Assembly: GCA_937872925.1 (NCBI GenBank)
Contig: CALMUT010000016.1
Location: 1 to 64,000, forward strand
Length of the DNA: 64,000 nucleotides
Source: an uncultured Myxococcales bacterium
GTDB taxonomy: Bacteria; Myxococcota_A; Polyangia; Polyangiales; Polyangiaceae
Direction: 5' to 3'
Position 1 is the first letter of the stretch; each line of letters starts with the position of its first letter. The translations under genes and the position numbers were made by a program. The notes beneath the pieces are model-generated. The model worked only from the letters and a program-made list of their open reading frames with translations. It did no database searches and was not told the DNA's origin. This document shows, one piece after another, positions 1-64,000 of the stretch.

Positions 1-929
1 TGGCCCCCAGCCCGACGGGGCGGCTGCACCTGGGGCATGCCCGCAGCTTTCTGCTCGCATGGTGGAGCATTCGGTCGCGGCGCGGCACGATCCACTTGCG
101 CATGGAAGATCTCGACGGGCCACGGGTACAACCTGAAATGGTGGAGCAAGCGTTACGGGACCTGGAATGGCTGGGTCTCGACTGGGACGGCGAGGTTCTG
201 GTGCAGTCCAGCGGGCTGGCACGCATGCACGCGGCCGTTGATCGCCTAGTAGACGCCGGACACGCCTACGCCTGCGTCTGCTCGCGTGCGGACGTGCGCG
301 CCGCGCAGTCCGCCCCCCAACAGGGACAGACCGAGCAGCGCTATCCCGGCACCTGCCGGGACCGTTTCGCCTCCGTCGCGAACGCAGAGGCACAAGCGGG
401 CAAGGAAGCAGGGCTGCGCTTTCGCGTGGCGGACGGCCCCGTCGAGGTCCAAGACGCCGTCGCTGGCAGGCGCAGTTTTGACGTTGCGGCAGAGGGCGGA
501 GACTTCCACATCGCGCGGCGTGACAAGAGCCCGGCATACCAACTTTCGGTCGTGGTGGACGACGGCTACCAAGGCGTGACGGAAGTGCTGCGCGGTGACG
601 ACCTCTTGCCCAGCGCGGCGCGGCAGCAGTTGCTCCAAGAAGCTCTAGGGCTTTCGACGCCCACATGGGTGCACGTGCCCCTTGTACTGGACGCCGACGG
701 CCGACGCTTAGCGAAACGCGCGGACGATCTGAGCATGGCGGAGCTGCGTGCGGGCGGGACCGATCCACGCGCCATCGTCAGTTGGGCCGCGCGTTCTGCG
801 GGATTCGACGTGCCACCCCGTGCCGAAGCGTCGGATGTCGTGCGCGCGTATGCGCTTGAGCGACTTCCGCGCGAGCCGCTCCGGCTCAGCCGCGCTACCA
901 TCGAGAGCCTTCGCGAGGCCCGCGCATGA
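1..929 (+). CDS. gluQ: Glutamyl-Q tRNA(Asp) synthetase, 5' end missing
   Basis: Class I glutamyl-tRNA synthetase-like protein without an anticodon-binding domain. The family attaches glutamate to the queuosine base of tRNA(Asp). The reading frame is open from the first base and encodes the HIGH-type motif PSPTGRLHLGHA right at the edge, so only a few N-terminal residues are lost. The total would be about 310 residues, the size of GluQ-RS and much shorter than GltX. A zinc-site pattern (CVCSR then YPGTCR) and a KMSKS-like RRLAKRADD follow, as in this family. It ends in an ATGA overlap with the next gene. A short discriminating GltX is the main alternative but the zinc motif and length argue against it. 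Confidence 0.88.
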   Translation, partial: APSPTGRLHLGHARSFLLAWWSIRSRRGTIHLRMEDLDGPRVQPEMVEQALRDLEWLGLDWDGEVLVQSSGLARMHAAVDRLVDAGHAYACVCSRADVRAAQSAPQQGQTEQRYPGTCRDRFASVANAEAQAGKEAGLRFRVADGPVEVQDAVAGRRSFDVAAEGGDFHIARRDKSPAYQLSVVVDDGYQGVTEVLRGDDLLPSAARQQLLQEALGLSTPTWVHVPLVLDADGRRLAKRADDLSMAELRAGGTDPRAIVSWAARSAGFDVPPRAEASDVVRAYALERLPREPLRLSRATIESLREARA

Positions 930-1579
930 TCCAACGCCGACCCTTTCTCAGTCTACTGCTTTCCGCCTGGCTTCCGGCCTGGGCCGCCGCTGCGGATCCG
1001 CGACGCGTGATCTTTCTCCAGCCCCTGGGCAAAGCGCTTCCTGAAGCCGACGTCGCGCTGGTCAAGGCCGCGCTGTCGGTCTTCTACGACATGGACGTGC
1101 GCGTGGCGCCACGCCTCGGGTTGCCCAAAGCTGCGTATTACTCACCGCGCCGCCGCTACCGCGCCGAGAAGCTGCTCTCGTTCTTGGAAAAGCGCGCTCC
1201 GGCGGACGCCTACCGCGTGCTCGGCATCACCGCCGTGGACATTTCCACCACCAAGAAGCCATACAAGGACTGGGGCGTGCTGGGGCTGGCCAATGTGGAC
1301 GGTTCGAGTTGCGTGATGTCGTCCTTTCGCTGCAAGCGCAAGGCGAAGAACGCCGAACATGCGCGCCAGCGTTTCGGCAAGGTCGCGGTGCACGAGATCG
1401 GACATACCTTCGGGCTGTCGCACTGTCCGAATCGCGGCTGCCTGATGGAAGATGCAAAGGGCAGCGTGCTGACTTCCGACCGTGAGTACGACCTATGCGC
1501 CGACTGTCGGCAGAAACTGATCCGTCGCGGCTATTCCCTAGCAAGCGGCGACCCGCCCTGGCCCAAACCGAGCGCTTGA
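926..1579 (+). CDS. Secreted archaemetzincin-family zinc metalloprotease (M54)
   Basis: 217 residues. An N-terminal signal peptide (about residues 1-23, ending AWAAAA) indicates export. The catalytic region has the full archaemetzincin signature: HEIGHTFGLSH (His156, Glu157, His160, His166) followed at once by Cys167, then Cys172, Met174, and a CxxC pair at 191/194, which in archaemetzincins form a second structural zinc site. The family is common in archaea and scattered in bacteria; substrates are poorly known (aminopeptidase activity is reported for human relatives). Its ATG overlaps the gluQ stop (ATGA), so it is probably translated from the same message, an odd pairing with no obvious functional link. 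Confidence 0.88.
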   Translation: MIQRRPFLSLLLSAWLPAWAAAADPRRVIFLQPLGKALPEADVALVKAALSVFYDMDVRVAPRLGLPKAAYYSPRRRYRAEKLLSFLEKRAPADAYRVLGITAVDISTTKKPYKDWGVLGLANVDGSSCVMSSFRCKRKAKNAEHARQRFGKVAVHEIGHTFGLSHCPNRGCLMEDAKGSVLTSDREYDLCADCRQKLIRRGYSLASGDPPWPKPSA

Positions 1580-1626
1580 CCCGCGAACACGGAGCACAGC
1601 GGGACCTGCCGACCGCGAACGGCGAT

Positions 1627-2244
1627 TCAATGCACGCGGGCTTGCGTCGGCAGCTCTGATACAAGCTTCGCCTCTAACGCAGCCAGTTGTGCCAGTCGTT
1701 CGGTCGCAGCTTGCCCGAATCGGCCTTCGGCCAGCTTCACGAACAGGCTCGCGTGCCCGGCCTCGCTGCCTTCCAAGCGACGCAACCAGTCCGCGAGTTC
1801 GTCCTGTCCTCTGCGCGAAAGCTCCTGCCGCAGCAGGCGAAAACGTTCGCAAGATCGCGCTTCGATCAGCGCGCAAACCAGTAGACGGTCCAGCTTGCGC
1901 TCATCGTTTGGCGGGCGCACCAGCTTGAGCAACGCGCGTGCATAAGGATCACCTTTGTCGCGCGGTAGCGCCACGCCGCGCGCGCAAAGACGCTCGTGCA
2001 CCTGGCGAAAGTGCCCGATTTCCTCTTCGGCTAGGCGCGCCAGCGCCGTGACGAGCTCGGCGTCCTCCGGATAGTCGTTGATCAGCGCGAGGGCACTGGC
2101 AGAGGCCTTTTTCTCGCAGTGAGCGTGGTCGGCGAGGGTTGCGTCCAGGTCATCCGCGGCAACGCGAGCCCAAGATGCGTGCGTCGGTGCTTGAAGCAAT
2201 TCTTCAGCTAGATGGCGCCGCGCGGGTCCGGAAGGTTCGGTCAT
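1627..2244 (-). CDS. miaE: tRNA 2-methylthio-N6-isopentenyl adenosine hydroxylase-like protein
   Basis: 205 residues, all-helical ferritin-like diiron protein. The iron-ligand pattern of MiaE is visible: E in DHAHCEKKAS, EEIGHFRQVHERL (ExxH), ARSCERF and EAGH. MiaE hydroxylates ms2i6A37 in tRNAs that read UNN codons. It is transcribed leftward, 79 bp downstream of the metallophosphoesterase gene and convergent with the archaemetzincin gene. Family assignment is firm; whether the organism carries the preceding MiaA/MiaB steps cannot be seen here. Confidence 0.87.
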   Translation of the reverse strand: MTEPSGPARRHLAEELLQAPTHASWARVAADDLDATLADHAHCEKKASASALALINDYPEDAELVTALARLAEEEIGHFRQVHERLCARGVALPRDKGDPYARALLKLVRPPNDERKLDRLLVCALIEARSCERFRLLRQELSRRGQDELADWLRRLEGSEAGHASLFVKLAEGRFGQAATERLAQLAALEAKLVSELPTQARVH

Positions 2245-2323
2245 GAGCGAAGCAACCTACACCAAGCCGCATGCCTGCGCATCCGCGGCAATAGGTCGAC
2301 CTTGGATCCCTTCCTTCACGGTC

Positions 2324-3154
2324 TCACGCGCGGACGAGGCGGAAGACCGGCAGCTCGGGACGGCATGCGAAACGCGCCGGGAGTACACTCGTTCCAAGAC
2401 CGCGACTGACGTATGCGCGGCCCACGGGTGTGTCGTAGAACCCCGCGACGAAGCGACCGCTGCCCGGTGGCACAAGGGGTGCGAAGGGGCCGATCGTGCC
2501 CTGGCCACCATGGGTGTGTCCCGCGAGCGATAGCGAGAATCGCGGAGCGTCGGGCGCAGCACGGTCCAGAAGCGCCGGACTGTGGGTGAGCAGCAGGGCA
2601 ACCTCTGCCCGCGCTTGGGAAAAGACTCGGGGCAGATCCGGCAGGCCCGCCAGACCATCGTCGGTGCCGACTACGGAGACTCCAGACACCGTGATGCCGT
2701 CATTCACGAGCAGTTTTCCGCCCGCAGATGCATAGGCCGCATGCAGGGATTCGAGGCTGACCTTTCCCCAATGCTCCCAATTGCCAGCCAGCCCCAACAG
2801 CTCCGTGCCGCCGCCAGCGTTTCGCAGTTCGCTGCACAGCTGGCGAAGAACCGGCAAGATCTCTGGACTGTCCAGGGCGTCCCCGGTAATCACCACGAGC
2901 TGCGGCTGCACCCGTCCGACGGCCTCGACAACGCTCTGCTCGAGACTGCCAAAGGAGGACAGGTGCACATCCGTCAGTTGCACGATCGTGAAGCCTTCCA
3001 AGCTGCCGGGGCAATTCGGAATGGGGACATCATGCCGAGTGACGTCCAACCAACGCGGTTCGATGGCGAAGGCGTCGAGCGCCACGGCGCCGGCTGCCAC
3101 GGCAGCGGTCGTCGCGAAAGTGCGCCGTGACAGCTGAAGCCGTGGCTTTGTCAT
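2324..3154 (-). CDS. Tat-exported metallophosphoesterase (YaeI-like)
   Basis: 276 residues. The N-terminus carries a twin-arginine motif (SRRTFA, residues 9-14) followed by an Ala-rich hydrophobic stretch, so export in folded form by Tat is likely. Calcineurin-like phosphoesterase motifs appear in order: TDVHLSSFG (metal ligands Asp62, His64), ITGDALDS, GNWEHWG, LLTHSP and AGHTHGGQ. YaeI relatives remove phosphate from lipid A precursor-like or UDP-linked glycolipids, but the substrate here is unknown. It starts 4 bp after the stop of the site-2 protease gene, so the two probably form one transcript. Confidence 0.85.
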   Translation of the reverse strand: MTKPRLQLSRRTFATTAAVAAGAVALDAFAIEPRWLDVTRHDVPIPNCPGSLEGFTIVQLTDVHLSSFGSLEQSVVEAVGRVQPQLVVITGDALDSPEILPVLRQLCSELRNAGGGTELLGLAGNWEHWGKVSLESLHAAYASAGGKLLVNDGITVSGVSVVGTDDGLAGLPDLPRVFSQARAEVALLLTHSPALLDRAAPDAPRFSLSLAGHTHGGQGTIGPFAPLVPPGSGRFVAGFYDTPVGRAYVSRGLGTSVLPARFACRPELPVFRLVRA

Positions 3155-3158
3155 CAGG

Positions 3159-4319
3159 CTATAGCGTGCGTTCAGGGCCGCGATTGGGGAGCAGCGCTGC
3201 GCGCCACTTGCGACGTTTTGGGCGGCCCCCCGGACGCAGCAACGAAAGCGCTCGGGCGATGTCGTCCATACAGACGGCGCCCATCACGCGCGTGCCATCT
3301 ACGACCAGTACCGGTCGCCCCCCACTCTGCATCAACTGAAGGTGCACGGCGAACAGCGGATCCTCAGCCTGGGCGATGGGAAGCTCCCGGGACATGCACT
3401 CTGCGACGAACGCGTCGGGACCGCGGTGCTGCAGTCCTGTGGCGATTTGTCCCCGGGTGATCGCGCCCACGACGCCGTGGCCCAGCTTGACAACGAAAAC
3501 CGACGCCGGGTGTTGCAGAGCCAGGTGCGCCGCTGCAGCTAGGGTCGCGCCAGGCTCCAGCGTCGCAGTCGGCCCCGAAACGAGGGCGCGGACGCTGAAC
3601 TTCGAGAGCCAGGCTTTGGCCTCGACTGCTTCGCGTTCGCGCCCCGCAGCGATGAAGACGAATACGGCAATCAGCACCAGGATCGGGTTTTCCCCGAAGA
3701 CCCCCAGCAAGCCCAGCAAGGCGGCCAGGACGCGCGCGATACCCGCGGCGATCGACGTCGCCTGCAATTGTCCGAAGAGCATGCTGAGCAGAGCGCGCAG
3801 CACGCGCCCGCCGTCCATGGGCAGTGCCGGCAACATGTTGAATACGGCCAGCCCGATGTTCGCCCACAGCAGCGAGACAACAAAGGTCAAGGCGGAAGGC
3901 GGCAACAGTAGGCCGGAGTACCACAGGCCGTCCTCGAACCAGGCGCTACCAAAGAACACGCGGCCCAAGAGAAACAAGGCCCCAGCGAGCACGACGTTTA
4001 CGGCTGGTCCGGCGACGGCGATCAGAAGCTCATGCACCGGTCGCGAGGGGTCCTTGTCGAGGCGAGCCACACCACCGATTGGCAAGAGTAGGATTTCACG
4101 CACACCAACTCCGACGCTTTGAGCGACCACGCTGTGTCCGAGTTCGTGCAGTGCGACGCAGGCAAAAACGGCGGCGAGCAGCAGCACGCCGAACACGGCC
4201 CCTAGCCCGCCATGGGGCAGCCCCCATTGCACGGCGCCCAGCAGCAGCAAGAACACAAACGTGGCGTGGACCCGAATGTCGATTCCCCGAACACGGGCGA
4301 CGCGGAGAGACCAACGCAT
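3159..4319 (-). CDS. Site-2-type intramembrane zinc protease with CBS pair
   Basis: 386 residues. Several hydrophobic segments carry the S2P motifs HELGH (His58, Glu59, His62) and, about 100 residues later, NMLPALPMDGGR, the LDG-type third-ligand motif. The soluble C-terminus (about 245-365) looks like two CBS modules (for example DGTRVMGAVCMDDIARAL), which in this subfamily bind nucleotides and may control activity. The order transmembrane core then CBS matches the Rip3/SpoIVFB-like class. It is the first gene of a leftward pair with the metallophosphoesterase. Upstream lies a 19-bp tandem repeat (4379-4416). Confidence 0.85.
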   Translation of the reverse strand: MRWSLRVARVRGIDIRVHATFVFLLLLGAVQWGLPHGGLGAVFGVLLLAAVFACVALHELGHSVVAQSVGVGVREILLLPIGGVARLDKDPSRPVHELLIAVAGPAVNVVLAGALFLLGRVFFGSAWFEDGLWYSGLLLPPSALTFVVSLLWANIGLAVFNMLPALPMDGGRVLRALLSMLFGQLQATSIAAGIARVLAALLGLLGVFGENPILVLIAVFVFIAAGREREAVEAKAWLSKFSVRALVSGPTATLEPGATLAAAAHLALQHPASVFVVKLGHGVVGAITRGQIATGLQHRGPDAFVAECMSRELPIAQAEDPLFAVHLQLMQSGGRPVLVVDGTRVMGAVCMDDIARALSLLRPGGRPKRRKWRAALLPNRGPERTL

Positions 4320-4378
4320 ATGAACAACCTAAGTCGCCCAGAGCACGAGCGCGAGCCCTATGGGCCGGGAATTATTCG

Positions 4379-4416
4379 GCACTAGCGCGGGTTGATGGCA
4401 CTAGCGCGGATTGACG
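4379..4416. repeat. Two tandem 19-bp direct repeats upstream of the protease gene
   Basis: Two adjacent copies, GGCACTAGCGCGGGTTGAT and GGCACTAGCGCGGATTGAC, differ at two positions. They sit in the 125-bp gap between the end of the phosphopantetheinyl transferase gene and the start of the leftward site-2 protease gene, about 60 bp upstream of the latter. A 19-bp period is close to two helical turns, so paired binding of a regulator on one DNA face is possible. This is inference only. Confidence 0.55.
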
Positions 4417-4444
4417 GCGTAGGCCGAGCAAGGTGGGGCTGCCG

Positions 4445-5185
4445 CTACGGCTCAACAAGCGCTGCGAAATCCATCCAACGCACGTTGACCTTACGTGGCT
4501 CGGCGTCGCGGCCGCGGCGGGCGGCCAAGGACAGCTGATGGTCAGGGGTGGGAGACTGCATTTCGAACTGCCAGTCCGCCGGGTCGTCGCCGAGTGTCGC
4601 GTCGATATCAATGCGGATCGGTCCTTCAACACCGAACGCGAACTTTTCCAAAGGCAACGCAAGCCCCATTCCCCGCGCCTTGATGTAGCTTTCTTTCAAC
4701 GTCCAGTACTGAAAGAAACGCTCCCGCTGTTCGGCTTCGGGCAATGCGAGCATCGCTTCGCGCTCCGCAGCTGCGAACACGCGTTTGCTGACGGCAAGGT
4801 AGTCGACATCGCGGTGCCGCACTTCAACGTCGACGCCACAGTCGATTCCCGAATGCACCAGCACCGCAGCGAGCCCGCGAGTGTGACTGAGATTGAAGCG
4901 AAGTTCCCCAGCGGGGATCGGAGCCGCGATCTCGGGCCGTCCGTGGGGACCCACAGAATAGCGCCAGTCGGCAGGTGGCACATCGGCGTACAGGCTCAAG
5001 GTACGTCGAACCAAGGCATGCGCCACCAAGAACAAGTGGCGGTCGCGCTCGAACAGGAAGCGCCGCCAGCGTGCCGTTTCAACTGGGTCAAGCCAGCTGG
5101 CCAGTGTCTCGAGAGTGCGCGCATCCCGCAATTGGTCGACGTCGCACAACCAAACGTGGAGCTCGTCACCTAGCCGCTCTGTCAT
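4445..5185 (-). CDS. Sfp-type 4'-phosphopantetheinyl transferase of the PUFA operon
   Basis: 246 residues. Converts apo-ACP to holo-ACP by moving phosphopantetheine from CoA to the ACP serine. Sfp/AcpT-type motifs are present: NLSHT (98-102), GVDVE (Asp119, Glu121, magnesium ligands) and WTLKESYIK (Trp161, Lys164, Glu165, Lys169). Its start overlaps the pfa3 stop by 4 bp (ATGA), so it is translationally coupled and almost certainly serves the three ACPs of Pfa2. This is the role of PfaE in marine bacteria and of the transferase used with myxobacterial pfa1-3 clusters. Confidence 0.92.
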   Translation of the reverse strand: MTERLGDELHVWLCDVDQLRDARTLETLASWLDPVETARWRRFLFERDRHLFLVAHALVRRTLSLYADVPPADWRYSVGPHGRPEIAAPIPAGELRFNLSHTRGLAAVLVHSGIDCGVDVEVRHRDVDYLAVSKRVFAAAEREAMLALPEAEQRERFFQYWTLKESYIKARGMGLALPLEKFAFGVEGPIRIDIDATLGDDPADWQFEMQSPTPDHQLSLAARRGRDAEPRKVNVRWMDFAALVEP

Positions 5186-8100
5186 GCCCCTTTTCCGGAT
5201 AGCCGCGAAGCCAGGCGTGCCAGCCAGGGATCGGAAAGCACCGCCCCCGCCCGGATCCCGTCAAGCAGTCGCTCTGTTTCCGCGCTCGGCTCGGAGACTT
5301 GTTCCAAAATCCGAAAGAACACCGCCTCCACTTCGGAGGTTTGAGTCTGGCGCTGCCACTCGGTAACGGCGTCGGAAAAAGCAATGTCGGGGCTATTCGG
5401 GCGCTCGTCTTCCGCGGGCTCACCCAGAGCGGCAATGGCGTCAAGCACGTGGGCCGCGCGTGCCGCGTAGGGCAGCGCCCGCAGCTCCTCGGCTTCGATG
5501 GGCCGCCCGAGGAAGTAGTCTTGAGCTGCGTGGCCATGAGGGAACTCTAGCTTGCCGACTACGGGTGTCACTGGCAGCCCACCGGAGAAACGAATGGGCA
5601 CGATCGGCAAGTCCAGCTCAAGTGCCAGATCGAGGAATACGGAACTCAACTTGGTGGTCGTTTCACGGCAGCTCTGGCTGCGAGTGCCTTGGGGATGTAG
5701 GAACAGCGAGCGATCTCCCCGGGAAAGCTGCGGCTTCAGCCCGCTGATGATCTCGAACATTGACTCGGGGCGCCCCTGATCGAAGTACAGGATTGAGCCC
5801 GGGTCCCGAGAACCCGGATGGGAAAACATATGCCGCAAGATCCAACCAATCCAACGCTTTTCGTGCTTGGCATTGGCCATGGTCACTACGGAGCGACCGG
5901 TGAGTCCGCTCAAGATATTCGTGATCAGCAGGGACTCAATCTGCACCTGGTGATTGCCGAGGAAGAGCGCGCTACGCGCTTCAAGGGAACGAAAGGCCTC
6001 GGGATCGGCCAGAACGACACGGCGCACGTACTTCTTCAATAAACCTTCCCATAGGTCGCGACCGAGCCATGGATCGCTCATGCCCAGGGCTTGGTCCCAG
6101 AAGGCACGCAGCGGCGTGGGGTCCAGGGTCCGCCGTGCCGGATCCGTATCGCGAACGACAACGTCCCTGCCCTCCCGAACGCTGTGCACTGCAAACGCAT
6201 TCAAGGGCAGCGCGCCGGGAACGTGCGCAGGGTGGATGCCCTCGCGAGCTGCCACATGTTCGAGCACGGCGATGCGTTCCGCGTCGGTGGTTCCGTAGAT
6301 GCCGACAATGGTGCCAGGCATCCAGTCACTGGCTTCCACCTCGGGTTGACTCAGTCGAGTCTCCGCGCCGTCGCTGCGCGACAAACGCACTCCCGGTACG
6401 AAGTGTTTGTCTCGCAGGAACGCCCGGCGCTCGCTCGGAGCGGCGGCACCCAGCGGTCCCTTGGGAAAGCACGCCTCCACGAGAGAAAATTCGGCCCAGA
6501 CGCGCCCGTCGGCGCTGAGCTGCACGCGGAACCGAGGCAGATCCGGCGCGGCCAAGAACCCGTCAAAGCGCACTTCGCAACGCACTGGGCCAGCCGTCGG
6601 CGTCGGAGCGTAGAGCTCCAGCTCTAAGATGCGCGCTGGATAGGCGACTTTGTCCTCGCTGATCTGCGAGCTCCAGCTGTGCAGCGCGTCGTGGGGGATC
6701 CCGTGCAGCGCCGCGTCGAGCAACGCAGGGTGCAGCTTGCCGATCGGCACCGCGCCGGCACCAGCGTCGAGCACACTGGAAACCCCGCTATCCGAGCGGG
6801 CAGCGCGTTCGAGCAAGTGAAACGCTTCGCCGTGAAACAGCGCGCCGGACGCGTATGGGTCTTCCAGGGCCGGAGCCTTGAATGGGGTGAGGGCAGCCGG
6901 GGGCGGCTTGTAGTCGCCGGTCAACACTCGTGCGCTAGCCACCTCCGTGGCCTTCGCGTTGAGGTCGTCGCGGGGGGTCGACCACAAAGTCACGTGGGTT
7001 GCCGTTCCGCGCGCCTCGCAAGTGGTGTGAAAGCTCCGTGGCCCAGTGAAGTCCAGCCAGCCCTTGACCTGCACGTCTTTGAGACCCGTAACTTTTCCTT
7101 CGACTCCGCCTGCAAGCAGCTCGACGACGTGCATCAGAGGGAGCGCCGGACGGTTCCAAGTTGGGCAGTGGTCTTGGATCCATCGATCGCGCTGCGGATC
7201 GATGACGATCGCCCCCCGAGGCACGGACCCTCCCGCAGCGACGTCACCAAGAGGCACATGGCGCTGCTTGTCCTGGCGCTCTGCAGCGCCGGCCACGATG
7301 CGCATCGCCAACTTGGATGCGTCATAGATGCGAATGCCATCCACCCACAAGGACGCATCGCAGACCGCGAAAGGGCCCCGGTCATCCCGGCCGACTTCAG
7401 TGATCTCGATGACCGAGGTGACGCGCTTGTTCTTCGGGACAACCTGCCCCCGATACTTCCAGGTCATCGGCAATCCGATCGCAATGGGCTCGAAGCGCGG
7501 TCCTTCAATGCCGTCAGCCATGCCGGTCTGCAGCATGAAACACTGCAAGAGCTGGATCAGAGCTTCAATGCCTAGGGAGCCGGGCTGAACCGGGTCCTGG
7601 AAGAAGTGTGCTTTGAAGTACCAATCCGAGGCATGCACGTCCTTGACGCCACGCATCGCACCGAGGCCAGCTTTGCCACCCTCCGGCCAAAAGCCCTCGA
7701 TGCGATTGAGCATGTCGAGCTTCGAATTCGGCAGGCGCGCTCCGCCGCGATAGAAGACGTCGGGACGTGTGTCGAGGTCGACGAGGAAGTCACTTGGCGC
7801 AACCAGCAACTCTCGCTGCGCATCCGAAACGGGCAAACCGACCTGATTGTCAAAGGCGCTCGGAGGGAAGAACCCGAATACGGTCTTCATATCGTATACG
7901 AGCGTGCTGGACTGATGCACCTCCACGTCGAAGCTCACGATGATCATGCCGGCGCTGTTGGAGACCGCAGTGAGTTGGGCGGTGGTGCGCAGACACGACG
8001 CATCCTCGAAAATCTCGACATGCTGGGTGCCGGTACCATCCAAATTGCGGAACAAGAGGTCCGTCTCGATCGTGAGGGCACATCCCACATAGCTCGCGAG

Positions 8101-11100
8101 CCAGCCGCAGGGCTGCAGCGCGGCTTCCAGCAGCACGGCATAGGGCATCGTGCGGTTGCCGTTTTCGTCGAAGTACCACGCGTCTTCCGGCACGTCGTAC
8201 TCGGCTACAACCTCCGCGCCGGCCTTGGGCTCACCCATCTTGCCGCTCACGGACGCGATCCGCGTCATGAAGTGGTAAGGCGGGCCGGGCAAGCGCGCGC
8301 CACGGCGGTGGCCGTCGAATACTCGGTAAATCGGGAACGCCTTGCTGGGCTTGCCCCAGGCGCAGCTCAGCAGCGACTCGTAGCCGAAACTGAACGCCTC
8401 GCCCTCGGGGCTGAGGGCAATGGCGACGGGCTTTGCTTCGGTGTGATCGCCAAGGATTTCTGGATGGCTCTCCAAAGGAAAGTCCGGCGCGAGGCGCCAG
8501 CCAACCCGTTTGGCGTGAAACGCCTTCAGACCATCGACGGTGCACAGCAAATCCGCGTAGATCGTCGGCTCGGGCCCCGCGACGATCTCCTCTACGAAGA
8601 CTTCGTAACTCAGCTCCTTGCTCTCTGGCGTGACTTGACCGCGACAGCGCATTTCGATGGGCTCGCCCGGCACCGGCTTGAACGACCAAGCGTCGCGCTT
8701 GAGCGTGTAACCCAGGGAGGCCAAGTAGAAGCTCAGAGCCTGCACGCAACCTTCGAACATCAAGGTGCCCGGCATGCACGGGTCGTTCTTGAAGTGACCG
8801 TCAAAGTACCAGTCGTCAGAGCTGATCTGAGTCCTTGCTTTCAAATAGCCACGCCCCCAGGGACCGCCGGCCGGATCGAAGTCGACCACCTCGTCCAAGA
8901 GCAGCATGCGTCCGGTCTGAATGCGTGGACTCTGTGTGTGCGTCTGACTCAATTCGAAGCCCACCCCAAAGCAGTCCCAAGCGCGACCCTCGGCAAACGC
9001 CTGCACTTGCTCCCGGCTGAAGCTGCGGTGCAGCGTGAGCTTTTCCGGCGCGTCCAAGCGCGGGTTGTCGATGACCTCGGCGCCTTCAGGGGTCCAGACG
9101 ATGCCCTCGGACTCGGCCAGTTCTTTATCGCTGAAGAACCCGGCCTGGCCCTCGCGTACGGCAAGGCGCACGTCGCCGTTGATGCGACAGTCGTAGTGAA
9201 AGAAGAACAAGCGCACGTCCTCATGACGGGCGTGGCCGTCGACGTGGATGTCGTATTGCAGGGTATCGCCCGGTGCAGGCAGATCGCCTTCGTAGGTGAG
9301 AGTGCAGCCAAGCAGACGATAAACACGCTCGCCCTTGTTCAGAAAGTCCGCGCCCATCCAGCTGATCAACATGAGATCCGCTTGCCCGCTCTCGATGAAG
9401 ATCCCGGCGGGCATGCGGCCTTGATTCAGGTACCAGGAGTCTGAGCGCACGTCGGTTTCGGTCCAAATGGTGCCCTTAGCCGCGACCCCCGGCTCCGCAT
9501 CGATCCCCGTGACTCGATCCGCCAGCAGCAACGGCGGCTCAGGCATACGCACTTGGCGTGCGTACGCGTCTTGTTTCGCAAACTGCGCCCCGAAGATGTC
9601 GGAGATCTTGCCGCTCGAGTTCACCTCGAGCTGGGCGCGGCTGAAGGTCGGCCCCCGAGGCGGCGGCGCAGTGGGCGCATACTTAGCGGGGGATGGTCCG
9701 TGCAGGGCCGCCGGGGCCAGCGCCGTGGGCGTGGGCGGAACGGGCGGCGACGCGGGCGGCTGCACGAATGTCGGCTCCGGCACGTCCGCGCGTCTCATCT
9801 GTGCGGGCGCCAGCGCGGGCTGTGCCTCGGCGACGGGAACGGGCGCTTGCGCGCCGGCAAACGCCATGCGCTGCAGACTGGCCTGTGTTGCGAGAAAACG
9901 CTGGTGGACCTGCGACTGATCCTGAAGGAAGCGCGTGTGGATCTGGGCAAGAAACGCAAATGGCGTCACGGCGGGTTCAGATGCGACGTCATGCGCTGCA
10001 GGCGCGGGGCCGAGCGCGGCGGGCGCGGGCGCGGACGGCAGCGTCGCGACGGCAGAGGAATGCGGAGCGGCGGCGGGCTGAGCTGGAAGATCGGAGTCTG
10101 GCGGGCGGCTTGCCACAACGAACTCGGAATCGAAAATGGGCGGGAGTGGTGGAGCGGGTTGCATGAGCTGGATTCCGTTGTCGGGTGCGGCGCCGCGCCG
10201 TACGGGAGCCGGGTGCGATGGCAGACGGCGCGTGGTCGCAGTGCGGGGCGCGGGGATCGGTGCATGGCCTGCCAAGCGTTTGAGCAATGGATCTGGGTCC
10301 ACTGCGACCCCGGCGGCGATCAAGGCTGCGACTACGTCGAGCGCTTGGGCGCCGCCGCGGCCACGCCGGTCAAGGTGCGTGACGACCGCGCTGCGCATGC
10401 GCTCCGGGCCAAGGATCTCGCGGATCCAGCGGCTGCAGGCGGCGCCCGGACCGTGCTCGATGAAACTCCGCACGCCATCGGCCCAGGCGCACTCCACCAT
10501 TTTCGGGAAGTCGAGCTGGCGATGCGCTTGGCCCAAGATCGCCTGCGCGCAGAGTTCCGTGTCTGGGTTGTATGCCCCGTCCAGACCGCCTGAGTAGAAG
10601 CGGACCCCAGGAACGGCGTGGGTCTCGCGGCGGTGCGCAGCGAGCCACGCTTCGCGCACGTTGTCGAGTTCCGGGACATGCACCACGAGGTTGTAGTCGA
10701 GGGGGCGACAGCGTTCTGGGCCGAGGCGTTCGACCACCCGGGCGCAAGCCGCAGCTTCACCACCGATGACGCAGTCGACGGGCGTGTGCACAATTGCGAG
10801 ATGCACATCAGACTCTGCGCGTAGTGCCGCACGGACCTCGTCCACATTCGCCAGCACCGACCACATTGCCCAGCGTGCATCCGCGCCCCAGAGCCGCTTG
10901 ATCACACCAAACTCGCCGCTGAGCTCTCGCTCGAATAGGCCTGCGGTCATGCAGTCGGCACGCATTCGGTCCATGTCGCGCCAGGCGCCAAACGCAAAGA
11001 GCGAGTTGCTTTCCCCGGAGCTGTAGCCGAGCGCCGCCTGCGGCTTCAGTCCCAGCATTCCCAGGCTCAGCTCCGCATGAAGCTGGCTCAAGGAAGAAGC

Positions 11101-13848
11101 GCCCCAGAGCCGCTCCGACGCGCTGCCGCTCGGCAGGGCTGCATCATGGGCCCAGCGCATCGCGTCGCCAAACCCCTCAAAGCGCTGCGCCAAGGCATCG
11201 CCGAGCTCGGGCAGATCGAGCAGCAGCTCGCGGCCCATGCCGTGGTACGCCGAGCCAGCCGACGTGAAAACGAACGCAAGCTCGCCGAGAACCGGCTGCG
11301 CTCTGAAGTGCACGCCCTCGCCTGGCGGAGCGCCCTTCTCGATGTGCGCACGCCCTCGCTCGCGGCGCTGAGCGAGCTGGGACTCGCCGTCGGCGACGAT
11401 CACCAGGCGCGCGGGTTGCGCTTCTGCCTGAAGGTCCGCGCAGCACCCAGCGACTAGCGCCGCCAACACTTCGTCGGCGTTGGCTCCTTGGAACAACTGC
11501 AGTGTCGGCGCTTCACCTTCGTGCTGCGTGCGGCAGTGCTCGTCTTCGCGCAAGACTGCGCGGTGCGCGCCGTTGCCGTCCATGGGTCGGACGCGCACTT
11601 CGGCTCGACGCATGGTGCTGCGAAGCCACGGCGAGCCGTCCGCATGCCGACGATGGTGCAGGCTGAGCGTTGCCGCAGCTAGATGCAGCAAACCTGATGC
11701 GGCGTGCGCATGCCCGAAGTGCGGCGTCAGAGCACAGTCGTCGGGTCCCCAAACCGTCACGCCGTCGAGCGTCGTCTCACCTTCGGCCAAAACGCCATGG
11801 TCCTCGATCACGGCGTACACACGGTCCCCGGCCGCGCGGGCGTCACGGAGTCGCTTCAGCACCAGGACAACCGCTGCATCGCCGGCAATCTGGCGTGCGC
11901 CGTCGAGACAGCCGTGCGCAGCTGCCTGGTGCGTCGGTTCACAGCTGAGGTCAACTGCTCCCACCAACGCAGCGTCTAGCTCCAATCGCTGCAAGCGACC
12001 CACTGCAAGCTCAAGCGCCACCAGTCCAGAGGCTTCCTCCGCAGAGACGGTGCAGCTGCCACCGCCCAGATCCAACAGGCGGTTCAGGCGATTTGCCGCC
12101 ATATTCGGCATCGTACCGATCACCCCCGCAGCGCTAAGGGGATCGACGAAGCCGTCCCCGTGGCGCCAGCGCGCACCGTAGCGCGCCACCTCCATGTCCA
12201 CGCCCATGCCGACGTAGATCCCGGTGGTCTCCCGGGGCAAGGCCCGCGTCTCGGCCACAGCTTCGCGCCCGACCCGCATCACCAAGAGCTGCTGCGCGAG
12301 GGTTTGATCCAAATCCTTCGGAGGAATGCCCAGGGTCGCAAGATCCAGTTCGAAATCCGGGCAGCGTCCCTGCAAGGTGCCGTCACTGCCGGTGCTCAGT
12401 CGCTGCTCGCCGCAGAAAAGCGCCCGGGTGAAGTCCATGCGGTCAGCGGCGCCCGCTGCGGTGATGCCAAGCCCGACGATCGCAATCGAGGGACGCTCGG
12501 CACTCGCTGCGGACAAAGGACGCTCGGCACTCGCTGCGGGCGAAGCGGTTCGCGCGGCCGAGTCGTGCTCCTCGACGATCAGGTGAGCGTTGTTACCACC
12601 GAAGCCAAACGCAGACACTGCGGCGCGCCGCGGACCGTCACTATTCCAAGCTTCTGCTCGGGAAAGTAGCCGGAAGGGTGTTCCCAACAATGCAGGCGTT
12701 GGCTCGTCGGCGTGCAACGTCGCTGGGCGCGTGCGGTGACGCATCGCCTCTAGCACTTTGATCAGTCCGGCGACTCCGGCCGCAGTGATCAGGTGTCCCA
12801 GATTGGATTTCAGGGACCCGATCGGCAGGGGCTCGGCGCGCCCGGCGTAGACCTGGGCCATGCTCTCGAGTTCCGTGGCATCTCCCAAGGTCGTGCCCGT
12901 GGCGTGGCACTCCATCAGGGAGATATCCGATGCGGTCAGCCCGCTCTGCTCAAGAGCGGCGCGCATCGCGCGCGCCTGGCCTTCCGCCGAAGGCACGAGT
13001 GCGCCCTTGCCGCGCCCGTCGTTCGACAGGCCCACGCCGCGGATCACCCCCAAGATCCGATCCCCCGCTTGCTCTGCGTCGGTCAAGCGCTTGAGGGCGA
13101 CGAAGCCAGCGCCCTCTGCCGGCACCAGGCCATCCGCCGCGGCGTGGAAGGGGCGACTTCGCCCCGTCTTGCTCAGGGCCTGAAGTGCAGAAAAGCCAAC
13201 GTGAATGAAGAGATCATCCGCACAGTTCACCGCGCCGGCGAGCACCAGGTCTCGTCTGCCCTCAGCGAGCCAGTCGCAGGCGATCTTGATGGCATAGAGC
13301 GACGAGGCACACGCCGCATCCAGAGCGAAGCATCCGCCGCCAAGACCGAGGGCACGCTCGAGCAGCAGCGCCGGGAGCCCTGAACAGAATCGATTGCGAG
13401 CTGCCGGGCGCGCTTCGGAGCCGAGCCAAACACTCTCAGCAAATGCGCTCAGCTCCGCCGACGGGAAACCGAGGTTTCCAAACACCGCACCCACCCGTCT
13501 CCGCTCGCCACGGTGCTGGCTATCGCTCAGGGCCTCTCGCGCTGTATGAAGCAGCCACTGAAATAGCGGATCTAGCTCCAGGATTTCCGAGGCGGGCAAC
13601 TCGAATCCGGCTGGGTCGAAGATGTCGCTGAAGCCGCGAACGTAGGAGCCCCGGTCCGACCAAGTCGCGTCGGGTCGCGGGCGGCTCGGTGGGCACACGA
13701 CCTGCTCCGGCGCGACCCGCCAACGGTCGGCGGGCACGGCGCTGATCGAATCGCGCTCCGCGTCGACCAGATCCCAAAGCTGCGCTGGGCTCGACGCTCC
13801 AGGCAAGAGACAGGACCGGCCGACAATGGCAATCGGCACGAATGGCAT
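5182..13848 (-). CDS. pfa3: Pfa3, PUFA synthase subunit (KS-CLF-AT-DH pairs-DH'-AGPAT)
   Basis: 2888 residues, iterative type I PUFA synthase. Domains: ketosynthase 1-430 (DAACAS with Cys180; His315, His352); chain-length-factor-like KS about 452-770, where the cysteine position reads Glu605; acyltransferase about 855-1170 with GYSSGES; a Pro/Ala linker with an amphipathic helix (1296-1330); two double hot-dog FabA-like units, 1435-1785 and 1865-2185. In each unit the first half lacks the histidine (YLNQGRMP; YFDENGNRTMP) and the second has it (GHFKNDPCMPG, His1685; AHFFQDPVQPG, His2081). A PKS-type DH' follows at 2210-2460 (DHCPTWNRPALP). The C-terminal acyltransferase (2595-2805) resembles acylglycerol-phosphate acyltransferase, with NHQVQIE for NHx4D and HPQGTRS for the EGTRS block. 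It starts 6 bp after pfa2. Confidence 0.93.
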   Translation of the reverse strand: MPFVPIAIVGRSCLLPGASSPAQLWDLVDAERDSISAVPADRWRVAPEQVVCPPSRPRPDATWSDRGSYVRGFSDIFDPAGFELPASEILELDPLFQWLLHTAREALSDSQHRGERRRVGAVFGNLGFPSAELSAFAESVWLGSEARPAARNRFCSGLPALLLERALGLGGGCFALDAACASSLYAIKIACDWLAEGRRDLVLAGAVNCADDLFIHVGFSALQALSKTGRSRPFHAAADGLVPAEGAGFVALKRLTDAEQAGDRILGVIRGVGLSNDGRGKGALVPSAEGQARAMRAALEQSGLTASDISLMECHATGTTLGDATELESMAQVYAGRAEPLPIGSLKSNLGHLITAAGVAGLIKVLEAMRHRTRPATLHADEPTPALLGTPFRLLSRAEAWNSDGPRRAAVSAFGFGGNNAHLIVEEHDSAARTASPAASAERPLSAASAERPSIAIVGLGITAAGAADRMDFTRALFCGEQRLSTGSDGTLQGRCPDFELDLATLGIPPKDLDQTLAQQLLVMRVGREAVAETRALPRETTGIYVGMGVDMEVARYGARWRHGDGFVDPLSAAGVIGTMPNMAANRLNRLLDLGGGSCTVSAEEASGLVALELAVGRLQRLELDAALVGAVDLSCEPTHQAAAHGCLDGARQIAGDAAVVLVLKRLRDARAAGDRVYAVIEDHGVLAEGETTLDGVTVWGPDDCALTPHFGHAHAASGLLHLAAATLSLHHRRHADGSPWLRSTMRRAEVRVRPMDGNGAHRAVLREDEHCRTQHEGEAPTLQLFQGANADEVLAALVAGCCADLQAEAQPARLVIVADGESQLAQRRERGRAHIEKGAPPGEGVHFRAQPVLGELAFVFTSAGSAYHGMGRELLLDLPELGDALAQRFEGFGDAMRWAHDAALPSGSASERLWGASSLSQLHAELSLGMLGLKPQAALGYSSGESNSLFAFGAWRDMDRMRADCMTAGLFERELSGEFGVIKRLWGADARWAMWSVLANVDEVRAALRAESDVHLAIVHTPVDCVIGGEAAACARVVERLGPERCRPLDYNLVVHVPELDNVREAWLAAHRRETHAVPGVRFYSGGLDGAYNPDTELCAQAILGQAHRQLDFPKMVECAWADGVRSFIEHGPGAACSRWIREILGPERMRSAVVTHLDRRGRGGAQALDVVAALIAAGVAVDPDPLLKRLAGHAPIPAPRTATTRRLPSHPAPVRRGAAPDNGIQLMQPAPPLPPIFDSEFVVASRPPDSDLPAQPAAAPHSSAVATLPSAPAPAALGPAPAAHDVASEPAVTPFAFLAQIHTRFLQDQSQVHQRFLATQASLQRMAFAGAQAPVPVAEAQPALAPAQMRRADVPEPTFVQPPASPPVPPTPTALAPAALHGPSPAKYAPTAPPPRGPTFSRAQLEVNSSGKISDIFGAQFAKQDAYARQVRMPEPPLLLADRVTGIDAEPGVAAKGTIWTETDVRSDSWYLNQGRMPAGIFIESGQADLMLISWMGADFLNKGERVYRLLGCTLTYEGDLPAPGDTLQYDIHVDGHARHEDVRLFFFHYDCRINGDVRLAVREGQAGFFSDKELAESEGIVWTPEGAEVIDNPRLDAPEKLTLHRSFSREQVQAFAEGRAWDCFGVGFELSQTHTQSPRIQTGRMLLLDEVVDFDPAGGPWGRGYLKARTQISSDDWYFDGHFKNDPCMPGTLMFEGCVQALSFYLASLGYTLKRDAWSFKPVPGEPIEMRCRGQVTPESKELSYEVFVEEIVAGPEPTIYADLLCTVDGLKAFHAKRVGWRLAPDFPLESHPEILGDHTEAKPVAIALSPEGEAFSFGYESLLSCAWGKPSKAFPIYRVFDGHRRGARLPGPPYHFMTRIASVSGKMGEPKAGAEVVAEYDVPEDAWYFDENGNRTMPYAVLLEAALQPCGWLASYVGCALTIETDLLFRNLDGTGTQHVEIFEDASCLRTTAQLTAVSNSAGMIIVSFDVEVHQSSTLVYDMKTVFGFFPPSAFDNQVGLPVSDAQRELLVAPSDFLVDLDTRPDVFYRGGARLPNSKLDMLNRIEGFWPEGGKAGLGAMRGVKDVHASDWYFKAHFFQDPVQPGSLGIEALIQLLQCFMLQTGMADGIEGPRFEPIAIGLPMTWKYRGQVVPKNKRVTSVIEITEVGRDDRGPFAVCDASLWVDGIRIYDASKLAMRIVAGAAERQDKQRHVPLGDVAAGGSVPRGAIVIDPQRDRWIQDHCPTWNRPALPLMHVVELLAGGVEGKVTGLKDVQVKGWLDFTGPRSFHTTCEARGTATHVTLWSTPRDDLNAKATEVASARVLTGDYKPPPAALTPFKAPALEDPYASGALFHGEAFHLLERAARSDSGVSSVLDAGAGAVPIGKLHPALLDAALHGIPHDALHSWSSQISEDKVAYPARILELELYAPTPTAGPVRCEVRFDGFLAAPDLPRFRVQLSADGRVWAEFSLVEACFPKGPLGAAAPSERRAFLRDKHFVPGVRLSRSDGAETRLSQPEVEASDWMPGTIVGIYGTTDAERIAVLEHVAAREGIHPAHVPGALPLNAFAVHSVREGRDVVVRDTDPARRTLDPTPLRAFWDQALGMSDPWLGRDLWEGLLKKYVRRVVLADPEAFRSLEARSALFLGNHQVQIESLLITNILSGLTGRSVVTMANAKHEKRWIGWILRHMFSHPGSRDPGSILYFDQGRPESMFEIISGLKPQLSRGDRSLFLHPQGTRSQSCRETTTKLSSVFLDLALELDLPIVPIRFSGGLPVTPVVGKLEFPHGHAAQDYFLGRPIEAEELRALPYAARAAHVLDAIAALGEPAEDERPNSPDIAFSDAVTEWQRQTQTSEVEAVFFRILEQVSEPSAETERLLDGIRAGAVLSDPWLARLASRLSGKGA

Positions 13849-13854
13849 GGGACC

Positions 13855-16800
13855 TCACGCCTGCGGAAGCAGGTGGACCTCCACGCCTTCGAGCTCGGCA
13901 ATGACCTCGCCGAGACCATTGCGGAAGACCACGTCGGAGACCGTGCGCTGACCCGAGGCATCCCGTCCTGTCAGAGTGCAGTGCAGCGGACCGTCGCTAG
14001 GCCGGTCCGTGAACGTACGCACCTCGCCGATGCCCGTCGGCAGAGATGCGCGCCCCAGCACATGATGACTCCAGAGCAGCGCCAGCTGCAAACCGCCGTC
14101 GAGTGCCCGGGGGTCCGTGCACCAGCTCTGGGGCCAGCCCGCCTCAAGCACGCCGCTGAGCGCAGCGGCGATCCCGCTTTGGCTCACGCCATCGATGCTG
14201 CGGATCATCTGAAAGTCCGGACCGTGAAAGAGCACCTGCCCGTCATAGACCACACGATCCCCCCAAGCCTCGAGGCCCAGATCGTTCGCTCCACCTTTGC
14301 TGGGCGCGGGGCGCGTCTCCACCATCTGAGCTGTGGCCCGATAGTACGGCGTGCCCGAATCGTCGACCAGCTCGAGATCCAGAATTGCACCGCTGCCGTT
14401 GGAGCGTAGCGCGCAGTTGACCACCAACCGCAATTCGTCTTGCTCGAAGTTCTTCAAGGGAATGCCCCGCAAGACCTTCAGATTCTGAATGCCGCTGAGC
14501 ACCAAGTTCGGGCGAAACGCGCGCGCGGCGCGGCTGAACCACTCGATGGCCACCACCACCGGAACCACAGGTGTGCCGTGTATGCTGTGGTCCGCCAAGA
14601 ACGGGTGGCTCCTGCGATCGACCACCACTTCGAGGGAGAGGCCAGGCGCCCCCGCCTTCGGGGCCAGCGCCTCGGGACGCGGCTCCCCACCGAGCACCAA
14701 TTCAACCTGCTCAGGCTGAGAGCCGGAGAGTTCGTCGACCAACATGCGCGCGCCCACTTGCAGCGGAATCAGCGGCACGCCCATGCGCTCGAAGTGAAGC
14801 TTCAGCTCTGGACTCACCATGCCTCCTTCCCAGGGGCCCCACCCCAGAGACTTCACCAGGCAGCCCGTTCGGGATCGCGCTTCGGCCCAGGCCACTTTGT
14901 TGAGGACTTCGTTGGCCATGGCGTAGTCGGATTGACCGACATTGCCGCAGCGGCCCGCCACGGAAGAGAAGAAACACAACAGCTTGATCGGATCCGCCTG
15001 CGTGGCGTGCAGAAGCGCGCGCAGCCCGGCGACCTTCGTGTCGAACACGCGATCGAAGTGCTCCGTGGTCTTGTCCACGAGCAGTTTGTCGTGAATGACG
15101 CCCGCGCCGTGCACGATGGCAGCGATGGGTCCCCAATGCGCGCGCACATCGTGCAGCGCGGCTTGCAACGCATCCGTGTCCGTAACGTCTACGGGAACGT
15201 AGCACGCCTCGGAACCCGTCCCTTCGATGGCCCGCAGCGTGGCACGGATCTCGCGCGCCGCAACGATTCCGCTGACCTGCGCGCCTAGTTCCGTCGGACT
15301 CGGCATCCTCCCGGCAGCGCGCGCTTCAGCGAGCAGCGCGCGCTTGAGCTCGGCGTCCCCTAGGATGCCCGTGACACAGGGAGGCTCTGCCACTAGCGCC
15401 GTGCGCCCGAGGAGCACGAAGCGCAACTTTGCTTGAGTGGCGAGCTCGATCAGAGTCGCGGCGGTGCCGCCCCGAGCCCCGCCGGATGCGACCACGACAT
15501 CCCCGTCCCGCCACGGGCTGGCCCCCACCGCCACCGGAACCCGAACGCTATCTAAGACCAGACGGCGGCCATCGACGGGCAGCCCCACATCGAGCTCTGG
15601 CCCGCCCAGCAGCAGTTCGTCGGCCAGGGATTTCGCGAGCACTTCGCTGCTATTGCCGCCGCGCTCCAGATCGATGGCCTTGGTGGCCACATCAGACCAT
15701 TCCTGCGCCACGCTGCGCGTCAATCCCGCAAGTCCGGACAGCCATGCACGCACGCTTTCGATGTGGGTGGTGGCAAAGGCGCCACCGGTGTCCTGTACCG
15801 TCACGAAAACGCCCTTGCCCGAACGCTGGCGAGCGAAGGATTGCGCGGCGGCGAAGGCCTCACGATTGACCTGAACGGCTTCGTCAATATCGGTGACAGG
15901 TCGCATCCCACCCAGGAACAGCAGAGCGTCCAACCCTGGAGACGACGCGGGGTCGACGAGCTCCGCGCGCACGCCGCGGGCACACAGCTCCTTGACGAGG
16001 GTGGCCCCGAGATCCGTGCCATCCGACGTAACGCCCACGCGCTGTGCACCGAGCAGACCACGCATCGCCATGCCGATAGCGGGTCGCTCTTGGGTGGTCA
16101 GCGCGAAGCGTCCGAGACTCGGCGTGGTGACGGGATCGGCGCCGGGTGTGGCTCTTTCCGTTGCCCGTACAGCGCTAGCGCCCGGCCGCGCGGGTGGTGG
16201 AGCGTTCGGCTCCGGGGGACCACCGCCGAGCAGGCCCTGCATGTACTCGATGATCTCACCGAGGGTCTGCAGCTTTGCCATCACTGCCGTATCCACCTCG
16301 GGCAATTCCGGCGCTTGCTCGCGCATCGCCGACAGGATCTCCACTCGTTTGATGGAGTCGATCCCGAGGTCGCCTTCCAGCTGCATCTCTGCGCTCAGCA
16401 TCTCCGTCGGATAGCCCGTCTTGTCCGACACGATCTGCAGCATCAAGCCATGCAGATCCCGCACGGGCGCTGCCAGCTGAGGCGCGCGTTCCGCCGGACC
16501 GGGCGGCGCGGAGCCGAGCAGTCCCTGCATGTACTCGATGATCTCACCAAGGGTCTGCAGCTTGGCCATCACCGCGGTGTCTACCTCGGGCAACTCTGGC
16601 GCTTGCTCGCGCATCGCCGACAGGATCTCCACTCGTTTGATGGAGTCGATCCCGAGGTCGCCTTCCAGTTGCATCTCTGCGCTCAGCATCTCCGTCGGGT
16701 AACCCGTCTTGTCCGACACGATCTGCAGCATCAGCCCGTGCAGATCCCGCACGGCAGCTGCCGGCTGAGCCGGGCTCACGGAAACGCTTGGAGCTGCATC

Positions 16801-19800
16801 GGCCGGCACGGAGCCAAGCAGTCCCTGCATGTACTCGACGATTTCACCAAGGGTCTGCAGCTTTGCCATCACCGCCGTGTCCACTTCGGGCAGCTCCGGT
16901 GCTCGCTCGCGCATCGCTGACAGGATCTCGACCCGCTTGATCGAGTCGATCCCGAGATCGCCTTCGAGCTGCATCTCCGCGCTCAGCATCTCCGTCGGGT
17001 AGCCCGTCTTGTCCGACACGATTTGCAGCATCAGCCCATGCAGATCGCGCACAGGAACCGCAGCCGCAGCAGGACGCGTCCTCTCGACAGCAGCCGGCGG
17101 CGGCACCACGACTGGCGCCACGGACGCTGCAGGCGCGGGGGGGTGGGTCGGCGGGGCCGCGTGGGTCGGTGCGGGTGCAGGCGCGGGCGGCGGCGCGGCG
17201 AGCGCAGACGCCATAGGTTGCAGGGTCGGCGTCACGGGAAGCGGAAGCCCGCTGATGGCACCGAAGCCGTGTTCGATGGTTTGGAGAAAGGCCATGTGGC
17301 TCTGCGCCATGGCGGCCATGTACGCGGAATGTGCTTCCGCGGTGTGGCGCTGCGCCTCCTGATAGGCATGCGCCCAGCCGGGCTCCGCGCGGTGGGACAT
17401 GGGCGAGCCGGCCGCGTTCAAGGGCGCCGCGGCGACCGCAACCGGCGGCGCTACAGGAATCAATGCCTTCCCGTCGAATGCGACACCGCCGCCGTTGCTC
17501 GCTGCGGCACGTCCAGCGCCGTTGCTCGGCGCGGTGAGGGCAGCGCCCTCGTTGGGCGCTGCGGATTGCGAAGGCGCTTGCGGCGCCACAGATCCCGCGG
17601 ACTGCCCCGCTGCCACTCTGGCAACCTCGGGCCGTGGACCGTTCGGCCGCGGCAGCTGCTGCGCTCCGCCCGGAGGCGGGTACGGCTTGCCGTAGTTCGC
17701 TCCGTCGAGGCCAATGCTGAGCTTCGGCTTGGCAACGGTACGAGGATCCGACGCAGCCGCGTAGTCACTCCACAGCGCCTCCAGACGCAGTGAGTGCCCC
17801 GCGGCGACGAGAGCGCCGAGGGCGTCCAAAAGCGCAGTTCTGGAACTGACACCCTTCCGGTCCAGGCTGACAGCTTGATGCGGATGGCCTTCAAGGATCC
17901 CTTTGATCAACCCGGTGAGCACTGCGCCGGGACCGACCTCGACGAACGTGCGAACGCCGTCGGCGTACATCGCTTCGATCATTCCTACGAATTGCACCGG
18001 GCGCGCCAATTGCTCGGCGAGCAGCGCGCGTATCTTCTCGGGCGCTTCCGGATAGGGCCCAGCGAGGGTGTTCGAGTACACGGGGAGCGACGCCGTCGCG
18101 AAAGACTGCTCGGTCAGGAAGGCAGATAGCCCGGCGCTGGCGTCAGCGACCACTTCCGAATGGAAAGCCGTAGCAACGGGAAGGCGCCGAGCTTGAATGC
18201 CCTCGGCAGCCAGCTTGGCTTCGACGGCTTCGATCGCCGATGTGATGCCTGACAGCACGACTTGCGCAGGACCATTGTGGTTGGCGACGACTACATTTTC
18301 ACCGAACTTCTCAAGCAAAGCACGCACCTCGTCGAGGGGCCGCGGCACTGCACACATCGCGCCTGGATGCACGGCGGCCTCGGCCATGAGCTCGCCGCGA
18401 CGACGCGCCACTCGGAGCATCTGACTCGCGTCGAGCACGCCCGCGGCGTGCAGCGCGGTCACTTCGCCGAAGCTGTGGCCCGCGACGCAACTCGGCTTGA
18501 GCTCAAGCTCTCCGATCAGGTTCAGTAGCGAGAGGCTTGAGCAACCGATGGCGGGCTGCGCCCACTCGGTGTCGGACAATCTGCGAGCTTGTTCCGCCGC
18601 GACAGCATCATCGAAAGCGGTGCGAGGAAATACAACCTCTTGCAGCCGCAAGTCTCCGTCTCGCACGATTTCCGCCGCTGTGTCCCAGGCAGCAAGAGCG
18701 GCGGAGAAGTGCATGGCAAGATCGGCACCCATGTCGATGTACTGGCTACCTTGACCTGGGAACACGAATGCAAGGCGTCCCTCGGGCCGGCCCCACCCCA
18801 CATGGATGCCGTTCGGCGTCGACAATGCCTGATTTGGTTTTGATTCGATGAGTTGCGCGGCTTGATTGAGTTTCTGCGCCAGGTCCCCGTCGCTGTCGGC
18901 AACGATCGAAAGGCGATGCTCAAACAGCGCGCTGCCGCGGCTCGTCGCCGCTAGCCACTTCAGCATTCCGGGCTGTGCGCAATCCCGTGCGACCTCTTTG
19001 GCTTTTGCGGCGAGCGCGGCGCTGGAGTCCGCGGAAAGCACCACCAACTCGGCGCCGGCGGCTCGCAAGCGAGGCGCCTCTGGACGCTTGCCTGGCGGCG
19101 GAACAAACTCTTCGAGCGCCAAGTGGAAGTTGGAACCGCCAAAACCAAAGGCGCTGACCGACGCGCGGCGCGGGTGATCGGCGGCGCGCACCCAGGGCCG
19201 TGCGCGCGTCGTGAGGTGAAAGGGGGAAGACTCAAGCTGCAGCGCCGGATTGGGACGATCGATCTTGATCGTCGGCGGGAGCACTTTGTGGTGCAGCGCC
19301 ATCACGACTTTGAAAAGGCCAGCCGCACCCGCCGCTGCTTTGGCGTGACCGATCTGCGATTTCACCGATCCCAGTTGGCACCACTGGCGATCCTGGCGTG
19401 CGGTTGCGCCGAAGACCATCTCGAGTCCGCCAAATTCCGCCGCGTCTCCTGCTTTCGTTCCGGTGCCGTGGGCTTCGACGAGCTCCACGCTGTCTGGGCC
19501 GTAGCCCGCTTGAGTGTAGGCCCGGGCCAGGCTTTTGGCCTGTCCGGCGGAAACCGGCGCATACACGCTTTTGGAGCGTCCATCCGATGAAGCGCCTACT
19601 CCGCGGATGACCGCGTAGATACGGTCGCCGGCACGCTCGGCGTCCACAAGCCGCTTGAGCGCAACCATGCCGAGGCCCTCGCCGAGCATGGTTCCATCCG
19701 CCTGATCGCTAAAGGGGCGGCAGTCTCCGCTCATGGACAGCGCTGGCGTCTTCGAAAAACACATGAACATGAAGATGTCGTTCATGGTGTCCACGCCACC

Positions 19801-20505
19801 GGTGATGACCAAATCCGAGTCACCGAGCTGGAGTTCGTTCACGGCCATGGAAAGCGCGCTCATGGTCGACGCGCAAGCCGCGTCGCTGACGCAGTTGGTC
19901 CCCCCGAGGTTCAAGCGATTGGCGATGCGCCCCGCGACCACATTCCCCAGCAGGCCGGGAAACGTACTTTCCTTCCAGTCGGTGTAGTGCGCAGCGATGC
20001 GTTCACAGACGTCGACCACTTCGCTTTCGGGTAGTCCGGCCTCGCGCAGCGCCTTGGTCCAGACAGGGCGCTGCAAGCGACTCACCATGGAACCGAGCAG
20101 CTCCTGGCCAGACGTGACACCGAGGATCACAGAAGTGCGCGCGAGGTCGAGCCGCTGGGGGTCGCCTGCGGACGCGTCCTCGAGCACCTTCTGCGCGACG
20201 ATCAACGCGAGCAACTGCGAGGTATCCGTTTCCGGAACGAGTGCCGGCGGCACCCCCCAGTGCATCGCATCAAAGTCCACCTTTGGCAGAAACGCGCCCC
20301 GCTTCGCGTAGGTCTTGTCCGGTACGCTCGGATCGGGATCGTAGTAGTCGTCGATCAGCCAGTGGCTCGGCGGCACATCCGTGATGAGGTCAGAGCCCGC
20401 TAGAATGTCGGACCAAAACCCGGTGGCGTCGATGGATCCTGGAAAAAGCGCGCTGACACCGACGACGGCAATGGCGGGACGTGGAGGTGTGTGTGATTCA
20501 TTCAT
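13855..20505 (-). CDS. pfa2: Pfa2, PUFA synthase subunit (KS-MAT-3xACP-KR-DH)
   Basis: 2216 residues from ATG 20505. The frame is open further upstream but would overlap pfa1, and the KS begins right after this Met. Domains: ketosynthase 8-465 (DAACAS with Cys211; EAHGTGT His346; His387); malonyl-CoA:ACP transacylase 578-880 (GQGSQ; GHSFGE, Ser678); Pro/Ala linker with a helical segment at 1046-1080; three ACPs at 1152-1230, 1252-1330 and 1348-1426, each with LGIDSIKR (Ser1188, Ser1288, Ser1384); ketoreductase 1665-1920 (GGARGG; SSVAG then Tyr1861, Asn1865); DH' 1955-2213 with a perfect HxxxGxxxxP (His1973, Gly1977, Pro1982) and DGGLQ (Asp2136). It starts 17 bp after the pfa1 stop and elongates and reduces the chain held on its ACPs. 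Confidence 0.94.
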   Translation of the reverse strand: MNESHTPPRPAIAVVGVSALFPGSIDATGFWSDILAGSDLITDVPPSHWLIDDYYDPDPSVPDKTYAKRGAFLPKVDFDAMHWGVPPALVPETDTSQLLALIVAQKVLEDASAGDPQRLDLARTSVILGVTSGQELLGSMVSRLQRPVWTKALREAGLPESEVVDVCERIAAHYTDWKESTFPGLLGNVVAGRIANRLNLGGTNCVSDAACASTMSALSMAVNELQLGDSDLVITGGVDTMNDIFMFMCFSKTPALSMSGDCRPFSDQADGTMLGEGLGMVALKRLVDAERAGDRIYAVIRGVGASSDGRSKSVYAPVSAGQAKSLARAYTQAGYGPDSVELVEAHGTGTKAGDAAEFGGLEMVFGATARQDRQWCQLGSVKSQIGHAKAAAGAAGLFKVVMALHHKVLPPTIKIDRPNPALQLESSPFHLTTRARPWVRAADHPRRASVSAFGFGGSNFHLALEEFVPPPGKRPEAPRLRAAGAELVVLSADSSAALAAKAKEVARDCAQPGMLKWLAATSRGSALFEHRLSIVADSDGDLAQKLNQAAQLIESKPNQALSTPNGIHVGWGRPEGRLAFVFPGQGSQYIDMGADLAMHFSAALAAWDTAAEIVRDGDLRLQEVVFPRTAFDDAVAAEQARRLSDTEWAQPAIGCSSLSLLNLIGELELKPSCVAGHSFGEVTALHAAGVLDASQMLRVARRRGELMAEAAVHPGAMCAVPRPLDEVRALLEKFGENVVVANHNGPAQVVLSGITSAIEAVEAKLAAEGIQARRLPVATAFHSEVVADASAGLSAFLTEQSFATASLPVYSNTLAGPYPEAPEKIRALLAEQLARPVQFVGMIEAMYADGVRTFVEVGPGAVLTGLIKGILEGHPHQAVSLDRKGVSSRTALLDALGALVAAGHSLRLEALWSDYAAASDPRTVAKPKLSIGLDGANYGKPYPPPGGAQQLPRPNGPRPEVARVAAGQSAGSVAPQAPSQSAAPNEGAALTAPSNGAGRAAASNGGGVAFDGKALIPVAPPVAVAAAPLNAAGSPMSHRAEPGWAHAYQEAQRHTAEAHSAYMAAMAQSHMAFLQTIEHGFGAISGLPLPVTPTLQPMASALAAPPPAPAPAPTHAAPPTHPPAPAASVAPVVVPPPAAVERTRPAAAAVPVRDLHGLMLQIVSDKTGYPTEMLSAEMQLEGDLGIDSIKRVEILSAMRERAPELPEVDTAVMAKLQTLGEIVEYMQGLLGSVPADAAPSVSVSPAQPAAAVRDLHGLMLQIVSDKTGYPTEMLSAEMQLEGDLGIDSIKRVEILSAMREQAPELPEVDTAVMAKLQTLGEIIEYMQGLLGSAPPGPAERAPQLAAPVRDLHGLMLQIVSDKTGYPTEMLSAEMQLEGDLGIDSIKRVEILSAMREQAPELPEVDTAVMAKLQTLGEIIEYMQGLLGGGPPEPNAPPPARPGASAVRATERATPGADPVTTPSLGRFALTTQERPAIGMAMRGLLGAQRVGVTSDGTDLGATLVKELCARGVRAELVDPASSPGLDALLFLGGMRPVTDIDEAVQVNREAFAAAQSFARQRSGKGVFVTVQDTGGAFATTHIESVRAWLSGLAGLTRSVAQEWSDVATKAIDLERGGNSSEVLAKSLADELLLGGPELDVGLPVDGRRLVLDSVRVPVAVGASPWRDGDVVVASGGARGGTAATLIELATQAKLRFVLLGRTALVAEPPCVTGILGDAELKRALLAEARAAGRMPSPTELGAQVSGIVAAREIRATLRAIEGTGSEACYVPVDVTDTDALQAALHDVRAHWGPIAAIVHGAGVIHDKLLVDKTTEHFDRVFDTKVAGLRALLHATQADPIKLLCFFSSVAGRCGNVGQSDYAMANEVLNKVAWAEARSRTGCLVKSLGWGPWEGGMVSPELKLHFERMGVPLIPLQVGARMLVDELSGSQPEQVELVLGGEPRPEALAPKAGAPGLSLEVVVDRRSHPFLADHSIHGTPVVPVVVAIEWFSRAARAFRPNLVLSGIQNLKVLRGIPLKNFEQDELRLVVNCALRSNGSGAILDLELVDDSGTPYYRATAQMVETRPAPSKGGANDLGLEAWGDRVVYDGQVLFHGPDFQMIRSIDGVSQSGIAAALSGVLEAGWPQSWCTDPRALDGGLQLALLWSHHVLGRASLPTGIGEVRTFTDRPSDGPLHCTLTGRDASGQRTVSDVVFRNGLGEVIAELEGVEVHLLPQA
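16228..17052 (-). repeat. Three tandem ACP-coding repeats inside pfa2
   Basis: Three copies of an ACP module of about 79 codons, separated by 16-21 residue Pro/Ala linkers. At protein level copies 2 and 3 are identical across the module, and copy 1 differs at two places (RERAPEL for REQAPEL, GEIVEY for GEIIEY). The DNA differs mostly at silent sites. This points to recent duplication or gene conversion. Multiple ACPs are typical of PUFA synthases and their number scales output in studied systems. Confidence 0.9.
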
Positions 20506-20522
20506 GGCAGTTGTCCAATCGG

Positions 20523-22139
20523 TCAAACGAGGGGCCGGGGGCGAAAGTCGAACGCGGCGTGGGGCACAGGCACACCAAAGCTGCGCAGTTGCTGGGCGCG
20601 AGTGATCACCGCGGCGCCCTCCATCAGGTTCAATGCGATTTGCACGACGCGGCGGTTTTCTGGTTTCGCTAGGAAGGTGCCGGAAGCCCAAGCGTTGAAC
20701 GCTCCCATCGCTGGCCCACACCAGATTTGATAGTCCGCGACGCGCTCCTGCGTTCCGTTGATCGCCCAGCGACTGGAGAGGCCCAGGTAGGCGCGGAACA
20801 CCAATGCCATCTTGTGATGGGGATCCGCTTCTGCCTTGGCGATCTCGCCGGGGTCACGCTTGGCCCAGAACTCTGCCGTGGATCTCCAGGCGTCTGCGAA
20901 GCCGGCACGCAAGATGTCGGTTTCGACCTTTGCGGCAATGGGCCCGGGCACTTCGTCCCAGCTGCGGTGCGCCCGGTAGAGCTCTCGCAGCTTTCGGGCG
21001 CGGCTGGCAAACAACGTCCCGCGCTTCAAGACCTGTACCTCGACGCCTTGTTCGAACATGTCGGCGGCGGGCGCCATGATCACGTCGCCCAGCCCGGCCT
21101 GAGCCAAGAGCTGCTTTCCAGCGGAGTGCAATCCGGACTCGACCGCCGCCTGGTTGACGGAGCCTGTGAGCACGTAGGCCGCTCCCAGGGCAAAAGCTGC
21201 TGCCACCGCGCTGGGCGTTCCCAAGCCACCGGCGGCGCCCACGCGGATCGGTCGATCGTATTTGCGCTCAGCCTGGATCGCGTCGCGAAGGGAGGCGATC
21301 GTCGGGTAGAGCGCAGCAAGCGGACGGTTGTCCGTATGGCCGCCGGAGTCCGACTCCACCGTGATGTCCTCGGCCAGCGGGATGCGGGCAGCCAGGCGGG
21401 CTTCTTGCTCTGTCAGTTCACCGCTGGCTACCAGTTGTTCGAGCAGCGCCTGCGGCGCGGGCTCCATGAACGGTCTTGCAGTTCCTGGGTGGGAGATCTT
21501 CGCGAATAGAAAGTTACGTCGCAGGACCCGGCCAGTCTTAGACTCGGAGAGCCCGGTGCATGCATAGCGCACGACATGTTTGCTGAGCGCGATGTACGCG
21601 GCAGCGGAAACCCTGCGCACGCCGCGGCGAATGTACAAATCGGCAACGGCAGCTTCCAGGCTCGGTTCGTTGGGCGAGTGGATCAGGTTCGCGCCCCAGG
21701 GCAACCCGCCGGAATCAGCACGACCGAGCGTAGACTCCAGAACATCCAGCGCCTGCTCGACGCGTTCGAGGGAAAGCCCGGCCGCGCCAAAAAAACCCAA
21801 CATGCCGGCGCGCGCCATGGCGATGACGATGTCCGTAGAACCAATGCCATTGGCCATGGCGCCCGCGATGTACGGAAAGCGCACTCCGTGCACTTCTGCG
21901 AAAGTGCGATCCCCCAGCCATTCCGGGTAGGTCGGGGGTAGCGTGGCAAGCAGTGGCCATGACGGCGCGCCATTGGGCGCTCCGGCGCTAGCGCCGCCGT
22001 GCGCTACGCCCAGCCCGCCGGACTCAGGGTCTTGCACGACGTAGGTCGTGTCGCGCACATTGTGAACGCTGCGCAAGAGCTGCGTCTGGCTGAAGCTTGG
22101 GGTTTGGTTGCTTGCGGTCCACACACCGATTGATCGCAT
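20523..22139 (-). CDS. pfa1: Pfa1, trans-acting FMN enoyl reductase (PfaD type)
   Basis: 538 residues, the usual length of PfaD/omega-3 PUFA synthase enoyl reductases. It is a nitronate-monooxygenase-like TIM barrel. Barrel motifs include AGAMANGIGSTD (93-103), the PfaD-typical DSGGHTDNRP (264-273), and the FMN-phosphate loop GAAGGLGTP (301-309) with VLTGSVNQ (323-330). It reduces the enoyl intermediates of the growing chain when full saturation is required. First gene of the leftward operon: a promoter-like element and a palindrome lie directly upstream, and the divergent gene encodes a FabR-like repressor. Confidence 0.93.
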   Translation of the reverse strand: MRSIGVWTASNQTPSFSQTQLLRSVHNVRDTTYVVQDPESGGLGVAHGGASAGAPNGAPSWPLLATLPPTYPEWLGDRTFAEVHGVRFPYIAGAMANGIGSTDIVIAMARAGMLGFFGAAGLSLERVEQALDVLESTLGRADSGGLPWGANLIHSPNEPSLEAAVADLYIRRGVRRVSAAAYIALSKHVVRYACTGLSESKTGRVLRRNFLFAKISHPGTARPFMEPAPQALLEQLVASGELTEQEARLAARIPLAEDITVESDSGGHTDNRPLAALYPTIASLRDAIQAERKYDRPIRVGAAGGLGTPSAVAAAFALGAAYVLTGSVNQAAVESGLHSAGKQLLAQAGLGDVIMAPAADMFEQGVEVQVLKRGTLFASRARKLRELYRAHRSWDEVPGPIAAKVETDILRAGFADAWRSTAEFWAKRDPGEIAKAEADPHHKMALVFRAYLGLSSRWAINGTQERVADYQIWCGPAMGAFNAWASGTFLAKPENRRVVQIALNLMEGAAVITRAQQLRSFGVPVPHAAFDFRPRPLV

Positions 22140-22155
22140 GGGATTCCCGACATCG

Positions 22156-22171
22156 GTGTACGGGTGTGCAC
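22156..22171. promoter_or_regulatory. Putative FabR-like operator in the pfa1 leader
   Basis: GTGTACGGGTGTGCAC is an imperfect palindrome (arms GTGTAC and GTGCAC). It matches the palindrome in front of the regulator gene at 13 of 16 positions. It lies 16 bp upstream of the pfa1 start codon and downstream of the predicted -10 element, a position where a bound TetR-type repressor would block transcription. Its layout recalls FabR/DesT operators. Binding is inferred, not shown. Confidence 0.65.
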
Positions 22172-22192
22172 CGAAATACTGGAGAGTCGGGG

Positions 22193-22221
22193 ACTATCCT
22201 CACCGAAGCCCGCCGGGTCAA
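22193..22221 (-). promoter_or_regulatory. Predicted sigma-70-type promoter of the pfa operon
   Basis: Read on the minus strand: TTGACC (22221-22216), a 17-bp spacer, then GATAGT (22198-22193). The -35 matches five of six consensus positions and the -10 four of six, with ideal spacing. Transcription would start near 22186, giving a leader of about 45 nt that contains the palindrome at 22156-22171. Confidence 0.5.
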
Positions 22222-22288
22222 CGCGGGTTCTGATTTCGTGATGCATCTGTGACGAAGGGGAGGCTTTCCCGCGCACCGCTGATCAATG

Positions 22289-22304
22289 GTGTACGCTTGT
22301 ACAC
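22289..22304. promoter_or_regulatory. Perfect palindrome in front of the regulator gene (putative autoregulatory operator)
   Basis: GTGTACGCTTGTACAC has perfect 6-bp arms around a GCTT spacer. It abuts the ribosome-binding site GGAAGG (22305-22310) of the TetR-type gene starting at 22318. The GxACGCTTGTxC core closely resembles what I recall of DesT/FabR sites. With the related site near pfa1 it forms a two-operator divergent region. Confidence 0.68.
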
Positions 22305-22317
22305 GGAAGGCCCCCGA

Positions 22318-22953
22318 ATGAGCAGCCGTGCCGCGCAAAAAGAGCAAACCCGCCGAGCCATTGTCGACGCAGCCCTACGCCTGAGTTCTGCCCGTGGATT
22401 TGCGAGCGTGAGCCTGCGCGCCATCGCCAAGGAGGCAAATATTGCCCCAAACGCCTTCTATCGACACTTCAAGGACTTGGACGATCTGGGGCTGGCCCTG
22501 GCAGATCAGGTCGGGTTGTCCTTGCGCCAACTGGTCCGCCAAGCCCGCCGACGCGTGCTCGACGCCGGTGACGGCAGCGTCGTGCGCAACTCTATTCAGA
22601 TGTTCATGGAGTTCGCAGAGAACGACTCCGATCTGTTTCGGCTGCTCCTGGGCGGGGGGGCCGGCGCGTCCCCGGCGTTTCGTCGAGCCATTCAGCTGGA
22701 GGTCAAGCGTTTCACCTCGGATCTGGTGGAAGACCTGATCCGCGAGGCAGAAACGTCACGCCGCCCCATCGCCCACCCAGAGCTCGCGGCGGAAGCAATG
22801 GTCACGATCGCGTTCAACCTCGGAGCCAACGCCCTCGACTTGCCATCGGATCAACGCCTCGCCGTATTGGAGCGCATCGTCGCAGAAGTACGCATCATCA
22901 TGCGCGGCGCCGAGGCAATGGCAGCCGGCTGGGGGTCGCCCGCGAAGGACTGA
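22318..22953 (+). CDS. TetR-family repressor of the FabR/DesT type
   Basis: 211 residues from ATG 22318, chosen because GGAAGG sits 7 bp upstream and the Tet HTH begins soon after; an upstream GTG at 22249 would place the palindrome inside the gene. The HTH (SVSLRAIAKEANIAPNAFYR) and the following stretches GLSLRQLVRQARRRV, VRNSIQMFMEF, FRLLLGG and AEAMVTIAFNLGANAL resemble E. coli FabR as I remember it. FabR and DesT sense the ratio of unsaturated to saturated acyl thioesters and repress unsaturated fatty acid genes. Divergent from pfa1 with paired operator-like palindromes, so it is likely the local regulator of PUFA synthesis and of itself. Confidence 0.82.
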   Translation: MSSRAAQKEQTRRAIVDAALRLSSARGFASVSLRAIAKEANIAPNAFYRHFKDLDDLGLALADQVGLSLRQLVRQARRRVLDAGDGSVVRNSIQMFMEFAENDSDLFRLLLGGGAGASPAFRRAIQLEVKRFTSDLVEDLIREAETSRRPIAHPELAAEAMVTIAFNLGANALDLPSDQRLAVLERIVAEVRIIMRGAEAMAAGWGSPAKD

Positions 22954-22959
22954 TCCAAT

Positions 22960-24186
22960 TCAGGGGCATAGATTTGTGAGTGCAGCGAACTCGCCGAGCA
23001 GTTCGGTGTAGGCCTCGATGCGCCGAGAGCCGTGGGTGCCATCGGTGTACTGGTACATAATGCGGTGGCTGGCAGGCTGGATGTTGCCCAAGAAGAACGC
23101 CTCCGCATCCGAATCCGTGTTGCCGAACCCATAGTCGACGAAGAGTCCCTTGCCGGTCATGCCGTCAACTTCAGGGCGTTTGAACCCGACCGCTGCGGAG
23201 CCAAGGGCCCCAAGCCCTGTGGTCGTACGCACGACGCCAAGGGGGTAACCGTGTTTCTTGATGAACTCCCGGGTGCGGCCCACGAGGAATTCCGGACGCG
23301 CAGTCAAGTACATGGGGCGGTACCCGCGCGCCGCCAAGAGCGAGAGCGCGGCCGGGGCGTCGGTGTTGGAGTCCGAAACGCTCGCCGTCAATAGCGCGCT
23401 GTATTCCTCGGTCTCCTTAGTCGTGAGGGTACCGTCGACGTCCGTCACGAAATAGTGCGTGTCGGGGGGAACCCCCTGGTTGTAGGGGCCCCCACCCTCA
23501 AGACCCCCTGCGCCCCCCGGGGGGGGGGGGTGGCCACCGCCCCCGGGTTTTTCGGGGCCGGGGTTTTTGAAGTCCGCGCGCCCGCCGCTATCCGTAACGC
23601 CATACACCGTCGGGTGCGTGCCATCTTTCGGCGTGGTGATCGCCGTCCCGAGCTTCTCCCAGTTCGCGCCGCAGTCGCGATTCAGCCAAATGTCGACTTC
23701 CTCGCCCTTGAGGTCCTTGTCGATCACGCCGTACGCGAACTTGCCGATCACCCACTGCTCTTCGTTCTCGAGCAACACCAGGTCGCGGCCGCGATGATTG
23801 TCAAACCCCGTCGCGGTGATCAGCGTGGACCCTATCGTGTCTTTCCAGCTGCGCTTCGGCCCGACGTTCGGCAACGCCCCGTTGCAAGCAGGCATGGGCA
23901 GACAGCCCGTCGCGGCGCCAGCCCCACCACTGCCCCCCCCACCCGCCTGCCCGGCGCCGCCGCCTGGCGCGCCGCCGCTGCCCCCGGACGGCAGCCCGCC
24001 GCCGCCAAAATTCCCCGCGCCGCCGCTGCCTCCGCTGGGGAGGGCACCACCGCTGCCTCCCGAGGCGGATGCGCCACCCAGAGAACTGCCGCCGCCCGCA
24101 GGAGTGAAGCCTTCGTCCGACGCCGCGTCGCCACAGCCCAAGGCAAGGAAAAGGCCCCCCAGTTCCAAGATTCGGCGGATTTGCAA
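22960..24186 (-). CDS. Lipoprotein with lipin-like (LNS2) phosphatase domain
   Basis: 408 residues. Signal peptide with lipobox LALGC (Cys18), a Gly/Ser/Ala-rich linker to about 92, then a beta-rich domain (about 95-205) followed by an LNS2/HAD domain from about 243. The catalytic DxDxT motif is VTDVDGT (Asp249, Asp251, Thr253), as in lipin/Smp2 phosphatidate phosphatases. Later blocks (YLTARPEFLVGRT, VDYGFGNTDSDAEAF) also fit. It probably acts on a phospholipid or other phosphoester at the cell surface; the substrate is unknown. A C12/G6 homopolymer encodes residues 219-226 and is a slip-prone spot just before the catalytic domain. Confidence 0.8.
   Translation of the reverse strand: MQIRRILELGGLFLALGCGDAASDEGFTPAGGGSSLGGASASGGSGGALPSGGSGGAGNFGGGGLPSGGSGGAPGGGAGQAGGGGSGGAGAATGCLPMPACNGALPNVGPKRSWKDTIGSTLITATGFDNHRGRDLVLLENEEQWVIGKFAYGVIDKDLKGEEVDIWLNRDCGANWEKLGTAITTPKDGTHPTVYGVTDSGGRADFKNPGPEKPGGGGHPPPPGGAGGLEGGGPYNQGVPPDTHYFVTDVDGTLTTKETEEYSALLTASVSDSNTDAPAALSLLAARGYRPMYLTARPEFLVGRTREFIKKHGYPLGVVRTTTGLGALGSAAVGFKRPEVDGMTGKGLFVDYGFGNTDSDAEAFFLGNIQPASHRIMYQYTDGTHGSRRIEAYTELLGEFAALTNLCP
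23513..23530. repeat. C6G12 homopolymer run inside the LNS2 lipoprotein gene
   Basis: On the plus strand six C are followed by twelve G. In the minus-strand gene this reads as twelve C then six G, coding PPPPGG. Runs this long are prone to polymerase slippage and to sequencing error. A change of one base would frameshift the gene before its catalytic Asp residues. Confidence 0.9.
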
Positions 24187-24292
24187 CTGGACCTCCAGAC
24201 TCTAGAGTCTAGCTCATTTCGAGCGGACGCCACGACGCATTCGCGCCCGGGCGCTCCGTTCGCTAGATGCGCAACGTGCGCTGCATGCGACA

Positions 24293-25192
24293 ATGCACCC
24301 CCATTCGATTTTCCCTCACGGTAATTTTCGCGGCGCCGCAGATCACGCCCGGCGCGACGACCAACAAGAGTTGCGCCGCCTGCACTGCAAATCGCAGGTC
24401 AAGCGCCATGCCCCGGGAGCGTGGCTCGCTCGGGCGCTGGGCGCGCTCATCGTGGCGAGCGTGGGGACAGGCTGCGACCGCAGCGCCGAGCACAGCCCGG
24501 CCCCCCGCGGCACGACCGCGACCACGGCGACGGCCTCTGCGCCCAACACCTCCGCTCTCAGCTCGGTCGTGGTGCTCACGGGCAATGCGCAAGCGAGCCA
24601 ACGGCTGCCCCTGGTGGTTGCACTCCACGGACTCGGGGACCGACCGGAGAGCTTTGCGACGCTCTTCGACGGGATCTCTTGGCAAGCGCGCATTGTGCTG
24701 CTGCGCGCGCCGCTGCCCTTCGGTGATGGCTACTCTTGGTTTCCGTATCGGCCAGGACAGAGTGACGAAGAACGCGCCCGTGTGCTGCAAGCGCCCGCCG
24801 CGCTGGTGGCCAAAGAGATCGGGGCGATGGAGACGCGCTACCCAACCCAAGGCCGCCCGATGGTCACAGGGTTTTCGCAAGGCGGCATGCTCGCTTTCGC
24901 GATCGCAAGCCAGCACCCGACCCGCGTTGGCGCTGCGTTTCCAGTTGGCGGCCTGCTGCCACGCCCGCTGCTGCCCAAGAACTCCGCGGCCGCGCCTCTA
25001 GTGGTCGCGCTCCACGGAGCCAACGATACCCGCGTGCCGACCGCCGACGGCGAGCACTCCGTTAGCGAGCTGAAATCCGTGGGCTACGACGCACGATTCG
25101 AAGCCTTCCCGGAAGTGGGCCACAGCATCAGTCCGGCGATGCGGCAGCGGCTGCACGCACTGATCCACGAGCAAATACAGCGCGCTCGTTAG
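24293..25192 (+). CDS. Lipoprotein alpha/beta hydrolase (phospholipase/carboxylesterase-like)
   Basis: 299 residues in the longest frame. A hydrophobic segment ending VASVGTGC is a lipobox-like site, so the enzyme is probably a lipoprotein. The ATG at 24293 puts about 44 residues before the hydrophobic core; a TTG at 24371 would give a more normal signal peptide, so the start is uncertain. Hydrolase motifs: ALHGLGD (oxyanion region), GFSQGG (nucleophile Ser), HGANDTRVP (Asp) and EVGHSIS (His). This matches the esterase family of YpfH/phospholipase-carboxylesterase type. The substrate is unknown. Confidence 0.78.
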   Translation: MHPHSIFPHGNFRGAADHARRDDQQELRRLHCKSQVKRHAPGAWLARALGALIVASVGTGCDRSAEHSPAPRGTTATTATASAPNTSALSSVVVLTGNAQASQRLPLVVALHGLGDRPESFATLFDGISWQARIVLLRAPLPFGDGYSWFPYRPGQSDEERARVLQAPAALVAKEIGAMETRYPTQGRPMVTGFSQGGMLAFAIASQHPTRVGAAFPVGGLLPRPLLPKNSAAAPLVVALHGANDTRVPTADGEHSVSELKSVGYDARFEAFPEVGHSISPAMRQRLHALIHEQIQRAR

Positions 25193-25309
25193 ATTGCCTC
25201 GGCGGCGATCGGCCCGCGTTTGAAACCTGGGGGGCGGGTTCGATGCGCGGGCCGGTGCCTTAGACCGCTCCAGCGGGAACTCACCGGAACCGCCGCTGTC
25301 GAACGCTGC

Positions 25310-26185
25310 ATGTTTGGGCGCCTTCGCCGATTTCCGCTTCTGTTTTCGCCGGCAGCGCTGGTCTTGGCCTGCGCGCACCCGGCCCAGCTGCCGGCGGCAA
25401 GGTCCCAGCCTCGGCTCACGGTCCAAGCCGCAGCTGCGGATCAGCCGTCGAAGGCGCAGCCGAAAGCACGCGGCGCCGGCATCGCCGATGACGCGACGCG
25501 GGACGCGGCTGTGAATGGGCGTGCGATGCTGCACGCCGCCATCGCCGAGCGCATCCGCGGCGCAGCCGCTGGCTCAATCCCAAATCAGCGCGGACAAGAC
25601 GCCGTGGCGCGAGACGCACGCATGCTGGCGCTCCTCGAACCGCTGCAGCGAGATGGCGCGCGGCCCGACGGTCCCACTGCGCGCAGCGCCCACTTCCGAG
25701 TGCCGCCTCAGGCGATCCGTCGTATCGTCCGTCAGCAGACGGGCAGATTCCGCCAATGCTACCTTGAGGGCATGCGTCGCGCCGCCCGCTTGGAGGGTCG
25801 CGTCATGGTCGAGTTCGAGATCGGTTCCGACGGCCGGGTGTGGCGTGCCCGGGAAAGCGCTGCAACGCTACCGGATCGCGAAGTGCGGCGCTGCTTGCTG
25901 CGGAGTATGTTCGAGCTGACGTTTCCCAATCCGCATCGGCAGACCATCTACGTGCAGTACCCGCTCGTGTTTTCGCGCAGCGGCGGGACCAAACTAGACA
26001 CCTTGGCCGATGCGGCCCGCGCTGCCCAGGCGCCTCCGCCGGGGTTTGCAGAAGCCTACTTGGCCGGCAAGCCCGTGGCGCAACCGAACGCAGCACTGCG
26101 CACGGACCCGACCGTGCCAGAGCGCGCGGCCTCTCGTTGCCGCGCCGGGGATCCGCTGTGTACTGACGATCCACCGACGCAGTAG
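25310..26185 (+). CDS. Lipoprotein with AgmX/PglI-type C-terminal domain
   Basis: 291 residues from ATG 25310, chosen because a signal peptide with lipobox LVLACAH begins there; the frame is open from 25220. A low-complexity Ala-rich region follows, then a TonB-C-like domain (VRQQTGRFRQCYLEGMR, LEGRVMVEFEIGSDGRVW, LPDREVRRCLL, FPNPHRQTIYVQYPLVF). This is the AgmX_PglI C-terminal pattern found in many myxobacterial envelope and motility proteins. Exact role unknown; probably periplasmic or outer-membrane associated. Confidence 0.75.
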   Translation: MFGRLRRFPLLFSPAALVLACAHPAQLPAARSQPRLTVQAAAADQPSKAQPKARGAGIADDATRDAAVNGRAMLHAAIAERIRGAAAGSIPNQRGQDAVARDARMLALLEPLQRDGARPDGPTARSAHFRVPPQAIRRIVRQQTGRFRQCYLEGMRRAARLEGRVMVEFEIGSDGRVWRARESAATLPDREVRRCLLRSMFELTFPNPHRQTIYVQYPLVFSRSGGTKLDTLADAARAAQAPPPGFAEAYLAGKPVAQPNAALRTDPTVPERAASRCRAGDPLCTDDPPTQ

Positions 26186-26459
26186 CCCGCGGCTCACATG
26201 CGCGCAGACGCACGCGGTCAACGACGGACTAGGTGGAACTTCGACCCCGCGTCGACCAAGCAGCTCGGCAGTCCGCGCCCGCGACGGCCACAAGCCCGCG
26301 ACGGGCACAAAGTGGGCGGCAACCCGCGTGCCTGGACACTGCTAGGAGCGATTGGTATAGAAATATTGCGAGCGCCGTTCGCGCAGAAGCGCGTTTTTCT
26401 TGCGGCGGCCGCGTGTGCGCCGCCATTTACGGGTGCGCCCACCCGCGGGAAGTACGACC

Positions 26460-26469
26460 AAGGAGAAGG
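26460..26469 (+). promoter_or_regulatory. Ribosome-binding site fixing a GTG start
   Basis: AAGGAGAAGG precedes the GTG at 26478 by 8 bp. The codon after this GTG encodes the cysteine that must become the N-terminal nucleophile of the glutaminase domain. The strong site and the Cys2 rule together override the longer open frame that begins at 26400. Confidence 0.8.
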
Positions 26470-26477
26470 CCAAGCGC

Positions 26478-28250
26478 GTGTGTGGGATCTGCGGCGAAGT
26501 TCGATTCGACGGTGAGCGGCCTTCGCTGGCGGCCATCGATGCGATGATGCAAACCATGGCCCCCCGCGGTCCAGACGCAAGTGGCGTATCGGCGCACGGC
26601 GCGGTCGCGCTGGGTCACCGCAGGCTCAAGATCATCGATCTGAGCGACAGCGCTCGCCAACCGATGGTCGACCCAGATCTCGGGCTGTCCATCGTCTACA
26701 ACGGCGCCATCTACAACTATCGGGAGCTGCGCGCAGAACTCGAGGACAAGGGCTACCGGTTCTTTTCGCAGGGCGACACGGAAGTGTTGCTGAAGGCATA
26801 CCATGCGTTCGGTGACAGCTTTGTAGAGCGCCTACAGGGCATGTTCGCTTTTGCAATCGTCGAGCGAGATAGCGGCAAAGTGCTGCTAGGGCGTGACCGC
26901 CTGGGGATCAAGCCGCTGTATTTCGCGAAGATCAGTGGTGGGCTGCGTTTCGCTTCCACCCTTCCGGCGCTGCTGTCCGCCGGCGGCGTCGACACCCAAA
27001 TCGATTCCGTCGCCTTGCACCACTATCTGAGTTTTCACTCGGTCGTGCCTGCGCCACGCACCCTGCTCGCTGGAGTCAAGAAGCTCCGACCGGGCAGCGT
27101 GTTACGCATCGACAAACGCGGCAATCAGACTGAGCACGTGTACTGGGAACCCGCGTTTGAACCCCGAGCGGAAGACGCACGACTCTCGTTTGAGGATTGG
27201 CAAGATCGCGTGCTTGCATCGCTGCGAACTGCTGTGGAGCGCAGGCTCGTTGCAGATGTTCCCGTCGGAGTGCTGCTCTCCGGCGGACTAGATTCCAGCC
27301 TGGTGGTTGGACTGCTTGCCGAGGCCGGCCAGCAGGACCTCTCTACGTTCTCCATCGGCTTCGAGACTGTCGGACAGGAACGCGGCGACGAATTTCAGTA
27401 CTCGGACGTCATTGCCAACCACTTTTCCACGAACCACCACCAGATCTTCGTGGATTCGTCCCGGGCATTACCCAACCTGCAGCGCTGCGTTCAGCAGATG
27501 AGCGAACCGATGGTCAGCCACGACAACATCGGGTTCTATCTGCTGTCGGAGGAAGTGAAGAAACACGTCAAGGTCGTGCAAAGCGGTCAGGGCGCGGACG
27601 AAATCTTCGCGGGCTACCATTGGTACCCTCCCATGCTGAAGAGCGAGCAGGCCGTCGAGGACTACGCTCGGGTATTCTTTGACCGCGACCACGCGGAGAT
27701 GGCTCGCTTGCTGACGCCGGAACTGCTTGGCGGCGACGCGAGCCGCGCATTTGTCACGGAACACTTTGCCCGCGCCGGGGCGCCGCGGCCTGTGGACAAG
27801 GCCCTACGCATCGACACCACCGTCATGCTCATCGACGACCCCGTCAAACGCGTCGACAATATGACCATGGCCTTCGGCCTGGAAGCCCGCGTGCCGTTTC
27901 TCGACCACGAAGTCGTCGAGCTTGCGGCACGAGTGCCGGCAGAGCTCAAGGTGGCGGGTGGCGGCAAGCACGTGCTCAAGGAAGCCTCGCGACGGGTCAT
28001 TCCGAGCCAGGTCATCGACCGGCCCAAGGGGTACTTCCCAGTACCAGCGCTGAAGTACCTGCGCGGCCCGTTTCTGGAGCTAGTCAAGACTGCCGTCACC
28101 AGTGATCGCTTCAAACAACGCGGGTGGTTCCAACAAGACTACGTGGAAGGGCTCCTTGAAAACCCGGACGCCCACCTCACTCCGCTGCGCGGCTCGAAAC
28201 TGTGGCAATTGGCACTGCTCGAGCTCTGGCTGTCCACCCACGAACTCTAG
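26478..28250 (+). CDS. asnO: N-acetylglutaminylglutamine amidotransferase (AsnB-like)
   Basis: 590 residues from GTG 26478. It starts (M)CGICGE, so Cys2 is the class II glutaminase nucleophile. The glutaminase domain runs to about residue 200 (RGPDASG, YNGAIYNYREL), then an asparagine-synthetase domain with the PP-loop LLSGGLDSS binds ATP. In this operon the enzyme converts the C-terminal carboxyl of N-acetylglutaminylglutamine to the amide, giving the osmoprotectant NAGGN. The assignment over ordinary asparagine synthetase rests on the two following genes, which are the other members of the conserved trio. The next start is 8 bp after its stop. Confidence 0.88.
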   Translation: MCGICGEVRFDGERPSLAAIDAMMQTMAPRGPDASGVSAHGAVALGHRRLKIIDLSDSARQPMVDPDLGLSIVYNGAIYNYRELRAELEDKGYRFFSQGDTEVLLKAYHAFGDSFVERLQGMFAFAIVERDSGKVLLGRDRLGIKPLYFAKISGGLRFASTLPALLSAGGVDTQIDSVALHHYLSFHSVVPAPRTLLAGVKKLRPGSVLRIDKRGNQTEHVYWEPAFEPRAEDARLSFEDWQDRVLASLRTAVERRLVADVPVGVLLSGGLDSSLVVGLLAEAGQQDLSTFSIGFETVGQERGDEFQYSDVIANHFSTNHHQIFVDSSRALPNLQRCVQQMSEPMVSHDNIGFYLLSEEVKKHVKVVQSGQGADEIFAGYHWYPPMLKSEQAVEDYARVFFDRDHAEMARLLTPELLGGDASRAFVTEHFARAGAPRPVDKALRIDTTVMLIDDPVKRVDNMTMAFGLEARVPFLDHEVVELAARVPAELKVAGGGKHVLKEASRRVIPSQVIDRPKGYFPVPALKYLRGPFLELVKTAVTSDRFKQRGWFQQDYVEGLLENPDAHLTPLRGSKLWQLALLELWLSTHEL

Positions 28251-28258
28251 ATGAGCCC

Positions 28259-30010
28259 ATGAAGAACGATCCTCGTCGACGCGCGCCGGACCATCGAGTG
28301 GATCGAGATGCGTCTCCCACTTTGGCCGCATGGAAGTCGGCACGTGGGGACGCGGCGCCTGCCGCGAAGGGCGTGTGCATCGACTGCGGCTGGGGGCGCT
28401 TGCTTTTCGGACACACGTTCGCGGGCAGCAAGGAGCTCGTCGAAGCGCTCCGCCAGGAAAAGCCCGGCGCGCGCGACATCGCATTCTATGTGAGCGACCC
28501 GCACGTGGTGGTGGCCCTCTGCCCCCAAGAACTTTTCTTGGACCCCTCACACACTTTTCGCATGTACTTCGAACAGCTTCGCCCGCGTGCCACCCGCCTG
28601 CGTGGGTTCCGCGTGCGCCGCATTGGTGCGAGATCCGACGTGGAAGCGGTTGCTCGCATCTATGCAACCCGGCAACTCGTCCCGATTGATGAGGAGTTCG
28701 TATGGGAACATCGTGCGGGACGCACCCACGCCGTGTTGGTGGCGGAGGACAAGGCCACAGGCGCCATCGTTGGGACCGTCACCGGAGTGGACCACGCGGA
28801 AGCATTCGGGGATCCAGAGAACGGCAGTAGCTTGTGGGCCCTTGCCGTCGACCCACAAACAACGCACCCGGGCGTGGGCGAAGCTCTCGTGTCCCATTTG
28901 CTTGAGCACTATTCGGCTCGCGGGCGCGCGTTCCTGGACCTGAGCGTGATGCACGACAACAAACAGGCGATACGCCTATATGAAAAGCTCGGCTTTGTGC
29001 GGGTGCCGGTGTTCTGCGTCAAACGCAAGAACCCCATCAACGAACCGCTGTTTATTGCTGACCCGCCCGAGCAGGCGCTCAACCCCTACGCAGCCATCAT
29101 CGTGCGTGAAGCACGTCGACGCGGCATCGCCGTAGACGTGCTCAACGCAGAAGCGGGCTTCTTCTCGCTCTCCTTCGGTGGCCGGACCATCGTGTGTCGA
29201 GAATCGCTCTCCGAACTGACCTCCGCCATTGCCATGAGCCGCTGCGACGACAAGCGAGTCACGCGTCAGGTGCTGCAGGTGGCGCAGCTCAATGTGCCCG
29301 CACAACGCGAGGCGACCACGCGCGCTGAAAACTCTGCGTTCTTGAAGTTGCATGAGCGCATCGTGGTCAAACCTGCTCGCGGCGAACAAGGCCACGGAGT
29401 CCGGGTCGACATCCGTACCGAGGACGAACTCGAAAAGGCGGTGATCCAAGCCAGGCAAGGAAACGAGCCCGTGTTGCTCGAACAAATGGTGGAAGGCGAG
29501 GATTTGCGCATTGTTGTCATCGACTTCCAAGTCGTGGCCGCCGCGGTACGACGCCCGCCCGAGATCACCGGCGACGGCGAGCACTCAGTCCGTGCATTGA
29601 TCGAGAAACAAAGCCGAAGACGCACGGCCGCAACCGATGGTGAAAGTGCAATTCCCACCGACGACGAGACCGAGCGCTGCGTTCGCGCGGCCGGCTACGA
29701 GCTTGACGACATCTTGCCGGCGGGCGAACGTATCGTTGTGCGCAGAGCCGCAAATCTGCACACTGGCGGGACCATCCACGATGTCACTGGTGACATCCAT
29801 CCGCGCTTGGTTCAAGCGGCCGAGCGTGCCGCCGAAGCACTCGACATTCCTGTCGTGGGCTTGGACTTCATGGTCCCGGAGATCACTGGCCCGCGCTATC
29901 ACATCATCGAAGCCAACGAACGGCCCGGGTTGGCCAACCACGAACCGCAACCCACCGCCGAGCGATTCGTCAATCTCCTCTTTCCGCAAACCAGCACTGG
30001 AGCTGCATGA
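28259..30010 (+). CDS. ngs: N-acetylglutaminylglutamine synthetase (GNAT plus ATP-grasp)
   Basis: 583 residues from ATG 28259; the frame is open from 28202 but that would overlap asnO. The N-terminal half holds a GNAT acetyltransferase (about 90-240; WALAVDP, GVGEALVSHLLEHY, NKQAIRLYEKLGF). The C-terminal half is an ATP-grasp ligase (about 250-583; VVKPARGEQGHGV, EQMVEGEDLRIVVI, IIEANERPGL). One protein can thus acetylate and ligate glutamine units to make N-acetylglutaminylglutamine, as in the Sinorhizobium/Pseudomonas NAGGN pathway. Its stop overlaps the next start (ATGA). Confidence 0.9.
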   Translation: MKNDPRRRAPDHRVDRDASPTLAAWKSARGDAAPAAKGVCIDCGWGRLLFGHTFAGSKELVEALRQEKPGARDIAFYVSDPHVVVALCPQELFLDPSHTFRMYFEQLRPRATRLRGFRVRRIGARSDVEAVARIYATRQLVPIDEEFVWEHRAGRTHAVLVAEDKATGAIVGTVTGVDHAEAFGDPENGSSLWALAVDPQTTHPGVGEALVSHLLEHYSARGRAFLDLSVMHDNKQAIRLYEKLGFVRVPVFCVKRKNPINEPLFIADPPEQALNPYAAIIVREARRRGIAVDVLNAEAGFFSLSFGGRTIVCRESLSELTSAIAMSRCDDKRVTRQVLQVAQLNVPAQREATTRAENSAFLKLHERIVVKPARGEQGHGVRVDIRTEDELEKAVIQARQGNEPVLLEQMVEGEDLRIVVIDFQVVAAAVRRPPEITGDGEHSVRALIEKQSRRRTAATDGESAIPTDDETERCVRAAGYELDDILPAGERIVVRRAANLHTGGTIHDVTGDIHPRLVQAAERAAEALDIPVVGLDFMVPEITGPRYHIIEANERPGLANHEPQPTAERFVNLLFPQTSTGAA

Positions 30011-31116
30011 AGCGTCTGCCCGTCGACACCGACTACTTGATCGATACCCTATTTGCGCTCTTGGCCATTCCAAGCCCCAGTGGCTACACCGATCGCGTCG
30101 TACATCACGTCGGCGAGGAATTGGAGCGACTCGGTCTGAAGTTCGAACTGACACGCCGCGGAGCGATTCGCGCTCAGCTGGAAGGTAAGAAGCGCGCGCC
30201 CGCACGCGCTGTCGTTTCTCATCTGGATACCCTCGGCGCACTGGTGAAGAACCTCAAGCAAAACGGTCGTCTCGAAGTGGTGCCGATTGGCAGCTGGTCC
30301 AGCCGCTTCGCCGAAGGCGCGCGCGTCACGGTCTTCACGGACAACCACGGATCCAAACGCGGCACGATTCTGCCCCTGAAAGCGTCGGGTCACACCTTCA
30401 ACGAGGAGATCGACACGCAGCCAGTCGCTTGGGACAACGTGGAGCTCCGAACTGACGACTTTTGCACAACCGCAGAAGAACTCGGCGCGCTCGGCTACGC
30501 GGTCGGCGACTTCATTTCCATCGACCCGCAACCGGAATTCAACGACGGCTTCATCAACTCACGCCATCTCGATGACAAGGCCGGCGTCGCGGCAATGCTC
30601 GCCGCGGTCAAAGCCGTGATCGAAGCCGAGGCCCCCGTGCCCGTCGATTGCCACTTGCTGTTTACGATTTCTGAAGAGGTCGGAACCGGCGCGTCTGCGA
30701 TCCTACACGGCGACGTGGCCGAGATGGTCGCCGTGGACAACGCCACACCGGCGCCCGGTCAGAATTCGAGGGAACGCGGCGTGACGATTGGGATGGCGGA
30801 CTCATCTGGACCTTTCGACTACCACCTCACACGGAAGTTGCTGGGCTTGTGCCGAGAGTTCGGCGTAGAGCACCAACGCGACGTTTTTCGCTACTATCGC
30901 TGCGACGCGGCTTCTGCGGTGGAAGCAGGGAACGACCTTCGCTTCGCGCTGGTGGCGTTTGGAGCGGACTGCTCCCACGGTTACGAGAGGACGCACCTCG
31001 ATGCCCTGACGGCTCTATCAGAGTTGCTCGCGCTCTACATCCAGAGTCCCCCAACCTTCCAGCGAGATCGCCTCGAACTCGGCCCCCTAGAAGGCTTCCC
31101 CTACCAACCGGATTGA
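30007..31116 (+). CDS. NAGGN-operon M42-family metallopeptidase
   Basis: 369 residues. M42 co-catalytic metal motifs are visible: SHLDTLG (first His/Asp), SRHLDDKAG (bridging Asp), ISEEVGTG (Glu pair), VAVDN. This peptidase is the third member of the conserved NAGGN trio and probably hydrolyses the dipeptide or processes glutamine peptides; its exact role in the pathway is not settled to my knowledge. Translationally coupled to ngs by a 4-bp overlap. Confidence 0.87.
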   Translation: MKRLPVDTDYLIDTLFALLAIPSPSGYTDRVVHHVGEELERLGLKFELTRRGAIRAQLEGKKRAPARAVVSHLDTLGALVKNLKQNGRLEVVPIGSWSSRFAEGARVTVFTDNHGSKRGTILPLKASGHTFNEEIDTQPVAWDNVELRTDDFCTTAEELGALGYAVGDFISIDPQPEFNDGFINSRHLDDKAGVAAMLAAVKAVIEAEAPVPVDCHLLFTISEEVGTGASAILHGDVAEMVAVDNATPAPGQNSRERGVTIGMADSSGPFDYHLTRKLLGLCREFGVEHQRDVFRYYRCDAASAVEAGNDLRFALVAFGADCSHGYERTHLDALTALSELLALYIQSPPTFQRDRLELGPLEGFPYQPD

Positions 31117-31185
31117 CCGAACGCCGCCAACAAGCGGTCAGCGTCCATTTGCACAGATGCGCCGGACCTGGAAAACTATGAAATA

Positions 31186-32040
31186 GTGGCACACGTACGG
31201 CTTTCGGGGGCTCAGCTCGTATTCGGCTGCGTTCCGGATCTGGACGACGACGCCACGCGCATGCGTCTGGCCGATCTGTGTGAAAGCCTCTCCCAACGTC
31301 TGGGCAGGCGCGTGCTTCCCCATCGTTCTCCATCCCCCCGCGCCTTGGCCTCCGCATTTCGAGCGGGACGCGTCACCGTCGCCTGGGTGTCGCCGGCTTC
31401 GCTCTTGACCTCCCGGGATCTCGCCCAAGCCGTGCCGCTGGTGTGCTCCGTACGCCAAGGGCTCACGGCGTACCACGGTTGCCTGTATGTGAAATCTGAC
31501 TCGGACATCCGCAGTCCGGCAGAGTTAGCGGGAACGCGAGCTGCATGGGTCGCGCCATCAAGCGCGGCGGGCTTCATCTTCCCGAGGCTGACGCTGGCGG
31601 GGTACGGCTTCGATCCGCGAACCCTGTTTGCCGAGGAGAGCTTTCACGGGTCCCACGGTCAGGTGGCCCAAGCGGTCCTCAGCGGTCGGTGCGATGTCGG
31701 AGCGGGCTATGCGGTATTCGAAAACGGCAACCCGACAAGCACCCTAGTTCGCGCCCCATTTCTCGACCAGCCTGGGGCCACCGGACGCATCTTGCTGGCG
31801 ACCAGTCCCATCCCATCGGATTTGATCGTGGCGGCGCAGAGTCTATCGGCCGTATTGCGCGCCCAGTTGACTCGGTCTCTTGAGGAGCTGGGCGATGACC
31901 ACGTTAGCCGCGCGGCCTTGGCGCACGTTTTGGGCGTGGAGAGCTTCGTGCGACACACCCCAGACTCCTTGGCAGCGCTCCGCGAGCAAATCGACGTAGG
32001 CCGGCGCCTAGGAGTACTGGATGACAGTGTGCGCGATTAG
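31186..32040 (+). CDS. PhnD-like substrate-binding protein without signal peptide
   Basis: 284 residues from a GTG start, 69 bp after the NAGGN operon. The fold is that of PhnD-type phosphate/phosphonate binding proteins: FGCVPDLDDDATRMRL, VTVAWVSPASLL, VKSDSDIRSPAELAGTRAAWV and GRCDVGAGYAVFE. No signal peptide and no ABC transporter genes are nearby, so classical uptake is unlikely. Such orphan domains can be ligand-sensing modules or cytoplasmic proteins. A start further upstream is blocked by stops. Confidence 0.7.
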   Translation: MAHVRLSGAQLVFGCVPDLDDDATRMRLADLCESLSQRLGRRVLPHRSPSPRALASAFRAGRVTVAWVSPASLLTSRDLAQAVPLVCSVRQGLTAYHGCLYVKSDSDIRSPAELAGTRAAWVAPSSAAGFIFPRLTLAGYGFDPRTLFAEESFHGSHGQVAQAVLSGRCDVGAGYAVFENGNPTSTLVRAPFLDQPGATGRILLATSPIPSDLIVAAQSLSAVLRAQLTRSLEELGDDHVSRAALAHVLGVESFVRHTPDSLAALREQIDVGRRLGVLDDSVRD

Positions 32041-32065
32041 ATCCAGGCAAACACGACAGCGCAGA

Positions 32066-33466
32066 CTACAGGGGCGCCACCGCGCTACGACTCACTTTCA
32101 CAAAGCGCCAAATCAGGCACAGCGCCACCGCAGACAAGCCGGCAGACAGTCCCCACCACAGTCCCGGAGCACCCATCGAAAGTGTGAACGTCAACACCAA
32201 ACCGAGGGGCAGCCCCACCAGATAGTGACCGGCCACGTTGGCGATCAATGTAAAACGGGTGTCTCCCGCGCCGCGCAAGGCTCCAGCCAGCACGGCCTGT
32301 GCGCCATCGGACACTTGAAATACGGCGGCAACGGCAAGCAGACCCACGGCGGCTTCGACGACCACCTCATCTGTGGTGATGAGGTGGGCCAGCAGGCGGG
32401 GCAAAGTCAGGAACGTCGTGGCCGACACCAGCATGAATCCGATGCCCAGCGCCAACCCCGCAAATCCCGCGCGACGCGTGCCGGCCTCGTCGCGGCGTCC
32501 TACCGCGTGTCCGACCCGCACGCTGGTGGCGGCGCCGATCCCCACGGGGATCATGAACGTCGCACTGGCCAGGGTCAGAGCGACCTGATGCGCGGCCAGG
32601 GAGGTCGCGTCGAGATTGCCCATGGCGACGTTTACCAGGGCAAACACGCCAAACTCGGCTAAGAGCTGCAAACCAATGGGCGTGCCAATGCTCAGGGCCG
32701 TGGCCATTGGGGCGCGCTGCACCTTCCAATCGCTGAGCCGCAGTCTTGAGCTCCCTCGGCGCACGCCCTCGGCCAGCACCAGCATCTGCACGACGGTGCA
32801 ACCCGTACTGGCCCACGCTGCTCCCGCGACACCCAGCGCCGGGACCCCGAGCTGCGGTAGGCCCACGGCCGTCAGTGCACTGTCTCCGAATACGAGCAGG
32901 ATGGATAGGGGCACGTTGACGATGTTGGCGACGATCACGGACACAACAACTGGCCGCGTGCCGCCGGTAGCTTGCAGGTAGCTTCGCAACGCGACGAAGA
33001 CCAAGAATGGGATCAGGCTAGGAACCCGAGCAACGACGTACAGCCGAACGAGGGATGCGGAATCAGACGCAATGCCGAATGCTTCAAGATAGGCAGCGAG
33101 CCAGACGATGCCCGCCATCAGCGGCGTGCCGACCAACAGCGCCAACCACACTCCCTGGGTCAACGCTCGGCGCGCGCGGGCGTCATCGCCGGCACCCACC
33201 GCCTGCGCCACCAATGGGTCCAAGCCGAGCATCACGCCCATGCCGAGCACGGTGACCGTGAAGAACAACGAATTGCCGAGCCCCGCGGCACCCAGAGGCA
33301 GCTCGCCCAGGCGGCCCACGACGGCGGTGTCGACGGCGCCCAGCAGGGTTTGGCCGAAGTGGGCAAACGCCAAGGGCACACTCAGGCGCACGAGTGCCCG
33401 GCCTTCACTGAGCCAGTGCGCGCGCTCCTCCGGCGCGGGTTTGAAACGGTCCACCGACGCGGTCAT
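32066..33466 (-). CDS. MATE-family efflux transporter
   Basis: 466 residues from ATG 33466; the frame extends to 33541 but the extra 25 residues are not needed for the usual length of 450-470. About twelve hydrophobic segments in two related halves are typical of MATE/NorM Na+- or H+-driven multidrug exporters. Recognisable stretches include LGAVDTAVVGRLG, AGLGNSLFF and GIGAATSVRVGHAVG. Substrate unknown. It ends convergent with the PhnD-like gene (25 bp) and starts 102 bp from the divergent hydrolase gene. Confidence 0.85.
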   Translation of the reverse strand: MTASVDRFKPAPEERAHWLSEGRALVRLSVPLAFAHFGQTLLGAVDTAVVGRLGELPLGAAGLGNSLFFTVTVLGMGVMLGLDPLVAQAVGAGDDARARRALTQGVWLALLVGTPLMAGIVWLAAYLEAFGIASDSASLVRLYVVARVPSLIPFLVFVALRSYLQATGGTRPVVVSVIVANIVNVPLSILLVFGDSALTAVGLPQLGVPALGVAGAAWASTGCTVVQMLVLAEGVRRGSSRLRLSDWKVQRAPMATALSIGTPIGLQLLAEFGVFALVNVAMGNLDATSLAAHQVALTLASATFMIPVGIGAATSVRVGHAVGRRDEAGTRRAGFAGLALGIGFMLVSATTFLTLPRLLAHLITTDEVVVEAAVGLLAVAAVFQVSDGAQAVLAGALRGAGDTRFTLIANVAGHYLVGLPLGLVLTFTLSMGAPGLWWGLSAGLSAVALCLIWRFVKVSRSAVAPL

Positions 33467-33568
33467 GGAGAGGCGCAGGGTTGCAAGCGTCACGTAGGCC
33501 AAGAACGCCCAGGAAGAAAGTCCCCTTCCAAGCCTCGACAAATTGGGCGACGAGCGGAAAGATGCAGT

Positions 33569-34174
33569 GTGTCACAGCCAAGTCTCGTCTTCGCGCCCGG
33601 TGCCGGAGCGCCCTCGACGTCGCGCTGGATGGGGGCATGGGCCGGGCGCCTAGCCCACCACGGGCAAGTGCATTGCTTCGACTATCCCTACATGGCTCAA
33701 GGCAAGCGACGACCCGATCCACTTCCTAGACTCGTGCAAGCGCATTGGGCAGCCGCGAGCAGCGTGCGAACCGGCGCTGAAGCGCTCGTACTCGTCGGGA
33801 AGAGCATGGGTGGCCGCATTGGCTGCCACGTCGCCGTGGAACAGCCCGACGCCGTGCGCGCGTTGATCTGTTTCGGCTACCCGTTAGTCGGCTCCGGCAA
33901 GCTGAAGAAACGTCGCGATCAAGTGCTGCGCGCTCTCAATTTGCCGATCTTGTTTGTGCAGGGTGACCGCGACACGATGTGTCCCCTGGACGAGCTTGCT
34001 AGCGTCCGGCGCGAAATGGACGCTCCCTCAGAGCTATATGTGGTTGTCGGCGGGAATCATTCCCTGGAGGTAGGCAAGCGCCAGCTCAAAACCCTGGGCG
34101 AAACCCAAGCAGACGTGGACGACCGCATCGAAGCGGCGGTTGCGCAATTCTTATCGCGGTACGCCTCGACCTAG
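33569..34174 (+). CDS. Small alpha/beta hydrolase (KANL3/Tex30-like)
   Basis: 201 residues from GTG 33569, with GGAAAG about 8 bp upstream. The much longer open frame from 32972 overlaps the MATE gene antisense and has no protein-like character there. Motifs: VFAPGAGAP near the N-terminus, VGKSMGGRIG (nucleophile Ser), FVQGDRDTMCP (Asp) and VGGNHSL (His). This is the short dienelactone-hydrolase-like group often annotated as KANL3/Tex30. Substrate unknown. Confidence 0.8.
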   Translation: MSQPSLVFAPGAGAPSTSRWMGAWAGRLAHHGQVHCFDYPYMAQGKRRPDPLPRLVQAHWAAASSVRTGAEALVLVGKSMGGRIGCHVAVEQPDAVRALICFGYPLVGSGKLKKRRDQVLRALNLPILFVQGDRDTMCPLDELASVRREMDAPSELYVVVGGNHSLEVGKRQLKTLGETQADVDDRIEAAVAQFLSRYAST

Positions 34175-34207
34175 AACGAGAAGCAGGCCGGGTCGCGACG
34201 CCGGCGC

Positions 34208-34957
34208 TTAGCTGAGTTGATCCCTGGGGCGCAAGAGCACGTCGTGAATTTGCACGTGAGGGGGCGCAGCGACTAGCGCGTGCACCAGCCAGGCCACGTC
34301 GTCGGCCTCGAGGACCTTGAACTTGCCGTAGGTGCGTTCCTTCGCGGCGGGATCTTTGTGATACAGCTCCGCAAACTCCGTCTCTACGAAACCGGGACTA
34401 ATTGCACTGACGCGGATCTTGCTCCCGAGCTCGCGGAGCTCTTGCCGCAGACCTTCGGTCAGGGCGCGCACAGCGAACTTCGTGGCCGAGTACATGCCGC
34501 TTCCGGGCGGGACGCGATGCGCAGCCATGCTGGAGATGTGCACGATATGGCCGTCGTCACCGCGCCGCCGCATGTCCGTGATGGCCTCACGCGTGCAGAC
34601 TGAGAGCGCCAGCACGTTGAGCTCCAGCATTTCGCGCCAATGCTCCGTGCTGCCGCTCACCAAGGGCGCCATGTGCCCAAGCCCGGCATTGTTGACCAGC
34701 ACATCGACGCCGCCCCAGCGTTCGCGCACCGCAGCGAACACACGCTGCACGTCTGCTTCATCCCGTAGATCGGCAGGTATCGGCAGCAGCTGCTCCACTT
34801 CGGACTGCAGCGCTTGTAGCCGTTCGGCCCGACGCGCGCAGACCGCCACCCGCATGCCCGCGGCCGCCAGGCGTAGCGCCGTCGCCCGGCCGATCCCGGC
34901 CGACGCGCCGGTCACGAGAGCCACACGCCCGGCAAGTGGTGTTGGATCCGTCGTCAT
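34208..34957 (-). CDS. Short-chain dehydrogenase/reductase
   Basis: 249 residues. Classical SDR motifs: TGASAGIG (NADP binding), NNAG, Ser in HISSMAA, YSATK (catalytic Tyr and Lys) and PGFVETEF. The Arg-rich CARRAER after the second strand suggests NADP preference. A strong ribosome-binding site (AAGGAGG) precedes the start. Closest in feel to clavaldehyde-dehydrogenase/YdfG-like SDRs; substrate unknown. Confidence 0.88.
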   Translation of the reverse strand: MTTDPTPLAGRVALVTGASAGIGRATALRLAAAGMRVAVCARRAERLQALQSEVEQLLPIPADLRDEADVQRVFAAVRERWGGVDVLVNNAGLGHMAPLVSGSTEHWREMLELNVLALSVCTREAITDMRRRGDDGHIVHISSMAAHRVPPGSGMYSATKFAVRALTEGLRQELRELGSKIRVSAISPGFVETEFAELYHKDPAAKERTYGKFKVLEADDVAWLVHALVAAPPHVQIHDVLLRPRDQLS

Positions 34958-35072
34958 GCCTCCTTCCTAGTGGGCAGTTCCAGGCGCGGCAATGCTGCGG
35001 GCTGCACACCCCACGCGCGGGAATTCGCGCCGTGAGCAGCGACGCGCCCAGGGACGGCGGGCGCCGCGCTGG

Positions 35073-36344
35073 TCACGAGGCGACGCGATCGAGCGCGGCT
35101 TCCCAGACCGGACCCGGTCCTTGTGTAGGATAGGCGCGGGCAGCGAGCATGCACAGCGGGACCTTCGCCAACATCTTGGTCGCACGTCCGAGCAGGCCGG
35201 GGCGAGCAGCCAAGGCGGACAGCCGCGGGCGCTGGGCGCGGGCTTCGGCAAGGGTCGGCGTGCGTTGCTCCAGAGTCGCTCGTGTACTCTCGGGATTCAT
35301 GACGCCGCATTGCATCAGCAGCTCGATGTCATCGATGGAAAGTGTTTCCGAAAACCTTCGCAGGAGATCCGCGGCGAGAATCGAACCACCGTGGGATCGA
35401 TACCAGTCTCGGCAGTAGCCCGATAGATCGCCGGGGTCGCGCACCAGGCAGTCTGCAAGCACCCGCGCAGCCAAAAGACCCGCGCCGATGCCGGAGCCAT
35501 GGGCGGCGAAGACCTGCCCCGCAGCGTCCCCAAGCAGGGCCAGACGACCGCGTGCAAAGCGTGCTCGGGGGCGCGCCAGCGGGATCGCGCGCGCCCCGCC
35601 AAAGAGACGCGGACCGATCCAGGGCTCTTGGCGCGCGATCTCGTCGATCAGGTCCTGCCCCGTCGGTCTGTCCTGCTGCGGGATGCTCCCGGCAAGGATG
35701 CTGACGCCCTCGGGATCCAAACGCAGATTCAAAATCGAATAGCCACCCGCGATCCCGGAAAAACACAGCGTCTCGCCGGGCGCGACGTTGCGAGAAAGAA
35801 AGAACTCCTTCGCTCGCTCCTGATTCGCCACCTCGCGCACTTCCTGGGCCGCAACACAGAGATCCCCGGGCAACGGACGCGCGCGGCCAAGCAGGCCAAG
35901 TCCGGCGAGGCCGGATGCATCCACCGCGTAGCGCGCGGTGTACTTGCCCTTGGAAGTGCTGAGCGTCGCTCCGTCGAAGCTGTGCACGTGGACGCCTTCA
36001 TGCATTTGCGCGCCGGCCGCCGCGGCCTCGTCGTGCAGGCGCTGCACCAAGAGCCGCATATCCACGTCCATCACGTCGTGGCTCTTCACGCTGACCCGTG
36101 TCGGTCCAAAGCCCGCCACTAAGTGGAAAGTGTGCCCAGCTCCGCGCAACTCACGCCCCTTGGGCAGCGCCACCCCGGCTGAAGCGAACTGCCACCCGGG
36201 CACGCCATTCACCCAGCGGGCTCCAGCGTCTCCAAGCGCGCGGCGCTCGAGGCATACAACGGACAGCCCGGCGGAGGCTGCCATACCAGCGAGCGCGGCT
36301 CCCGCCGTGCCCGCCCCCACAATCAAGAGATCCGGCTGACTCAT
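35073..36344 (-). CDS. FAD-dependent oxidoreductase of the geranylgeranyl-reductase/FixC type
   Basis: 423 residues. N-terminal Rossmann motif IVGAGTAGAALAG with VCLERR at the end of strand 2, and the FAD-pyrophosphate block LALLGDAAGQVFAAHGSGIG. This is the p-hydroxybenzoate-hydroxylase-like fold used by isoprenoid or lipid reductases and by halogenases; the halogenase WxWxIP motif is not seen. Divergent from the dienoyl-CoA-isomerase-like gene with only 27 bp between them, so they may share regulation. Substrate unknown. Confidence 0.75.
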   Translation of the reverse strand: MSQPDLLIVGAGTAGAALAGMAASAGLSVVCLERRALGDAGARWVNGVPGWQFASAGVALPKGRELRGAGHTFHLVAGFGPTRVSVKSHDVMDVDMRLLVQRLHDEAAAAGAQMHEGVHVHSFDGATLSTSKGKYTARYAVDASGLAGLGLLGRARPLPGDLCVAAQEVREVANQERAKEFFLSRNVAPGETLCFSGIAGGYSILNLRLDPEGVSILAGSIPQQDRPTGQDLIDEIARQEPWIGPRLFGGARAIPLARPRARFARGRLALLGDAAGQVFAAHGSGIGAGLLAARVLADCLVRDPGDLSGYCRDWYRSHGGSILAADLLRRFSETLSIDDIELLMQCGVMNPESTRATLEQRTPTLAEARAQRPRLSALAARPGLLGRATKMLAKVPLCMLAARAYPTQGPGPVWEAALDRVAS

Positions 36345-36371
36345 TGTGCCTGCCTATGCTACCCCCGTTCG

Positions 36372-37172
36372 ATGACGGAAACGATACGGGTCGAGCGCGA
36401 CGGGCACGTGGCCCACGTTGTGCTCCTGGAAAAGACCATGCGACCGCTGTTCTTCCGGGAACTGGGCGCTGTCTTTCGCGAGTTCAAGTCGGACGCAGAA
36501 TTGCGCGCGGTTGTCGTGCGCTCGGCGGTGAGTTGCTTCAGCTATGGGCTGGACCTTCCCGCGGCAGCGTCAGAGATGGGCGAAGCCTTCGCCGGCGGTG
36601 GCGCCGCAACGCGCGCTCAGCTTCTGGCCACCATCGAGCAACTGCAGTCCGAGTTCAATGCAGTGGCCGATTGCCCCGTGCCAACCATCGCTGCCTTGCA
36701 TGGCTGGTGCATCGGCGGAGGTTTGGATCTGGCAGCGGCCTGCGACATTCGAATTGCCTCCGCAGACGTGAAGATCTCCCTTCGCGAAACGAAGATCGCC
36801 ATCGTGGCGGACCTGGGCAGTCTGCAACGACTCCCCGCCATCATCGGGGATGGACTCACCCGTGAGCTTGCCTTCACTGCCAAGGACGTCGCTGCAGATC
36901 GAGCGCTTGCCATCGGCCTGATCAACGCGGTTCATCCCGACGCGGCTGCGCTGCAAGAAGCCGCCAAGGCCATGGCAGCTGAGATTGCCGCCAATGCCCC
37001 GCTCACGGTGCGGGGGGTGAAGAAGGTGCTCGACTTCGGCCGCTCACGCCGTGTGCAAGACGGCCTGGATTACGTGGCGGTCTTCAATTCTGCGTTTCTG
37101 TCGTCAGAAGACTTGGGGGAGGCCATGGCGGCCTTTCTCGAGAAACGGCCAGCAGAATATAAGGGGCGCTAG
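36372..37172 (+). CDS. Crotonase-family protein resembling dienoyl-CoA isomerase (ECH1)
   Basis: 266 residues. Crotonase fold with oxyanion-hole stretches (SCFSYGLDL; HGWCIGGGLDLAAACDIRIAS) and the ECH1-like block RETKIAIVADLGSLQRLP. In that block the Glu and the Asp of VADLG match the two acidic residues of delta3,5-delta2,4-dienoyl-CoA isomerase. That enzyme is used in beta-oxidation of odd-position double bonds in polyunsaturated acids, which would fit a PUFA-making organism. A generic enoyl-CoA hydratase is the alternative. Confidence 0.78.
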   Translation: MTETIRVERDGHVAHVVLLEKTMRPLFFRELGAVFREFKSDAELRAVVVRSAVSCFSYGLDLPAAASEMGEAFAGGGAATRAQLLATIEQLQSEFNAVADCPVPTIAALHGWCIGGGLDLAAACDIRIASADVKISLRETKIAIVADLGSLQRLPAIIGDGLTRELAFTAKDVAADRALAIGLINAVHPDAAALQEAAKAMAAEIAANAPLTVRGVKKVLDFGRSRRVQDGLDYVAVFNSAFLSSEDLGEAMAAFLEKRPAEYKGR

Positions 37173-37320
37173 TGGCGTAAGCCCTCGCAATCCCTGAGCT
37201 TTTGTGGGGCTTTAACGCCGCGGGAGCCAACGGCATTTGTAGGACGTGATGCACGGCCTGACCTTCCCCGCGGTATTTGTTGCGACCCAGCCTGCAAACC
37301 ATTCTCACAAACCCCATGCC

Positions 37321-37881
37321 ATGACCGTGGAGCACGAGCTGATCGAGCGCGCCTTGGCCGGCGACGGCCAGGCCTTTGCGAGCCTCGTGGCGCCGCATTT
37401 GAGCATGCTGTATCGCGTCGCCATGCGTGCCTGCGGCAATCCGGCATTGGCCGAAGACGCGGTGCAGGAAGCCCTCACGGTGGCGTATCAGAAGCTGAAC
37501 CGCTACGAGCCGGACACCTCTTTGAAGAGCTTCTTGGCAGCATGCGCCATGCGCAAAGCGCAGACGCTGCTACGCGGTGAGCGACGCAGGCAGAAACGGG
37601 AAGAAGCTGCCGACCTGCCAGAACAACTCGCGGGGCCGGCGTCAGTCTCGCGCGCGAAACAGACGGCAGCGCGCATTCGGGAGGTCTTAGAGTCACTGCC
37701 CGAAAAGCGTCGGGCCGCTGCGCTGCTGCGCCTCGACGCCGGCCTCAGCTACTCCGAGATTGCTACCGCCCTCGACACGAGCGAAGGCTCGGCGCGCGTG
37801 CTGGTGCACATGGCACTGAAGCAATTGCGTGAGGCGCTGAAGGACCTAGTCGAACCATCTTCGTTGGGAGAGACACCATGA
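37321..37881 (+). CDS. ECF-type RNA polymerase sigma factor
   Basis: 186 residues from ATG 37321; a GTG at 37246 is possible but adds 25 unstructured residues. Sigma region 2 is at about 5-75 (ASLVAPHLSMLYRVAMRACGN, AEDAVQEALTVAYQKL) and region 4 at about 120-170 (LESLPEKRRAAALLRLDAGLSYSEIA, HTH). It heads a three-gene unit with ATGA overlaps, followed by a membrane protein and a Spy-like protein, the layout of a signal-responsive sigma/anti-sigma pair. Confidence 0.88.
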   Translation: MTVEHELIERALAGDGQAFASLVAPHLSMLYRVAMRACGNPALAEDAVQEALTVAYQKLNRYEPDTSLKSFLAACAMRKAQTLLRGERRRQKREEAADLPEQLAGPASVSRAKQTAARIREVLESLPEKRRAAALLRLDAGLSYSEIATALDTSEGSARVLVHMALKQLREALKDLVEPSSLGETP

Positions 37882-38333
37882 ACCCTGAGCACGACGACGA
37901 TCTACGCGCGCTATTTGATGCGACAGCCGAAGAAGCCAGCGGACCGATCTTGACCAAGCTGCAGGCGCGGGCGCGGGAGATTCCGACGGCGCGTCGCCCT
38001 TGGTGGAGCAAGCTCGCGCTGCCGGGCTTCGCGCTCCTTGCAGGCGCGGCGGCGACGGCCCTTCTGCTGCGCGCGGGTCCCCAAGCGCCGCTGCCTGAGC
38101 CCAGCCCCGTTGCTATCGCTGTGGCGACGCCGCAAGCAAGCGCGCCTGTCGCTGCGGAGGAGCCCGAGCGCGACGTCATCGCGACGGAAGACGAGGACGA
38201 CGAACTGGCCGGCCTCGAGGCCGTCGCGTGGGGTGAACCCGACGACCTGTGGGGCGGCGTGGGCGTTGAAGTCGACGCCGAGAGCGACGAGCTTTTGGCC
38301 GCGCTGGATTCTTGGATGGAGGAAGACGGATGA
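37878..38333 (+). CDS. Single-pass membrane protein, probable anti-sigma factor
   Basis: 151 residues, translationally coupled to the sigma gene (ATGA). A short acidic cytoplasmic N-terminus (about 1-45) precedes one membrane segment (LALPGFALLAGAAATALLL, about 46-64). The periplasmic tail is Pro/Ala-rich and then very acidic. No zinc-binding HxxxCxxC motif is seen, so this is not a ZAS-type anti-sigma. The role is inferred from gene order and topology. Confidence 0.62.
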   Translation: MNPEHDDDLRALFDATAEEASGPILTKLQARAREIPTARRPWWSKLALPGFALLAGAAATALLLRAGPQAPLPEPSPVAIAVATPQASAPVAAEEPERDVIATEDEDDELAGLEAVAWGEPDDLWGGVGVEVDAESDELLAALDSWMEEDG

Positions 38334-38815
38334 AGACCTCGAAGCTTGCGGTAGCCGCACTGCTCAGCGCCGGCCTGGTATTGACGGCACCGGGTGCCGC
38401 GCATGCTCAGAAACCAGACCGGGCCGCACAGGTCCAAAAGCGCATCCATCAGGCCCGCGCGCGCCTGTTGCGAAATAAGGTCGGACTGGACGAAAAGAAG
38501 GCCGTAGAGGTCGAAGGCATTCTTGATCGACACGCCAAGGAACGGAAGGCGCTGCAGACGCAAATGCGCGAACACCGTCGCAAGGTGACCAGCCTACTGT
38601 CCGCCGACAGCAACGACCAGCCCGCCTACTCAAGGGCGATTGCTGGCTTTCGCTCCACCGACAAGAAGCTGCGCGCCCTGCGCGACAAGGAGCTGGATGC
38701 CCTGGCAAAAGTGCTGACGCCAAAACAACAAGCGAAGCTCATCGTCGCCGCAAAGCAGATGCAAAAAGACATCCGCGCCCGCATGCAGCGTCGCAAGCGC
38801 CGTCCGCGCCCCTGA
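38330..38815 (+). CDS. Spy/CpxP-like periplasmic helical protein
   Basis: 161 residues from ATG 38330 (ATGA overlap with the previous gene). Signal peptide MKTSKLAVAALLSAG to AHAQ, then a mature protein that is almost entirely charged amphipathic helix. It carries an LTPKQQAKL block, the LTxxQ motif of Spy/CpxP/CnrX-like sensors and chaperones. In the CnrYXH system such a protein senses metal and controls the anti-sigma; an analogous job here is inferred. Confidence 0.72.
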   Translation: MKTSKLAVAALLSAGLVLTAPGAAHAQKPDRAAQVQKRIHQARARLLRNKVGLDEKKAVEVEGILDRHAKERKALQTQMREHRRKVTSLLSADSNDQPAYSRAIAGFRSTDKKLRALRDKELDALAKVLTPKQQAKLIVAAKQMQKDIRARMQRRKRRPRP

Positions 38816-38839
38816 GCCGCGTGTGCCAGCCCACGCGGC
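38816..38839. terminator. GC-rich hairpin between convergent genes
   Basis: GCCGCGTG and CACGCGGC form a perfect 8-bp stem around an 8-nt loop. It begins directly at the stop codon of the Spy-like gene and lies 11 bp from the sdhB stop on the other strand. No U-tract follows, so termination efficiency is uncertain; it could act for both directions. Confidence 0.5.
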
Positions 38840-38849
38840 CTCGCTGTGC

Positions 38850-39635
38850 TCAGCGCGGTTTGCGGCCGGGAACGGTGTCCTTTTCTTTGACCATGGCGGA
38901 CAGCATGTCGCGATTCATGCGCGCAATAAAGTCCACGCTGATTTCCTTCGGGCATGCGGCCATGCACTCGAAATGGTTCGTGCAATGGCCGAACCCTTCC
39001 AGATCCATCTGAGCAACCATCTTGCGCACACGGTCGAAGCGTTCCGCCTGCCCCTGGGGCAAGAGTCCCAGGTGCGAGACCTTCGCGCCAACAAAGAGCG
39101 CCGCGGAGGCGTTCGGACAAGCAGCCACACACGCGCCGCAGCCGATGCATTGCGCGGCATCCATGGCCGCATCCGCGTCCTTCTTGGGGATGGGGATCTC
39201 GTTGGCGTCCCCCGGACTGCCCGCACGCACCGACACATAGCCACCGGCCTGAACCACACGGTCGAAGGATGTGCGGTCGACGACGAGATCCTTGACCACG
39301 GGGAATGCATTGGCACGCCAGGGTTCGATGGTGATCTCGTCCCCGTCGGAGAACGTGCGCATATGGAGCTGGCAAGTGGTGGTGGCTTCGCGCGGGCCGT
39401 GGGGCCGGCCATTGATCACGATGCCGCACATGCCGCAGATGCCTTCGCGGCAGTCGTGGTCAAACGCGATGGGATCTTTACCTTCACCGAGCAACTTCTC
39501 GTTGAGCACGTCCAACATCTCCAGGAAGGACATGTGTTCGTCGACGTCGGTCAGCTCGTGGCGCTCGAACTGCCCCGGGTCTTTCGGCCCGGTCTGCCGC
39601 CACACATTGAGCGTGATGCGCATGGGCTTGGACAT
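38850..39635 (-). CDS. sdhB: Succinate dehydrogenase iron-sulfur subunit
   Basis: 261 residues from ATG 39635, which overlaps the sdhA stop (TAATG); the longer frame to 39728 would lie inside sdhA. All cluster ligands are visible: [10 protein letters not shown] plus the later TTCQLHM for the [2Fe-2S], [12 protein letters not shown] for the [4Fe-4S] and [14 protein letters not shown] for the [3Fe-4S]. It passes electrons from FAD to quinone in complex II. Last gene of sdhCAB. Confidence 0.95.
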
Positions 39636-41563
39636 TATTTGTAGCTCCTCGTCGAAGGCTTGACGAACTCGTAGTTGAGCGGCTCTTTGTGCAGCGTCGG
39701 CTTGGAAGCGTCGCCGGTGTATTCCCATGCCGCCACGTGCATGAAGTGCTCATCATCGCGCTTGGCTTCGCCTTCCGCGGTGATGTGCTCTTCGCGAAAG
39801 TGACAGCCGCTGGATTCGTCGCGGGCCAATGCGTCCATACACATGAGCTCGCCAAGTTCCATGAAGTCTGCGATGCGACCTGCCTTCTCAAGGGTCTGGT
39901 TCAACTCCTCGCCTCCGCCAGTGATCAGCAGGTTGCTTTCGAATTCTTCCCGGAGCTCCGGGATCCGCTTGATGGCGCTCTCAAGATCGGATTTCTTGCG
40001 CGCCATACCGCAATTTTCCCAGATCAGATTGCCTAGTTCGCGATGGAACGAGTCCGGGGTGCGTTTGCCGTCGCTCGCAATCAGCTTGGCAACGCGGGCC
40101 TCGACCTCCTTGACAGTCTTCTTCACCTCGGCGTGGCTGTCGTCCACTTTTTCCAGCTTGGCCTGCGCCAAGTAGTTGCCGAGCACGTAGGGCAGCACAT
40201 AGTACCCGTCCGCCAAGCCCTGCATCAGCGCACTGGCGCCAAGGCGGTTCGCTCCGTGGTCCGAGAAGTTGGCTTCGCCCGCGACGAACAAGCCGGGGAC
40301 GTTACTCATCAGGTTGTAGTCGACCCAGAGCCCACCCATCGTGTAATGCGTTGCGGGGTAAATCCGCATGGGCGCCTTGTAGGGGTTGTCACCGGTGATG
40401 CGCTCGTACATGTCGAACAGATTGCCGTAGCGCTCCGCGACCACCTTTTGCCCCAGGCGCTTGATGGCGTCGCGGAAGTCCAAGTAGACACCACGACGTA
40501 CTCCATCCACTTTCGGCCCAACGCCCCGCCCCTCGTCGCAGACCATCTTCGCTCGCCGAGATGCGATGTCGCGCGGCACCAGATTGCCGAAGCTTGGATA
40601 GATCCGCTCCAGATAGTAGTCGCGGTCCTTTTCGGCGATGGCGCTCGGATCCTTGTCGCAGTCATCCGCGTTTTTCGGCACCCACACGCGCCCGTCGTTA
40701 CGCAGGGACTCGCTCATCAGGGTGAGCTTGGACTGGTAGTCACCACTCGGCGGGATGCAAGTCGGATGGATTTGCGTGTAGCAGGGGTTCGCGAACAATG
40801 CGCCACGACGATGGGCGCGCCAGATCGCTGTGGCGTTACAGCCCTTGGCATTCGTCGAGAGAAAGAATACGTTTCCGTAGCCGCCCGTCGCCAACACGAC
40901 CGCGTCGGCCAAGTGTGCTTCCACTTTGCCGCTCACCAAGTCGCGCGTGACCACGCCACGAGCCACGCCATCAACGACGATCACGTCCAGCATCTCCGTG
41001 CGGGGCCGCATCTTGACGCTGCCCGCCTCGATTTGACGCGACAGAGCCTGGTAGGCGCCTAGCAGAAGTTGCTGGCCCGTTTGTCCGCGTGCGTAGAACG
41101 TGCGGGACACCTGCGCGCCGCCGAAGGAACGGTTCGCCAGCAAGCCGCCGTATTCTCGCGCGAACGGCACGCCCTGGGCCACGCACTGATCGATGATATC
41201 TACGCTGACTTGCGCCAAGCGGTACACGTTCGACTCGCGGGACCGAAAATCACCGCCCTTGACCGTGTCGTAGAACAGGCGGAAGACGCTGTCGCCGTCG
41301 TTCTGGTAATTCTTCGCGGCATTGATGCCGCCCTGAGCCGCGATGCTATGGGCTCGCCTGGGGCTGTCTTGGTAGCAAAACGACAGTACGTTGTAGCCGA
41401 GTTCGCCGAGGGTGGCCGCGCCGGCGCCACCCGCAAGCCCGGTGCCCACCACGATGACTCGGTACTTTCGTTTGTTCGCCGGATTGACCAGCTTCATGTC
41501 GAAGCGGTGGCGTTCCCAGCGGGATTCGATGGGACCCGAAGGTGCGTTGGATAGGAGTTCCAT
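39635..41563 (-). CDS. sdhA: Succinate dehydrogenase flavoprotein subunit
   Basis: 642 residues. FAD-binding [17 protein letters not shown], the covalent-FAD histidine in [13 protein letters not shown], and the active-site [11 protein letters not shown] block are all present, as is ARSFGGA-like [13 protein letters not shown]. The sequence type and the gene order C-A-B with a single membrane subunit correspond to the Bacillus/epsilonproteobacterial type B complex. It oxidises succinate in the TCA cycle. Confidence 0.95.
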
Positions 41564-41601
41564 GACCGTTTCCTCGTCTCAGCCCAAGCGAGCGCGTCGG
41601 C

Positions 41602-42267
41602 TCACTTCACAATCCCTGCCAGCACCGCCACGGGCATGGCGATGTTCCCAAACATGACCACCATGGCCAGCGTCTGTGCGGCCATGCGCTTCTTGTCGTC
41701 GTAGCGTGGATGCGACAGCCCAAGGGACTGAAACAGGCTCCAAGCGCCGTGGTACAAATGAAAGCCCAGCAGCAGTTGGGCTGCGATGTACACGCCGCTC
41801 ACCCAGGGGATGCTGAACGCCTGGACGACGTTCGCGTAAACATCCCGGGCGTTGTGTTCGTAGTTGCCCATCGGAACGCCTGGCACCGTGAAGTGCGCCA
41901 AGTGAAAGATGATGAACAGCGCGAGCAGTGGGCCACTGACACGCATGGTACGGGCCGCATAGGACGTGGCGGTGTTCTTCTTCTGCCGGTAACCGACGGG
42001 GCGCGCAGCCACGGAGCGAGACACCAATTGCACCGCGACCACGACGTGCGCGACCACGGACGCCAACAAGATGCCGCGGGCGATCCACAACAGCGGACCC
42101 AAATCGTGCAGCTTCTTGGCGTAGCCGTTGAGCTGCTCCGGACCCAGGAATACCTGCAGGTTGCCCACCATGTGGGCAATCACGAAACCGAACAACACGA
42201 CGCCGGTGACCGCCATCAAGGCTTTCTTGCCAATCGTGGTGTCGTACAGTGTCAGGGCTTTTTGCAT
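41602..42267 (-). CDS. sdhC: Succinate dehydrogenase cytochrome b558 subunit
   Basis: 222 residues from ATG 42267, preceded by GGGGAGAG at 6 bp; the longer frame lacks protein character. Five hydrophobic segments are spaced by conserved histidines (AHMVGNLQVF, HVVVAVQ, FHLAHFTVPG, FHLYHGAWSLFQ), as in di-haem single-subunit SdhC of type B complexes. Anchors SdhAB and carries electrons to menaquinone or ubiquinone. Confidence 0.92.
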   Translation of the reverse strand: MQKALTLYDTTIGKKALMAVTGVVLFGFVIAHMVGNLQVFLGPEQLNGYAKKLHDLGPLLWIARGILLASVVAHVVVAVQLVSRSVAARPVGYRQKKNTATSYAARTMRVSGPLLALFIIFHLAHFTVPGVPMGNYEHNARDVYANVVQAFSIPWVSGVYIAAQLLLGFHLYHGAWSLFQSLGLSHPRYDDKKRMAAQTLAMVVMFGNIAMPVAVLAGIVK

Positions 42268-42395
42268 GACGCTCTCTCCCCAGCCGGCGATAGCTCCCGC
42301 ACGGCTGGCGACATGTCGTCTACTCCAATTGGCCCGACATGAGAATGCCAGAGGCCGCGAGGCGGACGACTTTCTGGCTGTTTTGTTGTGCAGGA

Positions 42396-42435
42396 CGCGC
42401 AAAACGCCAATCCCTGCGTGCGCTTTTTTTGCGCG
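42396..42435. repeat. 9-bp inverted repeat upstream of sdhCAB
   Basis: CGCGCAAAA (42396-42404) and TTTTGCGCG (42427-42435) are perfect inverted copies 22 bp apart, in the 214-bp gap between sdhC and the transporter gene. The T-run next to the right arm also resembles a terminator for the leftward transporter gene only if read in the opposite sense, so an operator for sdh or a cruciform is as likely. Function unknown. Confidence 0.4.
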
Positions 42436-42481
42436 ATTTCGGAGCGGCGACGCGCGATGTCCCCGCGTAGCGCCCGGGCGC

Positions 42482-44725
42482 TCAGGCCAACACGTTTTCC
42501 TGCCCGGAATCCACCGTGAACATGCAGCTCGAGCGCGTGGTTTCGACCATGCGTCGCACGAAGTCCATGTTGAAGTCTTTGGGCATGCCCATGATGTCCA
42601 TGTCGCTCTGCGGTACTTGGGCCAAGCTCGACTCAAAGTCGCCTACGAATACCAGGCTGTGAGCGTGGCCAGGGATGCGGGCCAAGTCGCGGAGCTCTTC
42701 CAGGTATTGTTCGGCCAACGCTCGTTGGCCTTCTTCCGAGGCGATGCAGATCAAGTTGACGTCGGCGTTCCAGCCCCGGCCTAGGCGGTAGCCCAACAGC
42801 ATGCCCAGATTCATGTTCCCCCGGCTGAGGGTTTGCTCCACGCTTTCCCCCAACAGCGGGGGGCGCAGCCAGATGTTCACGACGGCCGTACGCCCAAGTC
42901 CAGCCTTAGGATGCAGGCCGAGTAGAGTCACGCCGACCTTTAATCGGACCGCCTCTTGGATCAGAGCTTGAAGCTCCGGGTAACGGGCTGGGTCTTCCGG
43001 CAAGCTGACGAGCAGCACATTGGGGCGAAAGAACGCGCTCTTGAGCGCCTGCAGCCCCGCGGTAGTGCCCATGACGTAGCCGCCGGAATCGATCACGCTC
43101 CAGGTCGAGAATACATCGCGCTTGCGCAGGCTCATGCCGAGGTTTTCCACGCGCGGCGTGAGATCGTGCACCGTCTCTTTGTCGGCGATCCCGAGCAGCT
43201 TCACGCTGCCGCTGGGTTGGCACATATCAACCACCAAGCGAAACTCACCGCGCAGCTCCGCGCCGTCGGCTACGGGCACCAAAAAGCTCGGCTTCCAAGC
43301 GCGGCTGGTACTGATACCAAGCTCCGTGCACTTGCTGGCGGCCCACTCGGCGAAGGCCACAAAAATGCCGCTACGCACATCGTCGCTGCGACGGGTGAGG
43401 CGCCGCTGCATGATCCAAAAGTACAGCGCAACCACCAACCCCCAGGCAACCAAGCTGAAGGTGGGATTTACGATGAACATCGCGAAAAGACAGCCCACGG
43501 TTCCAAGCAGCGGTACCCACCTGGGCAGGCGCAGGGTTGGCCGAAAACTCACCAACCCCAAGCTGGATTCCACCAGCATGACCACGTTGATCACCGCGTA
43601 GGCAATCAGAAAAAAACCGGAGATCAGGGGCGCGATGGCGTTGAGGTTCCGCAGCATCAACGCGCCCAAGACGATGAGCCCCGTTAGCAGCATCGCGTTG
43701 CGTGGCTCCCCGCTTTTGGAGACCTTTGCCAACCCTTCGCCGCGGGGCACCAGGCCGTCCTTGGCCAGCGCCAAGAGGATGCGCGGAGCGCCCACGAGGG
43801 AGGCAAGCGCGGAAGAGAACGTCGCGCCCAGGAGACCAGCCAGCACCACGGGACCGTAGAGCGATCGGTCGATCATGATGGTGTAGTTGCTGGTGAGTTC
43901 TTCGGGCGTTCCGGCGCGGGCGGACCACACCGCCAACAGAAAGTACACGACGGTGCTGATGCCGATGGCGGCGAGCGTTCCCAGGGGGATGCTCTTGCGC
44001 GGGTTCTTGAGCTCCCCGCTCATGTTGGCGCCGGCCATGATCCCTGTTGCGGCCGGAAAGAACACGGCGAATACCGCCCAGAAATTCGTGCCAGAAAAGG
44101 AGTTCTCCGGCGAGCCGCGGAACGTGCCCCAGGCTTTGATCTCTGCACCGTTGCGCCACACGTCCATGTTCCCCAAAACGACGAACAGCGACGCGATGAT
44201 GACGAGCATCACGAGGTATTGGATCCGAAACGCCAACCCCGCGCTGACATAGGCGATGGCAAACACCGCAGCGAAGGACGCCAGATCGACGAGCAGCGGA
44301 TTGTGGTGTGGAAAGATCCAGTTCCACCCCTCGCGGAAGCCGAAGATGTACATGGCGACGGCGAGCGCCTGAGAGAGGTACAGCGGCACCCCAACACTGC
44401 CGCCGATCTCCAGGCCCAGGGACTTGGAGATGATCGCGTAGGGCCCGCCTGCACCCAAGCGAGTGTTGGTCGCGATGGACGAAAGCGACAGGCCCGTGGC
44501 GGTCGTGATTCCGATGGCCAGTAGAATCACCAACGAGCCGCCCAACAGACCACCGTTGCCCACCACCCAAGGCAGGCGCAGGTACATGATCACGCCGAGG
44601 ATTGTCAGCAGCGTGGGCGTGAAGACGCCACCGAAGGTTCCGTACAGACGCACTGTGGGCTTCGCTTCGGTCACGATGGGAGAGCCTTCCACAGGAAGGT
44701 CGCCGACTGGTGTGGATTGCGCCAT
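42482..44725 (-). CDS. SLC12-type cation-chloride cotransporter family protein
   Basis: 747 residues from ATG 44725; the frame is open to 44833. The first about 480 residues form some twelve membrane segments with the APC fold (FGGVFTPTLLTILGVIMYLRLPWVVGN, GAGGPYAIISKSLGLEIGGSVG, GANMSGELKNPRKSIPLGT), close to the Na-K-Cl/K-Cl cotransporters. A soluble C-terminal domain of about 260 residues follows (LLVSLPEDPARYPELQ, NLGMLLGYRLGRGW), as in eukaryotic relatives. Probable role in ion or amino-acid transport; ion specificity cannot be read. Confidence 0.82.
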   Translation of the reverse strand: MAQSTPVGDLPVEGSPIVTEAKPTVRLYGTFGGVFTPTLLTILGVIMYLRLPWVVGNGGLLGGSLVILLAIGITTATGLSLSSIATNTRLGAGGPYAIISKSLGLEIGGSVGVPLYLSQALAVAMYIFGFREGWNWIFPHHNPLLVDLASFAAVFAIAYVSAGLAFRIQYLVMLVIIASLFVVLGNMDVWRNGAEIKAWGTFRGSPENSFSGTNFWAVFAVFFPAATGIMAGANMSGELKNPRKSIPLGTLAAIGISTVVYFLLAVWSARAGTPEELTSNYTIMIDRSLYGPVVLAGLLGATFSSALASLVGAPRILLALAKDGLVPRGEGLAKVSKSGEPRNAMLLTGLIVLGALMLRNLNAIAPLISGFFLIAYAVINVVMLVESSLGLVSFRPTLRLPRWVPLLGTVGCLFAMFIVNPTFSLVAWGLVVALYFWIMQRRLTRRSDDVRSGIFVAFAEWAASKCTELGISTSRAWKPSFLVPVADGAELRGEFRLVVDMCQPSGSVKLLGIADKETVHDLTPRVENLGMSLRKRDVFSTWSVIDSGGYVMGTTAGLQALKSAFFRPNVLLVSLPEDPARYPELQALIQEAVRLKVGVTLLGLHPKAGLGRTAVVNIWLRPPLLGESVEQTLSRGNMNLGMLLGYRLGRGWNADVNLICIASEEGQRALAEQYLEELRDLARIPGHAHSLVFVGDFESSLAQVPQSDMDIMGMPKDFNMDFVRRMVETTRSSCMFTVDSGQENVLA

Positions 44726-44864
44726 GGACGCGTCGTCTCGGACTGTGGACACGGCCGCGCGGCGGCGGGTCACATGCCGGTGCCACGCGGACCAGCGCTC
44801 CCCGCCGGGGGATGCCAGGCCGCTGTAGGGCAAACTCTGCGCTTTGCTTGGGAAATCTCCCGCG

Positions 44865-46442
44865 CTAGTCCGAGGTTGGAAGGACCGGCGGTAAAGCGGC
44901 CAGGCGATCCTGAATGTCGACGGTCAAGCGGCTCTCGGTACCAAGATCGGCGCGCCTGGAAGCGGCGTCTTGGGCGTGGCTGCGCCACCACGCCCGCGCG
45001 TCAGTGACGGTCCAGTCGAGCGCGTCTACGGCCTCCAAGGCGTCGGCAAACTCCGCGCCGCTCTGGCAGCGCGCTGCAGGGTCCTTCGCCAGCGCGTCCA
45101 GAATCACTTTTGCGAGTTCCGGGTGGGCGGGGCCGCCATCCGCCGCTGTCAACGCCGGGGGCGTTGCGGTCAGGTGTTGTGAACAGATTTCGACGACGGA
45201 GCTGCCAGAAAACACTTCATGACCGGCAAGCAGAAAGTAGCCCACGGCGGCCAACGCATACACATCCGCGGGCGGCCCCACCTCGTCCGGCGATCGAATG
45301 GCTTCCGGCGCCATGTAGTGCGGCGTACCCACGATAGCGTTGTTCAAGGTGAGCTTCGGGGCGTCTTTGGGCGCAGCCGCGTCTTTGACTAGACCGAAGT
45401 CGAGGACTTTCACGGTGTCCGGGACTCCTCCACGATCGCACAGCATGATGTTAGCCGGCTTGATATCGCGATGCACGATGCCGCGAGCGTGCGCCTCGGC
45501 CAGGGCGTGGGCAGCTTGCAACAGGATGCTACGCACGCGCCCCGGGGGCACCGGCCCGTAGTCGCGCACCAGCGCTTCGAGCTCGAGGCCGTCCAAGTAC
45601 TCCATGGCGTAGTAGAATTGTCCGTCCGGCGTGCGACCGTAGTCGTAGATGTACACACTGTTCGGATGCTCCAAGCGGCTGGTTTCGCGCACCTCCCGCT
45701 CGAAGCGACTCAGCGCAGCTTCGCCGATCTTGTCGCTGCGCAAGAGCTTGATCGCCGTGCGCCGGCGCAGCAATACATGCGTGGCTTCGTAGACCACGCC
45801 CATGCCGCCCTCGCCCAGCTTGCGCAGCAGCTCGTACTGCCCCAGGCGCTGAGCGGCACGCACTTCCTGCCGCAATCCGTAAATGACCTTCGAGATCACC
45901 ATGCTCACAAAGACGAAGGAGGCTCCCGCGGCAGTACCCCACACAGCCATGATCCAGGAGAGGTCCGAGATTGTGCGCAGCAGTAGCGCGTTGGCACCGA
46001 TCGAGATCGCCCCAACCACGAAGGTGCGCAGCACTGGACTGGGGACCAGCGCGGCCCGCAGGGTGAGCGCCAGGGAAATCATCAGCGTCGCGAAGAGCCC
46101 ACCGGAGAAAGGAACGAAAGAATTCAGGTGCACGTAGATCAAGCTGAGAACGGCCGTGCCCGCACTCTCGATCCCGATCAGCATCCACCTCCGCGGCTGC
46201 CACCGCCACACCACGATGGCCGTGGCGATCAAGAAGCCCGTCACGGCACCTCGAAACGGCCGCACCGCTTCCGCATGCGCCAGGAGCGCCGGCGGCGGCT
46301 CGAAGTCGCTGAACAACAGCAGCCCTGCCACCAGGTAGAAGACCAGATCGACGACGAGCAGCACGGAGATGTACAGGCGCACGCGCCGGTGCAGGAAGTC
46401 TTCGTCCACGGCCGAAGCTGCGCCCAACCAGTGCCGTCGCAT
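44865..46442 (-). CDS. Membrane Ser/Thr protein kinase, kinase domain at the C-terminus
   Basis: 525 residues. About six hydrophobic segments fill residues 20-195, then a Hanks-type kinase at about 205-465 with LGEGGMGVVYEA, AIKLL, HRDIKPANIML, DFGLVKD and GTPHYMAPEA, all catalytic residues intact. The N-terminal integral-membrane domain before a cytoplasmic kinase differs from the usual kinase-TM-sensor order and may sense a membrane signal. Divergent from the TerB-like gene. Confidence 0.9.
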   Translation of the reverse strand: MRRHWLGAASAVDEDFLHRRVRLYISVLLVVDLVFYLVAGLLLFSDFEPPPALLAHAEAVRPFRGAVTGFLIATAIVVWRWQPRRWMLIGIESAGTAVLSLIYVHLNSFVPFSGGLFATLMISLALTLRAALVPSPVLRTFVVGAISIGANALLLRTISDLSWIMAVWGTAAGASFVFVSMVISKVIYGLRQEVRAAQRLGQYELLRKLGEGGMGVVYEATHVLLRRRTAIKLLRSDKIGEAALSRFEREVRETSRLEHPNSVYIYDYGRTPDGQFYYAMEYLDGLELEALVRDYGPVPPGRVRSILLQAAHALAEAHARGIVHRDIKPANIMLCDRGGVPDTVKVLDFGLVKDAAAPKDAPKLTLNNAIVGTPHYMAPEAIRSPDEVGPPADVYALAAVGYFLLAGHEVFSGSSVVEICSQHLTATPPALTAADGGPAHPELAKVILDALAKDPAARCQSGAEFADALEAVDALDWTVTDARAWWRSHAQDAASRRADLGTESRLTVDIQDRLAALPPVLPTSD

Positions 46443-46520
46443 TCGCGTAACTATGGCGATCTGCAGTGAAATACCAAGGGCAGATGCAGCGCGGACACTG
46501 AAAATGCTAGCGTGCTCCTC

Positions 46521-46973
46521 ATGTCGCTCTCCCTACCCCGCGAGTCGTTCCTTGCCATCACCGGCGTTGCCTGGGCGGATGGTTGGATGAAAAAAACTGA
46601 GATTGCCGGGCTGCTGCGTGCAGCAGAAGCATGCGGGCTGTCCGGTGAGGACCTCGCCGCTGTCGAAGCAGCAACCAAGCAAGGCGTGGAGCTGGACAGC
46701 GTGGACCTGAGCGACATGAACGGCTGGGAGCGCGCGCTGACCTACGCCATCGCGAACTGGCTCGCGAAACTCGATGGCGTCACGAACGCCCAGGAGCTGA
46801 AACACCTCAACGCTTTGGGCAGCCGTCTCGACCTGCCCAAAGAGAAGCTGGCGTTTGCGGCGTCCGCAGCCTTCGACATCGCTTGCCTGCCGGACGGCCA
46901 TCGCCCTGAGAAGTACGACTTCGACGCGCTGGCGGTACGGCTCAAGGAAAAGCTCCCCTCCCTCGCGCAATAA
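46521..46973 (+). CDS. Small TerB-like helical protein
   Basis: 150 residues from ATG 46521 (a GTG lies 9 bp upstream in frame). All-helical, acidic, with an AWADGWMKKTEIAGLLRAAEACGL start and a second LAKLDGVTNAQELKHLNALGSRL unit that reads like the two D-x-x-hydrophobic repeats of TerB-type domains. No signal peptide or membrane segment. Function unknown. Confidence 0.6.
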   Translation: MSLSLPRESFLAITGVAWADGWMKKTEIAGLLRAAEACGLSGEDLAAVEAATKQGVELDSVDLSDMNGWERALTYAIANWLAKLDGVTNAQELKHLNALGSRLDLPKEKLAFAASAAFDIACLPDGHRPEKYDFDALAVRLKEKLPSLAQ

Positions 46974-47121
46974 CCGAAGCCTGCGCACGCTTCCTGCCTT
47001 GGCCTGAGCGGCGTGGTTTGGCGCGTAGTTTTCACTCGCAGGGATACCCCTCACGCCGATTCTGCGTTAGGACCGCGGCGCTAGCGCCTGCGAAAGTTCG
47101 CGCCGGTGCTGAGGGAGGAAC

Positions 47122-49059
47122 ATGAGCGCAGCTGTCGCCGATGCCGCCAAAGACGGAAACGTAGAAAAGTCGGACCTCTTCCCACCGGGGATCCCGTTCA
47201 TCGTCGGGAACGAGGGCGCGGAACGCTTCAGCTACTACGGGATGCGCGCCATTCTGTATGTGTACCTGGCCGCGCTGTACGTGCATTTCGTTCCCGAGGC
47301 GCAGCTGGCACCCGAGGCCGCCTCCGCGGCGAAAGCGCAGGCAACGGCCGTCGCGCACTTGTTCATGGCAGGGGTGTACGCCTTCCCAATGATTGGCGCG
47401 ATCTTGGCAGATCGCATGCTCGGCAAGTACCCGGTGATCCTCTGGGTATCGCTTATCTACGTCGCCGGGCACGCCGTGCTCGCGGTCGCCGGTCGTTTCG
47501 CCGAATGGCAGAACTACCCCGCAGCGCAGTTCGGCATGTACGCCGGCTTGGCATTGATCGCAGTTGGCTCCGGAGGAATCAAGCCTTGCGTGTCTGCCAA
47601 CGTGGGCGATCAGTTCACCAGCAAGAACTCGCATCTCGTCAGCAAGGTCTTTCAGATCTTCTACTTCATCATCAACTTCGGCTCGTTCTTCTCGACCTTG
47701 CTCACGCCACTGCTCTACGCCTGGTTCGGTGCTGAGGTTGCCTTTGGCGTGCCCGGCGTGTTCATGGGCCTCGCCACGATCTTGTTCTGGATGGGCCGCG
47801 GGCGCTTCGTGAAGGTGCCGCCGAAGCCCGGTGGAAAGCTCGGCGCGCTCGACTTCTTCTCGAGCATGCTGCTGTTCACTCCTGTGATCGCGATCATCGT
47901 CGCGGTCTTCGTGCAGGGCGACCACTTCAAGGCCACGGAAAAGGGCACAATGAGCGGCGCCGAGTTCTACTTCACATACTTGCGCGAATACACCGCGCAC
48001 TTGGCCGCGTCTTCTTGGCACTATTTTCTGATCTCGGCGGGCCTGGTCGTGCTTGGTCTGTACCTGTTCCAGTTGCGTCAAAAGAAGGAAGAAGACGCTG
48101 GCTTTCTGGCGGTGCTGCTGTACGCACTGCAACAGCGCGGCACTCGCAAAGAAGGCGAAGGCTTTTTCGAGCCCGCGCGGAAAAAGTACGGAGACGAAGC
48201 CGCCGAAGGGCCGCCGGCGGTGCTGCGCATCGTGTTGGTATTCAGCATGGTCAGCGTGTTCTGGGCGCTCTTCGATCAGCACGCCTCCACGTGGATCGAA
48301 CAAGCCAAGCAGATGAACCGCACCATCACTGTGCCTTACTGGTTTGGGCGCTACGTGGTGGCGGCGACCATCGCGATGGCGTTGTTCGGCGGCACGTGGC
48401 TGCTGCTTTGGGTGTCCAACATCCAGGTTCCAAAGAAGGTCACCAGCGGCGTCGTTGGCGTGGTCGTCGTTTCCGGCGTCGCCGCTGCCATCGCTGACTT
48501 CACCGGCAAACAGACGACCCTGGTGGAGCTGAAGGCCGCGCAAATTGCGGCTCTCAATCCGTTGATGGTCATGATGATCATCCCGGGCCTGAACTACCTA
48601 GTGTACCAAAGGTTGGACAAACGCGGCATCACGATCCGCCCACTGCAGAAGATGACCACGGGCATGTTCTTGTCTGCAGTAGCCTTCGCAGGGGCGGCAT
48701 TGCTTCAGGCCCGCGTGGAGGCGTTGGCTGCAGCCGGCGCCCAGGTGCACGTGCTGTGGCAAGTCGGTCAGTACATCATTATGACGACCGCCGAGGTCCT
48801 GGTCAGCGTCACGGGTCTTGAGTTCGCCTACACCCAGGCGCCCCGACGCATGAAGAGCACCATCATGGGCTTCTGGCTGCTCGGGGTCACCTTCGGCAAC
48901 GTGCTTGTGGCGTTTATGGCCCCCATGCAGACGATCTTGACGCTCAGTCAGTTTTTCTGGGTGTTCACCGCCCTGATGACCGTTGCCTCCGTCGTATTCG
49001 CCGTCATGGCGTATTTCTACAAGGGCAAGTCCTACATGCAGGACACTGCCGAGGCGTGA
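47122..49059 (+). CDS. Proton-dependent oligopeptide transporter (POT family)
   Basis: 645 residues with a clear GGAGGA ribosome-binding site. The POT signature is near the N-terminus (GNEGAERFSYYGMRAILYVYL in positions about 28-48) with conserved ExxERFxYYG. About fourteen hydrophobic segments. It takes up di- and tripeptides with protons in the inner membrane. The last 28 bp overlap the convergent orphan gene. Confidence 0.92.
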   Translation: MSAAVADAAKDGNVEKSDLFPPGIPFIVGNEGAERFSYYGMRAILYVYLAALYVHFVPEAQLAPEAASAAKAQATAVAHLFMAGVYAFPMIGAILADRMLGKYPVILWVSLIYVAGHAVLAVAGRFAEWQNYPAAQFGMYAGLALIAVGSGGIKPCVSANVGDQFTSKNSHLVSKVFQIFYFIINFGSFFSTLLTPLLYAWFGAEVAFGVPGVFMGLATILFWMGRGRFVKVPPKPGGKLGALDFFSSMLLFTPVIAIIVAVFVQGDHFKATEKGTMSGAEFYFTYLREYTAHLAASSWHYFLISAGLVVLGLYLFQLRQKKEEDAGFLAVLLYALQQRGTRKEGEGFFEPARKKYGDEAAEGPPAVLRIVLVFSMVSVFWALFDQHASTWIEQAKQMNRTITVPYWFGRYVVAATIAMALFGGTWLLLWVSNIQVPKKVTSGVVGVVVVSGVAAAIADFTGKQTTLVELKAAQIAALNPLMVMMIIPGLNYLVYQRLDKRGITIRPLQKMTTGMFLSAVAFAGAALLQARVEALAAAGAQVHVLWQVGQYIIMTTAEVLVSVTGLEFAYTQAPRRMKSTIMGFWLLGVTFGNVLVAFMAPMQTILTLSQFFWVFTALMTVASVVFAVMAYFYKGKSYMQDTAEA

Positions 49060-51722
49060 GGCGCGCCGGCGTGTCGGAGTATTTGGCTGAGCCATTGCTC
49101 TGGAAGCGCAGCGGCGGTCGGAAGCGCAGAAAACGTGAAGTGAACCCCAGACGCCAAGGCGGCGGCTGCGCTTTTCGCCTCGCGGTGGCCAACTAGCTCG
49201 CAGCGGTACACCGTGCGCGTGCGGACGCGGGCACGGCCCCGGTGATCCAGAGCGCGCTCCCTCCGCGTCCGACGTGTGGCGCGGGCATCCATGTCCCGGA
49301 GGGCGCGCTCGGCGGCGGCCAACTTAGGCAGTAAGCTCAGCGGCGGATAGCTTGAAAGCACGTCACTGACCACGCGCTCGGCTTCCGTATCGTTCTTCGC
49401 GGTCGCCACTCGAAAAGAGCGGAGCCGCGCCTGCACCGCTAAAGGCGAGGTCTGCAGGATGTCGCCGACAGCTGCGCCCGCAAGCCTGCATTGTAGGTGA
49501 TGTGCCAGCCGGCGTAAGAGCTGCTCTTGGCTCAGCGGTCCCAGGCTGGGCTCGTCCTCGATGCTGCCAGTTGCCGTGGCAACCAACTCCAAAGCCGCAG
49601 CGAGCAACTCGTCTTGACTGGCTCGAACGCCGAATCGATCTGCCAGGCAGATGCGCACGCTCCGCAGCGCGTCTTCAGCCTGGCCCCGGTTCAACACGCC
49701 GCAGACGGGCGCAGAGGAATGTTCGCCAGCACCGGTTCGGATGGCGTCCACGGCGCGCTTGAAGTCTGTCGCGACGTTGCTCAGCGCCCGCCGCGCGTCA
49801 CTGTCCGCCAGAGTCGGCACACAGTTCAGGCAGCGCAGCCCGAAGGAGGCCAGCAACGCGCGATAGTGGGCGATGCGCTCGGGCACGGGCCCCCGCTCGG
49901 CGGAGCTCGGGGCAGCGGCGCGAGCCAGCTCGCCGGGGGACACCGCAGCGCTTTCCTGCGCGATCCAAGGTTGGGTGGGGCGGTCTTGTTCCAGGATGGC
50001 AAGCATGGCCGCAGCGTCCACGGCGACGGCCAAGAGTTTCTGCACACCATGCCGCTCGAGAGCTGCCCAGGCAGCGCGCTTGGCTTCCGCAGCTTCACTC
50101 TGCAAACCGCCCAGCGTAGCTTCGCCATTGACTCCTGCCGATGTCGGGCGCGCCCGGTACGGCGACCCATGCTCACCGGGCGCAGCCGGCTGCTGCGGCC
50201 CCTTGGCCCATAGTTGTTCTCGAACCTCGGGAAACGCGGCGTCGCTGGCGCGGCGGACGTCGAGCAGACACGCCAGCAACACCACGCGCAGTGGGGCAGC
50301 CGGCGCGAGCGCAGTCTCGTCGGCGGCCCTTGCAGCACCCACCGCCCGCGCAGCCGCCGCCGCGCTTCGCAGCGCATTGTGAAGTCGCAGCACGGGGTGG
50401 ACCGCAAACGCCCGGCGCACGGCGAGCCGCACCCATTCCTCCGCCCACTGGGACTCGCCTTCTTCACGGGCCAGCGACGCCCGCAAGCGCTCCAAGTCCT
50501 GGGCACCGCTTGTGCCGGAAGCGGCGGCCTGCTGTAGCTCGTGAGCTGCCGTGACGGACTCCAATTGCTCCCGTGCCAACGCGGCCGCCGCGGCGCGCAA
50601 GTCGTCGCCCGCGTCGAGGGCCTGAGCCGCCCGCGTGAAGATCTCGGTTTCCGAAAGTGGCGCCCAGCCGAACTTCCAATGCTCCGCGGGTGGATCGAGC
50701 CGCGCGCCACGCACTGCCTGGCGCGCGGCGTCACCGGCCAGTCTCCTGGCAACCACGCTCAGGTTGACCCCGGGAGCCCACACTGCGGCCAGGTCGTTGG
50801 CGATGGCGTCGAGTTCCATGGCGGCGCTGAGGCTCTCGCGCGGTGCAACGACGCTGCGATCGGCGAGCACTCGGTCTATCAGCCACTCGATGCGGAACAC
50901 AACGCCCAGCGGCACGAAGTCGTCGCGCCTGACCAGGTCTTGTTCTGCCAGGACTACAAGCGCGTCGTATTCGCCGCGCCGAAGGTCCGTTTCGGCTCGC
51001 GCGGCCTCCGCGCTCAGTTCGCGCTCCGAGTCCAAGGGGTTGAGTCGATCCCAGAATCCAACCCGACCGCCGATGGCAGTCGCCCGGGCCTGCGCCTCGC
51101 GCATGTTCGCGCTGGCCACGCGCAGTCGCGAAAGGAGCTGAGCGTGCCCGCGCTGGCGCAACGCGTCCCCGGCGCATTGTCCGATGCGCGTGTGTGGTCC
51201 TTGCGGACGCGGTGGGTCCAGGCGAACCGGCGGCGTCTCCGGCGACTCCGGCGACTCCAAAAGCTCCGCGTCGAGCTCGCGTAGGCGCCGCTCGAGCTCC
51301 GCGTGTTGCGGCGCGGGATCACGAATCGAGGCAAAACTCAAACACACTGCTGGACGCGTGCGCTGCCGGCGGGCATTGGCCTGCGCCTGTAACCGGCGGA
51401 CGCTTTTCAGCTTTTCCTCGAGCTTACCAATACTGTCTCGACACTGCTCGACCGCACGCTGCAGCGTGATGCACTCTTCGATCCGCGCGCGGGGCGGGCG
51501 GGCGTCGCCCCGAAGCGCCGCAGCTTCGATCTGCTCGCGCGCCCGGCGCAGAGAAGCGGTCGCAACCGTCTGGCGGCGGCGAACCTCCCTCATGGTTCGC
51601 AGCAACTCAGCAGTGAGGTCCGCGTACGCCTGAGGTGAATCCGCCGGCTGTTCCGAAACCGCCTCGTCGTCGGAGAGCAGCAGTGCCTGGACGCGTTGCT
51701 CGAGTTCGTCCATCCCGTGCAT
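49032..51722 (-). CDS. Large orphan protein with N-terminal coiled coil
   Basis: 896 residues. Not recognised. The N-terminal 150 residues are rich in Arg, Glu, Gln and Leu heptads (QRVQALLL, EKLKSVRRLQAQANARRQR) and look like coiled coil. The rest is a long Ala/Arg/Leu-rich helical protein with no signal peptide, membrane segment or catalytic motif that I can see. A second in-frame ATG lies 9 bp downstream (51713). Codon pattern and length support a real gene. The 3' end overlaps the POT gene tail to tail by 28 bp. Confidence 0.7.
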   Translation of the reverse strand: MHGMDELEQRVQALLLSDDEAVSEQPADSPQAYADLTAELLRTMREVRRRQTVATASLRRAREQIEAAALRGDARPPRARIEECITLQRAVEQCRDSIGKLEEKLKSVRRLQAQANARRQRTRPAVCLSFASIRDPAPQHAELERRLRELDAELLESPESPETPPVRLDPPRPQGPHTRIGQCAGDALRQRGHAQLLSRLRVASANMREAQARATAIGGRVGFWDRLNPLDSERELSAEAARAETDLRRGEYDALVVLAEQDLVRRDDFVPLGVVFRIEWLIDRVLADRSVVAPRESLSAAMELDAIANDLAAVWAPGVNLSVVARRLAGDAARQAVRGARLDPPAEHWKFGWAPLSETEIFTRAAQALDAGDDLRAAAAALAREQLESVTAAHELQQAAASGTSGAQDLERLRASLAREEGESQWAEEWVRLAVRRAFAVHPVLRLHNALRSAAAAARAVGAARAADETALAPAAPLRVVLLACLLDVRRASDAAFPEVREQLWAKGPQQPAAPGEHGSPYRARPTSAGVNGEATLGGLQSEAAEAKRAAWAALERHGVQKLLAVAVDAAAMLAILEQDRPTQPWIAQESAAVSPGELARAAAPSSAERGPVPERIAHYRALLASFGLRCLNCVPTLADSDARRALSNVATDFKRAVDAIRTGAGEHSSAPVCGVLNRGQAEDALRSVRICLADRFGVRASQDELLAAALELVATATGSIEDEPSLGPLSQEQLLRRLAHHLQCRLAGAAVGDILQTSPLAVQARLRSFRVATAKNDTEAERVVSDVLSSYPPLSLLPKLAAAERALRDMDARATRRTRRERALDHRGRARVRTRTVYRCELVGHREAKSAAAALASGVHFTFSALPTAAALPEQWLSQILRHAGAPHASAVSCM

Positions 51723-51786
51723 GTTCGACGTGACCGGACATCGGCGTCAAGAACGCGGCATACGGGTCGCACGGTTCCTGCAGCGA

Positions 51787-52461
51787 CTACTTGTAGTTCT
51801 GCACCGCCCAGCTACCCGCAGAGCTGAAGCCGCAGGCGACTTTGGTGAACCACTTGGCGCTCATGTTCACGTAGTGCCCACATACATCGCCGGTTTGGGA
51901 ACCGTAGAAGTCGCAACCGGTACAGCCCCCGGGGCCGGTGCATTGATCGCAACCCGCGCAGCCGGCCTTGTCCTTTTCGTTCCACATGCTGTTCAGGCAG
52001 CCAGTGATGCCGCCGCCCAAGCATTCGTTCTGACCGGAACCCCCATCACAACCGAATTTCTTGGAGCTCCAGGCGCCGTGCGCCTTTCCGGTCTTGTTGT
52101 CGTCAGTGGCTTGCAGGTCCGCGCAGTTTTCGCCATCGGTCCAACGCTGCAAGGGCGGCAGGCTCTTGGTCGCGCGCAGCTGATTGATGGTATCCACGCA
52201 GGCCTGCCGTTGCGCCGCGAACGGATCGGCGCTGGACGCACCTCCGCTCGACGCGCCGCCACTCGATGCGCCGCCACTCGACGCGCCGCCACTCGACGCG
52301 CCACCGCTGGCGCCGCCACCTGCACCCGTACCGCCAACGGCGAAACCGCCTGTGCCCGAGGACCCCGCGTCCTCGAAGGACAGTTCGTCGTATCCGAGCA
52401 CGTTACTGCAAGCTACCAGCGCTGGCAGCCCAAGCAGCACAACGTAGCAACGACCCAGCAT
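51787..52461 (-). CDS. Lipoprotein with CAP/SCP-like domain
   Basis: 224 residues. Lipobox LVACS (Cys18), then a Gly/Ala/Ser linker made of GGASS repeats (about 50-77). The C-terminal domain resembles CAP (CRISP/PR-1) proteins: CVDTINQLRATKSLPPLQRW, ENCADLQATDDNKTGKAHGAW, GHYVNMSAKWFTKVACGF and WAVQNYK. It is Cys-rich with likely disulfides. Secreted surface protein of unknown function. Confidence 0.72.
   Translation of the reverse strand: MLGRCYVVLLGLPALVACSNVLGYDELSFEDAGSSGTGGFAVGGTGAGGGASGGASSGGASSGGASSGGASSGGASSADPFAAQRQACVDTINQLRATKSLPPLQRWTDGENCADLQATDDNKTGKAHGAWSSKKFGCDGGSGQNECLGGGITGCLNSMWNEKDKAGCAGCDQCTGPGGCTGCDFYGSQTGDVCGHYVNMSAKWFTKVACGFSSAGSWAVQNYK
52247..52306. repeat. 15-bp tandem repeat coding for GGASS linker units
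   Basis: Four tandem copies of a 15-bp unit, CTCGACGCGCCGCCA with one C-to-T and one end variant, inside the CAP-domain lipoprotein gene. They encode the GGASS linker units. Copy number can change in frame by slippage, altering linker length only. Confidence 0.85.
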
Positions 52462-52555
52462 GGACCTATGATGCGCGATCCTATCGTCTGCGTCGAGGCG
52501 CCAGCCTAGGGGAACTTGGGGGATATGCTGCGAAATGGGTCGGGCACCGCGCCGT

Positions 52556-53833
52556 TCACGTGGCGCGTAGCCACATCAAGGTCTCGAAGTGGTGGGTGCG
52601 TGGGAACATGTCGTAGCCCTGCACGGAAGCGATCTCGTAGCCGTGACTCACGAGCCGTTTTGCGTCCCGAGCCAGGGTGACGGGGTCGCAACTCACGAAC
52701 GCAATCTGCTTGGCGCGCAGCCGAGCCATGGCATCGATGGCGTCTTTTGCACCGCTCCGGGGCGGATCGAGGAGGAGCAGATCCGGGGGCAACAGCTCGT
52801 CGGGCAGCAGCGGGAGGCAATCTCTCGCGTCGCCACTCACGAACGCCCGTTCATCCAGCCCTTGGGCTTTGGCCGCACGACGAGCGGAACGCAACCCGGC
52901 GCCCTCGATGTCCACACCAACACCTGAAAGCCCAGCCGCCAGCAGCGGCAGAGTGAAGTTACCCGCACCGCAATACAGGTCGACGAATGTGCACGCGCCG
53001 GCATGGGCAACCTCGGCGAGTATGTCGCGTATGATACGTCGGTTCACGTCCCAATTGACTTGCGTGAACGCGCCAGGTGCAGCGTGCAGCTGCGTGGTCT
53101 CGGTGAGTGCAAACACCTGGTCGTCCGTGCTCGTATTCGCTCCCACGGTCGATATGCTGACGGCACCCAGCGCAGCCGCCATGGCGACTTGGGCTTGCGC
53201 CGGGTCCACGCCCTGCCGGGGTGTGGCCCGAAAGTGCAGGCTTTCGTCGTCCGCTTCGCGGATCTCCACTTCACCAACGGAGCGGGAAAGCGCCTGGTGT
53301 TCACGCGTCGCACGCTGCAGCCGAGCGAGGCCAGCGTTGACCACCTGGCTTGCCACCAAGCAGGACTTGATCTCGACGATCGAGTGGGAATGCTCGGCGT
53401 ACAGCCCAAGACCGCCACTGCGGCCAACATGCAAACGGATGCGAGAGCGGTATCCACTTGGTTCACCCGCGGTCAAAAGCGCGCCCGGTTCAGGAAGATC
53501 CCGGAACCCTCCGGTGCGCTGCAGCGCTTGGGTCAACACACCGCGTTTGGCGTCCAGCTCCGCCGCGCGGGACAGATGCATCCAATCGCAGCCCCCGCAT
53601 TGGCGTGCGTGGGGGCACTCCGGCTCGACTCGGCCTGGCCCGGGCGCCACGAGGCTGTGTTCCCGAGCGCGCGCGAAGCTTTTCTTGTTTTGAGCTTTGC
53701 GCACGACAATGACATCCCCAGGCGCGGTACCGCCGGCGAAGCCGATGCGCCCGTCCGGGAGGCGCGCGAGACCATCGCCCCCGGGTACGAGCCGCTCGAT
53801 GGTCCACTGCTGTTCGGCTACGTCGTCGCTCAT
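52556..53833 (-). CDS. RlmD/TrmA-family RNA m5U methyltransferase with 4Fe-4S site
   Basis: 425 residues. An N-terminal TRAM-like part (about 8-65), then CPHARQCGGCDW with further Cys ligands for the iron-sulfur cluster, and a C-terminal SAM domain: DLYCGAGNFTLPLL, LLLLDPPRSGA, SCDPVTLARD (catalytic Cys) and DMFPRTHHFETL. This is the RlmC/RlmD/TrmA group, which makes 5-methyluridine in 23S rRNA or tRNA. The exact target cannot be told from sequence alone; RlmD-like is most likely because of the TRAM domain and cluster. Confidence 0.9.
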   Translation of the reverse strand: MSDDVAEQQWTIERLVPGGDGLARLPDGRIGFAGGTAPGDVIVVRKAQNKKSFARAREHSLVAPGPGRVEPECPHARQCGGCDWMHLSRAAELDAKRGVLTQALQRTGGFRDLPEPGALLTAGEPSGYRSRIRLHVGRSGGLGLYAEHSHSIVEIKSCLVASQVVNAGLARLQRATREHQALSRSVGEVEIREADDESLHFRATPRQGVDPAQAQVAMAAALGAVSISTVGANTSTDDQVFALTETTQLHAAPGAFTQVNWDVNRRIIRDILAEVAHAGACTFVDLYCGAGNFTLPLLAAGLSGVGVDIEGAGLRSARRAAKAQGLDERAFVSGDARDCLPLLPDELLPPDLLLLDPPRSGAKDAIDAMARLRAKQIAFVSCDPVTLARDAKRLVSHGYEIASVQGYDMFPRTHHFETLMWLRAT

Positions 53834-53940
53834 GGGCTACTCCCAAGCGTACTATTCGGAAAGCTCGCGGGAATTCGCGCTCGGTTTTCGCGCATACGCG
53901 AGTCCGTGATACTCTATGAGACTTACCGGAGGTTCGACTG

Positions 53941-54729
53941 ATGACCAAGCTTTCCCTTTTCCTCGTTGGCGGACTGTGTGCGACGCTCGGCGCCTGCAGC
54001 AGCGATAACTCAAATGGATCGTCCGGAGGCGCAGCTGGCGCCTCGGGCGGCAGCGGCGGCAGCAGCGCCAGCGGCGGCAGTGGCGGCAGCAGCGGCGCCG
54101 GTGCGGCGGCGGGAAGCGCCGGAAGTGCCGGAAGTGCCGGGTCCGGCGGGGTCGCGGGCAGCGCCGGCAGCGCGGGCGCGGCAGGGTCCGCCGGAAGCGG
54201 AGGCGGCACGGCCAACGCCGGTTGCAAGGACCTGTGCTCCAGCATGGTTGGCGCAGGGTGCGCAAACGGACCGACGTCGGATGGCTGCCTCTTGACCTGC
54301 AAGACGCTCACGTCTTCGACCAAATGCGACACCACCAGCAACGCCTACATGGCCTGCGTGAAATCCAAGGGTGTGACCTGCAACGCGGCTGGAGATCCTG
54401 TCGCAACCGGCTGCGGCATCGACTATTTGAAGGCCATCGACTGCGCGGTGAAGGAAAACCCGAACCCGGCCATCGTCGCGCCCTGCGCGACGTACTGCGG
54501 CAAAGTCAAAACGGCTGCCTGCCCTTCAAACGGCACGGAAGCCGAGTGCAACTCCAACTGCAAGTGGCTCGGCGCCACCGGCACCGGCTGCGATGACGAA
54601 TGGGGTGCGTTCCTGACCTGTGCCAACGGGGCGAACTTCAGCTGCTTGCTCGGCTATGCGGTGGCGCAGGGCTGCGGCTCACAGTTCGCCGCGTACACGA
54701 AGTGCGTGGACGCCGCGGGCAAGCCCTAA
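53941..54729 (+). CDS. Cys-rich Gly/Ser-linker lipoprotein
   Basis: 262 residues, CGGAGG ribosome-binding site 8 bp upstream. Lipobox LGACS (Cys19), a long Gly/Ser/Ala linker to about 95, then a domain with about eighteen cysteines in regular spacing (CKDLCSSM, CLLTCKTL, CATYCGKVK, CNSNCKW). It is of a kind common in Polyangiales genomes, without known function; surface exposure is likely. Confidence 0.72.
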   Translation: MTKLSLFLVGGLCATLGACSSDNSNGSSGGAAGASGGSGGSSASGGSGGSSGAGAAAGSAGSAGSAGSGGVAGSAGSAGAAGSAGSGGGTANAGCKDLCSSMVGAGCANGPTSDGCLLTCKTLTSSTKCDTTSNAYMACVKSKGVTCNAAGDPVATGCGIDYLKAIDCAVKENPNPAIVAPCATYCGKVKTAACPSNGTEAECNSNCKWLGATGTGCDDEWGAFLTCANGANFSCLLGYAVAQGCGSQFAAYTKCVDAAGKP

Positions 54730-54761
54730 GTTTCACTGCGCTGGCGCTGCCGCGACGCTGC

Positions 54762-55496
54762 TCAAAGGTTTTTCAGCGCTTCGCGGCGCGCCAGGGGGCT
54801 GAGCCGATCCCCAAGGCGGCGGACCAAGCGCCGGGTCACGCGCGGGTCGGACCACGCGCGTTGCCGCAGTGCCCAACCGATGGCCTTTTGCAGGAAGAAC
54901 TCCTCGCAATCCAAGCTGGGCTCGATGCATGCGAGCAGAAACGCGTCATCGGTATGCGACTTGAATCCGAGCTGAGATAAAATCGCTGAGCGTCGCTTCC
55001 AAATGTCCTTGCCCTTCGCCCAACGCAGGAGTGTGGGACGCATTTTGGCAGGATGGCGTTCCAACAGAGTTCCAATGGCGTGGGACGCGATACCGTCCAC
55101 GTAGTCCCACCACGCGCCGTCGACGATCAACTCTTCTAGGGTGGGCAAGAGGTCCAAATCCATGAACTGTGCGTGTCGCGGGTCCAGAAGGATGTCGACG
55201 GCAGCGTAGCGCTCCTCCCGAAAGCGCGCGCGTCGCCATAGGTCCAGCACCACGCTCTCGAAGTCCCGGCGGCCAAGAGGTACGTGAGTACGGCTCAGCG
55301 CGCGCACCTGCTTCCGACGCGAAGCCGCGGCGATCCCGAGGTACGGCATGGCCGACTTCATATACGCCTGCATCGCCGGCGCCCGGGTGGGATCCCGTAG
55401 CTTCCCGAGGGCCGCGCGGACGCGGTTGGCAAGGGCCTGAGCGTCGCGCTTCAATGCTGCCCCGGGGGCCGGGCAGAGCCAAAAAAACACGCCCAA
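54762..55496 (-). CDS. AlkD-type DNA alkylation repair protein
   Basis: Up to 244 residues. HEAT-like helical repeats with AlkD landmarks: MKSAMPYLGI, REERYAAVDILL, GAWWDYVDGIASHAIG, WKRRSAILSQL, FFLQKAIGWALRQRAW and LSPLARREALKNL. AlkD glycosylases excise N3- and N7-alkylated purines. The first 14 residues are unusual, and a TTG about 42 bp inside (LKRDAQALANRV) may be the true start. Divergent from the sigma-fusion gene. Confidence 0.87.
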   Translation of the reverse strand: MGVFFWLCPAPGAALKRDAQALANRVRAALGKLRDPTRAPAMQAYMKSAMPYLGIAAASRRKQVRALSRTHVPLGRRDFESVVLDLWRRARFREERYAAVDILLDPRHAQFMDLDLLPTLEELIVDGAWWDYVDGIASHAIGTLLERHPAKMRPTLLRWAKGKDIWKRRSAILSQLGFKSHTDDAFLLACIEPSLDCEEFFLQKAIGWALRQRAWSDPRVTRRLVRRLGDRLSPLARREALKNL

Positions 55497-55577
55497 GCTA
55501 TTGAATTCATTAGGGTCAAAACAAAAGCTCCACGCGCCCTGTCACACTCCTAGCGATGGTGCCGATGAAGCCCATGC

Positions 55578-56762
55578 ATGTCCACCGCTCCGTTGATGGC
55601 TAATCCTGCCCCCGCGAATCGCGCCCGCCAGGTCGCATTGTCAGACCCGACCCTACATCGGGACTTGCTCCGCTACGCGCGTCGCCGCGTCTCGGAGCAC
55701 GAAGCCGACGACGTGGTTCAGGCCACCCTCACTGACGCCCTGGCCGCAGAGCGCGGTCCGGACGACCCGGAAGAAGTCCGCCGTTGGGTGCACCGCATCG
55801 CACGCAACAAGATCGTCGACCACTACCGTCGCGGCAATCGCGAGCAACTTTCGGAACCGGAGAACACCGAAGCAGCCGCAGAAAGCGCGCCCGTGAGCGC
55901 CCGCGACCTACTGCGCTGGGCCGAAAAGGAGCTGCCACCCAATTCCGACGCCGAGCACACATTGGAGTGGATGCTGCGGGAGGGAGACGGCGAAAAGCTG
56001 GAGCATATCGCAGACGACGCGGCGCTTCCCGCCCCGCGAGTGCGGCAACGCGTGAGCCGCATGCGCAAACACTTCCGCGCCCGCTGGGCGGCGCAGCTCG
56101 CCGCAGCTGCATTGTTCGCGGCGCTGCTCGTTGCAGCCTGGTTCATTCTGCGAAAGGGCAGCCCCAGCGAGGACGACATCGCACGCGAAGACGTGCCGAA
56201 TCAGCTGGAGCGCGCGCGTAAGATGCGCGAGCGGGCACTGCAAGATTGCGACAACGCGCGCTGGGAGCCCTGTCTGCGCGGCCTGGATGCCGCGAAACAG
56301 CTCGACCCGGCCGGCGACACGACAGAACGGGTGGGCGCAGCGCGGACGCGCGCCGCGAGCGGCGACAAGGGCGGCAAGAACGAAAAGACCGGGCCTTTCC
56401 CCAATGTGGTGCCGCCGGATCCGGCACCCAAGTCCGAGCCCCCGCTCCAGCAGAAGAAGCTCGCGCCGCCGACCAAGGGCAATAGCGACTTCATGCCGCC
56501 CACAGGCCCGACATCCGAGTACCCCGGCCCTCAAAACAACAACGCGGCGCCCAACGAAAAGTCGACGAAGTCTTTTGACGACCTGCCACCACCACCACCG
56601 GCGCCAGCGCCGCAGCAACAACAAGCGCAGCCCCAGCCTCCACCCATGCAGCAAAAGGCGCCTCCGGTGAAGAAGTCTCCGGAGAAACCCGTACTCAAGA
56701 AGGCCAAAGCGTCGGATCTGATGCAAGGCATCGGCCTCGGGAGCGAGAGCAAGGGGAAGTAG
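55578..56762 (+). CDS. Sigma-70-like factor fused to a membrane anchor and Pro-rich tail
   Basis: 394 residues (an ATG at 55596 is possible). Region 2-like sequence at about 24-90 (LHRDLLRYARRRV, EADDVVQATLTDAL, VRRWVHRIARNKIVDHYRRGN) and region 4-like helices at about 125-168 (GEKLEHIADDAALPAPRVRQRVSRM). A single membrane segment follows at about 172-191, then an extracytoplasmic part with a short helical unit (205-245) and a long Pro/Gln/Lys-rich tail. The order puts the sigma domains in the cytoplasm and the tail outside. It ends flush with the convergent enoyl-CoA hydratase gene. Confidence 0.78.
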   Translation: MSTAPLMANPAPANRARQVALSDPTLHRDLLRYARRRVSEHEADDVVQATLTDALAAERGPDDPEEVRRWVHRIARNKIVDHYRRGNREQLSEPENTEAAAESAPVSARDLLRWAEKELPPNSDAEHTLEWMLREGDGEKLEHIADDAALPAPRVRQRVSRMRKHFRARWAAQLAAAALFAALLVAAWFILRKGSPSEDDIAREDVPNQLERARKMRERALQDCDNARWEPCLRGLDAAKQLDPAGDTTERVGAARTRAASGDKGGKNEKTGPFPNVVPPDPAPKSEPPLQQKKLAPPTKGNSDFMPPTGPTSEYPGPQNNNAAPNEKSTKSFDDLPPPPPAPAPQQQQAQPQPPPMQQKAPPVKKSPEKPVLKKAKASDLMQGIGLGSESKGK

Positions 56763-57623
56763 TCAAGTCCCGCCGTCGGCCGGATCCGGATCCCCAGCAA
56801 GGCGCCGGCCAATGTCGTCGGGCAGCGCCGTCGACTTCGCCATCTTCCAAACCGGAGCACGCTTTTCGAGGAACGCTTGTACGCCCTCTGCCGCATCGGG
56901 CTGGCGGCCTATCCAGTAGAACAAGTCGTCCTCAAGCGCCTTTGCACGTTCCGGGTCAGCCTGCAGCGTCTGTCGCCACAAGAGCTTGCGGGTCAGCGCG
57001 ACGGAAACTGGCGCGGTGTTGTCGGCAATATCCCGCGCCATGGCTTGGACCGACTCGGCAAACTCCGCGTCGGGGATCACACGACTCACGATGCCGAATT
57101 CTAACGCCTCCGTGGCACTTAGGATCCGTCCGGTCAGCAGCAGCTCCATGGCGCGGCTAAGGCCAACCAATCGCGGCAGGATCCAGGTGCTGTTCGCCTC
57201 GGGCAGGATCCCGCGCCGGGTGAAGACGAAGCCAATCTTGGCTCTGTCGGACGCAACGCGGATATCCCAATGCAGGGGCAGTGTGGCTCCGATGCCGACC
57301 GCCGGACCGTTGATGGCGCCGATGATGGGCGTGGAGAGCTTCCACGGCCGCACCCGGCGCTCGAGTTCGGCCGCGGCCTCCCAGGTGCGCTCACCGCTGA
57401 AGGTCTCACCGCCCGCCGCAAGGTCCGCGCCGGCGCAGAACGCTCTCCCAGCGCCAGTAACGACGATCACCCGCACCGCGTCGTCCGCGTCCAGTCGGGC
57501 GATCGTGGCATACAGTTCGATGCCCATGCCCACCGTGTAGGCATTCAATCGCTCCGGGCGATGCAAGGTGATCGTGGCGACGCCGCGGTCGACGTCGAGC
57601 TTTAGAGTCTCTAATGCGGCCAT
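56763..57623 (-). CDS. Enoyl-CoA hydratase/isomerase
   Basis: 286 residues from ATG 57623; the longer frame to 57737 adds Arg-rich non-protein-like sequence. Crotonase motifs: GAGRAFCAGADL, INGPAVGIGATLPLHWDIRVAS and RRGILPEANSTWILPRLVG, with the catalytic Glu in LPEA. The second Glu position of classic hydratases is not obvious, so isomerase activity is possible. Likely third gene of a leftward lipid unit, 47 bp after the small protein. Confidence 0.85.
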   Translation of the reverse strand: MAALETLKLDVDRGVATITLHRPERLNAYTVGMGIELYATIARLDADDAVRVIVVTGAGRAFCAGADLAAGGETFSGERTWEAAAELERRVRPWKLSTPIIGAINGPAVGIGATLPLHWDIRVASDRAKIGFVFTRRGILPEANSTWILPRLVGLSRAMELLLTGRILSATEALEFGIVSRVIPDAEFAESVQAMARDIADNTAPVSVALTRKLLWRQTLQADPERAKALEDDLFYWIGRQPDAAEGVQAFLEKRAPVWKMAKSTALPDDIGRRLAGDPDPADGGT

Positions 57624-57670
57624 TGGCCGCAGCATAGCGCAGCGACTCCCTGCCCAGGGACGGCTTGGGC

Positions 57671-58012
57671 TCAGCTCTCGTCGCCGCGGTCGTCCCCGAT
57701 GCCGCAACTGTACAAGAGATCCCGCACCACCTCGCATTGGGCGTCGGTCCAGCCGCTTTGCTCTGCATGCGCTTGGAGCTTGGCCAAATCCTCTGCGATG
57801 GCGGCAAGGCGCTCTTCGGGCAAACGCTGCACGTACATGCCCACATGTTCGAGGGCATCTCCGGCGGCGTCCGGGTCCATCAGGTCGTCGTCCGCCAGGT
57901 CCAGAAATGCCACACAGTGCAGCAGCGCACTCAGCAGCGGATCCAAGCCCAGCTCGGCAGGAACGACCGGCAGCACGAACTCAGGTCGCTCAGAATCAGC
58001 GGCGTTGGACAT
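57671..58012 (-). CDS. Small acidic hypothetical protein
   Basis: 113 residues, acidic, helical. Not recognised. It starts 3 bp after the stop of the fatty acid hydroxylase gene and precedes the enoyl-CoA hydratase gene, so it is probably co-transcribed with lipid genes. No signal peptide, membrane segment or metal motif is seen. Confidence 0.65.
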   Translation of the reverse strand: MSNAADSERPEFVLPVVPAELGLDPLLSALLHCVAFLDLADDDLMDPDAAGDALEHVGMYVQRLPEERLAAIAEDLAKLQAHAEQSGWTDAQCEVVRDLLYSCGIGDDRGDES

Positions 58013-58015
58013 CGC

Positions 58016-58612
58016 TCAACCTTTGGTCCCGAATACGTTGTCCCAGAACATGCTCGAAACCCCAAACTTAGCGTCCGGGTGTTTGAAGTGATGCAGCATG
58101 TGGTGTTTCTTCAACGCAAGACCGTACTTCGAGCGGGGATTGAAATGGTGGATGTAGTAGTGCGTGAGGTCGTAGGTCATGTAGCCGAGGCTGAAGCCTG
58201 CGTGGAACGGCCACACGTAGACGGCGCCGAGCGCCAAGTAGAACAGTCCGAACGAGGCAAGGAAGACAGAAACGCTCACTGCCGGGGGCATGACCAGCCG
58301 GTATTTGTCTTTCGGCCAGGTATGGTGGACGCCGTGCACGAGGAAGTGCATGCGCTCTCCCCAAGGGGTCTTGGGCACCCAGTGAAAAAAAGTGCGGTGG
58401 AGCCAGTACTCCGTGAGCGACCAAACGACTCCGCCGCACGCGAAGAGCACGATCGAGAGTCCGATACCAAGTCCCGCCCGGGCTAGCCCGTACCAGAGCA
58501 GGGCCACCACAGCGGGTACGAATAGAATCGGCACCACGATTGGGGGCGTTCGGGAGAAGTAGTCGAGAAAATCGCTCTCGAACATGCGAGGGGATTCTGG
58601 CGAGGCGCGCAT
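58016..58612 (-). CDS. Fatty acid 2-hydroxylase-like membrane diiron enzyme
   Basis: 198 residues (an ATG at 58585 is possible). Membrane segments alternate with the histidine boxes of the sterol-desaturase/fatty-acid-hydroxylase superfamily: EYWLHRTFFH, HGVHHTWPKDKYRLVMPP, THYYIHHF and KKHHMLHHFKHPDAKFG. The spacing and the last block match FA2H/Scs7, which adds a 2-hydroxyl to acyl chains, often of sphingolipids. Myxobacteria make 2-hydroxy fatty acids and sphingolipids, so the role is plausible. Confidence 0.88.
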   Translation of the reverse strand: MRASPESPRMFESDFLDYFSRTPPIVVPILFVPAVVALLWYGLARAGLGIGLSIVLFACGGVVWSLTEYWLHRTFFHWVPKTPWGERMHFLVHGVHHTWPKDKYRLVMPPAVSVSVFLASFGLFYLALGAVYVWPFHAGFSLGYMTYDLTHYYIHHFNPRSKYGLALKKHHMLHHFKHPDAKFGVSSMFWDNVFGTKG

Positions 58613-58914
58613 GGCAAAGTCCGACCGAGCCTTGAGCCCAGCCGGGGAGGGACTGTAGGGATCTGTGCGCGGGATGGCAACGGCTCCCCCGACACTGCGA
58701 AGGGAAGTACGCGCCTCGCACTATGAAAAATCTGCACAGCTCAGTACGCCCGAAGTCCATCGGACCCGGCCCGGATCGAGGCGAATGCCCTGGGCGCAAG
58801 TCCCGCAGAACTTCGCCTTTTTTCCCGGCGCAGGGCCTCCGAAAGATCCCTTCGGGCGGGTGACACGTAATGCCTGGGAACGCTTCGTGCACCTCACCCG
58901 TTTGAATAGCAAGC
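58613..58914. other. 302-bp intergenic region without recognised elements
   Basis: Lies between the leftward hydroxylase gene and the rightward small gene at 58915, so it should hold divergent promoters. No strong sigma-70 pair, riboswitch core or tRNA was recognised. The long minus-strand frame crossing it reads as an Arg/Pro/Ser-rich shadow of neighbouring codons. Confidence 0.5.
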
Positions 58915-59226
58915 ATGACTGGTAACGCCCCCAAGACCCCGCCGCCCACGGCCCCCGAAGTCGACGCTGATCTGGCTGACGAGCGCTCCTGCGTGCGCGA
59001 GAAGGTCGAAAAAATCACGCGCCCCCCGCAGTCCGCACCGCAACGCCTGGAACTGCTGTTGCGCAGAGCAAAGCTCACCCTCGCCGCACTCCCTGCGGAC
59101 GACGCCGGAGCGCGCCTACTGAAGATCGCGATGATGCGCCGAGACGAGACGCTGCTCGCGCGGCTGCTGGACCAGGCGAGTTCTGCGGTTGGTGTCGTTC
59201 GGCCGAGCACGCCTCCCGAACGCTGA
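58915..59226 (+). CDS. Small hypothetical protein
   Basis: 103 residues, charged and helical, with a Pro-rich start and end. Not recognised. No signal peptide. Weak support: the codon pattern is GC-rich at third positions as in neighbours, and the start is a plausible ATG, but no clear ribosome-binding site is present. Confidence 0.45.
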   Translation: MTGNAPKTPPPTAPEVDADLADERSCVREKVEKITRPPQSAPQRLELLLRRAKLTLAALPADDAGARLLKIAMMRRDETLLARLLDQASSAVGVVRPSTPPER

Positions 59227-59274
59227 GCTCGGTCACGCTTCGCGGTGCGGCTCGGGCTGAGCTATCCTCAGCGT

Positions 59275-61176
59275 ATGCCGCTCCCTCGCTACCTAGCGTA
59301 TCTGTCCGCGCTGCTACTGACCTTCAGTTTCGCTGGCTGCTCAGCAGACGCTGGGGGTGACGGCAGCGGCGGGGCCGGCGGAGGTGGCGGAGTCGGAGGA
59401 AGTGGCGCTTGTATTCCGCCGCGCACGACCTGTGGCAGCAAGTGTGTGGACACGCAGTCCGACTCGAACCACTGCGGGGCCTGTGGCAGCGCATGCATCT
59501 CCGGACAGATCTGCTCGAACGGCGCCTGCGCAGCGAGCTGTACGGGTAGCACCCTTGAGTGTGGCGGGACTTGTGTCGACTCACAATCCAGTCCCAGTCA
59601 CTGTGGTGCCTGCGACAACGCTTGCCAAAGCGGGCAGGTGTGCGCCGGCGGTAGCTGCCAAGCGACCTGCCAACCCGGCGAAACCAACTGCAACGGAGCT
59701 TGCGTGGACCTGCAGCAAGACCCCGGAAACTGCGGCGGCTGCGGCACCATCTGTGGCACTGCAGAAGTCTGCAATCAGGGGCAGTGCGCGGTGAACTGCA
59801 CCGGCGGACTCACCAGCTGCAACAATCAGTGTGTCGATACGGAAGCGGACCCAGTGCATTGTGGGGCCTGCAACACACCGTGCTCCGCGGGCATCGGAGA
59901 GGTCTGTTCCCTCGGCACGTGCACGCTGCAGTGCTTGGGTGGAACCACCAACTGCAACAACAAATGCGTCGACGTGAGCATCGACCCGAACAACTGCGGT
60001 AGTTGCGGCAACGGTTGCAAGGCGGGCGAGGTTTGCAGCGGAGGCAAATGCGCGCTCTCTTGTTCCGGTGGCACGACGAACTGCAACAATAAGTGCGTGG
60101 ACACTCAGCTCGACCCGTTCCACTGCGGCGCTTGCGCAAACGCATGCGCGCCGGGAGAGAGCTGCTCCGCCGGGACGTGCAATCTGGTCTGCTCCGGTGG
60201 ACTCACCAAATGCGGCAATAAGTGTGTGGATACCGGCGCGGATCCCGCACATTGTGGCAGCTGCAATTCGCCGTGTTCCTCCGGGCAGCAGTGCTTGGGC
60301 GGCAGCTGCCAGTTGGTCTGCGGCGGAGGCACCACTAAGTGCAACAACCAGTGCGTGGTCACGGCGACAGATCCGAACAACTGCGGCAGCTGCGGCAACA
60401 AATGCACCACGGGGCAGAGCTGCATCGGCGGCACCTGCACCCTGGTGTGTAGCGGCGGCACGACGAACTGCAACAACAGTTGCGTGGATACCAAGACCAA
60501 TCCGAATCATTGTGGCAGTTGCGGAAAGCAGTGCACGAGTGGACAGAGCTGCCAAAACGGGGTCTGCACCTTGGTCTGTGGCGGGCGGGCCCGCCGCCGG
60601 CACCGTCTGCACCTGGACCGAGATGAACACCCCAACAACTGCGGCGGGTGTGGGACCACGTGCACTTCAACCCAGGCGTGCCAGAGTGGCGGCTGCGTGA
60701 ACACATGCAACCCGGCGCTGAACCACAAGAGTAGCGCGACGGGCACGACCAGTGGCGGCGGCAGCGGCACCTACGGCGGGGCCCGCTTGAACGACGGCCT
60801 GACGGAAGCGCAATGCGCGACCACTACCTACTGCTGGATCACTGCCACCAGCACACCTGGCACTGCCTGGGCGCAGTACACCTGGACAAGTGCCAAAAAA
60901 GTTGGGCGCATCAAGATCGACACGGCACTGCCAACGCAAACGTCGTGCAGCGTTGGCACCTGCAGCCGGAACGTCGCAGGAGCCACCGTGCAGTATTGGA
61001 GCGGTTCGTCCTGGGTGACCGCCGGGGTTGTTTCCGGCAAGAGCGGCGATTGGGAATTCACCTTCCCAACCCCCGTGACCACGACCCAGATCCGCTTGTA
61101 CGCGCTGCATGCCGGAAACGCCTGCAGCTGGAACCAAAACCCCGTGATTTGGGAATGGGACGTCTTCGAGTGTTGA
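59275..61176 (+). CDS. Surface lipoprotein with ten Cys modules and a discoidin-like domain
   Basis: 633 residues from ATG 59275 (signal peptide with lipobox FAGCS). After a Gly-rich linker come ten tandem modules of about 43 residues with the pattern CxxxCVDTxxDPxxCGxCxxxCxxGxxCxxGxC. The C-terminal about 150 residues (GGARLNDGL, WAQYTWTSAKKVGRIKIDT, VQYWSGSSW, TQIRLYALH) read as an F5/8 type C (discoidin) domain, a carbohydrate- or surface-binding fold. The first half of the tenth module is scrambled over about 60 bp. Probably an outer-surface adhesion protein. Confidence 0.82.
   Translation: MPLPRYLAYLSALLLTFSFAGCSADAGGDGSGGAGGGGGVGGSGACIPPRTTCGSKCVDTQSDSNHCGACGSACISGQICSNGACAASCTGSTLECGGTCVDSQSSPSHCGACDNACQSGQVCAGGSCQATCQPGETNCNGACVDLQQDPGNCGGCGTICGTAEVCNQGQCAVNCTGGLTSCNNQCVDTEADPVHCGACNTPCSAGIGEVCSLGTCTLQCLGGTTNCNNKCVDVSIDPNNCGSCGNGCKAGEVCSGGKCALSCSGGTTNCNNKCVDTQLDPFHCGACANACAPGESCSAGTCNLVCSGGLTKCGNKCVDTGADPAHCGSCNSPCSSGQQCLGGSCQLVCGGGTTKCNNQCVVTATDPNNCGSCGNKCTTGQSCIGGTCTLVCSGGTTNCNNSCVDTKTNPNHCGSCGKQCTSGQSCQNGVCTLVCGGRARRRHRLHLDRDEHPNNCGGCGTTCTSTQACQSGGCVNTCNPALNHKSSATGTTSGGGSGTYGGARLNDGLTEAQCATTTYCWITATSTPGTAWAQYTWTSAKKVGRIKIDTALPTQTSCSVGTCSRNVAGATVQYWSGSSWVTAGVVSGKSGDWEFTFPTPVTTTQIRLYALHAGNACSWNQNPVIWEWDVFEC
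59410..60690 (+). repeat. Ten tandem cysteine modules (about 130 bp period)
   Basis: Repeating units of about 43 codons with six conserved cysteines each. Units 5 to 9 are the most alike (CNNKCVD, DPNNCGSCG, CSGGTTNC). Repeats of this size are substrates for recombination and for assembly collapse. A similar module appears in the partial gene at 63781. Confidence 0.85.
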
Positions 61177-61266
61177 TCTGACGCAGAGCTGGGGTAATTG
61201 GCGGGCGGCAGGCAGTGCCGACGCGCAGACCCTTGATCCAGCCTCGGGCTGAGGGATAGTGCGGCA

Positions 61267-62109
61267 ATGTCGGATCGAGATCTGAACGGACGGACGTTGG
61301 CCATCACCGGTGCGACCGCCGGGATCGGCCGTGTGACTGCCCTGGAGCTGGCGCGTCGTGGGGCCAAGCTGCTGCTACTGAACCGCAGCGCGGACAGGAC
61401 CGCTGCAGTGCTGTCCGCAATCGAGGACACCGTGGGTGCAAACCGCGCGCGCTTCATCGCCCTGGATCTGGCTTCCTTGGACTCAGTGCGAGACGCCGCG
61501 AATCAGGTGCTTGCGCTGGACGAACCGCTGCACGGCCTGATCAACAATGCAGGCATCGCATCGATCCGTGGCGCCACCAAAGAAGGATTTGAGCTCGCCT
61601 TCGGAACCAACCACCTTGGACACTTCCTGTTGACGTCACTGTTGCTCGAACGCCTCACCGCGTCGGCACCATCCCGTGTCGTTACGGTTGCGAGCCGTGC
61701 ACACACCCGAACCCGCGGAATCGACTTCGACGCGTTGCAGCGCCCCACCAAGACGTACACGGGCTATCCCGAGTACGCCGTCTCCAAGCTCGCAAACGTG
61801 CTCTTCTCTGCTGAGCTCGGTCGCCGGACCCGAGGCACGGGCGTGACGACGTACTCCCTGCATCCTGGTGTGGTGGCGTCCGAGATCTGGCGCCGCATCC
61901 CAGGCCTATTCCAACCTATCGTGAAGATGTTCATGATCTCCAACGAAGACGGCGCCAAGACGACGCTGCATTGTGCGACCGCTCCCGAGCTCGAGAGCGA
62001 AACGGGCCTGTATTACGACGAGTGTCGCCCCCATCGCACCAGTCGCGCCGGCCGCGACGATGCCCTAGCCGCCGAGCTTTGGAAACGCAGCGAAGCGTGG
62101 ACCCGCTAG
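61267..62109 (+). CDS. Short-chain dehydrogenase of the retinol-dehydrogenase/POR-like group
   Basis: 280 residues. SDR motifs: TGATAGIG, NNAGIA, SRVVTVASRAH, YAVSKLAN (YxxxK) and HPGVVASE. The NRSAD stretch after strand 2 suggests NADP. The subgroup includes retinol dehydrogenases and WWOX-like proteins; substrate unknown. Its stop codon overlaps the stop of the convergent ligase gene (CTAG). Confidence 0.87.
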   Translation: MSDRDLNGRTLAITGATAGIGRVTALELARRGAKLLLLNRSADRTAAVLSAIEDTVGANRARFIALDLASLDSVRDAANQVLALDEPLHGLINNAGIASIRGATKEGFELAFGTNHLGHFLLTSLLLERLTASAPSRVVTVASRAHTRTRGIDFDALQRPTKTYTGYPEYAVSKLANVLFSAELGRRTRGTGVTTYSLHPGVVASEIWRRIPGLFQPIVKMFMISNEDGAKTTLHCATAPELESETGLYYDECRPHRTSRAGRDDALAAELWKRSEAWTR

Positions 62110-63653
62110 CTGCGTCGGAGCGCGCCTCGGTCCACCTTGCCTAGATGCGTGCGCGGCAGTGTCTCCAGAAAGAACACCGCCCGAGGCGCCTTGTAGGGCT
62201 CAAGCTGCGTTCGCACTAGATCCATCAGCTCTTGATCGAGGCCGTCGGTGCGAACAGGCGCGACGACGAAAGCGTGGGGCTTGGTGAGGCCGCTTTCGTC
62301 CACAACACCAACCACCGCACACTCCGCGACGGCCGCATGTGAAAGCAGGCAATTCTCCACCTCTGAGGGCGCAAGCCACTTGCCGCCAACTTTCAACATG
62401 TCGTCGCCCCGGCCGCAGTACCGAATGGCACCGCTGGCTTCACGGCAAATCATGTCACCGGACACGTACCACTCGCCACGAAACGCCGCCGCGGTCTTCT
62501 CCATATTCTGCACGTAGGCGATCGCCCTGGAATCGCCACGCACCCAGAGCCAGCCCACTTCACCGTCGGGCAGCTCTTTGCCGTCGTCGTCGCAGACGCG
62601 CAGCTCGAAGCCGGGCACCACTTTGCCCAAGGTGCCCGGCACCACGTCTCCCAACCGATTGGTCACGAACACATGCCACATCTCGGCGGTGCCCAAACCG
62701 TCGAGCAGCTCCACGCCAAAAGCCGCCTTCCAACGCTCGTACAGCTCCACAGGCAGCGCTTCGCCTGCGCTGGTCGCAAAGCGTAGGCTGGAAAGGTCCT
62801 GCGCCCCCGCATCCGGGTGCGACAGCATGTGATTGATCATCGTCGGCACGTTGATCAGAACTGTAGGGCGGTGTTTGCGGATCTGCTCAAAAAGCGCATC
62901 AGCCGTGCAACGCTCCGGAAACAGAATGCTGGTGGCGCCAACGGAGAACGGAAAGAACAGATTCGAGCCGGTGGCATAGCCAAAATAGAGCTTGGGCACG
63001 CTGAGGGTGACGTCGCTCTGCCGGTAGCCCAGCACGTTCTTGCCGTAGAGATCTGTGGTGTTGGCGAAGGAGCGGTGAGTCTGGATCACAGCCTTGGGCC
63101 GGCCCGTGGTGCCACCGGAAAAGAGCCAAAGGGCCGCGTCGTCTCGATGCGTCTTGCGCATTTCGAAGCTGGGCGCCGCTTCGGCGAGCTCTGTGCTCCA
63201 GGAGAGCTGCCGGTCACCGGAAGCGCCGGCTCCGCCAACGACTACCAAGTGCTTGAGGTCTGTGGCCGTCTGCGCTGCCTCCGCGAATAGCGGCAGCTGG
63301 TCTACATGCACCACTGCGACTTTCGCGCGGGTATATTCGAAGAAGTACGAGATTTCTTCCGCCTTGATGTGGCTGTTGACCATCACGACCACGCTGCCGT
63401 TTTTCAGTGTGCCAAACAGCGCATGCACGAACTCGGGCACATCCGGCAGGCCGATCAGCACCCGCTGTTCCGCATCCACACCCAGCTTCTTGAGCACGTT
63501 GGCGAAACGATTGCTGGCTTCAGAAACCTGGCGGTACGTCACCTGCAAGTCGCCAGCGATGAGGGCGGTCTTTTCGCCGAGTCCTTCCCGGAGCCGTGCC
63601 TCCAGGAATCGGTCCGCAATGTTGAGCTGCTCCGGTAGCTCTGCCTGGGTCAT
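62106..63653 (-). CDS. Benzoate-CoA ligase-like acyl/aryl-CoA synthetase
   Basis: 515 residues from ATG 63653 (AGGAGAA about 9 bp upstream); the longer frame is antisense to the next gene. AMP-binding motifs: FSGGTTGRPKA, GLGTAEMWHVF, VSGDMICRE and GRGDDMLKVGGKWLAPSEVE, with the adenylation Lys in HLGKVDRG. These read most like benzoate-CoA ligases, but no other benzoate degradation gene is near, so the acid substrate is uncertain. Confidence 0.85.
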   Translation of the reverse strand: MTQAELPEQLNIADRFLEARLREGLGEKTALIAGDLQVTYRQVSEASNRFANVLKKLGVDAEQRVLIGLPDVPEFVHALFGTLKNGSVVVMVNSHIKAEEISYFFEYTRAKVAVVHVDQLPLFAEAAQTATDLKHLVVVGGAGASGDRQLSWSTELAEAAPSFEMRKTHRDDAALWLFSGGTTGRPKAVIQTHRSFANTTDLYGKNVLGYRQSDVTLSVPKLYFGYATGSNLFFPFSVGATSILFPERCTADALFEQIRKHRPTVLINVPTMINHMLSHPDAGAQDLSSLRFATSAGEALPVELYERWKAAFGVELLDGLGTAEMWHVFVTNRLGDVVPGTLGKVVPGFELRVCDDDGKELPDGEVGWLWVRGDSRAIAYVQNMEKTAAAFRGEWYVSGDMICREASGAIRYCGRGDDMLKVGGKWLAPSEVENCLLSHAAVAECAVVGVVDESGLTKPHAFVVAPVRTDGLDQELMDLVRTQLEPYKAPRAVFFLETLPRTHLGKVDRGALRRS

Positions 63654-63780
63654 GCCCCCACGCTTCTCCTGCCCGCGGCAGGCGGTCAAGGCCGCTACGC
63701 ACGTTTGACTACATGTGGCGCGAGCGCATTCCATCCCATGCCGCTCGCTCCGGGCTGATTTTAGCTGTAAGATTGAGATT

Positions 63781-64000
63781 ATGCATTGGTCTAAGCCGCT
63801 TGCCTTACTCGCCTTGTTGACGATGGTCTTTGGTCCTCTGGCCTGCGCGTCCACCGCCGACGGTGGTTCGCCGGGAACCGGCGCTGTGGGCGGCGGCGGC
63901 AGCGGCGGCTCCGGGGGCATCGGTTCCTGCGTTCCGCCCGTAGTCCAATGCCCGTCGGGGTGCGCGGACACACTCACGGATCCCAACAACTGCGGCAGCT
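63781..64000 (+). CDS. Cys-module lipoprotein, 3' end beyond the window
   Basis: At least 73 residues from ATG 63781. Signal peptide with lipobox GPLACA, a Gly/Ser linker, then CVPPVVQCPSGCADTLTDPNNCGS, the start of the same kind of cysteine module as in the gene at 59275. A second member of this lipoprotein family within 3 kb. The gene is cut by the window edge. Confidence 0.75.
   Translation, partial: MHWSKPLALLALLTMVFGPLACASTADGGSPGTGAVGGGGSGGSGGIGSCVPPVVQCPSGCADTLTDPNNCGS

Follow-up and report, generated by a model that had tools for sequence, protein, structure and literature searches.

A FabR-family regulator and paired palindromic operators facing a PUFA synthase operon in an uncultured Myxococcales bacterium

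Results

A PUFA synthase operon and a divergent TetR-type gene

The window, by which we mean the whole stretch of 64,000 nucleotides analysed here, comes from an uncultured Myxococcales bacterium and contains four pfa genes that run in the same direction from 22139 down to 4445. The first gene, pfa1 (20523-22139, minus strand), encodes a PfaD family enoyl reductase (TIGR02814, 597.6 bits against a cut-off of 449). It is followed on the minus strand by pfa2 (13855-20721), encoding a PfaA-like PUFA synthase subunit (TIGR02813, 1503 bits, cut-off 1010), and by pfa3 (5182-13848), whose PfaC-like product matches models of a PfaA-type ketosynthase and a FabA dehydratase. A pfaE-like phosphopantetheinyl transferase gene (4445-5185, minus strand; HetI, AusB and AcpT models, all matched below their cut-offs) overlaps the end of pfa3 and is probably the last gene of the operon. 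Because of the gene spacing, pfa1-pfa2-pfa3-pfaE looks like one operon of 17.7 kb, and its PfaD, PfaA-type and PfaC-type subunits together with a phosphopantetheinyl transferase-like gene are those of a Pfa PUFA synthase operon.

Divergent from pfa1 lies a gene for a TetR family protein of 211 residues (22318-22953, plus strand), with matches to the NCBIfam model NF008402 and to DesT, which we call fabR. The start codons of pfa1 (22139, minus strand) and fabR (ATG at 22318, plus strand) are separated by a gap of 178 bp. At its other end fabR converges with a gene at 22960-24186 (minus strand) that has PITM/LNS2 domain matches and possibly encodes a lipid enzyme; such domains occur in phosphatidylinositol-transfer proteins and lipin-like phosphatases.

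Two operators and one promoter-like site in the gap

An earlier note on this DNA had described two matching palindromes in the 178-bp gap, one for each start codon, and this observation was confirmed. Operator 1, GTGTACGGGTGTGCAC, occupies positions 22156-22171, 16 bp ahead of the pfa1 start, while operator 2, GTGTACGCTTGTACAC, occupies positions 22289-22304, 13 bp ahead of the fabR ATG (neither site is assigned to a strand). The two are identical at 13 of 16 positions and both have the form GTGTAC-N4-GTRCAC, with arms that make a perfect 6-bp palindrome in operator 2 and match in 5 of 6 arm pairs in operator 1. The position class of operator 2 is also kept in a related locus, L092, where a site lies 18 bp ahead of the ATG.

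A pattern search of the whole genome (9,389,512 bases) found the exact GTGTACN4GTRCAC only at operators 1 and 2. The looser pattern GTGNACN4GTNCAC occurred at 8 places, two of them the operators, and a reversed control pattern at 6. On a quick look none of the six remaining looser matches was upstream of a lipid gene, and these sites are at background level. Within the gap the family motif was observed twice against 0.004 expected from dinucleotide shuffles of the gap.

The only promoter-like site of the region is TTGACC-N17-GATAGT, the predicted pfa1 promoter (22193-22221, minus strand), with the -35 element TTGACC at 22221-22216, a 17-bp spacer and the -10 element GATAGT at 22198-22193. An identical site is present in the related loci L228 and L229, and near-identical sites are present in L090 (CATAGT) and L091 (CATGGT). 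Operator 1 starts 21 bp past the predicted -10 box in the window; in L228 and L229 the corresponding distance is about 18 bp. The pfa1 transcript is expected to begin near 22186 (minus strand). A dimer at operator 1 would span roughly +15 to +30 and would hinder promoter escape.

The regulator resembles FabR and DesT

Matched to NF008402, the NCBIfam model for FabR, the fabR product scored 228 bits (cut-off 151) over residues 1-201; its score with TetR_N was 49.9 bits. Its N-terminal helix-turn-helix contains the recognition region SLR..A..A.I.P..FYRHF, of which FYRHF is invariant across 19 aligned homologues. The best PDB match by sequence was DesT (3LSJ, E=3e-23). An AlphaFold2 model (pLDDT 86.5) has an all-helical fold, and the top four Foldseek matches to it were all DesT (3LSJ, 3LSR and 3LSP; TM 0.76-0.87); among them are structures of DesT bound to palmitoyl-CoA and of DesT with oleoyl-CoA on the desCB promoter. 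Identity to DesT is about 34%, the same figure being given for the ligand domain. No other FabR is encoded in the genome, where the next TetR-type match to the model reached 31 bits. The resemblance to FabR proposed earlier was therefore borne out by a model score of 228 against 151 bits and a DesT-like predicted fold; the sequence supports assignment to the FabR family, and the structural model supports a DesT-like fold.

The unit is conserved at eight loci

In a survey of 184 genomes of the order, PfaD was found over the cut-off in 63 and FabR over the cut-off in 7, and FabR was divergent from pfaD in 4 (the window, G096 with locus L092, G097 with L093, and G116 with L090). An unplaced metagenome-assembled genome, L091, has the same divergent pairing. 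A search of the phylum returned three further FabRs of at least 65% identity (L227, L228 and L229). Adjacency to pfaD and two palindromes were predicted for these before their sequences were looked at; the adjacency was found in 3 of 3 and at least one exact palindrome in each, with one exact copy per locus and the second copy degenerate or absent. The phylum group thus comprises 8 divergent FabR-pfaD loci. The fetched FabR relatives near 41% identity had no pfaD nearby.

The motif GNGNACN4GTNCNC occurs within 300 bp of pfaD in at least one exact copy at 8 of 8 loci, with 12 copies in total. Shuffling gave a mean of 0.057 copies for the eight loci, and 1000 shuffles never gave more than 1. Five loci have an operator pair, with spacings of 110, 112, 132, 133 and 138 bp (one member in L091 has one mismatch). 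L229 has a one-mismatch partner 130 bp off, and L228 a weaker partner, read by eye, about 132 bp off. Looping through a fixed helical phase of the operators was considered; the five spacings share no one phase, and looping is therefore not claimed.

As controls, 66 distinct pfaD genes that have no FabR beside them were examined, and their upstream regions (about 26 kb) held no exact copy of the motif. Among these controls is G094; its PfaD groups within the FabR-linked PfaD clade, and no FabR lies near its pfaD. Where operators and fabR have become separated, the pair stays by pfaD: two genes, one of the MarR type and one for a methyltransferase, part it from fabR in L090, and in L093 the interval is about 570 bp. 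The two intervening genes of L090 (677-1932, minus strand; MarR-family and methyltransferase) are co-directional with pfaD and look like an insertion, and the methyltransferase resembles arsenite methyltransferases by eye. Motif and regulator are thus kept together next to pfa1 homologues at all eight loci and the motif is absent at the 66 controls, which is what the earlier note had looked to as a check.

The pairing of FabR with pfaD is not general. Among the 64 pfaD-bearing genomes in the order, about 60 lack a FabR beside the gene, and since most of these relatives do without a FabR-type regulator there, it is not needed for PUFA synthesis. G078, the sole other member of the genus in the set, has neither pfaD nor fabR, and the unit was therefore gained or lost within the genus.

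Residue 46 and the operator arms

Among FabR/DesT proteins, those whose recognition helix has Ala or Gly at position 46 go with GTG..CAC arms, and those with Ser there are mostly paired with GCG..CGC arms (raw counts, 41 T and 0 C for Ala; 18 T and 44 C for Ser). When the set was thinned to clusters under 65% identity, the comparison became 8 of 8 against a mixed set, with p=0.05, and we therefore treat the correlation as suggestive. As such, the trend would favour direct recognition of the operator by the protein. Two proteins of Halomonadaceae (L257 and L258) have Ser46 yet GTG..CAC operators and are exceptions to it.

History of the unit

The eight pfa-linked FabRs form one clade (support 99/98). 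The sister pairs window-L090, L092-L093 and L228-L229 are common to the FabR and PfaD trees, with the deeper branches not resolved; such matching pairs are as expected if fabR and pfaD were inherited together.

In the same phylum, FabR/DesT homologues face reductase genes in G102, G130, G052 and G282, with a desaturase next in G130, and in G108 a homologue lies downstream of a reductase and a desaturase gene. Among the divergent-layout examples G130, G102, G052 and L271, only G130 has a desaturase model match. L271, from a gammaproteobacterium, carries a pair of perfect GTGTACN4GTACAC sites at a spacing of 128 bp (2094-2292) facing a reductase-like gene that by its sequence looks like a DesC-type reductase, and its homologue has the same NA-FYRHF helix as the window protein. 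The operator layout of L271 is nearly the same as that of the window. Distant FabR-like regulators in L042, L044 and L045 (G145, G147 and G146) have paired GTNTACN4GTCTAC-like sites upstream and form a separate group. The desaturase-facing FabRs were rejected as a model for the window itself, because the neighbour here is pfa and no desaturase gene of the genome carries the site.

Since FabR/DesT homologues in the phylum face reductase or desaturase genes, the window looks like a FabR/DesT divergon that moved from desaturase control to a PUFA synthase. We give roughly even chances to a fuller account, in which a single transfer at the root of one PfaD lineage carried the whole divergon over from desaturase to PUFA synthase control, where it now serves as a dedicated acyl-pool sensor that tunes polyunsaturated output, with a change from Ser to Ala at residue 46 and a corresponding one from GCG to GTG in the operator in the window's branch.

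Discussion

The regulator, its operators and their target form a unit that is real and well supported. We think it quite probable that this is a FabR/DesT-type divergent unit with the PUFA synthase operon as its target, taking binding, repression, autoregulation and acyl sensing together. A FabR-family dimer would bind both palindromes. Sitting on operator 1, immediately beyond the pfa1 promoter, it would block transcription of the 17.7-kb operon; on operator 2, which directly precedes the fabR start codon, it would limit its own synthesis. By analogy with the family, long-chain unsaturated acyl thioesters, the products, would strengthen binding and saturated ones would weaken it; PUFA output would therefore track the saturation of the acyl pool, going up when the pool is over-saturated and down when unsaturation is sufficient. 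Direct binding of FabR to the palindromes is strongly indicated by the sequences, and repression and autoregulation are likely. Unsaturated acyl thioesters as the ligand, and the sign of the response, are proposed by analogy: the affinity of E. coli FabR rises in the presence of unsaturated acyl thioesters (PMC11481535), and DesT discriminates saturated from unsaturated acyl-CoAs (PMC8872791), and this published work supports the proposal.

It is rather unlikely that the same regulator, operators and target respond to another effector, with saturated acyl-CoA or PUFA intermediates as inducers, or with PUFA chains not fitting the pocket, so that membrane unsaturation overall is not read. MadR is predicted to have a DesT-like structure and is responsive to saturated acyl-CoAs alone (PMC8872791), and the ligand domain of the window protein is just about 34% identical to that of DesT; however, the FabR family score is well over the curated cut-off and the operator is of the conserved FabR/DesT type.

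We regard it as improbable that the protein regulates unsaturated fatty acid genes (desaturases) at large, with pfa as one among several targets. The genome does have about five fatty acid desaturase-like genes, and in other genomes related regulators lie opposite desaturase or reductase genes, but no exact motif lies near the desaturase genes of this genome, where the exact sites are confined to pfa and the looser ones do not exceed background. The earlier proposal of a dedicated regulator is supported because the genome has no other strong site and no other FabR copy.

FabR/DesT homologues that neighbour desaturases also have sites near their own start, as would be the case for a regulator that mainly controls itself and whose site ahead of pfa1 hardly influences pfa expression. 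This is very improbable, given that the operators remain by pfaD rather than fabR in L090 and L093 and that the pfa1 promoter is conserved, with operator 1 at a fixed distance from it. Short motifs can recur in a 9.4-Mb genome, as the 8 loose matches (control, 6) illustrate, but palindromes that match the form of the E. coli FabR site and are co-conserved with FabR in 8/8 loci and absent in 66/66 controls are hardly conceivable as chance or as sites for an unrelated factor.

Taken together, the proposed FabR/DesT-type control of the PUFA synthase operon suggests a dedicated feedback switch on omega-3 type lipid production. Interest in bacterial PUFA synthases comes from omega-3 production, and little is known about how their producers time their use. 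With regulator, promoter and both operators located to the base, whether PUFA output is tied to membrane unsaturation can be tested directly. Removal of fabR or operator 1 is an obvious route to higher expression. The unit would also show a membrane-homeostasis switch rewired to a new target.

In line with the earlier suggestion that such a control layer is undescribed for PUFA synthases, a search of the openly accessible literature brought up no description of a pfa operon under FabR-type control, and PfaR was the sole pfa-linked regulator named there. PfaR of marine gammaproteobacteria is encoded beside the pfa operon, is MuA transposase-like and is thought to be unresponsive to effectors (PMC4744452). 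It is like the window regulator in being encoded next to the pfa operon and is unrelated to FabR; the regulator adjacent to pfa1 is of the TetR/FabR type and not of the MuA transposase-like PfaR type.

In other bacteria, FabR and DesT adjust membrane unsaturation, and their usual targets are desaturase or fabA/fabB genes. The E. coli FabR, which represses fabA and fabB and belongs to a family that senses acyl thioesters (PMC11481535), has the site AGCGTACACGTGTTCGCT (PMC4273635), whose operator core GNGNACN4GTNCNC is common to the window, and the window protein passes the FabR model. Unlike in E. coli, the arms in the window are GTG..CAC instead of GCG..CGC, the recognition helix has Ala instead of Ser, and the regulator adjoins its PUFA synthase target and is probably self-regulated. 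In Shewanella oneidensis, fabR and the divergent desA share a 144-bp intergenic region that holds a FabR-like palindrome (PMC4273635). The window is similar in that fabR shares a palindrome-bearing intergenic region with a fatty acid gene, whereas the target in S. oneidensis is a desaturase and the fabR promoter seemed constitutive (PMC4273635). The P. aeruginosa DesT, with its divergent desCB operon (and fabAB), has the same family, predicted fold, palindromic operators and divergent layout as the window regulator, which differs in its target, a PUFA synthase operon, in its identity of only about 34% and in its operator, GTGTACN4GTRCAC.
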